A stretch of 37,293 bases of DNA from an uncultured Bacteroidales bacterium. Lineage in GTDB: Bacteria > Bacteroidota > Bacteroidia > Bacteroidales > Muribaculaceae. Numbering within the stretch: position 1 is the first letter of the stretch; each line of letters starts with the position of its first letter. Under the pieces are notes generated by a model that was not told the origin of the DNA, ran no database searches, and was given only the letters and a program-made list of their open reading frames with translations. Positions 1 to 37,293 of the stretch are shown piece by piece. The position numbers were made by a program, and so were the translations under genes. Location of the stretch: NCBI GenBank assembly GCA_946011725.1, contig CAMGBT010000016.1, forward strand, positions 1 to 37,293, given 5' to 3'.

Positions 1-60
1 CGGCGGCCGTCGGGCGCTTCCGCGCCGCTCGGCTTCCGCCTCGCCACCGAACCGCACCGC
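1..60. repeat. Interspersed GC-rich repeat, partial
   Basis: A GC-rich stretch whose core (gggcgcttccgcgccgctc, followed by ggcttccgcctcgccac) recurs nearly unchanged at about 16963-17000. It has no coding signal of its own. It is cut by the window edge, so its left limit is unknown. Confidence 0.6.
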
Positions 61-158
61 GGCGGGCGCTGCGCTGCGCCGGGCCTTGCCGGCGGTGGGC
101 GGGTGGCTTGCCGGTGAAGTGTTAAAAAGAAGAATTTTTGTGGATTTTTGCGGCAAAA

Positions 159-191
159 TTGTGGCGGAATGGATTTTTTTCTGTAACTTTG
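159..191 (+). promoter_or_regulatory. Putative Bacteroidetes promoter for the 268-1533 gene
   Basis: TAACTTTG at 184-191 matches the Bacteroidetes -7 element TAnnTTTG. A TTG at 159-161 is the nearest -33 candidate, but the 22-nt spacing is slightly long. A start site near 196 would give a leader of about 70 nt. Confidence 0.5.
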
Positions 192-267
192 TCGCGGAAA
201 TGGGATTTCATCTTACACTAACTAATTATCCGTTTTTATTAACCAATCAAAAACAACGTTTTTCTCT

Positions 268-1533
268 ATGAAAAAACTTTACGCATTGTTGTCATTAGCC
301 GCCGTGGCCGTGAGCGCCACAGCTGCCGTACCGATGAGCGCTGAACTGCCTCAGCTGCCTCGTCACTCGTTCCAAACTGCCGAATTGCAGAATGTGGCTG
401 CGCCGCAAGCTGAATCCTTGCGCATGCACAAGGCTCCGGCCAAGGCAGCCGCCGCCACCTCAGCCACTGACCTGACCGGTGTGTACTTAGGCGAAAGCTT
501 CTCGCTGCGCTCTAATTCCGCCGGTGGCTCCAACGTGGGCTGGCAAGTGGATGGCTTGGCCGCCTTTTTCGACGTTGACGGCACCGTGACCATCTCCGGC
601 CTGTGGGACGAATCCATCGAACTGACCGGCGGCGTGTTCGACCCCGAGTCGCAAACCATCTCCTTCTCGCCGCAAGACCCGGGCGTGAGCGGCGGCGGTT
701 ACAATGTATACTTATCCATACTCGACTTGGCCACCAATACCCTGCTCGATGATGAAATCGTGTTCAACGTTGATGTAGCGAACCGCAACATCTACTACAC
801 GGGCAGCCTCAACGCTGCTGAAACTCATTGGGCATCGTGCTTGGTTATCGCTGCTCTCGACCCCTCCACCGGCCAGTATGTGGGCGGGTTCGATTTCTTG
901 GCTTATGTGGACTACAACCAAGTGAACGCTTACGTGCAGTACTCATATTTCGAGGATGAAACCGCCACCGAACCCACTGAAACTTACGACTTTATCTACA
1001 CCGAAATCAAGGACAGCGATTTGGTATGCTACAACCTGTTGGGCGGCGGCTTCAGCTCTGCCGTTCCGTTCACAGTCAACGCTACCGCTCGCACCGCCAC
1101 CTGCGTGGATGGCATCTTCACCGTGCAGTCCGACGGTACGAACTGGTATCCCTTCTACCTGTGCGACGTGGAAATAAGCGGCGAGCAGGTATCGCTCAGC
1201 TCCACCACCGTTGAAACCGACATCATCTTCGGCGACGACGGCGAAGGCGGCACCATCACCGGTCTGATCAAAGACTACGTGGCTGCAGTGTGCGACTACA
1301 ACGGCCAAATCCTTCCCTGGATAGGCGACGGTCTGCTTTACAACTTCGCCATCGTATACACCGGCGACCTGCTGGCCGACATGGCCGGTGTGGAAGACAT
1401 CACCATCGATGTTGACAACAGCAACGCCCCGGTTGAATACTTCAACCTGCAAGGCCAACGCGTGGCTAACCCCGCCGCCGGTCAGGTATACATCCGCCGC
1501 CAAGGCACTGCCGCCGCGAAGGTTCGCTTCTAA
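268..1533 (+). CDS. Secreted protein of unknown function with C-terminal NLQGQRV-type motif
   Basis: A 421-residue protein. Residues 1-19 form a Sec signal peptide (MKKLYALLSLAAVAVSATA) and residues 20-65 are Ala/Pro-rich. The middle is rich in Gly, Asp, Thr and aromatic residues, as in beta-sandwich surface proteins, with no enzyme motif I recognise. The last about 45 residues contain APVEYFNLQGQRV followed by GQVYIRRQG and end KVRF. The same ending occurs in the proteins at 28350-29429 and 31131-34658. It resembles type IX secretion C-terminal sorting domains; that assignment is inference. The gene stands alone between its own promoter and a downstream palindrome. A surface or exported location is likely; the function is unknown. 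Confidence 0.85.
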   Translation: MKKLYALLSLAAVAVSATAAVPMSAELPQLPRHSFQTAELQNVAAPQAESLRMHKAPAKAAAATSATDLTGVYLGESFSLRSNSAGGSNVGWQVDGLAAFFDVDGTVTISGLWDESIELTGGVFDPESQTISFSPQDPGVSGGGYNVYLSILDLATNTLLDDEIVFNVDVANRNIYYTGSLNAAETHWASCLVIAALDPSTGQYVGGFDFLAYVDYNQVNAYVQYSYFEDETATEPTETYDFIYTEIKDSDLVCYNLLGGGFSSAVPFTVNATARTATCVDGIFTVQSDGTNWYPFYLCDVEISGEQVSLSSTTVETDIIFGDDGEGGTITGLIKDYVAAVCDYNGQILPWIGDGLLYNFAIVYTGDLLADMAGVEDITIDVDNSNAPVEYFNLQGQRVANPAAGQVYIRRQGTAAAKVRF

Positions 1534-1583
1534 AGCCTACCCCCGCTCCCTCCCTAAAGGGAAGGGAGACGTGACAAAATAGC

Positions 1584-1627
1584 TCAACAGGCGCGCAGGA
1601 AATTTCCTGCGCGCCTGCGCTGTTTTG
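1584..1627 (+). terminator. Probable intrinsic terminator after the secreted-protein gene
   Basis: A perfect 26-nt palindrome at 1590-1615 (GGCGCGCAGGAAA and its complement), extended by AACAG/CTGTT-type flanks, lies 57 nt after the stop. The following T-run is short (TGTTTT), so termination strength is uncertain. Confidence 0.6.
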
Positions 1628-1676
1628 GGCGGGTGCGGGTGCGCTGGCCGGGAGCGGAATTTTTTTGCGAAAAAAA

Positions 1677-1708
1677 TTTGGTCGATTCGAAATTTTGTTT
1701 TAAATTTG
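1677..1708 (+). promoter_or_regulatory. Promoter of the cysteine leader-cysK-cysE unit
   Basis: TTTG at 1677-1680 and TAAATTTG at 1701-1708 are separated by 20 nt, matching the Bacteroidetes sigma-ABfr consensus. Initiation is expected near 1713, about 20 nt before the leader-peptide ATG and about 215 nt before cysK. Confidence 0.75.
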
Positions 1709-1734
1709 CGGTTGAAATCAACAAGGATTATCAA

Positions 1735-1818
1735 ATGAATCAAATTTTCACATCATCTGTAGCATGTTGTTGCTGTTGCTCCGAATCAAGGTATTGGCTC
1801 GGATCGATGGTCGTATGA
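1735..1818 (+). CDS. Cys-rich leader peptide (27 aa) of a transcription attenuator
   Basis: A 27-codon reading frame runs from ATG 1735 to TGA 1816-1818. Its key feature is five consecutive cysteine codons at 1765-1779 (tgt tgt tgc tgt tgc), giving VACCCCCSES in the middle; the tail reads RYWLGSMVV. AAGGA at 1723-1727 could serve as a ribosome-binding site. The ORF lies between a good promoter and an intrinsic terminator upstream of cysK. Codons just after the Cys run overlap an RNA segment able to pair with the terminator's 5' arm. This is the layout of amino-acid leader peptides such as those of trp and his, here sensing charged Cys-tRNA. The peptide itself probably has no function after translation. 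I infer the role from sequence and structure only. Confidence 0.85.
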   Translation: MNQIFTSSVACCCCCSESRYWLGSMVV

Positions 1819-1892
1819 TGATGTGAACGTTTTCTGTTTTCTCATAAATTGACTGTATCGCCTTGCCAATATTTGGTGAAGCGATTTTTTTT
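1780..1892 (+). promoter_or_regulatory. Cysteine-responsive attenuator (antiterminator/terminator)
   Basis: Three alternative pairings can be drawn. Segment 1:2 pairs TCCGA 1780-1784 with TCGGA 1799-1803. The antiterminator 2:3 pairs TATTGGC 1792-1798 with GCCAATA 1865-1871 and CGAT 1805-1808 with ATCG 1857-1860, extendable by one A-T and two G-U pairs. The terminator 3:4 pairs 1857-1869 with 1873-1885 (13 pairs, one C-A mismatch, two G-U, loop TAT) and runs into eight T at 1885-1892. Terminator and antiterminator share the same 5' arm and are mutually exclusive. A ribosome stalled at Cys codons 1765-1779 would leave 1792-1808 free and allow read-through into cysK. A ribosome reaching the stop at 1818 would cover that arm and permit termination. 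Confidence 0.8.
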
Positions 1893-1927
1893 GTATCTCA
1901 TTAAATAACCTAATTAATAATCCAGTT

Positions 1928-2845
1928 ATGATTTACTCATCAATTACCGAACTTATCGGACGTACTCCGCTGGTGGAAATCGCCGGCTTCGAAGGTCAAG
2001 TGGCTCGTATCGCAGTAAAAGTGGAAGCATTCAACCCCGGTGGCAGTGTCAAGGACCGCATCGCCTTGGCCATGATCGAAGATGCCGAATCGCGCGGCAT
2101 CCTGCGCCCGGGCGCCACCATCATAGAGCCCACCAGCGGCAACACCGGCGTTGGTCTTGCCTGGGTAGGCGTGGCCAAGGGTTACAACACCATCCTCACC
2201 ATGCCCGACACTATGAGCGTGGAACGTCGCAATTTGCTCAAGGCCTATGGTGCCAAGCTCGTGCTCACCCCCGGTGCCGAGGGCATGAAAGGCGCCATCG
2301 CCAAGGCCGAAGAGTTGCGCCAAGCCATCCCCGGCGCGGTGATTCTCGGCCAGTTCGTCAACCCGGCCAACCCGGCGATGCACGAGCGCACCACCGGTCA
2401 GGAGATCTGGGCCGACACCGACGGCAAGGTCGACATCTTCGTGGCCGGCGTGGGCACCGGCGGCACCGTGAGCGGCACCGGCAAGGCGCTGAAGGCGCAC
2501 AATCCGGCGGTGAAAGTGGTGGCTGTGGAACCGGCATCGTCGGCCGTGCTCTCCACCGGCGTGGCAGGCAAGCACCGCATCCAAGGCATCGGCGCGGGCT
2601 TCGTGCCGCAGACTTATAATTCCGCAGTGGTGGACCAAGTGATGACCATCACCGATGAGCAGGCATTCGCCGGCGCCAAGGCTTTGGCGCGCCGATTCGG
2701 TATGCTGGTGGGCATCTCTTCCGGCGCAGCGTTCTCCGCCGCCTTGGAATTGGCTCGCAAAGAAGAGAACGCCGGCAAGCTGATTGTGGCGCTGCTGCCC
2801 GACACCGGCGAACGCTATCTATCCACCTCATTATTCGACGAATAA
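1928..2845 (+). CDS. cysK: Cysteine synthase A (O-acetylserine sulfhydrylase)
   Basis: A 305-residue PLP enzyme of the fold-type II OASS family, making cysteine from O-acetylserine and sulfide in the cytoplasm. The PLP lysine is K42 in NPGGSVKDR. The substrate-binding loop TSGNTG lies near residue 70 and the phosphate-binding loop GTGGTVSGTG near residue 178. The length is typical of CysK. The stop overlaps the next start by one base, so translation with cysE is coupled. Both genes lie behind a Cys-codon leader peptide and terminator, suggesting attenuation control by cysteinyl-tRNA. CysM and cystathionine beta-synthase relatives are alternatives, but the gene partner and motifs favour CysK. 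Confidence 0.95.
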   Translation: MIYSSITELIGRTPLVEIAGFEGQVARIAVKVEAFNPGGSVKDRIALAMIEDAESRGILRPGATIIEPTSGNTGVGLAWVGVAKGYNTILTMPDTMSVERRNLLKAYGAKLVLTPGAEGMKGAIAKAEELRQAIPGAVILGQFVNPANPAMHERTTGQEIWADTDGKVDIFVAGVGTGGTVSGTGKALKAHNPAVKVVAVEPASSAVLSTGVAGKHRIQGIGAGFVPQTYNSAVVDQVMTITDEQAFAGAKALARRFGMLVGISSGAAFSAALELARKEENAGKLIVALLPDTGERYLSTSLFDE

Positions 2846-3603
2846 TGCGTGCTCCTTCTGTACAACAACTGCAGCGGCTGATGGAATTGGTGCGCTACGT
2901 AATCTTCCCGGATTACAGCGATGTGCCATCGTGGACCAACGGCGAGCAGGCCATCCGCGAACTGCTGGAGGAGCAATTGGCCACGGTCGACGGCATCGAC
3001 GACCGCGCGGCTGTGGCCGATGCTTTTGTGCGCTCCCTCCCCGAGCTCTCGCGGTTGCTGCACACTGATGCTGAGGCGGTGATGCACAACGACCCCGCGG
3101 TGAAGTCGATGCAGGAGGTAATCCTGTGTTATCCCGTGGTGAAGGTGATGATCCACTATCGTGCTGCCCATCAGCTGCATACGTTAGGAGTGCCCATCAT
3201 TCCGCGCGTCATCACCGAGATAGCGCACTCGGCCACCGGCATCGACATCCACCCCGCCGCCCAAATCGGTGAGTACTTCAGCATCGACCACGGCACCGGG
3301 GTGGTCATCGGCGCCACCAGCGTCATCGGCCATCACGTGATGCTTTATCAAGGCGTGACCCTCGGCGCGAGGAACTTCACTTACGACAGCGACGGCGTGC
3401 CGATGGACCTTCCGCGCCACCCCATCTTGGAGGACTACGTGACGGTGTACTCCAACACCTCCATCTTGGGACGCGTGCGCATCGGCCATCACACCGTGGT
3501 GGGCGGCAACGTGTGGCTCACACACGATGTGCCTCCTCACTCGCGCGTGCTCCAAAGCCGAGCCATCGAAGAACCCTATTTCCACGACGGCTCCGGAATC
3601 TGA
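2845..3603 (+). CDS. cysE: Serine O-acetyltransferase
   Basis: A 252-residue acetyltransferase converting serine and acetyl-CoA to O-acetylserine, the CysK substrate. An alpha-helical N-terminal region (about 1-115) precedes a left-handed beta-helix of hexapeptide repeats. The signature run includes HPAAQIGEYFSIDHGTG and VIGHHVMLYQGVTLGA, with the His/Asp of IDHGTG expected at the active site. The protein ends in DGSGI. A C-terminal isoleucine is the residue that inserts into the cysteine synthase active site in known SAT-OASS complexes, so complex formation with the adjacent CysK is plausible. The ATG overlaps the last base of the cysK stop codon. Confidence 0.93.
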   Translation: MRAPSVQQLQRLMELVRYVIFPDYSDVPSWTNGEQAIRELLEEQLATVDGIDDRAAVADAFVRSLPELSRLLHTDAEAVMHNDPAVKSMQEVILCYPVVKVMIHYRAAHQLHTLGVPIIPRVITEIAHSATGIDIHPAAQIGEYFSIDHGTGVVIGATSVIGHHVMLYQGVTLGARNFTYDSDGVPMDLPRHPILEDYVTVYSNTSILGRVRIGHHTVVGGNVWLTHDVPPHSRVLQSRAIEEPYFHDGSGI

Positions 3604-4035
3604 CCCCAATTTTTAACGACCAAACGAAGCAACGAAATATCGAAATGTTCGGCGCGAATTATTCCAAAAAAGGCCAATAAATTGGAAAAATCATTGAATG
3701 GTTAGCGAAATCTCACAAAAAAATCGAGATTTCGCTAACCATTTGCCGGTTTTTCTCAAAAAATGGTTATGGATGCGGCCGGGCCATGCGGATATAAAAC
3801 AGCAATGAATCGCGCCGCGTTTCGGGATAGGGGGGATAATGAATAAAACGAAGTACGAGTCTATGAAAAGTTCAGATATTTCGTTCTACGTTTTTCCGTT
3901 AAATAATTCGTTGTTTCGTTCTTCGTTCTTTCGTTTAAACTGCAATCACGAGGCTTAGCTGAATAGTTGCCGAGTAAACGTTTTGCGGGGGATTATGGAT
4001 TAAAGGAAAATTGTGAGCAAATTTTGGCGGAAAAG
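3604..4035. other. Gene-free gap with degenerate 'acgaag/ttcgtt' repeats
   Basis: No credible gene. Contains short repeats of acgaagtacgaa type and their complements (3618-3650, 3848-3940), the kind also seen at 27895-28020, 29840-30050 and 35040-35340, plus the large hairpin at 3697-3743 and a small TTCCAA/TTGGAA inverted repeat just before it. Confidence 0.6.
3697..3743. repeat. 18-bp perfect inverted repeat (hairpin)
   Basis: AATGGTTAGCGAAATCTC at 3697-3714 is exactly complementary to 3726-3743, with an 11-nt A-rich loop. It lies about 95 nt after cysE. There is no T-run directly after the stem, so it may be a weak terminator, an mRNA-stabilising hairpin or a relic of a small mobile element. 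Confidence 0.6.
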
Positions 4036-4067
4036 TTTGGTGGTTTTTCTGAAATTTACTAATTTTG
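4036..4067 (+). promoter_or_regulatory. Promoter of the dagK-tilS operon
   Basis: TTTG 4036-4039, a 20-nt spacer and TAATTTTG 4060-4067 match the Bacteroidetes consensus. The -7 element ends only 7 nt before the ATG at 4075, predicting a leaderless or nearly leaderless mRNA. Confidence 0.75.
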
Positions 4068-4074
4068 CAATGAT

Positions 4075-5052
4075 ATGCTGAAGAAAAACCATCTAACATT
4101 AGTAATCAACCCGATAGCAGGCACCTTGACCAAGGATGGCGTGGCCGATTGGGTACCCCGGCGCTTGGAGGCGATGGGGTACGTGGTTGAGACGCGCTTA
4201 ACCGCCGGTCCGGGCGATGCCACGCGCATAGCAGCCGAGGCTGCGGCCCGCGGCGACTACGGTGTGCTGGCGTGCGGCGGCGATGGCACCATCAACGAGG
4301 TGGCTCGCGGCCTTATCGGCAGCGAAACCGCTTTGGGCATCCTGCCGGCAGGCAGCGGCAACGGCTTGGCGCGCCATATCGGCGTGCCGGTGGATGTGGA
4401 GATGTCGCTCAAGGTGATTGAGGCCGACAATGTGGCCGAATGCGACTATGGCACGGTGAACGGCCTGCCGTTTTTCTGCACCTTCGGGGTGGGATTCGAT
4501 GCGGCCGTGTCGCAACGTTTCGCCCGCCAAGGCAAGCGCGGATTCGGCACCTACATCCAAAGTGCAATCGATGAGTATATCAAATATCACAGCGAAACTT
4601 ACGAGATAATCGCTGATAATGAGGTGATTACCGACCGCGCCTTCATGGTGGCGGTGTGCAACGCGTCGCAGTACGGCAACAATGCGTTCGTGGCGCCGGC
4701 CGCCTCTATACGCGACGGTCTGTTGGACGTGACCATCGTGCACGAGGGTAACCTGTTCACCCAGATGCTTAACAGCATCGAGCTGTTCACCGGTTCGATA
4801 GGCAACCACGACCGGATGCGCACCTTCCGCACCTCGCATCTCACCATCCGCCGCAGCGCCCCCGGCCCCGCCCACCTCGATGGAGAATCGATGGAGCTGC
4901 CTGCGGAGCTTGACATCAAGTGCGAGCATCGCAAGTTGCGCATCTTCATCACCCGGGGCAAGCCGCGCTTCCGCCCGGTGCTCACCCCGATGGTGATGAC
5001 TTTCAACGATTGGGCTATCGCCATGCAGCGCCCCTTCCGCAAGAACAAATAA
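4075..5052 (+). CDS. Diacylglycerol kinase family lipid kinase (DagK/YegS type)
   Basis: A 325-residue member of the DAG-kinase catalytic family, which phosphorylates diacylglycerol or related lipids at the inner face of the membrane. The N-terminal NPIAG (12-16) and nucleotide-binding GGDGTINE (68-75) are intact, followed by GSGNGLARH near residue 97. The C-terminal half has the beta-sandwich features of the family (HLDGE...ELD). Length is normal. The start follows a promoter by only 7 nt, and the sequence right after M1 already fits the first beta strand, so the start is well supported. tilS follows after 12 nt. Substrate (DAG, sphingoid base or undecaprenol-like) cannot be decided from sequence. 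Confidence 0.9.
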   Translation: MLKKNHLTLVINPIAGTLTKDGVADWVPRRLEAMGYVVETRLTAGPGDATRIAAEAAARGDYGVLACGGDGTINEVARGLIGSETALGILPAGSGNGLARHIGVPVDVEMSLKVIEADNVAECDYGTVNGLPFFCTFGVGFDAAVSQRFARQGKRGFGTYIQSAIDEYIKYHSETYEIIADNEVITDRAFMVAVCNASQYGNNAFVAPAASIRDGLLDVTIVHEGNLFTQMLNSIELFTGSIGNHDRMRTFRTSHLTIRRSAPGPAHLDGESMELPAELDIKCEHRKLRIFITRGKPRFRPVLTPMVMTFNDWAIAMQRPFRKNK

Positions 5053-5064
5053 CACATAATATAT

Positions 5065-6405
5065 ATGGTGAGCGTTCTGCCGCAGATAGTACTCAACACC
5101 ATAGGCTCCCATAACCTCATAGAGCAGGGCGCCACGGTGATTGTTGCTCTCAGCGGCGGCGCCGATTCAGCGGCGGCGCTTGCCGTGTTGCAAATGCTTG
5201 GCTATCAGTGCGTAGCGGCACATTGCAACTTTCACTTGCGCGGCGAGGAAAGCCTGCGCGACCAAGCGGCGGCCGAGGCCATAGCAGGGCGGCTCGGATG
5301 CGAGTGCCGTGTGCAACATTTCAACGTGCCCGAGCGCTGCCAAGCCGCGGGAGAATCGGTGGAAATGGCCTGTCGCTCACTGCGTTACGAGTGGTTCGAA
5401 CGGCTCAGCCGCGAGCTGTCGGCCCCGGTGGCCGTGGCTCATCATCGCGAAGACCGCGTGGAAACGCTGCTGCTCAACCTGTTGCGCGGCACCGGCCTTG
5501 CGGGCTTGGTGTCGATGCCCTATCGGCGCGACTATGTCATCCGGCCGCTGCTCGACTGCTCGCGCGCTCAGATTGAAGACTTTTGCCGCGAGCAGGGGCT
5601 GCAGTGGGTCGACGATAGTTCGAACGCATCGACCGTGTATCGGCGCAATAAGTTGCGTATCAACGTGTTACCACAGTTCGAACACGACTTCCCCGGCGCG
5701 GTGGAGGCAATTACCCGTTCCATAGCCCACCTCAGCGAGGATGCCGCTTTCTTTGCGCGCGCCGTGGCGCGGCGGATGGAGCTGTACACCACGGCCGACG
5801 GCGTGGATTTGCGCCGATTGGCCTCGGATGAGGACGTCAAACTGCTGTTGTTCACCACTTTACAAGGCGAAGGCTTCACCCGAAGTCAGACAGAGGACAT
5901 GTTGACCGCGGCCACCGGTTGCGGCGGGCGGTTCATCTCGCGCAGCGGCATTACGCGCCACGTTGACCATGGCTTCTTGCGCCCCATAGCCGCCGAGGTC
6001 GATGCTGATGCGGAGTACTGCTTTTCGCAGCTGATGTCGATACAACAGCCTGTCAATCTTGAAGTTACTCGTTGTGAACCGAAGGACTTCACCCGTCCCG
6101 GACGCGATGCGTGTGTGCTTTTGGTCGATGGCGAAGCCGCCGACCGTTGCCGCTGGACATTGCGCCATCCGCGGCGCGGCGACCGCATCCGGCCCTTCGG
6201 CATGGACGGCTCGCGCCTGCTGAGCGACCTGTTTGCCGATGCCAAGTACACCGAGGCGCAGAAGCGCGCCGCCTGGGTGCTCACCGCCGACGATGTGCCG
6301 GTGTGGGTGCTCGGATTGCGCACCTCGGCCGCGATGCCCGTTACATCCGAGTCGAAATACTTTTACCAACTGAAAATCAATAAATTAAATACCATACCAA
6401 AATGA
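5065..6405 (+). CDS. tilS: tRNA(Ile)-lysidine synthase
   Basis: A 446-residue N-type ATP pyrophosphatase that modifies C34 of tRNA-Ile(CAU) to lysidine, so that it reads AUA instead of AUG. The PP-loop LSGGADS is at residues 29-35, and the family HCNFHLRGEES segment follows near residue 53. RPLLDCSRAQIEDF and the DDSSNAS...RRNKLR block, typical of TilS, lie in the middle. The C-terminal part carries the TilS C-terminal domain (LRHPRRGDRIRPFGM). The stop overlaps the next ATG by four bases (ATGA). It sits in an operon with a lipid kinase upstream and carbohydrate and envelope genes downstream. Confidence 0.94.
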   Translation: MVSVLPQIVLNTIGSHNLIEQGATVIVALSGGADSAAALAVLQMLGYQCVAAHCNFHLRGEESLRDQAAAEAIAGRLGCECRVQHFNVPERCQAAGESVEMACRSLRYEWFERLSRELSAPVAVAHHREDRVETLLLNLLRGTGLAGLVSMPYRRDYVIRPLLDCSRAQIEDFCREQGLQWVDDSSNASTVYRRNKLRINVLPQFEHDFPGAVEAITRSIAHLSEDAAFFARAVARRMELYTTADGVDLRRLASDEDVKLLLFTTLQGEGFTRSQTEDMLTAATGCGGRFISRSGITRHVDHGFLRPIAAEVDADAEYCFSQLMSIQQPVNLEVTRCEPKDFTRPGRDACVLLVDGEAADRCRWTLRHPRRGDRIRPFGMDGSRLLSDLFADAKYTEAQKRAAWVLTADDVPVWVLGLRTSAAMPVTSESKYFYQLKINKLNTIPK

Positions 6406-8669
6406 ACAAACACCTGATATCCATTCTCGCAATGGCCGCCACCGCCGCTTCGGCTTCCGCCGCCGACATCGTGGCCACCGATGCCTACGCATGGCGCGGC
6501 GACACCATCGTGCAAGGCGTTTACACCGCATATTCGCCCGACGGCCGCAGCCTCATCTCCGACTATTCCGCCCAGCCGGGCTTCTTCATGCCCATCGAGA
6601 AGACGTGGACCCTCACCCGCGACATCTCCGCCTACCCCCAACTTTCCACGCCCAACAAGCTCCACACCGCCATCTACAATCTCGGTTTGGAAGAAATGAT
6701 TAACGCAGTGGAGCCTGACACCACGCTGCGCACCGGTCGCGAATGGCCGGGCGTGTGGACGCGCGACGTCAGCTACTCAATCCTCCTTTCAATGGCCTAC
6801 ATGCAGCCCGAAGCCACCCGTTGCTCGCTGATGCGCAAGGTCGACAGCCTCGGCCGCATCGTGCAAGACACCGGTAGCGGCGGCGCATGGCCCGTCAGCT
6901 CCGACCGCATGATTTGGGCGCTCGCCGCTTTCGAACTCTACAAGGTGGAAGGCGACCGCGCGTGGCTCGAATACATCTACCCCATTATCAAGCGCTCCCT
7001 CGCCACTGATGAGCAGGTGGTCAACGTTGACCCCGCAGGCCTCACCCGCGGCGAGACCTCGTTTATCGACTGGCGCGAGCAGAGCTATCCGCGCTGGATG
7101 CAGACCGCCGACATCTACCAGTCGCACGCGCTGAGCACCACCGTGGTGCACGCTTCGGCCTACAACGTGCTGGCTGAAATCGCCCAAATCCTCGGATACA
7201 AGGCTGAGGCACAGCAATTTACTGCGCGTGCAGCAGCGCTGAGCGAAGCCATTAACAGCAAGCTTTGGATGGAAGACCTCGGCTACTACGCCATGTACGA
7301 CTACGGCCGCGAATATCTCGTGCTCAATCCGCGTGCCGAGACGCTCGGCCTGAGCCTGTCTATCCTCAACGGCGTGGCCGATGCCGACCGCGCTCGCCGC
7401 ATCACGGAGTCGAACCCCACCACCCCGTTCGGCGTGGGCATCTTCTATCCGCAAATCTCCGACATGACTCCGTACCACAACAATGCCCTGTGGCCGTGGG
7501 TGGCCTCCTATTGGGCATTGGCCAACGCCAAGGTGGGCAACGAGCAAGGTTGCCTCGAAGCCATCGGTTCCGTGTTCCGTCCCGCCGCGCTGTTCTGCAC
7601 CAATAAGGAGAACTTTGTGCTCGACAACGGCGACATTGCCACCGAGCTCAACTCGTCGAACATGCTGTGGTGCCTCGCCGGCAACATTGCCATAACGCAC
7701 AAGATTCTCTTCGGCATCGAGTTCACGGCTAACAGCTTGAACTTCCATCCGTTCGTGCCTGCCAACCTCGCCGCCGAGCGCTCGCTCACCGGCTTCAAGT
7801 ACCGCAACGCCACCCTCGACATCACCGTGCGCGGTGCCGGTGCGCGTATAGCCTCCTTCACCCTCGACGGCCGCGAGCATCAGCCCTCGCTGCCCGCCGA
7901 CATCAAGGGCCACCACACCATCGTCATCACCATGGACGACCAACCCATTGCACCCTTGGCCGTGAACCATCAACGCAACGCCAAGACCCCCGTCACACCC
8001 ATCGTCCGCTTTGAAGGAAACGAGATCACTTGGCGCCCCGTTGAAAACGGTACCTCCCCCGACTTCTCCACTTACCACTACGAAATCATCCGCAACGGTG
8101 AGCGCATTGCTCGCACCAACTCCACCACCTTCGACGCCTCCGAACCGGGCATCTACCAAGTGGTGGCCGTGGTAGCCCCCGGCATCGAGTCGTTCGCCTC
8201 CGAGCCGGTGAGCAATCTGCCCGCTTACACATTCGAATTCCCCTCAGAATCCACTAAGATGACCTCGCAAGAAATTAGCTATCAACCCTTTGCAATTATC
8301 TCCGGATACACCGGCAACGGCTTTGTGGAAACCGACCATTCCACCCAATCCATTGACCTCGACATTTACGTGCCCGAAGACGGCCGCTACTCCATCGCCC
8401 TGATTTACGCCAACGGCAACGGCCCGGTGAACACCGAAAACAAGTGCGTGGTGCGCCACATCGCCGTGGACCAATCGCGTGTGGGCACCGTGGTGATGCC
8501 GCAACGCGGTGTGGGCAACTGGAGCGAATGGGGCAGCTCGTCGGTGGTGACCGCCGAACTCAAAGCCGGTTCGCACCGCCTGCAAATCCTCTTCGACAGC
8601 GACTGCGAGAACATGAACATCGCCACTAACCACGCGCTGATTGACCGCGTGGTCCTTCGCAAGCTATGA
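6402..8669 (+). CDS. Secreted six-hairpin (alpha/alpha) glycosidase-like protein
   Basis: A 755-residue exported protein. Residues 1-20 form a signal peptide ending in SASA. Residues about 80-490 are helical and carry REWPGVWTRDVSYS, GGAWPVSSDRMIWA, TSFIDWREQSYPRW and a late YHNNALWPWVASYWA, which resemble (alpha/alpha)6-barrel glycosidases of the six-hairpin superfamily. Acidic residues in TRD and DWRE are catalytic candidates. The last about 140 residues look like a beta-sandwich carbohydrate-binding module. The exact family and substrate are not recognisable by eye. The ATG overlaps the tilS stop by 4 nt, and the stop overlaps the next ATG by 4 nt, so expression is coupled to both. The periplasm or surface is the likely location. 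Confidence 0.75.
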   Translation: MNKHLISILAMAATAASASAADIVATDAYAWRGDTIVQGVYTAYSPDGRSLISDYSAQPGFFMPIEKTWTLTRDISAYPQLSTPNKLHTAIYNLGLEEMINAVEPDTTLRTGREWPGVWTRDVSYSILLSMAYMQPEATRCSLMRKVDSLGRIVQDTGSGGAWPVSSDRMIWALAAFELYKVEGDRAWLEYIYPIIKRSLATDEQVVNVDPAGLTRGETSFIDWREQSYPRWMQTADIYQSHALSTTVVHASAYNVLAEIAQILGYKAEAQQFTARAAALSEAINSKLWMEDLGYYAMYDYGREYLVLNPRAETLGLSLSILNGVADADRARRITESNPTTPFGVGIFYPQISDMTPYHNNALWPWVASYWALANAKVGNEQGCLEAIGSVFRPAALFCTNKENFVLDNGDIATELNSSNMLWCLAGNIAITHKILFGIEFTANSLNFHPFVPANLAAERSLTGFKYRNATLDITVRGAGARIASFTLDGREHQPSLPADIKGHHTIVITMDDQPIAPLAVNHQRNAKTPVTPIVRFEGNEITWRPVENGTSPDFSTYHYEIIRNGERIARTNSTTFDASEPGIYQVVAVVAPGIESFASEPVSNLPAYTFEFPSESTKMTSQEISYQPFAIISGYTGNGFVETDHSTQSIDLDIYVPEDGRYSIALIYANGNGPVNTENKCVVRHIAVDQSRVGTVVMPQRGVGNWSEWGSSSVVTAELKAGSHRLQILFDSDCENMNIATNHALIDRVVLRKL

Positions 8670-9679
8670 ATCTGCGCCGGATAATCTGTGTAGCCGCCAT
8701 CGTGGGCGGCTGCACTGCCGCAGCGCAGCTGCGCCCAACGGCTCACGTGGATGTGGAAACGCGTCTGGGATATTACAACTATTCCATCGAAGGCGAGGCG
8801 CTGCACGACCGCAACGGCTTCAAGTGCGACTACCTCAACGTGTCGCTCTTCGGCGACATCATCCCGCAGGTGTCCTACTCCTGGCGCCAGCGCATCAACA
8901 AGCGCATACCCGCCGACGATGTGCTCGCCGCCACCGATATTCTCTATGCCGAATATCGCCCGTCGGACAGCTGGACCATCACCGTGGGCAAGCAGCCACT
9001 GGCCGTGGGTACATACGAGTACAATCGCGCACCCATCGACATCTACACCGCATCCGATTTCTGGGGCTCGCTACCCTGCTATCAGTTTGGTATTCAGGCC
9101 ACTTACAAGGTCAACAGCGGTCGCGACGCCTTCACCTTTCAGTTTACCGAAAGTCCGTTTCGCACACCCGAGTACAACGATATCTATGCCTACCACCTGA
9201 TGTGGGTGGGGCAGCACGGACCGCTCTCCACGCTCTACTCCGTCAACCTCATTGAGTGGCGTCCGTCGCACTACATATCCTACCTTGCCCTCGGCCACAG
9301 CTTCACCCTCGGACGCGCCACCTTCGAACTCGACCTGATCAACCGCGCCGCCGCTCACCAAACATTCTTCTTCCGCAACTGCACCGTGTCGGCCGACTGC
9401 TCCATCGCCTGCCACCGCCGGCTCAACGCCTTTGCCAAGTTCACCTACGACGTCAACCGCACCCACACCCCGGCCGACCTCACCGTGCTACCCGGCACCG
9501 AAATCACCACCTACGGCGCCGGCGTAGAGTTCTTCCCATTCGATGCCGCCGGCCGCAACCTGCGCCTCAACGCGTGCATCAACTTCGCCCACGGCCACAA
9601 CGCCGACCCCTCGGCCGACTTCCTTTCCAACCTCTTCCGCATCAACCTCGGCCTCACCTACAAACTCCACCTGCTCTAA
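8666..9679 (+). CDS. Outer-membrane beta-barrel / porin-like protein
   Basis: A 337-residue protein with a signal peptide ending near AAAQ (residues 18-21) and a remainder of alternating aromatic/polar strands typical of an outer-membrane barrel, such as FGDIIPQVSYSWRQRINK and TWNITVG-like stretches (SWTITVGKQPLAVG). The final residues INLGLTYKLHLL end in an amphipathic strand. The overall pattern recalls phosphate-selective OprO/P-like or alginate-type porins, but I cannot assign a family. It overlaps the glycosidase gene by 4 nt. A role in uptake or envelope transport of the glycosidase products is an inference from this coupling only. Confidence 0.7.
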   Translation: MNLRRIICVAAIVGGCTAAAQLRPTAHVDVETRLGYYNYSIEGEALHDRNGFKCDYLNVSLFGDIIPQVSYSWRQRINKRIPADDVLAATDILYAEYRPSDSWTITVGKQPLAVGTYEYNRAPIDIYTASDFWGSLPCYQFGIQATYKVNSGRDAFTFQFTESPFRTPEYNDIYAYHLMWVGQHGPLSTLYSVNLIEWRPSHYISYLALGHSFTLGRATFELDLINRAAAHQTFFFRNCTVSADCSIACHRRLNAFAKFTYDVNRTHTPADLTVLPGTEITTYGAGVEFFPFDAAGRNLRLNACINFAHGHNADPSADFLSNLFRINLGLTYKLHLL

Positions 9680-9754
9680 CCTCTCCGGCCAAAATGCGCA
9701 AAAAAAAGCCACAGCAGGACAGGAAAAGCAGCAAGAGAGTAGTTCCTATTTTAT

Positions 9755-9822
9755 TCATTATCAATCGATTACCTGTGTTGCCACAGTAAGCCACGGCACT
9801 ACCGCTAATCGATTGATTATGA
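9755..9822. repeat. 17-bp inverted repeat around AATCGATTA
   Basis: TCATTATCAATCGATTA at 9755-9771 pairs with 9806-9822 with one mismatch. The block at 9788-9850 (a gcggcact-type end, then TAATcgATTGATTAT and CCTGTCCTCCTG) recurs in diverged form at 10668-10735, so it is part of a dispersed repeat family. Confidence 0.6.
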
Positions 9823-9904
9823 AAAAACAAATCCTGTCCTCCTGTGTTTTTTTGCACGCCGGCATCCGCATGGCCAATCGAAAAAATCGTAAGGATTAAC
9901 TTCG

Positions 9905-10176
9905 ATTGGAGGCTACGCCTTCCAAGGTTGCACCGGCTTAACCTCGGTGACTATCCTTAACTACGTAACTTTTATTGGCGAATACGCCTTCTCCAGCTGC
10001 AGCGGCCTCACAAGCCTATACTGCATGCCGAAATGCCGCCCACTTGCGGCGATGAAATTTTTAAAGATGTCAACAAGTCGAAATGTATTTTATATGTACC
10101 GGAGAACAGTATTTCGGCATATCAAGCCGCCGACCAGTGGAAGGATTTCCGCAAGATATGCAGCAGAACGAAGTGA
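9905..10176 (+). pseudogene. Remnant of a BspA-type leucine-rich-repeat protein
   Basis: Starting at 9905, one frame reads IGGYAFQGCTGLTSVTI then FIGEYAFSSCSGLTSLYC, two consecutive BspA/TpLRR (LRR_5) units. After about 10025 the homologous continuation jumps to another frame: MPPTCGDEIFKDVNKSKC, then YVPENSISAYQAADQWKDF, ending at TGA 10174-10176. That is the usual C-terminal end of such surface proteins. There is no start, no signal peptide and only two repeats, so this is a 5'-truncated, frameshifted fragment. It lies within a repeat-filled gap, consistent with decay after insertion or deletion. Related intact proteins are surface adhesins in Bacteroidetes. Confidence 0.75.
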
Positions 10177-10326
10177 GACTTGATGGCCGAGCGCAAGTCT
10201 GCCTCTAAAGCGAGCGCGACCATCGGGGGGAGGCGCGGCGGTTGAGGAAGACGATCCCCTACGATTTTTTACGATACCATCCGGGGGAGTACTGGAGGAC
10301 GGGATAAATCACTGATAAACAGCTGG

Positions 10327-10678
10327 TAGTGCCGCGGCTTGCTGCGGCAACACCCGGATGGCCCCGCGGCGGCAGAGATCCCCTCCGGGGAACGTTAGCG
10401 GGGACACGCCCGGAGAACGCGCTCCGCGCGTACTGCCATACCGCTCCGCAGCATAGATACTGAAATGGCGCGGGCTGCACACCCTGGCGGCATGGCATCG
10501 AGGTCAGAATCAGAAGGGACGCGGCCTGCCGCGCCTGCGTTCGCTATGCATAACTGTTTGATTATGTGCGGGTTGGCGCGGACGCGGCAGGCCTCGTCCC
10601 TACTGATGTACGTGTTGCATTGGCATTTGATATAGATTCTTGGCCATGCGGGTGTTGCCGCAGCAAGCCGCGGCACTA
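10327..10678. repeat. Element bounded by 37-bp inverted repeats, with nested REP-like palindrome
   Basis: 10327-10363 (core GCCGCGGCTTGCTGCGGCAA) is the reverse complement of 10642-10678 with one mismatch. Nested inside, 10516-10533 pairs with 10583-10600 (18 bp, one mismatch). At 10372-10394 lies a copy of the gcagagatcccctccgggg motif found in both arms flanking the transposase at 30209-30652. There is no coding potential. This looks like a compound REP/MITE-type element. Confidence 0.6.
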
Positions 10679-10822
10679 TCGGTAATTTATTGAATATAGA
10701 TAAAAAATCCTGTTCTCCTGCCAAATCTCCTGTCCTTCTGTGGTGTTTCCTCGCTCGCTTGGCCAATCGTCCCAAAATCGTGGGGAATCGTCCTTTTTAG
10801 GCGTTGTCGGTTGATTATAAAA

Positions 10823-10852
10823 AAAACAGCGCGCCGGGGGGCGCGCTGTTTT
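10823..10852 (-). terminator. Intrinsic terminator of the rplM-rpsI-rpsB-tsf operon
   Basis: A 13-bp perfect stem pairs 10823-10835 with 10840-10852 (AAAACAGCGCGCC arm, GGGG loop). On the minus strand the stem runs into eight T, 20 nt after the tsf stop. The arms also carry A/T ends, so it could work in both directions. Confidence 0.85.
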
Positions 10853-10872
10853 GGGTATGGGGTGTGGGTGGA

Positions 10873-11865
10873 TTAGTCGGCGTTGAGGTTGACGCGTTTG
10901 AAGACGGTGCAACGGAGGCCTTTTTGTGCGGCTTCGAGGTATTTGCCGATGGTGAGGTTGCCGTCTTTGATGAATTCTTGTTCCATCAAGCAGCCTTCTT
11001 TGAAGAATTTGTTGAGGCGACCTTGAGCGATGTTTTGGATCATTTGCTCGGGGAGGTTGGCGGCTTTTGCGGCGCCAACTTCGGCGGCGATTGCGCGGGC
11101 TTGAGCGGCTTGTTCTTCGGTGAGCCAGCCTTTGGCAATGTTGGAGGCGATGTGATCTTCGCTGTCGAGCAGGTTGGGGTTGAGGCCGGCTTTCTTTTGA
11201 GCGGCTTCAACGGCTTTCTTCACTTGTTCTTCTTTGGTTTTTTCGATGGCCACGGAGAGTTCGGAGTCGATGGTGGCTTGGGGTACGCTTTCGCGGTCCA
11301 CGGCCACGGGGTTCATCGAGGCGATTTGCATGGCTACGTCGCGACCTACTTGGTAGTCCACACCTTCGAGGTTGAAGCCGGCGATGGTGGCGAGCTTGTT
11401 GCCGAGGTGGTTGTAGGAGGTTGTGGAGGGAGCTTCGACGTATTCGTAGGCGGAGATTTCGGTTTTTTCGCCGGTTTTGCCGGATTCTTCGGTAACGAGG
11501 TCGGCAACGGTGCGGCCGTCGACGGTGAGGGCTTTAAGCTCGTCGAGGGATTTGCAGCGGTGAGCTACGGCGAGGTCGAGGAGCTGGCGGGTGAGGTTAA
11601 CGAAGCCTTCGTTTTTGGCCACGAAGTCGGTTTCGCAGTTGAGAGCGATAACGGCGGCGAAGTCGCCTTCGTTTTTGGCGAGGACGCAGCCTTCGGCGGC
11701 GGTGCGGTCTTCGCGTTTGGCGGCTACGGCTTGGCCTTTTTTGCGGAGGATTTCAACGGCTTTTTCGATGTCGCCGTCGGTTTCTGCCAGGGCTTTTTTG
11801 CAGTCCATCAAGCCGGCCGAGGTGAGGTGGCGCAGCTTGGTGATTTCTGCCATTGTTACTGCCAT
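10873..11865 (-). CDS. tsf: Translation elongation factor Ts
   Basis: A 330-residue EF-Ts, the nucleotide-exchange factor for EF-Tu. The N-terminal UBA-like region MAVTMAEITKLRHLTSAG...MDCKKAL and the signature NCETDFVAKNEGF near residue 80 are intact. The length matches other Bacteroidales EF-Ts proteins. The start at MAVTM is preferred over the Met four codons later because orthologues I recall share this N-terminus. It is the last gene of the ribosomal-protein operon and is followed by a strong terminator. It begins 33 nt after the residual rpsB tail. Confidence 0.96.
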   Translation of the reverse strand: MAVTMAEITKLRHLTSAGLMDCKKALAETDGDIEKAVEILRKKGQAVAAKREDRTAAEGCVLAKNEGDFAAVIALNCETDFVAKNEGFVNLTRQLLDLAVAHRCKSLDELKALTVDGRTVADLVTEESGKTGEKTEISAYEYVEAPSTTSYNHLGNKLATIAGFNLEGVDYQVGRDVAMQIASMNPVAVDRESVPQATIDSELSVAIEKTKEEQVKKAVEAAQKKAGLNPNLLDSEDHIASNIAKGWLTEEQAAQARAIAAEVGAAKAANLPEQMIQNIAQGRLNKFFKEGCLMEQEFIKDGNLTIGKYLEAAQKGLRCTVFKRVNLNAD

Positions 11866-11898
11866 ATTGTTGTAATTTTTTGTAAGTTTAACAATTAA

Positions 11899-12051
11899 TT
11901 ATTCAGCGGCGGGAGCTTCTTCAGCGGCGGGAGCTTCGGAGGAAGCTTCGGGGGTTGCATCGGCGCGGCGCACGCGGCGGCGTTCGCGTTTGGGAGCAGC
12001 GGGGGCTTCACCTTCGGCTTCGCCGGCGGCTACGGTGTCTATTATATCGGC
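11899..12051 (-). other. Open in-frame continuation of rpsB (50-codon tail after a TAA stop)
   Basis: Directly after the rpsB stop at 12052-12054, the same frame stays open for 50 codons to TAA at 11899-11901. It encodes ADIIDTVAAGEAEG, a basic stretch KRERRRVRR, and an Ala/Glu/Pro-rich end. The S2 of Bacteroides as I recall it continues EERKAEKIDMEAAGEA at this point, so the tail is homologous and the TAA stands where a Lys codon is expected. Base composition is coding-like. Possible explanations are a recent nonsense mutation, a sequencing error or stop read-through. Confidence 0.75.
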
Positions 12052-12738
12052 TTAGCGTTCTTCGAGGCCTTCGTTCATCGCGGCTACGAGTGTGCCGACG
12101 ATGAGTTCGATGCTCTTGGAAGCGTCGTCGTTAGCGGGGATAACGAAGTCCACGTCGTTGGGGTTGGAGTTGGTGTCAACCATAGCGAACACGGGGATGC
12201 CGAGGCGGTTGGCTTCGGCTACGGCGATGTGTTCTTTCATCACGTCAACCACGAAGAGGGCTGAGGGCAGACGGTTGAGGTCGGCGATTGAGCCGAGGGT
12301 TTTTTCCAATTTGGCGCGTTGGCGGGTGATTTGGAGGCGTTCGCGCTTGGAGAGGTTGTCGAAGGTGCCGTCTTTGGTCATTTTGTCGATGGCGGTCTTC
12401 TTCTTCAAAGCCTTGCGGATGGTGGGGAAGTTGGTGAGCATACCGCCGGGCCAGCGTTCGATTACGTAGGGCATGTTGATGCTGGTGGCGAGGTCGGCGA
12501 TCACCTGTTTGGCCTGTTTTTTGGTGGCAACGAAGAGCACTTTTTTGCCGGCTTTGGCGATGCTCTTCAGAGCGGCAGCAGCTTCTTCGATTTTGGCTGC
12601 AGTTTTGTATAAATCAATGATGTGGATACCATTGCGCTCCATGAAGATGTAGGGAGCCATAGCGGGGTTCCATTTGCGTTTGAGGTGGCCGAAGTGGCAA
12701 CCGGCTTCGAGGAGCTGTTCAAATGTGGGAGTTGACAT
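12052..12738 (-). CDS. rpsB: 30S ribosomal protein S2 (ending early at an in-frame TAA)
   Basis: A 228-residue S2 beginning MSTPTFEQLLEAGCHFGH. The upstream in-frame ATG at 12801 would add 21 residues with no homology and is rejected. The core is complete: KRKWNPAMAPYIF, VLFVATKKQAK, RWPGGMLTNF, QRAKLEKTLGSI and FVIPANDDA are all present. The protein stops after EGLEER, whereas Bacteroidales S2 usually continues into a charged tail, and that tail persists in frame downstream. S2 proteins of this shorter length work in other bacteria, so function is probably kept. A hairpin (12831-12836/12841-12846) and a TACGTTTG -7-like box at 12849-12856 lie upstream, between rpsI and rpsB, and could give extra initiation or control. 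Confidence 0.93.
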   Translation of the reverse strand: MSTPTFEQLLEAGCHFGHLKRKWNPAMAPYIFMERNGIHIIDLYKTAAKIEEAAAALKSIAKAGKKVLFVATKKQAKQVIADLATSINMPYVIERWPGGMLTNFPTIRKALKKKTAIDKMTKDGTFDNLSKRERLQITRQRAKLEKTLGSIADLNRLPSALFVVDVMKEHIAVAEANRLGIPVFAMVDTNSNPNDVDFVIPANDDASKSIELIVGTLVAAMNEGLEER

Positions 12739-12875
12739 TGTCTTTTTTTGTTGGGGTTTACATTCTTTTGTTTTCAACCGACGGGTAGGGAATGTGTCCA
12801 TCCCGGCGATTTAGATACTAAACTCATTATGCTGCTACTAAGCAGCGGCAAACGTATATATAATAATGTAGGGGA

Positions 12876-13262
12876 TTAACGTTTGCTGAATTGGAAGCGC
12901 TTGCGTGCTTTGGGTTGACCGGGCTTTTTGCGTTCGACGGCGCGGGGGTCGCGGGTCATGAAGCCGGCGCGACGGAGCACAGCCTTGTCTTCGGGGTTGA
13001 TTTTTACCAGAGCGCGAGCGATACCGAGGCGGAGGGCTTCGGCTTGGCCTTTGAAGCCGCCGCCGTCGAGGTTCACTTGGATGTCGTATTTTTCAACAAC
13101 GTCCAGAGTGGCGAGGGGTTGCTTCACGATGAACTGAAGAATCGACGAGGGGAAGTATACTTCCAGGGGGCGGTGGTTGATGGTGATGGTGCCGTTACCC
13201 TCTTTGAGGATTACGCGAGCCACGGCGGCTTTACGACGGCCTACTGCATTTACTGTTTCCAT
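12876..13262 (-). CDS. rpsI: 30S ribosomal protein S9
   Basis: A 128-residue S9 starting METVNAVGRRKAAVARV. The conserved GGGFKGQAEALRLGIARAL and the basic C-terminal tail ending in KRFQFSKR, which reaches the ribosomal P-site, are intact. It follows rplM by 8 nt in the usual L13-S9 order, and rpsB comes 137 nt later. Length is normal. Confidence 0.96.
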   Translation of the reverse strand: METVNAVGRRKAAVARVILKEGNGTITINHRPLEVYFPSSILQFIVKQPLATLDVVEKYDIQVNLDGGGFKGQAEALRLGIARALVKINPEDKAVLRRAGFMTRDPRAVERKKPGQPKARKRFQFSKR

Positions 13263-13270
13263 ACGTTCGA

Positions 13271-13750
13271 TTATTTCAGTTTGTTGATGTCAATTGCTTT
13301 GGGAGCTTGTGCTTGGTGGGGGTGCTCAGGACCGTTGTACACGTGCACGTTTTCGATGAGGCGACGACCGATGCGGTTCTTGGGGAGCATGCCTTTGAGC
13401 ACGCGCAGGAACAGGGGGTGCATGCCGGGTTTGAGGTGCTTGTTGAAGGATTTTTTCATGAGCACTTCGGGAGTGAGTTCGCGTTGACCGCCGGGGTAAC
13501 CGGTGAAGTTGAGGTAGATGCGGTCGGTGAACTTTTTGCCGGTGAGGGCAACTTTTTCAGCGTTGACAATCACAACGTTGTCGCCGCAAAGTACGTGGGG
13601 CGAGTAGGTGGGTTTGTGCTTGCCGCGGAGGATTTTGGCAACGACGGAGCACAGACGGCCCAGGGGCACGTCGGTGGCATCGATGAGCACCCATTCGCTT
13701 TGAACGCTTTGAGCGTTGGGGGAGATGGTTTTGTAACTTAAAGTATCCAC
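13271..13750 (-). CDS. rplM: 50S ribosomal protein L13
   Basis: A 159-residue L13 whose first codon is GTG at 13748-13750, followed by DTLSYKTIS. This N-terminus is shared with Bacteroidales L13, so the non-ATG start is credible. The motifs WVLIDATDVPLGRL, GDNVVIVNA and YTGYPGG-like (FTGYPGGQRELTPE) are present, followed by GMLPKNRIGRRL. It is the first gene of the operon with rpsI, rpsB and tsf. The leader from the promoter at 13860-13891 is about 105 nt and could hold autoregulatory structure, though I could not define one. Confidence 0.96.
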   Translation of the reverse strand: MDTLSYKTISPNAQSVQSEWVLIDATDVPLGRLCSVVAKILRGKHKPTYSPHVLCGDNVVIVNAEKVALTGKKFTDRIYLNFTGYPGGQRELTPEVLMKKSFNKHLKPGMHPLFLRVLKGMLPKNRIGRRLIENVHVYNGPEHPHQAQAPKAIDINKLK

Positions 13751-13859
13751 TTTATTTAATTGATTAATAGGTTGTTAAAACGCCGTAAGAGGAGGGACGC
13801 TCGGCCAAAAGCGCCTCGCCCCGTCGGGCAAAGATTATATTATGGACATAATCGGACTG

Positions 13860-13891
13860 CAAAGTTAGTGATTTTCAGCGAGAAAAACAAG
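13860..13891 (-). promoter_or_regulatory. Promoter of the L13-S9-S2-EF-Ts operon
   Basis: On the minus strand, TAACTTTG (complement of 13860-13867) is preceded by a CTTG -33 element at 13888-13891 with 20-nt spacing. Initiation is expected near 13855. Confidence 0.65.
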
Positions 13892-13921
13892 AAAACGGCC
13901 AATTTTTTTTCATTTTGGCGG

Positions 13922-14060
13922 GCGCGGCGGCGGGGCTTCCTGGCCGAGCAGGAGCTCGGAGCGGGTGCAAAAAGGCTGCGCGGCGCAGGTGGGCGGCCGG
14001 GCGGGCGCGCGGCCTCGCGGCTTCCGCAGGCCCCGCAGCAAGCCGCGAGGCTACTCCACA
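13922..14060. repeat. GC-rich interspersed repeat with REP-like hairpin
   Basis: GCCTCGCGGCTT 14022-14033 pairs perfectly with 14040-14051. The upstream segment (cgagcaggagctcgg, agcgggtgcaaaaaggct, 13943-13977) recurs at about 17019-17052. The 13922-14110 gap holds no gene. Confidence 0.6.
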
Positions 14061-14126
14061 GGACCCACGGCTGCCGGCAGGGGCGGGGGCGCTTTCGCCG
14101 CTCGACGCTGCGGGTAGGTGTGAAAA

Positions 14127-14152
14127 AAGCCTGCCGGGTGGGCGGCAGGCTT
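14127..14152 (-). terminator. Intrinsic terminator after the 2-oxoacid oxidoreductase operon
   Basis: A 10-bp perfect stem AAGCCTGCCG pairs 14127-14136 with 14143-14152. On the minus strand it is followed by a run of T, about 22 nt after the gamma-subunit stop. Confidence 0.85.
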
Positions 14153-14173
14153 GGGTATGGGGTGGGGGGAGGG

Positions 14174-14710
14174 TTATTGGACGAGGGTGCGGCCTTTTTC
14201 GATGGCTTGCTCGTTGAGGGGGATGAGGTGGTGGTGGCGTTCGGGCAGGGTTTTGCGGAGGGCTTTCACCACGGCTTCGGTGTCAACGACGGGGCGCATT
14301 GCCAGCAGGGCGCCGAGCAGGATCATGTTGTAGGTCTTGGAGTTTTTGAGCTCGATGGCGGCACCCATTGCGTCGACGGCTTTGACGGTGATGTCGGTGC
14401 GGGTGGGGAGGTGGTGGATGCCGTTGGGGTCATAGAGGAGTGTGCCGCCGGGTTTTACTTTTGACTCGAATTTGTCGAGTGATTGTTGGTTGAGGACAAC
14501 GGCGGTGTCGTATGAGTCGAGCACGGGCGATGAGATGGCCTTGTCGGAGAGGATAACGGTGACGTTGGCGGTGCCGCCGCGTTGTTCGGGACCGTATGCG
14601 GGCATCCAGGTAACTTCGAGGTTGTTCATCAGGCCGGCGTAGGCGAGGATTTTACCCATGGAGAGGACGCCTTGACCGCCGAAACCGGCTATAATAATTT
14701 CTTCTTTCAT
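14174..14710 (-). CDS. 2-oxoacid:ferredoxin oxidoreductase, gamma subunit
   Basis: A 178-residue catalytic gamma domain of the pyruvate/ketoisovalerate oxidoreductase family. The N-terminus EEIIIAGFGGQGVLSMGKIL holds the family's GFGGQG motif, followed by TWMPAYGPEQRGGTA. It works with the alpha, beta and ferredoxin-like subunits encoded just upstream. Together they oxidatively decarboxylate a 2-oxoacid to an acyl-CoA and reduce ferredoxin in the anaerobic cytoplasm. It is the last gene of the operon, 6 nt after the beta-subunit gene, and is followed by a terminator. Whether the substrate is 2-oxoglutarate or branched-chain 2-oxoacids cannot be fixed from sequence. Confidence 0.92.
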   Translation of the reverse strand: MKEEIIIAGFGGQGVLSMGKILAYAGLMNNLEVTWMPAYGPEQRGGTANVTVILSDKAISSPVLDSYDTAVVLNQQSLDKFESKVKPGGTLLYDPNGIHHLPTRTDITVKAVDAMGAAIELKNSKTYNMILLGALLAMRPVVDTEAVVKALRKTLPERHHHLIPLNEQAIEKGRTLVQ

Positions 14711-14716
14711 AGCTTG

Positions 14717-15490
14717 TTATACGTTTTTAAGGTCGCCTAAGGGGTAACGTTCAAACATGTGTTGTACCATCCATTCGTTGGATTTTGCGGGGGACATTTT
14801 CCAGCCGGAGTTGCAGGTTGAGACTACTTCGACTATGGATGTGCCTTTGCCGGCGAGGGCGTTTTCGAATGCTTTTTTGATGGCAGCTTTGGCTTTGCGC
14901 ACGGCGGCGGGAGTGTGTACGGCTTGGCGTGTAACGTAGCAAGTGCCGTCGAGTTGTGCCATTAGTTCGGTGATGCGCAGGGGGTAGCCGTTGAGGTCGG
15001 CGCGGCGGCCGTAGGGTGTTGTGGCGGTCTTCATGCCGAGCAGGGTGGTGGGAGCCATTTGGCCGCCGGTCATGCCGTAGATGCCGTTGTTGATGAAGAT
15101 CATGGCGATGTTTTCGCCGCGGTTGGCGGCGTGGATAGATTCGGCGGTGCCGATAGCAGCCATGTCGCCGTCGCCTTGGTATGTGAATACCAGGTGGTCG
15201 GGGTGGAGGCGGTGGAGGGCTGTGGCCACGGCGGGAGCGCGGCCGTGGGCGGCTTCAACCCAATCGACGTCGATGTAGTTGTAAGCGAATACGGCGCAAC
15301 CTACGGGTGCAACGCCCATGGATTTGTCTTCGAGGCCCATTTCGTCGAGCAGCTCGGCGATGATGCGGTGAACCACACCGTGGGAGCAGCCGGGGCAGTA
15401 GTGAGTATGGCGCAGGTCGAGCAAGCGCGGACGAGCGTAGATTTTATTTTCGTCTTTGATGATTTCTTCCGGTTTCATGGCCTGAGTCAT
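14717..15490 (-). CDS. 2-oxoacid:ferredoxin oxidoreductase, beta (TPP) subunit
   Basis: A 257-residue thiamine-diphosphate-binding subunit. RHTHYCPGCSHG near residue 30 and the TPP/Mg motif YQGDGDMAAIGTAESIHA, continuing to IFINNGIYGMTGGQ, define the beta subunit of this family. The start overlaps the alpha-subunit stop by 4 nt, so the two are translationally coupled. The beta subunit houses the decarboxylation site; gamma and the small ferredoxin complete the complex. Related sets in Bacteroidales are annotated as either 2-oxoglutarate (Kor) or 3-methyl-2-oxobutanoate (Vor) oxidoreductase. Confidence 0.93.
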   Translation of the reverse strand: MTQAMKPEEIIKDENKIYARPRLLDLRHTHYCPGCSHGVVHRIIAELLDEMGLEDKSMGVAPVGCAVFAYNYIDVDWVEAAHGRAPAVATALHRLHPDHLVFTYQGDGDMAAIGTAESIHAANRGENIAMIFINNGIYGMTGGQMAPTTLLGMKTATTPYGRRADLNGYPLRITELMAQLDGTCYVTRQAVHTPAAVRKAKAAIKKAFENALAGKGTSIVEVVSTCNSGWKMSPAKSNEWMVQHMFERYPLGDLKNV

Positions 15491-16575
15491 TTAATGTCGT
15501 TGAAGTGAAGTTTGAGGGCATCGAGTACTTCGGTGGGGTTGGGGATCATGCCGCCCATTCGGCCGAAGTGGTAAACGGGTATAGAGCAGTTGACGGCGAG
15601 CTGCACGTCTTCGATCATTTGACCGGCGTTGAGTTCTACCACTAACATGCCTTTGACGCGTTTGGCCAAATCGGCGAGTACTTGTTTGGGGAATGGCCAG
15701 AGGGTGATTGGGCGCACTAAGCCGATTTTGAGGCCGGCTTCGCGGGCTTCTTCGATGGCTTTGAGGCAGATGCGTGCCACGGTGCCGAATGCTACGATTA
15801 CGTAGTCGGCATCTTCGGTGTAGTATTCTTGGAAGCGGACTTCGTTGCGAGCGATTTCGTCGTAGATGGCTTGGAAGCGGAGGTTGTTTTCTTCCATTTT
15901 GGGGGATTCCATTTCCAAGGATGTGCAGATGTTGCGGTGCTTGCGACCGTGTTTGCCGGTGACGGCCCAGGGGCATTGCTCGCGGATTTGATCGTCGGTG
16001 CGGCGTGGACGTTGGGGCGGGAGCACCACTTTTTCCATCATCTGGCCCACGATGCCGTCGGCGAGGATCATCGACACGCAGCGGTATTTGAATGCGAGGT
16101 CGAAGCCGAGGGTGACGAAGTCGGCCATTTCTTGCACGGTGGCGGGGGCGAGCACGATCATGTGGTAGTCGCCGTGGCCGCCGCCTTTGGTGGCTTGGAA
16201 GTAGTCGGCTTGCGAGGGTTGGATGGTGCCGAGGCCGGGGCCACCGCGCATCACGTTGACGATCAGCGCGGGCACGTCGGAAGCGGCCAGATAGCTGATG
16301 CCTTCTTGCATCAAGGAGATGCCGGGGGATGAGGAGGAGGTCATGACGGCTTTGCCGGATGCGGCGCCGCCGTAAACCATGTTGATGGATGATACTTCAC
16401 TTTCGGCTTGGAGCACTACCATGCCGGTGGTTTCCCAGGGCATTTGCTCTTCGAGGGTTTCGAGCACCTCCGACTGGGGAGTGATAGGATATCCGAAATA
16501 GCCATCAGCGCCGTAACGGATAGCGGCGTGGGCGAGGGCTTCGTTGCCCTTCATCAATTTTACATCTTCTTCCAT
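15487..16575 (-). CDS. vorB: 2-oxoacid:ferredoxin oxidoreductase, alpha subunit (VorB/KorA-like)
   Basis: A 362-residue alpha subunit. The N-terminal pyrimidine-binding domain includes GNEALAHAAIRYGADGYFGYPITPQSE-type sequence and the MTSSSSPGISLMQEGISYL block. The C-terminal part has the transketolase-C-like VIVAFGTVARICLKAIEEA and VRPITLWPFP. Length agrees with the family. It lies 14 nt after the ferredoxin-like gene and overlaps the beta gene by 4 nt. The symbol vorB follows common annotation of homologues; korA is equally possible, because substrate choice is not readable from sequence. Confidence 0.9.
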   Translation of the reverse strand: MEEDVKLMKGNEALAHAAIRYGADGYFGYPITPQSEVLETLEEQMPWETTGMVVLQAESEVSSINMVYGGAASGKAVMTSSSSPGISLMQEGISYLAASDVPALIVNVMRGGPGLGTIQPSQADYFQATKGGGHGDYHMIVLAPATVQEMADFVTLGFDLAFKYRCVSMILADGIVGQMMEKVVLPPQRPRRTDDQIREQCPWAVTGKHGRKHRNICTSLEMESPKMEENNLRFQAIYDEIARNEVRFQEYYTEDADYVIVAFGTVARICLKAIEEAREAGLKIGLVRPITLWPFPKQVLADLAKRVKGMLVVELNAGQMIEDVQLAVNCSIPVYHFGRMGGMIPNPTEVLDALKLHFNDIK

Positions 16576-16589
16576 AGTCGTAAGGGGCT

Positions 16590-16823
16590 TTAGGATTTAT
16601 TTACAACTCGATAAACCTCGATGCAAGCATCGGGGCAAACCGTGGCGCACGAAGCGCAGCCTATGCAGGCATCGGGATTGGCCGTGAATGCGAAGTGGTA
16701 TCCACGGTCGTTAACTTCTTCAGGTTGGAGCTTGAGCACATCGGTGGGACATGCTACCACGCACAACTCGCATCCTTTGCATTGGACGCTGTTGATTGTC
16801 ACTGCTCCTGCAACTTTTGCCAT
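16590..16823 (-). CDS. 2-oxoacid oxidoreductase ferredoxin-like (delta) subunit, 2[4Fe-4S]
   Basis: A 77-residue ferredoxin with two complete cluster motifs: CKGCELCVVACP, and CIGCASCATVCP near the C-terminus. Each provides the four cysteines for one [4Fe-4S] cluster. As the first gene of the operon, 14 nt ahead of the alpha gene, it is the electron-transfer subunit of the complex rather than a free ferredoxin. Its transcript should start about 70 nt upstream and includes a GCACCC/GGGTGC hairpin (16867-16884). Confidence 0.93.
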   Translation of the reverse strand: MAKVAGAVTINSVQCKGCELCVVACPTDVLKLQPEEVNDRGYHFAFTANPDACIGCASCATVCPDACIEVYRVVNKS

Positions 16824-16899
16824 TCGTTCAGGGTTGTTAGGTTAGTCAATAATTTCTTTTGGTTATGCACCCAAAAGTGGGTGCGAAAGTTTCCGACTG

Positions 16900-16930
16900 C
16901 AAATATAGTGAATATTTTGTAAGAATCAAC
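16900..16930 (-). promoter_or_regulatory. Promoter of the 2-oxoacid oxidoreductase operon
   Basis: On the minus strand, TATATTTG (complement of 16900-16907) and a GTTG -33 element (16927-16930) are spaced by 19 nt. Initiation is expected near 16895. Confidence 0.65.
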
Positions 16931-16960
16931 ACTTTTGCACAAAAAAATTTCAAATGCGCA

Positions 16961-17055
16961 ATTGGGCGCTTCCGCGCCGCTCGGCTTCCGCCTCGCCACA
17001 GAACCCGCGGCTGCCGGACCGAGCAGGAGCTCGGGGCGGGTGCAAAAAGGCTCCG
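16961..17055. repeat. GC-rich interspersed repeat (second copy)
   Basis: 16963-17000 matches the sequence at the left edge of the window (about 8-50). 17019-17052 matches 13943-13977. Both blocks are therefore members of one composite intergenic repeat family. It is non-coding. Confidence 0.65.
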
Positions 17056-17090
17056 CGCGCGGCAGCTCGGCTGGCGGGGTGGGGGAAATG

Positions 17091-17124
17091 ACAGCGCGCG
17101 GGCAGGGGACTGCTCGCGCGCTGT
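17091..17124 (-). terminator. Hairpin terminator after rpmE2
   Basis: A perfect 10-bp stem (17091-17100 with 17115-17124, ACAGCGCGCG) is extended by an inner GCAG/CTGC. It lies 20 nt after the L31 stop on the minus strand. The T-run after it is poor, so its efficiency is uncertain. Confidence 0.6.
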
Positions 17125-17143
17125 TAGGGCAAAAAATGTGGGG

Positions 17144-17398
17144 TTATTTTTTACCGCGGTTGCCGTAGCGGCTCATGAACTTGTCGACGCGGCCGGCGGT
17201 GTCGACGAGCTTTTGTTTGCCGGTGAAGAAGGGGTGAGAAGAGCTGGTGATTTCGAGCTTCACCAGGGGGTATTCAACGCCATCGATGGTGATGGTTTCG
17301 CGAGTGGCGATGGTCGAGCGGGTGATGAACACTTCTTCGTTCGACATGTCTTTGAATGCAACCGGGCGATAGTTGTCGGGATGGATACCTTTTTTCAT
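17144..17398 (-). CDS. rpmE2: 50S ribosomal protein L31 type B (zinc-independent)
   Basis: An 84-residue L31 beginning [17 protein letters not shown]. It lacks the CxxC zinc ligands of the C+ paralogue and in fact has no cysteine. [23 protein letters not shown] is the family signature. Its promoter lies across the 3' end of the PP2C gene, so it can be expressed apart from the kinase cluster. In other bacteria type B L31 is often zinc-regulated; no Zur box was recognised here. Confidence 0.95.
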
Positions 17399-17470
17399 TG
17401 TTATAACGTTATATTCTGATTATCAATTGATTATAGGGCGTTGGTAAGACGCCTCGGGGGTAATGGCTTG

Positions 17471-17502
17471 CAAATTTACGACTTTTTTTTGGATTGGCCA
17501 AA
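17471..17502 (-). promoter_or_regulatory. rpmE2 promoter embedded in the end of the PP2C gene
   Basis: Minus-strand TTTG (17499-17502), 20-nt spacer and TAAATTTG (17471-17478) match the consensus exactly. The -7 box overlaps the PP2C stop codon. Initiation near 17466 gives a leader of about 68 nt with a small GGCGT/ACGCC hairpin (17437-17453). Confidence 0.75.
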
Positions 17503-18690
17503 TATTTTTGGGAAAATTTCTTGCATGGAGTCCAAAATGGTGCGGCGTTCGGGCTCATCACCTTCGGGCTCTTGGGCGCCGACGGTGGGTGTTTGCTCGG
17601 GCTCGGACGTTTCGGAAGGCCCGGCGGGGATGGTGGGCGTTTGGTCCTCGGAGCCGATTACCAAATTGGGGTTGAAGGCCGGTGCTTGGGGTTCATCGCA
17701 ATCGGGTTGGGATTCGGGGCCGTGTGTCGGGGTGGGTATGAAGTCGTCGATTTCGAAAGCGATATTCGATTGATTGTCGGGCTCGATTAGAGAGAGGGGC
17801 TCACCGGCTTCGGTGCATTCGTCTTGTTCGAATTCCGAGAGTTGTTGCATGGCAGAGTCGGTAAGTTCGGCCATACCTTGCATGGGGACGGTGGCGGATT
17901 GGAGGTCGGGGGCTTCGGATTGTTCCTGCTCGGGGCGGATGTGGTAGTCGAAGAGGACCACGGTGCAGTTGTCGCGGCCGCCGGCGCGGAGGGCGGCATC
18001 CACCAGCGGTTGGGTGGCGTCGATGCCGTACTCATTGGCGATTGCTTCGATTTCGGGGTCGCTGATCATGTCGTTGAGGCCGTCGGAGCAGATGATGAAC
18101 ATGTCGCCGTCTTGGAGGGGAAATTCATCGTTGAGTAAAGTTTTGTCGATGAATGCTTGGGGCACGCCGAGGGCGTTGTAGATGAGGTTTGACGGCACGT
18201 TGGGGTTATTTAGGCGCACGCGTTCGGAGTGGTCCACGGTGAGTTGGCGGAGGATTTCGCCTCGGAGGCGGTAAACGCGGCTGTCGCCGGCGTTGAGCAT
18301 GAAGAAAAGGCCTTCGTAGGAGAAGATGCCGGTGAAAGTGCAGCCCATGTTTTTGAGGCCGGGTTCGGATTGGCGCGAGATGATTAGATTTTGAGCGCCT
18401 TCGAACCATTCGCTGATTTTTTTGGATACCTCAAGGGGGTTGAGGCCGTTGGGGAGGTTTGTGATGAATTGGTCGAACGATTTGATGGCGATTTCGGAGG
18501 CGATTTCGCCGCCGCCGTATCCGCCCATGCCGTCGGCCACGATTGCGGAGAATCGGCCTTTGTCGAGTTTGAGGCGACCGCGGTGGCTATCATCGCGGAC
18601 GCAAGTGCCCAGGACCAAGGCCATGTCTTCGTTGTTGGAGCGGACTTGGCCCACGTTGCTAACGGCGTTGTAGGATATTGAGATGTTCAT
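17476..18690 (-). CDS. PP2C-family Ser/Thr protein phosphatase with long acidic tail
   Basis: A 404-residue protein. Residues 1-248 form a complete PP2C/PPM domain: RSNNED (17-22), ADGMGG with metal ligand D53, VDHSERVRL, CSDGLNDM near residue 201 and GGRDNCTVV near 236. All metal-binding aspartates expected for an active metal-dependent phosphatase are present. Residues 249-404 are Pro/Glu/Ser/Thr-rich and probably disordered, ending in a short basic helix (FPKIFGQSKKKS). There is no signal peptide, so it is cytoplasmic. As the last gene of the five-gene cluster it is expected to reverse phosphorylation by the membrane kinase encoded at 22784-26704. The tail may be a docking segment or a substrate. 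Confidence 0.93.
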   Translation of the reverse strand: MNISISYNAVSNVGQVRSNNEDMALVLGTCVRDDSHRGRLKLDKGRFSAIVADGMGGYGGGEIASEIAIKSFDQFITNLPNGLNPLEVSKKISEWFEGAQNLIISRQSEPGLKNMGCTFTGIFSYEGLFFMLNAGDSRVYRLRGEILRQLTVDHSERVRLNNPNVPSNLIYNALGVPQAFIDKTLLNDEFPLQDGDMFIICSDGLNDMISDPEIEAIANEYGIDATQPLVDAALRAGGRDNCTVVLFDYHIRPEQEQSEAPDLQSATVPMQGMAELTDSAMQQLSEFEQDECTEAGEPLSLIEPDNQSNIAFEIDDFIPTPTHGPESQPDCDEPQAPAFNPNLVIGSEDQTPTIPAGPSETSEPEQTPTVGAQEPEGDEPERRTILDSMQEIFPKIFGQSKKKS

Positions 18691-18744
18691 TTTTTGGGAA
18701 GTGTAAGGCGGTGAAAACCGCCGGTTATTAAAGGAGAGAGGGGC

Positions 18745-19413
18745 CTATTGGACGTAGAAGTCGTAGGTGCGGGAGAATCGGATTTGGTCGCCGATTTTGA
18801 GGGGAACGGGCACGTTCGGCTGGCATTGGATACCGTTGACGGTGGTGCCGTTGCGCGAGCCGAGGTCGGTGATAGTCCACTGCTGACCGGGGCCGCAGTC
18901 GATTCGTGCTTGGGTGCCGGAGATGTATTGGAGTGTGCAAATTTGGGCCACATAGTCGCCGTTGACGCGACCGATAACGGCTCCGGGTTTGAGTTGCAAT
19001 GAAATGCCGAGGGCGTCGGCGCGCAGGCAAGTGGGGCCGCTGTCGGAAGGTGGCAGGGCTGTGCCGGTGGATTGTTGGGGGCGGGGCGGCTGCACGGGTT
19101 GCACGGGGCGTGCCGGCTGAGCGGGCCGTGCGGGTTGAGCGGGTTGCTGTGGCTGCACCGGCTGCACGGGTTGCTGCGGCTGGCGGGGCTGTGCCGGTTG
19201 CTGCGGCTGTGCCGGTTGCGCGGCGGGCGCGGGCTGGCCGGCGGGAGTGCCGCCCGGGGCGGAGGTGGGCACCCCGCAGGTGGGGCAGAATTTGCCCTTG
19301 CGAAATTCGCCGCACTTGGGGCACTGGAGCAGTTGGGCGCCGCATTGGTCGCAGTAGCGGCTATCGTTTTCTATGTCGGCCCCGCAGTGGGGGCAAGGGA
19401 TGAGTTTAGCCAT
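18745..19413 (-). CDS. Zinc-ribbon / FHA-domain protein
   Basis: A 222-residue cytoplasmic protein with three parts. Residues 1-45 hold two zinc ribbons made by four CxxC pairs (CPHC, CDQC, CPKC, CPTC). Residues about 50-120 are a Pro/Ala/Gln linker. Residues about 127-222 are an FHA domain with VIGR and LGSRNGTTVNG (near 184). The middle FHA consensus SxxH is altered to SGTQ, so phosphothreonine binding may be modified. FHA domains read phosphothreonine, so this is a likely target or reader of the neighbouring kinase, possibly linking the phospho-signal to the AAA+ machine 18 nt upstream. The linker is encoded by a repetitive cag/ccg-rich stretch. Confidence 0.88.
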   Translation of the reverse strand: MAKLIPCPHCGADIENDSRYCDQCGAQLLQCPKCGEFRKGKFCPTCGVPTSAPGGTPAGQPAPAAQPAQPQQPAQPRQPQQPVQPVQPQQPAQPARPAQPARPVQPVQPPRPQQSTGTALPPSDSGPTCLRADALGISLQLKPGAVIGRVNGDYVAQICTLQYISGTQARIDCGPGQQWTITDLGSRNGTTVNGIQCQPNVPVPLKIGDQIRFSRTYDFYVQ

Positions 19414-19431
19414 AGTCGAGAGGATTGAAGG

Positions 19432-22400
19432 TTAGTCGCGCACGTCCATGTCGGCGGGGTCGAGGATGTAGAACGAATCTTTGGAGAAACCGGGGAGCTT
19501 CATCTCGGCGCGCAGGCGACGGCCTTGGTTGATGATGACTTTGTCCACATAGTTGCGGGCTTCGCGGGCGTTGGCAAAATTGCGTGTTTTGTGGTTGACC
19601 AACGAGGTGAAGTGGCGCAGCATGGCGTCCTTGGCGGGATCGCTTAGGCGCAAGTTGTGCACGCGGGCGAAGATATTGGTGGCGATTTCGGTGAGTTCTT
19701 CGGCATTGTAGTCGTCGAAGTTGATGGTGGTGGGGAAACGCGATGTCAGGCCGGAGTTGGTTTGGAGCCATTGCTGCATTTCGCGGTGGTAACCGGCAGC
19801 GATGCAGATGAATTTGTTCTTGTAGTTCTCCATCACCTGGAGCATTTCGGCCACGGCTTCAGCGCCGAAGTTTGATTCGCCGGAGCCGCAAAGCGAGTAT
19901 GCTTCGTCAACGAAGACCACGCCGCCCATGCCGCGCATCATGGCGGCGTGAGTTTTGGGAGCGGTTTGGCCTACGTATGGAGCCACCATGTCCTTGGCGG
20001 AGATTTCGATGACCTTGTTGGAGGGTAGCAGGCCGAGGGAGTAGAATATGTTGCCCATGAGGCGCGCCACGGTGGTTTTGCCGGTGCCGGGGTTGCCTAA
20101 GAAAAGGTAGTGGTCGAGGTTGATAGCGCCTTTCTTGCCCATGTCTTCGGCGCGGGCTTGGAGCGCCACTAAGGTGTCGGCCAGGTTGCGAATAGCGGTC
20201 TTGACGCCGTTCAAACCGGTGAGCTGGTCCAACTGCGCCATAATCTCGTCGATATTGAGCTTCTTAGGCGCGTCATAGGGGATGTCCTTGTCGGTGATGG
20301 TGATTAGGGCATCGTCGTCGGCATCGAGGTCAATATTGGCGAAGTGACGCTCCTTGGTTTGGTCGAAAAGCTTGATAATGGTGCCGGCGTTGCCGAATTT
20401 TTCGTCCTTAGCGGTGACCATCTCGCCGATTTTGCGACGGAGGAGAGCCACGGCTTCGTCGGTGATTTTGAACTTGCCTTTTTTGACCTGTTGGAGGAAG
20501 ATTTGGGTGAGGTCTTCCTCGTTATAGTCGGGGATGTGGATTCGGTGAGTGAATCGGCGCTCGAGGCCGTCGTTGGCATTGCGGATGAACTCGTCGATTT
20601 CGGTTTTGTAACCGGCGATGACGCAGATGAACTGGCCGGCGCGTTCGCTCATGCATGTCATTAGCGCGTTGACGGCTTCCACGCCCGAGGCGTCCTGAGT
20701 GCCGGGGGTGCTGACTGGCAGCAGGTTGTAAGCCTCATCGATGAAGAGGATGCCGCCCATGGCGTCGTCCACGGCCTTGGTCATGTTCTTGCCGGCCGAT
20801 TTGGCGTAAGAGTCGAAGATGTCTTCGGCTTTTTTGACGATGACTTGGTCGGTGGGGAGGATGCCGATGGCTTTGAACACCTGGCCGAGGCGGTTGGCCA
20901 CGGTGGTTTTGCCGGTGCCGGGGTTGCCGGTGAGGATGATGTGGACGTTGGTGACGGAAGCGTTGCCGATGCCGCGCTCAATCATGCGTTGCTGCATCTG
21001 CACGCTCTTGGCGATGGCTTGGATTTGCTCCTTGACGGGGCCCATGCCGATCATATCGTCGAAGGTGGCGAGGATGTCGTCGATGGATTTCTTGGAGTCG
21101 GCTTCGATGTCGGCCATGGTGAGCACGTTCTCGGTGCCGGGTTGGAGAGAGCCGTCTTGGCGGGCGGCGTCCACGCGCACGCGCATGCGCTTGACGGCGG
21201 CTTCGAGGCGGTTTTTGACTTCGCCGGCGTTGCCGAAGCGCTTGCTGCGGGTGAGGTATACCTTGTCGAAGTACGGGCCGATTTGCTGCTCCACATCATC
21301 GGCAAAGGTGATGGCGGGTTTGACGCCTTTGGCCATATTGCGGAAGATTTGGGTAAGCTCGGGGCCGGTGTAGTCGCGGAAGTTGATAGTGGTGTCAAAA
21401 CGGCGCTGCAAGCCGCTGTTGGTGCCGAGGAATGCTTTCATTTCCACGGGGTATCCGGCCATGATGCACACGAATTTGCCTTTGAGGTCTTCGCAGTCTT
21501 TGAGCAGAGTGTCCACCACTTGCTTGCCGAAAGAGTCGTCATTGCCGGAGCAGAGGGAGTAGGCTTCGTCGATGAAGAGCACGCCGCCCATGGCGTCGTT
21601 GACGGCCTTGCGCACAAGTTTGGACGACTCGCCCACGTATTGCGACACGAGTTTTTCGCGGTCGACCTCCACTAAGTGCCCGCTGGGCAGAGCGCCCATG
21701 GCGCTGAGCGCGTCGGCAAAAAGGCGTGCCATGGTGGTTTTGCCGGTGCCGGGGTTGCCCACGAAGATGTAGTGGCTCTTGACCGAGCCGTAGGGGTCGA
21801 GGCCGGCTTTGCGGGCCTGCTCCACGGTGACCGCAATTTTGCGAATTTCGTTCTTGATTTCGTCGATGCCCACGAATTGGTCGAACTCGGCCATGACTTG
21901 GTCGAACGTTTTGGGCACGAACTCCTTGCCCCGAACCTCGTCGGCCGACACGATGTTGGGCTTGATGGGGTCGGAGGCGGTGATTACGTAAGCGTCGTAA
22001 GCCAATTTGGCGGCAAAGTGGCCGTAGGGGAATGTGTCGGGGTTGTCGCGCTTGGCGGCGGTGAGCACGCGGCCGATTTTGGCGCGGGCATCGTCCTCCA
22101 CGGTGCAGCTGTATTGGTTTTGCAACTTGAAGCAGACGATGTCGGTGAGGGCGGCGATGTCGGGTGGCGGCACTTGCCAGCTGTATTGGATCTTGGCGGC
22201 CTCGGCGGGGTTGTTCTCGAAGAAGCTGCGGAGGTTTTCGTCGCCGAGGATGATAACCACGGGGCGGTCGGGGTCGTCGCACCATTCGTTGATGTTCTGC
22301 AGAATAGTGTCGAGGTCGCAGATGGAATCGGCACGGTCCTTGGGGCAGTGCTTGTGAGCCTCATCGATGATGAGCACGTTGTTGCCCACCTTTTTGGCCG

Positions 22401-22770
22401 AGGCTTTGATGTCCTTGATGAACTCGGCATAGTCCACGGATTTCACCACCGTGGGGTTGGGCGTTTTCACTATGCCGGCGGCAAAGAGTTCGGCGGCGAT
22501 GGCCTCGGCCACGGTGTTTTTGCCCACGCCCGGGGCGCCGGTGATGACGAAGCTCAGGCGAGCGCGTTGCGACACACCGCGTTGCTTGCCTTGGGCGGCG
22601 ATGGCGCGAGCGCCGTCGAGCATGGCGGTGATTTGCTTCACCAAGTTGTCCTTGCCCACAAGCGAGGCGATGCCGGTGGCGCCCATTTGCTTGGCCACAA
22701 TCGGGGTGCCACAGTGCTTGCAGTACTTGGCTTTGTCGCGGTTTTCTTTGTTGCAGGAGCTACATTTCAT
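19432..22770 (-). CDS. Zinc-ribbon protein with four AAA+ (CbbX/SpoVK-type) modules
   Basis: A 1112-residue cytoplasmic ATPase. Residues 1-21 form a zinc ribbon (C3, C6, C17, C20). Four AAA+ modules follow at about 260-280-residue spacing. Module 1 has GAPGVGKNT (78-86) with Walker B VLIIDEAH. Modules 2, 3 and 4 each have GNPGTGKTT near residues 337, 613 and 891, with FIDEAYSL, FIDEAYNLL and FVDEAYSL. Modules 2-4 resemble the CbbX/SpoVK/EccA family. Module 1 is more divergent and has Asn where the P-loop needs Thr/Ser, so it may bind but not hydrolyse ATP. Arg-rich GLERRF, SGLQRRF and SGLTSRF segments are arginine-finger candidates. It sits 13 nt after the kinase gene. Its client protein is unknown; a phospho-controlled remodelling motor is inferred. 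Confidence 0.88.
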   Translation of the reverse strand: MKCSSCNKENRDKAKYCKHCGTPIVAKQMGATGIASLVGKDNLVKQITAMLDGARAIAAQGKQRGVSQRARLSFVITGAPGVGKNTVAEAIAAELFAAGIVKTPNPTVVKSVDYAEFIKDIKASAKKVGNNVLIIDEAHKHCPKDRADSICDLDTILQNINEWCDDPDRPVVIILGDENLRSFFENNPAEAAKIQYSWQVPPPDIAALTDIVCFKLQNQYSCTVEDDARAKIGRVLTAAKRDNPDTFPYGHFAAKLAYDAYVITASDPIKPNIVSADEVRGKEFVPKTFDQVMAEFDQFVGIDEIKNEIRKIAVTVEQARKAGLDPYGSVKSHYIFVGNPGTGKTTMARLFADALSAMGALPSGHLVEVDREKLVSQYVGESSKLVRKAVNDAMGGVLFIDEAYSLCSGNDDSFGKQVVDTLLKDCEDLKGKFVCIMAGYPVEMKAFLGTNSGLQRRFDTTINFRDYTGPELTQIFRNMAKGVKPAITFADDVEQQIGPYFDKVYLTRSKRFGNAGEVKNRLEAAVKRMRVRVDAARQDGSLQPGTENVLTMADIEADSKKSIDDILATFDDMIGMGPVKEQIQAIAKSVQMQQRMIERGIGNASVTNVHIILTGNPGTGKTTVANRLGQVFKAIGILPTDQVIVKKAEDIFDSYAKSAGKNMTKAVDDAMGGILFIDEAYNLLPVSTPGTQDASGVEAVNALMTCMSERAGQFICVIAGYKTEIDEFIRNANDGLERRFTHRIHIPDYNEEDLTQIFLQQVKKGKFKITDEAVALLRRKIGEMVTAKDEKFGNAGTIIKLFDQTKERHFANIDLDADDDALITITDKDIPYDAPKKLNIDEIMAQLDQLTGLNGVKTAIRNLADTLVALQARAEDMGKKGAINLDHYLFLGNPGTGKTTVARLMGNIFYSLGLLPSNKVIEISAKDMVAPYVGQTAPKTHAAMMRGMGGVVFVDEAYSLCGSGESNFGAEAVAEMLQVMENYKNKFICIAAGYHREMQQWLQTNSGLTSRFPTTINFDDYNAEELTEIATNIFARVHNLRLSDPAKDAMLRHFTSLVNHKTRNFANAREARNYVDKVIINQGRRLRAEMKLPGFSKDSFYILDPADMDVRD

Positions 22771-22783
22771 ATATTAGAGGAGA

Positions 22784-25700
22784 TTATTTTTTGGTGAAGT
22801 AGAAGTCGTGCATAGAACCCTGAGCGGGGTTGGTGTAGGTGCCGGAGTATATGATGGTGGTGTCGTTAGAGGCAACTTGGCCATCGTAGGTTTTGCGGTG
22901 GTCGCTGTCGACGTTGAAGCGCAGATTGTTGTTATTTAATGTGCCGGTGAGGTGATGAGTCATCGGGGTAGAGTATTGGATGGTGACAACGGCGGTGACT
23001 TCGTTGCCATCCACCGAGGTGATGCTCATAGTGGCATTGCGGCCGTGGAATGCGCCGGAGTATTCGCCCGGCAATTCGTCGGCGGAAACCATTTCCACTG
23101 ACTCGGCGGCAGAGGGTTGGTAGTCGTTGGTTTCGGAACGGAGCAGCAGGCCCAGGCCGAAGGCAGTGGCAGCCAATGCAATCATGCCTAAGGATATGAG
23201 AATCACGTTCTTACGGTAGGAGCATGCTTGCTTGTAGGAGTTTTCGAAGGTGGTTTGCGGGTTGATATTACGCGAGCCGATGGTGCGTTTAGCGGTGCCT
23301 AACGCCAAGCACACTTTGTAGGTGCGGGCGGCATTGAGGTAGCGATCGTGGGTGGATTTGTCGGTGATAATGGAGTCGCTTGCGCCTTTGAATAGCTTGA
23401 CAGCCAAGTAGATAGCGGTGATGAGCATGGCCAGAGCGAGTATGTACACCGCGGCAAAGCTCAGCAGGTAGAATATGCCGAAGCCCACCCAGTAGCCGAT
23501 GAAGCCGCCGATGGCCAATGCCAAGCAGCCGCCTTCGGCGCAGAGTACGGCGCCCACGATGGCGGTGATGATGCCGGCTATCTCGCCGATGCTTTGCACC
23601 ACTTCTTGGATGGCGGTGGCGTCGCCGGTGACGGTCATCCACACCATCCACGCCAGTACGCCCACCAGCGGGGCCAAGCCCAGCCAGATGCCGGCGTTGC
23701 GCCACCATGTGAGGCCGCGCCAAGCGTTGTTGCGGTTGCTGATGGCTTCGTCCAAATCGCGGCGGGTGGCGGCGGTGGAGGCAAAGCCGGAGGCGTTGGG
23801 CGCGTAAGTGTCGATGAAGTCGTAGTACTTCTCCAGCTCGTCGAACGAGAAGGCGATGCCCTTGCGCTCGTGGAATAAGATGGTGAGGAAGTCGGCCAGG
23901 CCGCTGTTGATGTCCTTATTGAGCACTGACGATGAGATGGAACGAATCTCGCCCAAGGTGCTCACGGTTTTGCGGGTCGAAAGTGTGTAGGTGGGCATAT
24001 GGCCCAAGTACTGAATCACTTTCCACATTGCAATTCGCTGATTATAAGGAGCTGACGGGTGGTCGGAGATGTTGCGGTCGATGTCGATGATGGTTTGGAT
24101 GCCCTTGATGTATTGGAGCATCTTGCGGGCTTCCATGTATTGATACAGGCGCGAGTTGACGAAGGTGCTCTTTTGCAGCATCGGCAGCAGGTCGAGGTGT
24201 TTGCGGGCGCCGGCACTGTATTGGAAGTTGATTTCCTGTCCGAGTTGGGCGGTTGTTGCGATGGAGCCGTTGGGGGCGAGGGTGATGTCGGCCGTGGGGG
24301 CGAAGTTGTACAGGAAAAACCAGCCCTTGCTCTTGGCGGTGCTGCCGGCGTTTTTGACCATCTGGGCCAGCAGGGCGCCGCACTTGCGGTCGCTCTCGTG
24401 CGAGGACAGTGTCAGCCACGTTTGGAAGTCGGCTTGCGAGAGCATCGACAGCGAGAAGTCGGTGATGCCGTGGGCGGCCACGTTCTTGATGATTTCATCG
24501 ATGGAATGTTGGTCGTGCCACTTGTTGTCATCGGCATATTGGATTACGTAGGGCTTGGTAGCGTCGAGGCGGTAGACCAAATCGAAGGCCCACACGTTGG
24601 CATCCTTGGCTATGAGCGCCGGGTAATCGCGGGCAATCTTGGCCCACGACGGGCCGCGTTGCTCGAGGTATTTCCAGAACAGGTGGTTGGGGTCGGCCAG
24701 TTCTTTCTTATAGTCGGAGAGGAATTCCCACAGTTCGTCGGCCAAGTCTTTCTCGGTGCGGCAAGCGCGCTGCTTCTTGCCGATATATGGGGTGTCCTTG
24801 TCTAAGAGGCTGCACAGGGAGTACAGCTCCGATTCGCCCGAGGTGCGGATGCGCGAGGGATAGTTTTGGGCGAGTTTGGCGCCGTTGGCCCCTAACGAGG
24901 CGAGGTAAACCCACAGCGGGTGGTCAACGTTGCCCAATTCTTTGAGGTATTTCGCACGGTTGTTCCACAGCTCGGCGGCGATGTCCTTCTGCGCGGTGAG
25001 TGGTTTGCCGTTGAGCGAGTAGAAGGGCATCGACGGGTCGAGTTTGCGGCACAAAGCGTAGATGCCGTATACGCCCGAGCGGCTGATGATGGGGCGGAAG
25101 GTGGCTTCGAGGCGCTTAATGTCGTCGTTGCCGCGGGCGGCGAAGTAAGCCCACAGGCAGGCGCCGTGGTTGACCAAATCCTTGGCGTAGGCGGCTTGAT
25201 TGTTCCAAATTTCGGCCTTGATTTCGGCGATGGAGGAGCAGGCGGTGCGGCTCAAACCCAAGAAGGGCATGTTGGCATCGAGGGTGAGTGCGGCCAAGTA
25301 CACGCCGGCTTGGCGCTCGTCCTTGTTGGGGTACACGCGTTCCACAATCTTGTCGATTTCCATGGCCAATGACACCTTGCCGGTGCGCTCCAAGCCGCTC
25401 TTGGCCATACCGCGGTAGAGGAAGTCCTTGGCGTATTCCAGGTTCGACATCATCATCTTGGCCAATTCTTCGGGCGAGTTGGCTATGAGGTTGCGGGTGT
25501 CGTCGAACACCACGCGGAAGCCGCTCTGTGCGGCCGACTGGGCGCTTTGGGCGCCGGCGGCCTGCCGGTTGCCCTTGGCCATCGGCTTGCGCGAGGTGTA
25601 CCATTGCTTGATGTCGTCGAAGGTGGCGCGTTCGTCGGGCACGAATTGCAGCAAACCGCGCAGCAGCGATATGCAGTAGTCGCTCATGGGCTTGCCGCCG

Positions 25701-26704
25701 ATTTTCAGATAGCGTTGCAATTGGTCCACCACGGCGTTCTTACTCTTCAGGCGGAGTAAGTCGTTGTATTCCACCGCGTTATAGAAGTTTTTCACGCCGA
25801 AAATCATGGCCAGCAGGGTCATGCCCATCGAGTAGAAGTCGGTGGCATAGCCCACCACGGAGGTGCGGTTGTCGGCGGTCATGGCGCCTTCGGGCGACAC
25901 GAAGTAGCCCGACTTGGCTATGTCGAAGCTGGCCTCGGTTTTGCCTGGCTTCATCATGCGGGCGATGCCGAAGTCCGACAGCACGAATTTGCTATGGTCG
26001 GGGCTGATACACAGGAAGTTCTCGGGTTTCACGTCGCGGTGCACGATGTTGAGCTGGTGGCACTGCCGGATGCACATGGCCATGCGCATGGCTGTCTCCA
26101 CAAACTGCTCCTCGGAGGTGATGCGCACGGCGTCGAGAGCGCCGTTGGGGGCGTAGTCCATCACTTCGCAGTAGTGCTGATTGCCGGTGTCGGGGTCGCT
26201 CCACACGCCGTGGTCGCGCAGGTTGATCAGGAAGCCGCCTTGCGCTTGTTTCACCACGTTGAGCAGCGCCGCATCGGGGGTGTGCCCCACGATGTAGAGC
26301 TTCAGACAGAATTTGTTGCCACCGTTTTCCACGATGAGCACCCGCGCTTCGCCGGAGGTGGCGGGAAACGCTTGGATGGTGTTATATATGATGCCGTTGA
26401 TGATATATTGCTGATTTACAGGGATTTGGTCCACGAGGCCGGAAGGACGACGGCCGCGACCGGCGGGCGCATCGGCGGTGCCGGTGCCTGTGCCGGGAGG
26501 AACAGCGGTGCCGGTGCCGCTCGGGATGGCTGTGCCTGTGCCGCTCGGGATAGCTGTACCGGTACCGCTCGGGATGGCTGTACCTGTGCCGCTCGGGATG
26601 GCTGTACCTGTTCCGCTCGGGATAGCGGTACCTGTGCCGCTCGGGATGGCTGTACCTGTGCCGCTCGGGATAGCGGTGCCTGTATTGCGGTTGTTGTTAC
26701 TCAT
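22784..26704 (-). CDS. Large membrane-anchored Ser/Thr protein kinase
   Basis: A 1306-residue protein. Residues 9-72 are eight copies of the octapeptide GTAIPSGT (last copy GTAVPPGT). Residues about 95-375 form a Hanks-type kinase domain: K135 in FCLKLY, HRDVKPEN with catalytic D224, DFG with D244, and a YSMG segment. A canonical glycine-rich loop is not visible. Residues about 435-765 contain several degenerate repeats of about 85 residues with LDxxxPF and LWxYLxxxG motifs. Hydrophobic helices near 1003-1110 and 1170-1195 predict a multi-pass membrane region. The last about 105 residues form a beta-rich domain (GEYSGAFHGRNATMSI) that may lie outside the cytoplasm. It is second in the operon, and PP2C, FHA and AAA+ genes follow. 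Target and stimulus are unknown. Confidence 0.9.
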   Translation of the reverse strand: MSNNNRNTGTAIPSGTGTAIPSGTGTAIPSGTGTAIPSGTGTAIPSGTGTAIPSGTGTAIPSGTGTAVPPGTGTGTADAPAGRGRRPSGLVDQIPVNQQYIINGIIYNTIQAFPATSGEARVLIVENGGNKFCLKLYIVGHTPDAALLNVVKQAQGGFLINLRDHGVWSDPDTGNQHYCEVMDYAPNGALDAVRITSEEQFVETAMRMAMCIRQCHQLNIVHRDVKPENFLCISPDHSKFVLSDFGIARMMKPGKTEASFDIAKSGYFVSPEGAMTADNRTSVVGYATDFYSMGMTLLAMIFGVKNFYNAVEYNDLLRLKSKNAVVDQLQRYLKIGGKPMSDYCISLLRGLLQFVPDERATFDDIKQWYTSRKPMAKGNRQAAGAQSAQSAAQSGFRVVFDDTRNLIANSPEELAKMMMSNLEYAKDFLYRGMAKSGLERTGKVSLAMEIDKIVERVYPNKDERQAGVYLAALTLDANMPFLGLSRTACSSIAEIKAEIWNNQAAYAKDLVNHGACLWAYFAARGNDDIKRLEATFRPIISRSGVYGIYALCRKLDPSMPFYSLNGKPLTAQKDIAAELWNNRAKYLKELGNVDHPLWVYLASLGANGAKLAQNYPSRIRTSGESELYSLCSLLDKDTPYIGKKQRACRTEKDLADELWEFLSDYKKELADPNHLFWKYLEQRGPSWAKIARDYPALIAKDANVWAFDLVYRLDATKPYVIQYADDNKWHDQHSIDEIIKNVAAHGITDFSLSMLSQADFQTWLTLSSHESDRKCGALLAQMVKNAGSTAKSKGWFFLYNFAPTADITLAPNGSIATTAQLGQEINFQYSAGARKHLDLLPMLQKSTFVNSRLYQYMEARKMLQYIKGIQTIIDIDRNISDHPSAPYNQRIAMWKVIQYLGHMPTYTLSTRKTVSTLGEIRSISSSVLNKDINSGLADFLTILFHERKGIAFSFDELEKYYDFIDTYAPNASGFASTAATRRDLDEAISNRNNAWRGLTWWRNAGIWLGLAPLVGVLAWMVWMTVTGDATAIQEVVQSIGEIAGIITAIVGAVLCAEGGCLALAIGGFIGYWVGFGIFYLLSFAAVYILALAMLITAIYLAVKLFKGASDSIITDKSTHDRYLNAARTYKVCLALGTAKRTIGSRNINPQTTFENSYKQACSYRKNVILISLGMIALAATAFGLGLLLRSETNDYQPSAAESVEMVSADELPGEYSGAFHGRNATMSITSVDGNEVTAVVTIQYSTPMTHHLTGTLNNNNLRFNVDSDHRKTYDGQVASNDTTIIYSGTYTNPAQGSMHDFYFTKK
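26489..26680. repeat. 24-bp tandem repeat array coding GTAIPSGT octapeptides
   Basis: Eight in-frame 24-bp units near the 5' end of the kinase gene, seven coding GTAIPSGT and one GTAVPPGT, with third-position drift between copies. Unit length is a multiple of three, so copy number can vary without frameshift. Threonine and serine in each unit are candidate phosphoacceptors. Confidence 0.9.
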
Positions 26705-26714
26705 AATATATTAG

Positions 26715-27827
26715 TTAGAGTTTGATTTCTGAGGAAGATGTTACGTCGCGAGTGGTGCTTACCAGCACTTCTTTGGTGACCCACTTGCCGCCAAATTCCT
26801 GCACACCGCATTCCGACGGCTTGTTGTGCCAAATGTGGCAGCGGTTGCACACCCACGCGATGCGTTGCTGCTGCTTGGTCACGGTGGTCACCTTGCTGGT
26901 GGTGCTAATCATGTGCGCGCAGGCGAAATTGCGCTGCACTTCGGGCGGGTCGGCCGGATTCGGCACCATTTGATCGATTTCGGCTTGGAACTCTTTCACT
27001 TTGGCCGCATACTGCGCTTTGAGTTGGGCCAACTTGGCCGAGGTGTCGGCAAAGGAGCCGCCACCGCCGCCGAGGCTGATGTCGCCGCCGCCACTGCCGC
27101 CGCTGAGGCTCAGTTGCTGCGGCTTGGCCGTTTGCTGCTGTTGCTGCGGCTTGGCCGGCGCGGCTACGGGATTGGGCGCGGCCGTGGGCTTGGGCGCATT
27201 GCCTCGTGCACGCTCCAATTGGGCGAACTCGTCAAGCAATTTCTGCGTGGCGGCATCTATGGCCACTTCCATGTCCAACGTCTTCTGTGGCGCGGCCGAT
27301 TGCTGCAACTTCTGCTGCGCCAATTGCTGCTCCAACAGCTGGATTTGGTCCTCCAATTCCTGCATCTCTTGGGCGATTTTCAGCGCCCGTTGGTAGCGCG
27401 GGTCGGCCTTGGCTTGCTCCACGGCGTACAGCGCCATGGGGTTGAGCGGATGGTTGCACTTGCGGCAGAAGGAGCGGAAGTTCAGCGTGCCGCACTCCGG
27501 ACAGGTGATGCCGCCCCGCGGATTGCCGCACTCGGGGCAGAACATCTCGCCCATCGTCATCTCGCTGCCGCAGAAGGTGCAATTGGAGGTGGCCGGACAC
27601 CCGCACACCGGGCAAATCGCCATCCCTTCTTTGATCTGCGCTCCGCACGACACGCACCGATTGCCGCCTACCGGCGCGCCACATTCCTCGCAAAAACGCG
27701 CTCCGGGAGCCAACGGCGCCCCGCAGTTACCGCAATGTGCCCCGTCATCCGTAGCAGCCTGAGTTTGGTGTTGATGTTGGTGTTGATGTTGGTGGAGATA
27801 TTGATGTTGTTCTTGATTTTGTTCCAT
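26715..27827 (-). CDS. Multi-zinc-ribbon, coiled-coil scaffold-like protein
   Basis: A 370-residue protein. The ATG at 27825-27827 (MEQNQEQ) is preferred over an upstream TTG. Residues 7-23 are a His/Gln repeat (HQHQHQHQHQ), a possible metal-binding stretch. Residues 32-124 hold eight CxxC motifs (for example CGNC, CEEC, CVSC, CPVC, CTFC, CPEC), enough for four zinc ribbons. Residues about 145-200 are Gln/Glu/Leu-rich and likely coiled coil, followed by Ala/Pro/Gln and Gly/Ser linkers. The C-terminal region has CNRCHIWHNKPSECG, a fifth metal site. There is no signal peptide or membrane helix. It is the first gene of the cluster, 10 nt before the kinase. A scaffold or adaptor role is inferred; no catalytic motif is seen. 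Confidence 0.85.
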   Translation of the reverse strand: MEQNQEQHQYLHQHQHQHQHQTQAATDDGAHCGNCGAPLAPGARFCEECGAPVGGNRCVSCGAQIKEGMAICPVCGCPATSNCTFCGSEMTMGEMFCPECGNPRGGITCPECGTLNFRSFCRKCNHPLNPMALYAVEQAKADPRYQRALKIAQEMQELEDQIQLLEQQLAQQKLQQSAAPQKTLDMEVAIDAATQKLLDEFAQLERARGNAPKPTAAPNPVAAPAKPQQQQQTAKPQQLSLSGGSGGGDISLGGGGGSFADTSAKLAQLKAQYAAKVKEFQAEIDQMVPNPADPPEVQRNFACAHMISTTSKVTTVTKQQQRIAWVCNRCHIWHNKPSECGVQEFGGKWVTKEVLVSTTRDVTSSSEIKL

Positions 27828-27843
27828 AGCGCACAATTTTGGC

Positions 27844-27874
27844 CAAAGTTACAAAAAATTCTCCAATTACCAAA
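27844..27874 (-). promoter_or_regulatory. Promoter of the kinase-AAA+-FHA-phosphatase cluster
   Basis: Minus-strand TTTG (27871-27874), 19-nt spacer and TAACTTTG (27844-27851). Initiation near 27839 gives a leader of only about 12 nt. No other strong promoter was noticed between the five genes. Confidence 0.75.
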
Positions 27875-27892
27875 AAAAATTTGCATCCGCCT

Positions 27893-28070
27893 GTTTAAAC
27901 GAAATAACGAATAACGAAATAACGAATTTTTTTGATACCATCCGGGCGGGGCGGCGGGTGGAAGGCGAACACGAATTGCACGAATCTAACGAATCAAAAA
28001 AAACGTAGGAAATCGTCTTTCCCAACCGCTCCAATAAAATTCGTCCCTTCGTTTAACCCCACCCGGATGG
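27893..28070. repeat. Degenerate interspersed repeat ('acgaataacgaa', 'gataccatccgggcgg')
   Basis: It contains aacgaaataacgaataacg, then gataccatccgggcggggc, ggaaggcgaacacgaattgc and cgaatctaacgaatcaaaa. The same succession of modules appears at 29890-29960 and, more diverged, at 10247-10290 and 35100-35160. It is non-coding. Confidence 0.65.
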
Positions 28071-28075
28071 CATTG

Positions 28076-28112
28076 GAAAAATACGGCCGCTGCCCGGGGA
28101 GGGCAGCGGCCG
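28076..28112 (-). terminator. Intrinsic terminator of tRNA-Leu
   Basis: A 12-bp perfect stem pairs CGGCCGCTGCCC 28084-28095 with 28101-28112, with a 5-nt loop. On the minus strand it is followed by TATTTTTCC. It begins 3 nt after the tRNA 3' end. Confidence 0.88.
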
Positions 28113-28115
28113 TTG

Positions 28116-28197
28116 TGCGCATGAAGGGACTCGAACCCTTACGTCCGGAGACATTAGATCCTAAGTCTAACGCGGCTACCAATTACGCCACACGCGC
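28116..28197 (-). tRNA. tRNA-Leu (anticodon UAG)
   Basis: On the minus strand the acceptor GCGCGTG pairs with CATGCGC (one G-U), with discriminator A at 28116 and no encoded CCA. The anticodon stem TTAGA/TCTAA encloses loop CTTAGGA, giving anticodon TAG. A 13-nt extra arm (with TCCGGA) marks a class II tRNA, and the T arm is AAGGG-TTCGAGT-CCCTT. It decodes CUA/CUN leucine codons and has its own promoter and terminator. Confidence 0.95.
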
Positions 28198-28207
28198 ATT
28201 TGCGCCG

Positions 28208-28238
28208 CAAAGTTAGCAAAAAATTTTGATATGGCAAA
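28208..28238 (-). promoter_or_regulatory. Promoter of tRNA-Leu
   Basis: Minus-strand TTTG (28235-28238), 19-nt spacer and TAACTTTG (28208-28215). Initiation near 28203 is about 6 nt before the mature tRNA 5' end. Confidence 0.75.
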
Positions 28239-28256
28239 ATTTTTTTGGCAGGGGGT

Positions 28257-28340
28257 GGAGAGCGGAGAGGGGAGAGAACTCCGGGCCGGCAGCTATTATA
28301 GCTATCTTAGCTATCGCCGGCTATGGCCTCTCCGCTCTCC
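28257..28340. repeat. Long nested inverted repeat downstream of the DUF4465 gene
   Basis: GGAGAGCGGAGAGG 28257-28270 pairs perfectly with 28327-28340. Inside, GCCGGC 28285-28290 pairs with 28316-28321, and AGCTA 28291-28295 with 28308-28312. It starts 9 nt after the gene's stop and could act as its terminator or as a barrier, though no T-run follows directly. Confidence 0.65.
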
Positions 28341-28349
28341 GCTAAGGCT

Positions 28350-29429
28350 TTAGAAGCGGATTTTGGTGGCTTCGGTGCCTTGGCGGCGGATGTATACTTG
28401 GCCGGGGGCGGGGGTGGCCACGCGTTGGCCTTGCAGGTTGAAGTATTCCACCGGGGCATTAGTGTTGTCCACGCGGATGTCGCTCACCGAGGCCGAGGTG
28501 TAGCTCAGGTCGTCGAGGCAGGCGTAGGAGGGCACGCCGTCGTTGCTGCTTTCGGTGGTTACCTCGATTTTCTTCACCTTGCCCAGCGGGGTGAGGTCGC
28601 AGTAGGTCCAGTCGGTCACGATGTCTTGCTTGCCGTCGCGGAAGTCGGCCAGGTAGAACACCACCTCTTGGCCGTCGGGGTCATCGCCGCGGAACACTAC
28701 GCGGTGGTAGTCGCCTTCGGCGAAGGGTTGGCAGTGGCTGTCGCCCTTGGTGATGGCGGTGTATGTGTAGGCATCGTTGCACAGGTACACGCCGCCCACG
28801 GTCGAACCTTCCTTGCTTTGCAGGGTGGTGATGTAGAATTGGCCGGTCCAAAGGTTGGCATACAGCACGCCGAAGCCGGCGGATTCGTGGCCGGCGGCGG
28901 TCACGCTCTTAAACTGGCCTTCGGTGTAGTCCACGAAGTCGTTGGTATTGAGGGTGGAGGCGGCGAAACCGCTGTAGTACATCCAGTCGGGGTAGTAGTA
29001 GTTGTCGAAAGCGAAACCGCCGCTGTAGATTTTCGAAGTTTGGCCGGCCACATTGTCGGCATAACCGTTGCGGTAGGAGTTTTCGGCTAAGCCGAGGTCG
29101 TCGAAGGTGGCGTCGGCCGAGCCGCCGTACACGTCGATGTCGGCGTAGGTGCTTACGGAGGCTTCGGTGGCGTCAGTCACGGTCAGGCGCACCGAGGTGG
29201 GTGCGTCCACCTTCAGGGTGAGGGATGCTTCGGTCGACAGCGCTTCGCCGGCGAGGTTTTCCCAGCGGTAGCTGAACGGCTCGGTGCCGGTCAACTCGCC
29301 AATGGTCAGGGTGACTTCGCTGCCGGCATCGACACCTTCCACCGGTGCAATCGACACGTACAACTCGTCTTGGGCGGCGGCGCTCAGCGCCACGGCCATC
29401 ACAGCAATTGAAGTAAAGAGTTTTTTCAT
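28350..29429 (-). CDS. Secreted DUF4465-type protein under cobalamin riboswitch
   Basis: A 359-residue exported protein. The ATG at 29427-29429 (MKKLFTSIAVMAVALSAAAQ, a signal peptide) is preferred over longer upstream readings, which would run through the riboswitch platform. Residues about 25-110 look like an Ig/PKD-like beta domain. Residues about 115-310 match the DUF4465 pattern: TFDDLGL, YSGGFAFDNYYYPDW, YSGFAAS, SAGFGVLYA and CLDDL. The end has APVEYFNLQGQRV and YIRRQG...KIRF, shared with two other proteins here. A B12 riboswitch and terminator directly upstream suggest a role in capture of cobalamin or related corrinoids at the cell surface. DUF4465-type proteins occur in Bacteroidetes B12 loci as far as I recall; binding itself is inference. 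Confidence 0.85.
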   Translation of the reverse strand: MKKLFTSIAVMAVALSAAAQDELYVSIAPVEGVDAGSEVTLTIGELTGTEPFSYRWENLAGEALSTEASLTLKVDAPTSVRLTVTDATEASVSTYADIDVYGGSADATFDDLGLAENSYRNGYADNVAGQTSKIYSGGFAFDNYYYPDWMYYSGFAASTLNTNDFVDYTEGQFKSVTAAGHESAGFGVLYANLWTGQFYITTLQSKEGSTVGGVYLCNDAYTYTAITKGDSHCQPFAEGDYHRVVFRGDDPDGQEVVFYLADFRDGKQDIVTDWTYCDLTPLGKVKKIEVTTESSNDGVPSYACLDDLSYTSASVSDIRVDNTNAPVEYFNLQGQRVATPAPGQVYIRRQGTEATKIRF

Positions 29430-29465
29430 ACAGTATAGTTTTAATTTGTTGATAGTCAGTAAATT

Positions 29466-29498
29466 AAAAATCCCCGAACCATCGGCGTGGCTTCGGGG
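29466..29498 (-). terminator. Riboswitch expression-platform terminator
   Basis: On the minus strand, CCCCGAA-G-CCA pairs with TGGTTCGGGG (10 bp with one bulged G; 29472-29481 with 29488-29498) and is followed by ATTTTTAATTT. It lies between the aptamer and the ATG, as expected for a transcription-terminating OFF switch. Confidence 0.8.
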
Positions 29499-29587
29499 GC
29501 TATACTGCTGAAACATGGTGGACGACCTCACTGCGGCGGTCGCTGCTCTGTGTCTGCCCATAGACCCGTAGGCGTGCGGAGATGGCA

Positions 29588-29760
29588 CAATGGCAGGTCT
29601 TCTGACTTATCCCGGCCGGCCAACGCCTTCCCGGCCGCGAGACCAGTGGCAGGTTGTTGGGGGGCTTGCGCGCCAAGCGCGCGAGGAATTACAGCAGCGG
29701 GTACTGTCGAGGAATCACACCTCGTTCCCTTTTGATGCTCGCCAAGGCGAGCAACCATTG
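29588..29760 (-). promoter_or_regulatory. Cobalamin (B12) riboswitch aptamer
   Basis: Minus-strand sequence holds the hallmark blocks in order: GGGAAcgaGGTGTGATTCC, ACAGTACCCGCTGCTGTAA, GCCACTGG, GGGAAGGC, and the B12 box AGTCAGAAGACCTGCC (complement of 29592-29607). Terminal CAATGG/CCATTG pairing (29755-29760 with 29588-29593) closes the domain. A terminator follows at 29466-29498. Confidence 0.95.
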
Positions 29761-29766
29761 CGACTG

Positions 29767-29797
29767 CAAAGTTAGCAAAAAAATTCGAGGTATCAAA
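29767..29797 (-). promoter_or_regulatory. Promoter of the riboswitch-controlled gene
   Basis: Minus-strand TTTG (29794-29797), 19-nt spacer and TAACTTTG (29767-29774). Initiation near 29762 coincides with the start of the riboswitch. Confidence 0.75.
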
Positions 29798-29839
29798 ATA
29801 ATTTTGTGGTTAGTGTTGCCGCAGGGCGGCGGTGGGGTT

Positions 29840-30050
29840 AAACGAAGCTACGAATTTATTTGGAGCGTGTGGTGGGTTAGACGATTTCTAACGATTTTTT
29901 ACGATACCATCCGGGCGGGGGGAAGGCGAGCACGAATCTCTCGAATCTAACGAATCAAAAAAATTCGTGGGGATTCGTGTGATTCGTGTTCGTCATTGAA
30001 TCAAAAAAAATTCGTGGGGATTCGTGTGATTCGTGTTCGTTATTTTGCGT
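29840..30050. repeat. Interspersed repeat with 46-bp tandem duplication
   Basis: Modules acgattttttacgataccat and cgaatctaacgaatcaaaa are shared with 27893-28070. A unit of about 46 bp (aatcaaaaaaattcgtgggg followed by attcgtgtgattcgtgttcg) occurs twice in tandem at about 29952-30045. It is non-coding. Confidence 0.7.
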
Positions 30051-30095
30051 GGTGGAGCGGTGTGAACACGAGGTTAGCCGCGGAGCGGCTTTGCT

Positions 30096-30200
30096 GCGCC
30101 GGAGGCGCTATATTTTCGTTAGCCGTGGGTTGGTACCGCGGAGCGGTTCCTACCCACGGTGCGGGCGGCCCACCTCCTGTTCCCCGGAGGGGATCTCTGC
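30096..30200. repeat. Left inverted arm flanking the REP-associated transposase
   Basis: About 105 bp, the near-exact reverse complement of 30747-30851. It includes the imperfect palindrome CCGTGGGT...ACCCACGG (30123-30159) with inner ACCGC/GCGGT, and the CCCC-TCC-GGGG type palindrome in gttccccggaggggatctc (30179-30200). Only about 20 bp in the middle differ between arms. Confidence 0.85.
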
Positions 30201-30208
30201 GGCAGACG

Positions 30209-30652
30209 TTACATTAGCTCATCAGGATGGTATTCAAAACCGTTACGTTCGTATATTTCAGTGACTTCTTCATCAAATGATACCTCTTGATGGTGAGTTT
30301 TCTGCGATTGGATGTACTTAATCACAGCCGGTTTTACACTAAGTGACACCGACAATGAACAAAAACCGGAGCACCATCCCTCGAATTTTGGGAAATAGCC
30401 GGATTGTTTCATCCATAAGCTTGTTTCTCGTTTTAATTCGCCAATTATAGTTGAGAGAGCTATGGTCGGATTCAAATCGAAAAGGAAATGTATGTGTTCA
30501 GGCATCCCATTGATTGCGTGAAAGAAACATTTCTTTTTTGAAAAATAATTTGCAATCACTCGGAATAAGTCTGCCTCATGTTCGGGCGAGATTGTAGGTC
30601 GTCGATAATGAGTGCTGATAATGATGTGATATAAAGATAAAACTCTACTCAT
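30209..30652 (-). CDS. REP-associated tyrosine transposase (RAYT, Y1/IS200-like)
   Basis: A 147-residue protein from the ATG at 30650-30652 (MSRVLSLYHIIISTHYRRP). INGMPEHIHFLFDL carries the HUH-type HxH metal motif. AVIKYIQSQKTHHQ carries the candidate catalytic tyrosine and the downstream HH typical of REP-associated tyrosine transposases. A WCSGFCSLSVSLSV block also matches this family (WQ.GY.AFSVS). Length is normal and the frame is intact, so it may be active. It sits exactly between two inverted REP-like arms (30096-30200 and 30747-30851), the usual RAYT arrangement. Such single-strand-specific enzymes act on REP hairpins. A further partial copy of the arm motif occurs at 10372-10394. 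Confidence 0.9.
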   Translation of the reverse strand: MSRVLSLYHIIISTHYRRPTISPEHEADLFRVIANYFSKKKCFFHAINGMPEHIHFLFDLNPTIALSTIIGELKRETSLWMKQSGYFPKFEGWCSGFCSLSVSLSVKPAVIKYIQSQKTHHQEVSFDEEVTEIYERNGFEYHPDELM

Positions 30653-30746
30653 GATAATTATAGTTTTAATGCGCAAATATAGCAATTATTATCAACGTGC
30701 GCAAGGGTAACGTCCATTTTATTCATTCGCAAATGGGTTGAGATGC

Positions 30747-30851
30747 GCAGAGATCCCCTCCGGGGAACGGCAATGTGGCCGCCTCGACCGTGGGTAGGAA
30801 CCGCTCCGCGGTACCAACCCACGGCTAACGAAAATATAGCGCCTCCGGCGC
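30747..30851. repeat. Right inverted arm flanking the REP-associated transposase
   Basis: The reverse complement of 30096-30200 apart from a short central difference. It contains gcagagatcccctccgggg (30747-30765) and the long imperfect palindrome at 30788-30824. A further ACCGCTCCGCGGT hairpin follows at about 30858-30870. Confidence 0.85.
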
Positions 30852-30904
30852 ATTCGAACCGCTCCGCGGTATTGCCTCCGGATTAGAAACCCACCTCCGC
30901 ATAA

Positions 30905-31012
30905 CATAACACGAATCTCACGAATCAAAAAAAGATTCGTGTGGATTCGTGCGATTCGTGTTCGTTGTTGAATAAAAAAGATTCGTGTGATTCGTGTTCG
31001 TTTCGACCTCGG
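30905..31012. repeat. Interspersed 'gattcgtgtgattcgtgttcg' repeats
   Basis: Two imperfect copies of the gattcgtg unit (30920-30965 and 30970-31000), of the same family as 29940-30050. It is non-coding. Confidence 0.6.
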
Positions 31013-31025
31013 GGCGGGGACAAAA

Positions 31026-31055
31026 AAAGCTCCCACCTTTGGGGGTGGGAGCTTT
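31026..31055 (-). terminator. Intrinsic terminator of the 1175-aa protein gene
   Basis: A 12-bp perfect stem AAAGCTCCCACC pairs 31026-31037 with 31044-31055, with a 6-nt loop. On the minus strand the stem leads into seven T. It is about 75 nt after the stop. Confidence 0.88.
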
Positions 31056-31130
31056 GATATCGGGGGCACTACCCCTTCCCTTGTAGGCTCGAGGCTTGCC
31101 TCGGGGTCTGGAGGGGCTGGGGTGAGGCTC

Positions 31131-34100
31131 TTAGATGCGGACTTTGGTGACGGTGTTGCCTTGGCGGCGGATGTAGATGCCGGGGGCGAGCTCGCCGTTA
31201 ACGCGTTGGCCTTGGAGGTTGTAGTACTCAACGGGAGCATCCTCATTCTCTACTGCCACACCTTCCACGCCGGAAACATCGATGTTGGTGGTTCCGTTAA
31301 TTTTCAATTCATAAGTTCTTGGTGTACCGCCGAACATTTGCAGGGTGAGGTTGGTGGCATCTGCTGCGGGTGCTTTGAGGCTTGTGCTGCTTGCTACGGG
31401 AGCGGTGTACACTGCGAACGGAATCACCGGAGTGAATTTGAAGTTGAAGGTGATGTCTTTGCCAGTGTACTTACCATCACTGTTAACTTCGATAGCGTCG
31501 GGCACTTCGATGGTGAAGCCGCCTTCAGTCCAAATTACATTAGCTTCGAACGAACCTTCTTGGTCAGTGCGAGTGTAGGTAACGTGCGGGTAGTTGTAGA
31601 CTACATCTGCGTCGGTGGTGGTGAAAGGCACTTTGATTGTTGCGTACCAAGCGTTTTCATATTTAGAACCTTCGAACCATACTTTACCTGCATCAGCTTT
31701 GATGTCAATCTTGCCGGCAGATTTAACCACGATGTCGGCGGACTTGCTTTCGGAAGCAACCAAGGTGAGTTCTTGGTCGTTGACGAAGTAAGGCAAGAAG
31801 TCGAAGCGGTAGAGGCCTTCAGTTGTTTCGTCTGGGTAGCCGTTGGCAATCACTTTGCCGCCGATTTGCAGCGAGTAGGAGTCGGTTGCTTCTACGGGGA
31901 GGTATTCGCTCGGTTTGAGCTCAACGAAGAGGTTGTTGACAGCTTGGCCGAGAGCTTTGCCGGCATCGGATGAGCTTTCAAGAGCTTCGTAGTGAGCAGT
32001 AACGGGAGCCAGCGAGTAGATGACTACGGTCTTAGCTTCGGGGTCGAATACCAAGCGGTAGGTGGTGGTGATGTTTAGGTTAGATCCTTCAACGCCGAAA
32101 GTCCATTTAGCGGTCTTGTCGCCTGCATCGGTATTCCAGAGACATTCGTATTTAATACCGGTTTGAGCGGCTGTAAAAGTTCCTGTTCCGGTTTCTACAA
32201 ATTCATTGTATACGCCTTTTTTCGGAGTGAGCATGTCAGTTTCGGTATCGCTTTCGGCAGAGGTAGATTTGCTGATGTAAAAGCGGTTGCTGGTGGTGCC
32301 GAAGGAGCCTTCCCATACGTAAGTGCCATCGCCTACGAAAGTGAGGGCTTTGGAGGTTTCATCAGTGCCGCTCCAGTAGCCGCGGAGGAAGTAGTAAGTG
32401 CCGGTGGGTTCGGGATCGGGGTGGTTTTCAACTACCAATGTCATGTTGGAGGGATCGAGGGTGAAGGTGGGGTTCACCAAAGTCAGCGGGTTGTTGTCGT
32501 TGTCTTGGAACTTGATGAACACGTCTTCACCGGGCACGTTGGTGCGGCGCATTTGGTATTCGGTGCCGGGGGTGAGGTCGGCAACAGTACCGTCGTTTTT
32601 GTAGGAGTAGCCGAAGGCCTTGCCCCAGTGCGGGTCGTTGTCGGTGTCTCTGTCGGTCATGTTGGAGATTTTGAACGACACGTTCTTCATGGTGCCGGTG
32701 TAGCTCCATTCATACACCTTGCTTGTGCTGTTGTATACGAAGGTGAAGGGCTGGGATTCTTTACCGAGGTAGGTGCCGGGAGCAGTCCAACCGTTGAAAG
32801 TACCGGAGATTACGTACACCAAGTGGCTGTAGTCAGAATCAAGTGCGGTGATGGTGATTACGGGAGCGTCAGGGTTGGTGGCATTCAGAGAGATGCGGTA
32901 GCGACCGGGGGTGAGGTCCCATTGCCAGTCGTGGCCGGAGGTGTCGCTGTTACCGTTTTTGAGCTTACCGGTGGTGGGAGTGTTGACTGCAACGGTGTAG
33001 TTAGTATTGTTGTTGCAATAGAACCAGGGAGTGTAGTTGCTGGGCTTGTCTCCTTCGTTGAGACGTTTGAAGCCGAAGAAGCCGGAGTTGGACACGCGGC
33101 CTTCCCATACCCAGGTCACACCATCTGCCTGTTTGGTCATAGCGTAGTCAGCCAGAGTGTTGTCAGCGGCAGGCCAGCTACCGGTGATGATGTTGGTGTG
33201 CAAGCGCCAAACATAGTTCTTGGGTGTGACAGTGGGGCTCACAATCTTCACCTTCATAGTGGTGGGGTTGAACACGATGGTGTATTCGCCGTTGAGATTG
33301 GTTGAGAAGTCATAGCCGTTATTGTTCTTAATTTGGGCAGCGTATTCGATGTCTTTCTCGATTGAAACGTTTTCGGTGGGCGAGTTAATCCAAGTGTTTC
33401 CACCGTTGATAGCGGTTTCTTGGTCAGATTCAAGACGCTTGATGCCGAAGCTACCGGCTTTGATGGTTGCGGTAAATGAGTAAGTGCCATCGGCATGAGT
33501 CATCGTATCTTGAGTTTTCCAGTCGCCTTCACCAATACCTGTTGTAAAGATGTTACCATGGAGGCGGTAGTAGTAGGTGGTGGGGGTGTAGTTAGTGTAT
33601 GCGCTGCCATCTTTGATGGACGAAGATTCTACGTAATAAACGTTGCCGTTGGTGGCGTTGACGGAGTAGGTCGCTGTGCCGTTGGAGAAGGTAACTTTAG
33701 CGCCTTCGGCAGCGTTGTAAGAGATTTTTTTCAAAGCTTTAGTACCGTCATCTTCAACAGTGGCAGTAACGCCGCTGACAGTGACGGTTCCCCAACCCGA
33801 ACGCACAGCATCGAAGTAGATAACTTGGTCAATGGGGGTGGGTTCGGGATCGGGGGTGGAAGGCTTCTCGGTGATGGTGAGAGTGCGGGTGCTGCCGTTC
33901 ACAACGAGCGTAAATACCGGATTGGAGATAGCACCGCTTACTTTAATATCACCGCCTGTGCCAAGAGTGTAGGGGGTGTCTTTTGAGATGGTTGCAGCGT
34001 CTTGGCCGTACCAAAACTTATTGGTAAAGTCGTATATTTTGAATGTTTGACCATCCTTTAATTCACCAATCGATGAAAGGTCGTAGATGTATGTTTTACC

Positions 34101-34658
34101 ATCCTCTTGGGGTGTGAAGGTGTAATCATTATTATCCCATGTATATTTGCCACCTGTGTAGGAGGTAAAGTCGCCACGTAAGCTGTATTGGGTGGTAGGT
34201 GGAGTGTAAGTGTAGTTGTCTTTGACGGATGCGATGCCGTTTGTGCCACCCTTATAAAGAACGTATAGACGTTTATCTACAAGCGTCCAATTGCCACCGG
34301 AATTTGTTGTTATAGCTCCGTATGCGTCAGTACCATTCCATTTTGTAGAATAAGTGCTTTTGTTATAGTCGTTGTCGTTTTTAGGACTTGGATTTCCAAG
34401 GTCTTCTTTGGAGAAAAAGATTATGGACAAGTTATCCCAAGAACCCTCCCATTTGTAGATAGTGCCGTAGACCAAAGAAAGTTGATACTTATTGAAAAAG
34501 GTCGCGTTACTATTATAATCATTGGTATCTGATAATTTACCGCAGTAGATGTATGGAGCACTTGTCCACCCTGTATCTTTAATGTCAACATACAATGTCC
34601 ACGCATCGGCAGACAAGGCGAACAGGACCCCCACTAAGAGAAGTAGGAATTTTTTCAT
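31131..34658 (-). CDS. Very large secreted modular (carbohydrate-binding-like) protein
   Basis: An 1175-residue exported protein. Residues 1-19 are a signal peptide (MKKFLLLLVGVLFALSADA). The rest consists of repeated beta-rich modules. Several begin with a Tyr/Arg motif: YSLRGDFTSY, YYYRLHGNIFTTG, YVWRLHTNIITGSW, YYFLRGYWSG. They are joined by Pro-rich linkers such as STPDPEPTPID and HPDPEPTG. The modules recall SusE/SusF- and CBM-like starch-binding domains, but no family is certain and no catalytic motif is seen. The last about 45 residues contain APVEYYNLQGQRV and GIYIRRQG and end KVRI, matching two other proteins in this window. It is a single-gene unit with its own terminator. A surface glycan-binding or adhesion role is inferred. 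Confidence 0.85.
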   Translation of the reverse strand: MKKFLLLLVGVLFALSADAWTLYVDIKDTGWTSAPYIYCGKLSDTNDYNSNATFFNKYQLSLVYGTIYKWEGSWDNLSIIFFSKEDLGNPSPKNDNDYNKSTYSTKWNGTDAYGAITTNSGGNWTLVDKRLYVLYKGGTNGIASVKDNYTYTPPTTQYSLRGDFTSYTGGKYTWDNNDYTFTPQEDGKTYIYDLSSIGELKDGQTFKIYDFTNKFWYGQDAATISKDTPYTLGTGGDIKVSGAISNPVFTLVVNGSTRTLTITEKPSTPDPEPTPIDQVIYFDAVRSGWGTVTVSGVTATVEDDGTKALKKISYNAAEGAKVTFSNGTATYSVNATNGNVYYVESSSIKDGSAYTNYTPTTYYYRLHGNIFTTGIGEGDWKTQDTMTHADGTYSFTATIKAGSFGIKRLESDQETAINGGNTWINSPTENVSIEKDIEYAAQIKNNNGYDFSTNLNGEYTIVFNPTTMKVKIVSPTVTPKNYVWRLHTNIITGSWPAADNTLADYAMTKQADGVTWVWEGRVSNSGFFGFKRLNEGDKPSNYTPWFYCNNNTNYTVAVNTPTTGKLKNGNSDTSGHDWQWDLTPGRYRISLNATNPDAPVITITALDSDYSHLVYVISGTFNGWTAPGTYLGKESQPFTFVYNSTSKVYEWSYTGTMKNVSFKISNMTDRDTDNDPHWGKAFGYSYKNDGTVADLTPGTEYQMRRTNVPGEDVFIKFQDNDNNPLTLVNPTFTLDPSNMTLVVENHPDPEPTGTYYFLRGYWSGTDETSKALTFVGDGTYVWEGSFGTTSNRFYISKSTSAESDTETDMLTPKKGVYNEFVETGTGTFTAAQTGIKYECLWNTDAGDKTAKWTFGVEGSNLNITTTYRLVFDPEAKTVVIYSLAPVTAHYEALESSSDAGKALGQAVNNLFVELKPSEYLPVEATDSYSLQIGGKVIANGYPDETTEGLYRFDFLPYFVNDQELTLVASESKSADIVVKSAGKIDIKADAGKVWFEGSKYENAWYATIKVPFTTTDADVVYNYPHVTYTRTDQEGSFEANVIWTEGGFTIEVPDAIEVNSDGKYTGKDITFNFKFTPVIPFAVYTAPVASSTSLKAPAADATNLTLQMFGGTPRTYELKINGTTNIDVSGVEGVAVENEDAPVEYYNLQGQRVNGELAPGIYIRRQGNTVTKVRI

Positions 34659-34700
34659 AGTAAGTTTGTTTGTTGGTTTAGATTAGTTTTTAGTTTATTA

Positions 34701-34708
34701 CAAAGGTA
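34701..34708 (-). promoter_or_regulatory. Possible proximal -7 element
   Basis: Minus-strand TACCTTTG fits TAnnTTTG and would start transcription near 34696, 38 nt before the ATG. No matching -33 element is visible at the right distance, so confidence is limited. Confidence 0.4.
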
Positions 34709-34835
34709 AGGAAATAGATGTCGGGTGAGGACGTCTATTGTGGGTGTTTGAGGTTTGGTTTGTTTTGTCTTTTTTTCTTGTGGGTGTTTAAAGTTTTGTT
34801 TTTATTAATTGATTATTAATAATGTGCATGTTTTT

Positions 34836-34918
34836 GGCATCGGATGATGCCGGTGTGGGTGTTTATGGTGTGACGCAAAGCGTCGGCGTGGATGTTTTGG
34901 GGGCGATGGCCAAAGCCA
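34836..34918 (-). ncRNA. Candidate structured leader or small RNA (three hairpins)
   Basis: Three short perfect hairpins lie in series: GGCATC/GATGCC (34836-34851), GACGC/GCGTC (34872-34884) and TGGC/GCCA (34907-34918). A well-formed minus-strand promoter lies at 34994-35024. The transcript would lead toward the 31131-34658 gene. Several short frames are open on both strands, so coding cannot be excluded. No known RNA family is recognised. Confidence 0.3.
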
Positions 34919-34993
34919 CCACCGCATAGATGAAGTAAGATCGTGAATGGTAGATAAGTAAGATGCTATTAGTTTCTGCACACATTCACGCTG

Positions 34994-35024
34994 CAAAATT
35001 ACAACAAAAAAACGGAAGTACAAT
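34994..35024 (-). promoter_or_regulatory. Distal promoter upstream of the 1175-aa protein gene
   Basis: Minus-strand TAATTTTG (34994-35001) with an ATTG -33 element (35021-35024) 19 nt upstream. Initiation near 34989 would give a leader of about 330 nt holding the three hairpins at 34836-34918. Confidence 0.55.
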
Positions 35025-35034
35025 GTTAAAAAAT

Positions 35035-35340
35035 CATAAAACTTTTGTGAAGTGCCGCGAGGCGGGGCTAAACGAAGTTACGAATGACGAAGGAACGAAT
35101 TATTTTCGCGGTGGGTTAGACGATCTCCTACGATTTTTTTACGATGCCATGCGGGTGGGGGCGGTGGGGAGAAGGCGGGTGGGAACGCGCTCCGCGCGAA
35201 GGCTGAAGCGCGGTGGGGTGGTCTCACGCAGAATTAGCAGATATATTCGGAGGTGGGCGGTTTATAACTAACGAAGTAAACGAAAAAACAAAAAAATAAA
35301 AAAATACGTTCTACGTTTACGTTTTACGTTTAAACCTCGG
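35035..35340. repeat. Gene-free gap with degenerate interspersed repeats
   Basis: It contains aaacgaagttacgaatgacg, then gacgatctcctacgattttt and acgatgccatgcgggtgggg, the same module order as 29840-29930. A further acgttctacgtttacgtttt-type block lies at about 35305-35335. No gene seen. Confidence 0.6.
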
Positions 35341-35379
35341 CTACATCTGCGAAATCTGCGAGAGTGAGGGATAGGGCGG

Positions 35380-36387
35380 TTAGTGGCTGAGGAGGGCGGC
35401 GAGGGCGGTGTCGATGATGGTGTCGTGGCCGTTGGCGGCGGCGGTGGGGTCGAGGTCGACGCGGATGTCGGGGTCGATGCCGTCTTCGGTGGATTGCATT
35501 TGGCAGTCGAAGATGGGGGAGGCGGAGAAGCGGACGGCCCAACCGTTGGGCAGTTCGCTGGAGAAGGGCATACCGGAGCCGCCGCCGGTGCGGTCGCCGA
35601 CGATGGTGACGTGGGGTAGGTGGCGCATGACGCTAACGAACTGATTGGCAGCGCTGTAAGTGCTGCGGTTGACCAAGATGGCCACCGGTTTGTCGAGCCA
35701 GGAGATGCGACCCGGCTCGGCCGGGTCGTAGTAGAAGGCGTAAGGTTCGGAGAAGTCAGAGTGGCCGGGGCCGGATTTGTGGCAGATGTATCCGGCGAGG
35801 GTGCGTTGGCGGATGAATCGGCGGGCGAACATCTCCGAGACGGTGAGTGCGCCGCCGCCGTTGTCGCGGATGTCGATGATGAGGCCTTTGGCGTTGCGCA
35901 GCAGGGCCAAGGCCCAGTCGAGGGTGCCCTCGCCGGTGGCGAGGGTGAATTCCGGGTAGCGGATGTAGCCCACCGAGTCCGGTAACATGCAGTAATACAA
36001 CCCGTTGCGCGAAAATTCCTTAAAATGGAAGTAGTGTTCATCCACCAGGCGTTGGTCGAAATTCTGCGGGTAGTCGCTCCACCATTTCTTGTAGTAAGAA
36101 GTTGAGAAATAGGAAGTTAGGTTGACGTGGCCGTCGCGCAATTCGTTGAGCATGTCCGAGCAGATGTAAAAGAGCTCTATGATGTTGGTTTTGTCGCTGA
36201 CCTGCGGGCGGTAAACGGCGTAGACCGAGTCCCAGTCCACGTGTTTTTGGTCGAGGAAGCAGTAATGTTGGTCGATAGTGTTCCACAGGGCGTCGAAGTT
36301 GCCCACGGGGTCGTCGGGGTAGTCCTCGACCGAGTGGCAGGCCGAGAGCGAGAGTGCTAATATGCAGATAGTGAGAAGTTTATTCAT
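35380..36387 (-). CDS. S41-family peptidase lipoprotein
   Basis: A 335-residue protein with a lipoprotein signal peptide: hydrophobic residues 4-14 and lipobox LSAC with lipidated C17. The N-terminal helical region contains DALWNTIDQHYCFLD. The C-terminal S41 core includes GYIRYPEF, LIIDIRDNGGGALTVSEMFA, VNRSTYSAANQF (near residue 240, Ser of YSA the likely nucleophile) and VGDRTGGGSG. This resembles the IRBP/tricorn-like S41B branch rather than CtpA, and the PDZ domain is short or absent. It starts 1 nt after the stop of the DUF3316-type gene, so the two are one operon. Substrate unknown; envelope location. Confidence 0.88.
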   Translation of the reverse strand: MNKLLTICILALSLSACHSVEDYPDDPVGNFDALWNTIDQHYCFLDQKHVDWDSVYAVYRPQVSDKTNIIELFYICSDMLNELRDGHVNLTSYFSTSYYKKWWSDYPQNFDQRLVDEHYFHFKEFSRNGLYYCMLPDSVGYIRYPEFTLATGEGTLDWALALLRNAKGLIIDIRDNGGGALTVSEMFARRFIRQRTLAGYICHKSGPGHSDFSEPYAFYYDPAEPGRISWLDKPVAILVNRSTYSAANQFVSVMRHLPHVTIVGDRTGGGSGMPFSSELPNGWAVRFSASPIFDCQMQSTEDGIDPDIRVDLDPTAAANGHDTIIDTALAALLSH

Positions 36388-36388
36388 A

Positions 36389-37228
36389 TCAATAGAGTGG
36401 TGAGAGGATGGTGGCGTCGGGTTTGTGGTGCGAGCCGACGGCGAGCCATTCGGTGGTGAATCCGATTACGAAAGAATGTTCCACGCGACGGCTGACGATG
36501 CCGGCGGCCTTGGAGGAGAAGAGTTCGAGGCGGTAGCCGAGGCGGAGGTAGTTCGAGCCGAGGCGCCAGTCGGCGGAGAGTAAGTTGTTGAGGCGGAAGA
36601 AGTTGCCGGGCCAAGCGGCGTGGCAGAGGCCGCTGTGGTTGCCGAGGTAGATTTCGTAGTAGAGTTGGTCGTAATCCGGGGCGAAGAAAGCGCCAACAAT
36701 GGGCATATCAATCTGATAGCGGAGCGAGAGGGGGCGTCCGGCGAGGCGGGTGGGCCAGATGGCCATGGCGGGGAGGCCGACGGTGGCCGAAGCTTGGAGT
36801 GACACCGGGTTGTTGGAGTTGCGCAAGAGGTACAGGGCGCCGACGTTGGCCGAGGCGATGCCGCCGGCGGCGAATTTGACCGGCGCGAGGGCGGGGAAGT
36901 CGAAGCGGCGCAAGAGCGCCCATTCCGGGCGGAAGTTGAAGTGCCACATGGTGGCGGTTTGCCAGGGGTTTTCGGTGGAACCGAGGTTGACCGTTGCGCG
37001 GAGCTGCATGGTCCAGCGGGCGCGGCCGAAGGGGGCCACCTGCAGGCGCTCGTAGTCGATGGCGGCGTGCCATCCGGAGTACTGCACCGGGGTGAGGTAG
37101 GTGTCGCGCAAGTGCGACGAGCCTAATTCGGCGGCCCAAGCGGAGACGACGGGCCGCAGGAGGGAATCGGGCTGCGCGGCGGCAGCTATAGCTGCAAAAA
37201 AGCAGAAAATGAAGAGGTTATATCGCAT
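36389..37228 (-). CDS. DUF3316-type exported protein
   Basis: A 279-residue exported protein. The ATG at 37226-37228 starts a signal peptide (MRYNLFIFCFFAAIAAAAQ). An upstream in-frame reading lacks a secretion signal at its start and is rejected. The mature part has SSHLRDTYLTPVQYSGW, ATMWHFNFRPEWALLRRF, RYQIDMPIVGAFFAPDYDQ and LYYEIYLGNHSGLCHAAWPGN, the pattern of DUF3316 proteins of Bacteroidetes. Beta-rich sequence suggests an outer-membrane or periplasmic barrel-like protein. Function is not known. It is the first gene of a two-gene unit with the S41 peptidase; upstream sequence is cut by the window edge after 65 nt, so a promoter cannot be judged. Confidence 0.85.
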   Translation of the reverse strand: MRYNLFIFCFFAAIAAAAQPDSLLRPVVSAWAAELGSSHLRDTYLTPVQYSGWHAAIDYERLQVAPFGRARWTMQLRATVNLGSTENPWQTATMWHFNFRPEWALLRRFDFPALAPVKFAAGGIASANVGALYLLRNSNNPVSLQASATVGLPAMAIWPTRLAGRPLSLRYQIDMPIVGAFFAPDYDQLYYEIYLGNHSGLCHAAWPGNFFRLNNLLSADWRLGSNYLRLGYRLELFSSKAAGIVSRRVEHSFVIGFTTEWLAVGSHHKPDATILSPLY

Positions 37229-37256
37229 ATATAATAAGGTGGGTGATTTCTTACGG

Positions 37257-37292
37257 CACCACGCAGGCACTCCGCTGCGTGCCAACGTGGTG
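37257..37292. repeat. REP-like palindrome at the window edge
   Basis: CACCACG 37257-37263 pairs with CGTGGTG 37286-37292, with inner GGCAC/GTGCC. The unit has the same nested-palindrome form as the REP-like repeats elsewhere in the window. Confidence 0.5.
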
Positions 37293-37293
37293 T

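Follow-up and report, generated by a model that had tools for sequence, protein, structure and literature searches.

The window (the whole stretch of DNA that was analysed, 37,293 nucleotides) holds five open reading frames between positions 17476 and 27827, which encode, in order of transcription, a zinc-ribbon/coiled-coil protein (ZR), a membrane Ser/Thr kinase (KIN), a multi-module AAA+ protein (AAA), an FHA-domain protein (FHA) and a PP2C phosphatase (PP2C); these genes and all features described below lie on the minus strand. The intergenic gaps are exactly 10, 13, 18 and 54 nt, as an earlier, sequence-only reading had given them, and Pfam domains upheld the identities that it had assigned to the kinase, AAA+, FHA, PP2C and zinc-ribbon proteins. 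Zinc ribbons are indeed found in three members, detected by Pfam in ZR and FHA and by alignment of orthologs at the N terminus of AAA, where Cys 3, 6, 17 and 20 are invariant. The promoter expected upstream of the five genes was located by direct reading at 27844..27874 and is of the Bacteroidota type, with TTTG at 27874-27871, a 19-nt spacer and TAACTTTG at 27851-27844; the consensus of Bacteroidota promoters is TTTG/TAnnTTTG. A sigma-70 scan gave no match at this site (27874-27844).

ZR (370 aa; 26715..27827; Pfam DZR) was taken to start at the ATG at 27827, in place of the TTG at 27836, three codons upstream, given by the ORF program. Its C-terminal domain follows the pattern W-CN..C/H..P..C..GG.W, in which Cys, His, Trp and Gly are invariant across an alignment of 35 members, and its AF2 model (pLDDT 82) had no fold match in the PDB with E under 0.001. 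FHA (222 aa; 18745..19413; Pfam DZR and FHA) is composed of two zinc ribbons, a Pro/Gln linker and an FHA domain. The residues of this domain that bind phosphothreonine (GR, S and SxNG) are kept in the window and in every ortholog checked; in the window, Gln replaces the usual His after Ser (ISGTQ). PP2C (404 aa; 17476..18690; Pfam PP2C_2, 4e-10) ends in a long acidic/Pro tail; the motifs DGMGG, GDSR and SDG are present by direct reading, and its score against the NCBIfam Stp1 model (133 bits) is below the cut-off.

KIN (1306 aa; 22784..26704; Pfam Pkinase, 8e-24) is the only one of the five proteins in which a hydropathy scan found transmembrane segments. Its catalytic HRDxKPxN/DFG and VLK motifs are intact in nearly all orthologs. 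The N terminus carries an array of about eight copies of GTGTAIPS (26482..26683; detected by TRF with a period of 24 nt and 7 copies), a predicted phospho-acceptor platform in which threonine makes up 12% of residues versus 4.5% in the kinase core. Nearly every orthologous KIN likewise has a threonine array ahead of its kinase domain, with repeat units that are unrelated between operons. Five transmembrane segments occupy residues 1003-1190 (23135..23698), in a 4+1 pattern common by hydropathy to most orthologs, and are followed by a beta-barrel of residues 1204-1306 (22787..23095; AF2 pLDDT 88) that is predicted to be extracytoplasmic. Structure matches to the barrel (VIA Z 13.5 to a barrel domain in 1jmx_A and about 11 to avidins) span the barrel only, and none covers the putative solenoid of KIN. 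This C-terminal end varies between orthologs, the avidin/lipocalin-like barrel being replaced or extended by FKBP, SH3_3 or PG_binding_1 domains. Extracytoplasmic sensing by the KINs of Prevotella is doubtful, because only about 15-43 residues lie beyond their last transmembrane segment.

AAA (1112 aa; 19432..22770; Pfam AAA in four stretches, AAA_lid_6 in three) had been described as a four-fold CbbX/EccA-like protein, a description that holds with the refinement that module 1 (21961..22671; Walker A GAPGVGKN) is divergent; its Walker A lysine is lost at two loci (L028 and L029). Alignment and motif tables show modules 2-4 (19447..21903) to be canonical, with GNPGTGKT, FIDEA(Y) and a GY sensor. 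The hallmark of the SpoVK/CbbX/EccA clade is GY in sensor 1 together with an Asn near the arginine finger (PMC10659427), and the corresponding AGY and N.GL..RF signatures occur in modules 2-4 and are not kept in module 1. Three NCBIfam models are matched above cut-off, each over four stretches: TIGR02881 (627 bits, cut-off 423), TIGR03922 (548, cut-off 467) and TIGR02880 (517, cut-off 459). These scores sum several modules and thus place the clade, not one equivalog. Judged by its signatures and model scores, AAA is a member of this clade, whose characterised members are dedicated chaperones, several of them tied to the envelope or to secretion (PMC10659427). It shares with them the GY sensor, AAA_lid_6 and the model matches, and differs in its tandem modules (three to five per protein among orthologs), N-terminal zinc ribbon, divergent first module and placement in a kinase operon.

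Distribution and limits of the gene set

A neighbourhood search across Bacteroidota had been set beforehand as a test of whether the five genes are conserved together. It returned 30 further loci with the complete set in the same order, 31 with the window, which goes beyond chance, and one more set, reordered, in a spirochaete MAG. The sets are found in the window's own genus, elsewhere in its order (both other genera and other families) and in further families of the phylum, in both gut and environmental Bacteroidota; their spread is patchy, with carriers in 8 of the 49 species in the genus and 23 of the 397 in the family. No characterised system was found for the AAA+ protein, whose membership of a well-characterised one would have refuted the proposal of an undescribed system, and a literature search found no paper describing the five-gene set, which remains a candidate for such a system.

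The five genes are the unit, because the Prevotella copies, which hold a single constant chromosomal position without extra partners, are flanked by housekeeping genes alone. Genes for an M13 peptidase, MetA, a U32 peptidase and ABC-F recur beside the Prevotella sets and were rejected as conserved partners, being housekeeping neighbours. DUF1963, Sel1, GNAT, DUF4062/RCK and a family typified by L026_12 were likewise set aside as parts of the system, since their recurrence is limited to some lineages, and no gene for an envelope client accompanies the core set. One further locus (L036 in genome G013), with an 1839-aa AAA protein, a kinase-TPR protein, PP2C and two zinc-ribbon proteins and without an FHA match, apparently belongs to a different system.

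A threonine motif common to the kinase and the FHA protein in many operons

In the window, the GTGTAIPS repeat of the KIN array is matched by STGTALPP in the linker of FHA (19047..19073; p 0.001 against shuffles). The same holds in many operons, where the array motif of KIN recurs in the operon's own FHA protein, outside the FHA domain. In permutation tests, arrays matched their own linkers better than those of other operons (p 1.5e-4, n = 20), also among operons under 60% identity (p 7e-4, n = 12), and the result was not significant at the strictest identity cut (p 0.16, n = 6). The first of these tests was post hoc, having been run once the pattern had been noticed. A first held-out set of operons gave a summed p of 5e-4; in four loci (L173, L175, L176 and L177) the motif stands at the extreme C terminus of FHA, as EKTIRV, DATVRV, DKTVRI and EKTVRI, respectively. 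For a second held-out set, the prediction was made in advance and was met in L178 (p 0.001) and L179 (p 0.005) and not in L180. Because motifs are alike among held-out operons of one family, these operons are only partly independent of each other. No match between KIN and FHA was found in L024, L027, L155, L156, L164, L166 or L180, nor in the FHA proteins of Prevotella; in the Prevotella-type sets, the array is matched in the N terminus of ZR instead (p 0.007), a position that gave no signal outside Prevotella (p 0.22). When the whole genome was searched, no other carriers of the window's motif rose above the reversed-pattern control.

The shared motifs could be a coincidence of low complexity or a product of gene conversion, in which case the kinase and phosphatase would form an ordinary regulator and the AAA+ protein would be independent of any motif code. 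This explanation draws on the low complexity of linkers and arrays, the absence of a match in several clades and the partly post hoc testing, and it cannot be discounted, but we consider it unlikely in view of the shuffle and permutation tests, the persistence of the match despite movement of the motif from the linker to the C-terminal tail, and the charged, non-repetitive residues of one family's motif (DKTVRI). The sharing of the motif by KIN and FHA adds support, at the level of sequence, to the earlier reading of the set as writer, eraser and reader.

Known systems and the proposed switch

Resemblance to T6SS/T7SS control and to TerY-P had been pointed out from the sequence alone; it stands as a likeness and fails as membership, as the operon has no vWA and the genome no T6SS sheath gene. 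An anti-phage or conflict system akin to TerY-P or CoCoNuT, with a SpoVK-type ATPase effector under the control of kinase/phosphatase signalling, would fit the patchy distribution and the variable extra genes of some copies (DUF4062, RCK-like, DUF1963, GNAT and Sel1). TerY-P, too, combines a Ser/Thr kinase and PP2C in one operon, together with zinc ribbons, and some extended operons, CoCoNuT III-A, add SpoVK-family ATPases (PMC11090510). We nevertheless think such a role improbable, given that the core lacks vWA, nuclease, integrase and toxin, that the neighbouring genes observed encode housekeeping or secreted proteins, and that the Prevotella copies keep their one position without additional partners. 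PADLOC models do match the kinase and AAA but are limited to shared domains, and the flanking genes are not defence genes, so a defence island was rejected; FHA and PP2C have no PADLOC match. In contrast to TerY-P and CoCoNuT, the window system has FHA and ZR proteins, a membrane-bound kinase and no nuclease core. Pfam found no TerY-like vWA in the five proteins or the accessory genes scanned, and no match in KIN to the C-terminal zinc ribbon of TerY-P-type kinases, the C terminus being transmembrane segments and the beta-barrel.

Weakest, and very unlikely in our estimation, is a phospho-regulated controller of secretion or export analogous to PpkA-PppA-Fha of T6SS or EccA of T7SS: the writer/eraser/reader trio equals that of T6SS threonine phosphorylation and AAA exceeds the EccA cut-off (548 versus 467 bits), but the TssC/VipB sheath gene (PF05943) was not found in the 98% complete genome (E. 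coli control positive), no secretion genes lie within or adjoining any core set seen, and the EccA match is only clade-level because the CbbX and SpoVK models pass too and several modules are summed. Among the operon and neighbour genes scanned with Pfam, the only ones covered, there were no EccB/C/D or WXG100 partners of T7SS. In T6SS, binding of FHA to kinase-made phosphothreonine drives assembly (PMC3953482). The two systems have in common a membrane Ser/Thr kinase, a PP2C-type phosphatase and an FHA protein; the window system differs in having no T6SS genes, in including a zinc-ribbon scaffold and a multi-module SpoVK-type AAA+ protein, and in that the kinase itself carries the predicted acceptor, as an array.

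We favour, at roughly even odds of being correct, a kinase/phosphatase switch that senses the envelope and uses a private phosphothreonine code to assemble a SpoVK-type chaperone. KIN would sit in the inner membrane and read the envelope through its terminal extracytoplasmic domain, a part that is swapped from lineage to lineage. The active kinase would phosphorylate an operon-specific threonine motif, present as the array in its own disordered N terminus and often in one or two copies in FHA. The FHA domain would bind the phosphorylated motif, so that FHA proteins collect on the kinase array, and the copy within FHA itself may either inhibit the protein, as in GarA/OdhI, or link FHA proteins head to tail. 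ZR, together with the zinc ribbons in FHA and AAA, would tether the AAA+ protein to this platform; there it may remodel or activate a dedicated envelope client, and PP2C would reset the switch. In favour of this reading are the constant gene order, the intact residues of kinase and FHA domain, the matched motifs, the PG_binding_1, SH3_3 and FKBP domains among the extracytoplasmic ends, the chaperone role of characterised clade members and the T6SS precedent; against it weigh the clades without a motif match, the Gln in the window's FHA domain, the short C-terminal ends in Prevotella and the lack of an accompanying client gene. The gene set and its order, the intact catalytic and phosphothreonine-binding residues, the array, the motif sharing, the domain swapping and, by hydropathy, the membrane topology are observed, whereas phosphorylation, FHA binding, zinc-ribbon assembly, envelope sensing and the AAA+ client are inferred without phosphorylation or binding data.

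The threonine motif that kinase and reader have in common in many copies points to a phosphorylation code private to the operon, by which an ATPase machine at the cell envelope would be switched. Its fuller form, a self-contained signalling system, is more tentative and, to our minds, possible without being probable: KIN would carry its acceptor motif as a tandem array, the FHA partner would carry both the motif and the domain that reads it, and the motif would drift between operons yet stay matched within each, giving a multivalent platform that recruits and switches the multi-module AAA+ chaperone at the envelope. How bacteria prevent cross-talk among their many Ser/Thr kinases is an open question, and a kinase and reader motif that change together in each operon would, if confirmed, constitute a natural series of orthogonal phospho-switches that could be reused as parts. 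Tandem SpoVK/CbbX-type AAA+ proteins, widely distributed but for the most part uncharacterised, would in that case also gain a function and a connection to the sensing of the envelope in bacteria common in gut and rumen.

Two other FHA systems bear comparison. Like GarA and OdhI, the FHA protein has a candidate threonine motif beyond its FHA domain (phosphorylation and self-binding being inferred here), but its motif matches a kinase-borne array and varies per operon, and it has zinc ribbons, belongs to Bacteroidota and has no metabolic target shown. ArnA/ArnB of Sulfolobus likewise places a protein with zinc finger and FHA domain in kinase/phosphatase signalling (PMC6509490), and differs in being archaeal, in its vWA partner and in doing without AAA+.

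Layout and distribution of the five-gene set

Five ORFs on the minus strand of the window, with domains assigned by Pfam and NCBIfam, encode a zinc-ribbon/coiled-coil protein (ZR; 26715-27827), a membrane Ser/Thr kinase (KIN; 22784-26704), a multi-module SpoVK/CbbX-type AAA+ protein (AAA; 19432-22770), a zinc-ribbon FHA-domain phospho-reader (FHA; 18745-19413), and a PP2C phosphatase (17476-18690), separated by 10, 13, 18, and 54 nt. The strand, spacing, and domain identities claimed in the sequence-only reading were upheld, as was its promoter: TTTG-N19-TAACTTTG was found upstream of the operon and has the form that the general consensus predicts for Bacteroidota promoters. A tRNA-Leu lies upstream and a type B ribosomal protein L31 gene (read from the ORF at 17144-17398) downstream. 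An IS200-like (Y1_Tnp) transposase gene at 30209-30685 is not part of the operon. Two predicted secreted proteins (28350-29588 and 31131-34658) have similar C termini, EYFNLQGQRV...PGQVYIRRQG and EYYNLQGQRV...PGIYIRRQG, respectively, perhaps a sorting signal.

The neighborhood search that had been proposed as a check of conservation covered AAA-ortholog loci, named genome contigs (mostly Bacteroidales, many of them rumen Prevotella, and one Spirochaetia MAG), and further genomes. The five genes co-occur, with 31 complete sets, including that of the window, sharing one order; a few contain an additional gene or gene fragment between members. Full-length AAA orthologs were patchy within the genus and also present in another family in a search of relatives. 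The ZR family is specific to the set; of the 49 species of the genus, 8 carry it, and across the family strong matches (E under 1e-30) were obtained in 23 of 397 genomes. A kinase alignment gave a rate of 6 of 393 genomes for the order and 6 of 296 for a phylum sample (own genome counted). Variant loci lack ZR (L044/L045), have the order KIN-ZR-AAA (L048), have no FHA and PP2C alongside (L163), or lack both ZR and PP2C (L180). Prevotella sets have an M13 peptidase gene on their upstream side and, on their downstream side, genes for MetA, a U32 peptidase, and a small membrane protein, and the five genes therefore form a self-contained unit. The flanks examined in the window's genus vary from species to species, consistent with horizontal spread or rearrangement.

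Architecture of the encoded proteins

Nearly all KIN orthologs retain the kinase catalytic motifs. Beyond the kinase domain lie a helical solenoid, five TM segments (4+1 pattern), and a C-terminal domain, which is inferred to lie outside the cytoplasm because the TM count is odd. In the window this domain is a confidently predicted β-barrel (model residues 824-926). Its best alignment is to a barrel domain of quinohemoprotein amine dehydrogenase (Z 13.5 over 96 residues, rmsd 2.3), and it also aligns with avidins (Z about 11); orthologs end in FKBP (L025), SH3_3 (L171), or PG_binding_1 (L044) domains.

AAA begins with a zinc ribbon, which is followed by four modules, the first divergent (its Walker A lysine is lost in two orthologs) and modules 2-4 canonical; orthologs have 3 to 5. 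FHA contains a pair of zinc ribbons, and its pThr-binding residues are retained; the window's FHA domain reads ISGTQ, with Gln for the usual His of the ISGTH in almost all orthologs. In ZR, zinc ribbons and a coiled coil are joined by a C-terminal domain in which Trp, Cys, His, Pro, and Gly positions are invariant, and the ZR fold had no match in the PDB.

Threonine arrays and matching FHA-protein motifs

KIN begins with repeat arrays rich in Thr (12% vs 4.5% in the kinase core), with Ser at 7.8% vs 5.6%. The repeat unit is GTGTAIPS in the window and ADKTLKPDV, PQKTAVA, WGGAPQASDTGRPG, DVHSTGRASG, STIRPN, or SDATVRV in other operons. In many operons the FHA protein repeats the motif of its operon's KIN array outside the FHA domain, as STGTALPP (window), GGTSIAGG (L023), GGTAAFDLN (L048), or TTIGGR (L160); in one distant group (L173, L175-L177) it stands at the extreme C terminus (EKTIRV, DATVRV, DKTVRI, EKTVRI).

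Own-versus-other permutation, made after the pattern had been seen, gave p values of 1.5e-4 (n = 20) and 7e-4 (n = 12), and 0.16 when restricted to the 6 most divergent operons. In a first held-out set, where L171 was weak and L172 negative, the summed p was 5e-4. For a second, the prediction was recorded before looking; L178 (DRTVRL) and L179 (EKTVRL) fulfilled it and L180 failed. Prevotella FHA proteins lack the array motif; there the ZR N terminus matches it more weakly (p 0.007), and no such match was found in ZR outside Prevotella (p 0.22). Across the window's genome, GTA(hydrophobic)P was not commoner than its reversed control (28 vs 37 sites), a count in which 9 minus-strand sites are the operon's own array and FHA-protein linker. 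An ordinary regulator in which the motifs are coincidental is not excluded.

Possible function and relation to known systems

In the simplest reading, every biochemical step of which is inferred, KIN would phosphorylate the threonines of the array and FHA-protein motif, FHA would bind them once phosphorylated, and PP2C would remove the phosphates. KIN activation would gather FHA at the membrane, and ZR and AAA would be brought with it via zinc ribbons. AAA+ proteins of the SpoVK/CbbX/EccA-type clade are dedicated chaperones, several acting on envelope or secretion (PMC10659427), which would fit envelope-facing KIN sensors.

The sequence-only reading had likened the set to T6SS control and TerY-P. 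The kinase/phosphatase/FHA trio is indeed common to T6SS and the five-gene set, but the latter has no secretion parts; a role as a secretion controller is not excluded, although the flanks and the missing T6SS genes weigh against it. A TerY-like vWA protein, PP2C, and a zinc-ribbon-fused kinase are the defining features of TerY-P (PMC11090510), and neither the vWA protein nor the kinase fusion was found in the five-gene set. A defense module is likewise not excluded, but the flanks and the missing vWA argue against it. A literature search, with most subscription papers outside its reach, found no paper describing the set, in line with the suggestion that the system is undescribed. Given this and the partial fit to TerY-P and T6SS, the set is best called a new form of phospho-switched AAA+ regulation, of which an operon-private motif code is a possible novel aspect.

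Several other genes accompany the operon or resemble it. A family found beside it in seven loci (L026, at 15586-16392, L027, L028, L029, L156, L163, and L164) has the C-terminal motif GFCF.YW..K...L.E.YGI.WRSP..MNP.VMFD and no Pfam match in scanned members, and is a possible lineage-specific partner. Beside the three-module AAA version, in the flanks of L028, L029, L157, L160, and L162, membrane proteins recur that have several TMs and an N-terminal signal. In L044/L045, a tightly coupled gene for a 1020-aa DUF4062 protein follows PP2C, along with one for a membrane protein that weakly resembles RCK. A different cluster (L036:7330-19677, G013) is possibly a cousin system: its AAA protein, 1839 aa long, has several SpoVK-like modules and is encoded together with a TPR-containing kinase, two zinc-ribbon proteins, and a PP2C, but there was no FHA match. 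The window's own genome has a second SpoVK-like gene (G000:C26:25916-26710, a 590-aa open frame), of a type occurring in many species of the genus.
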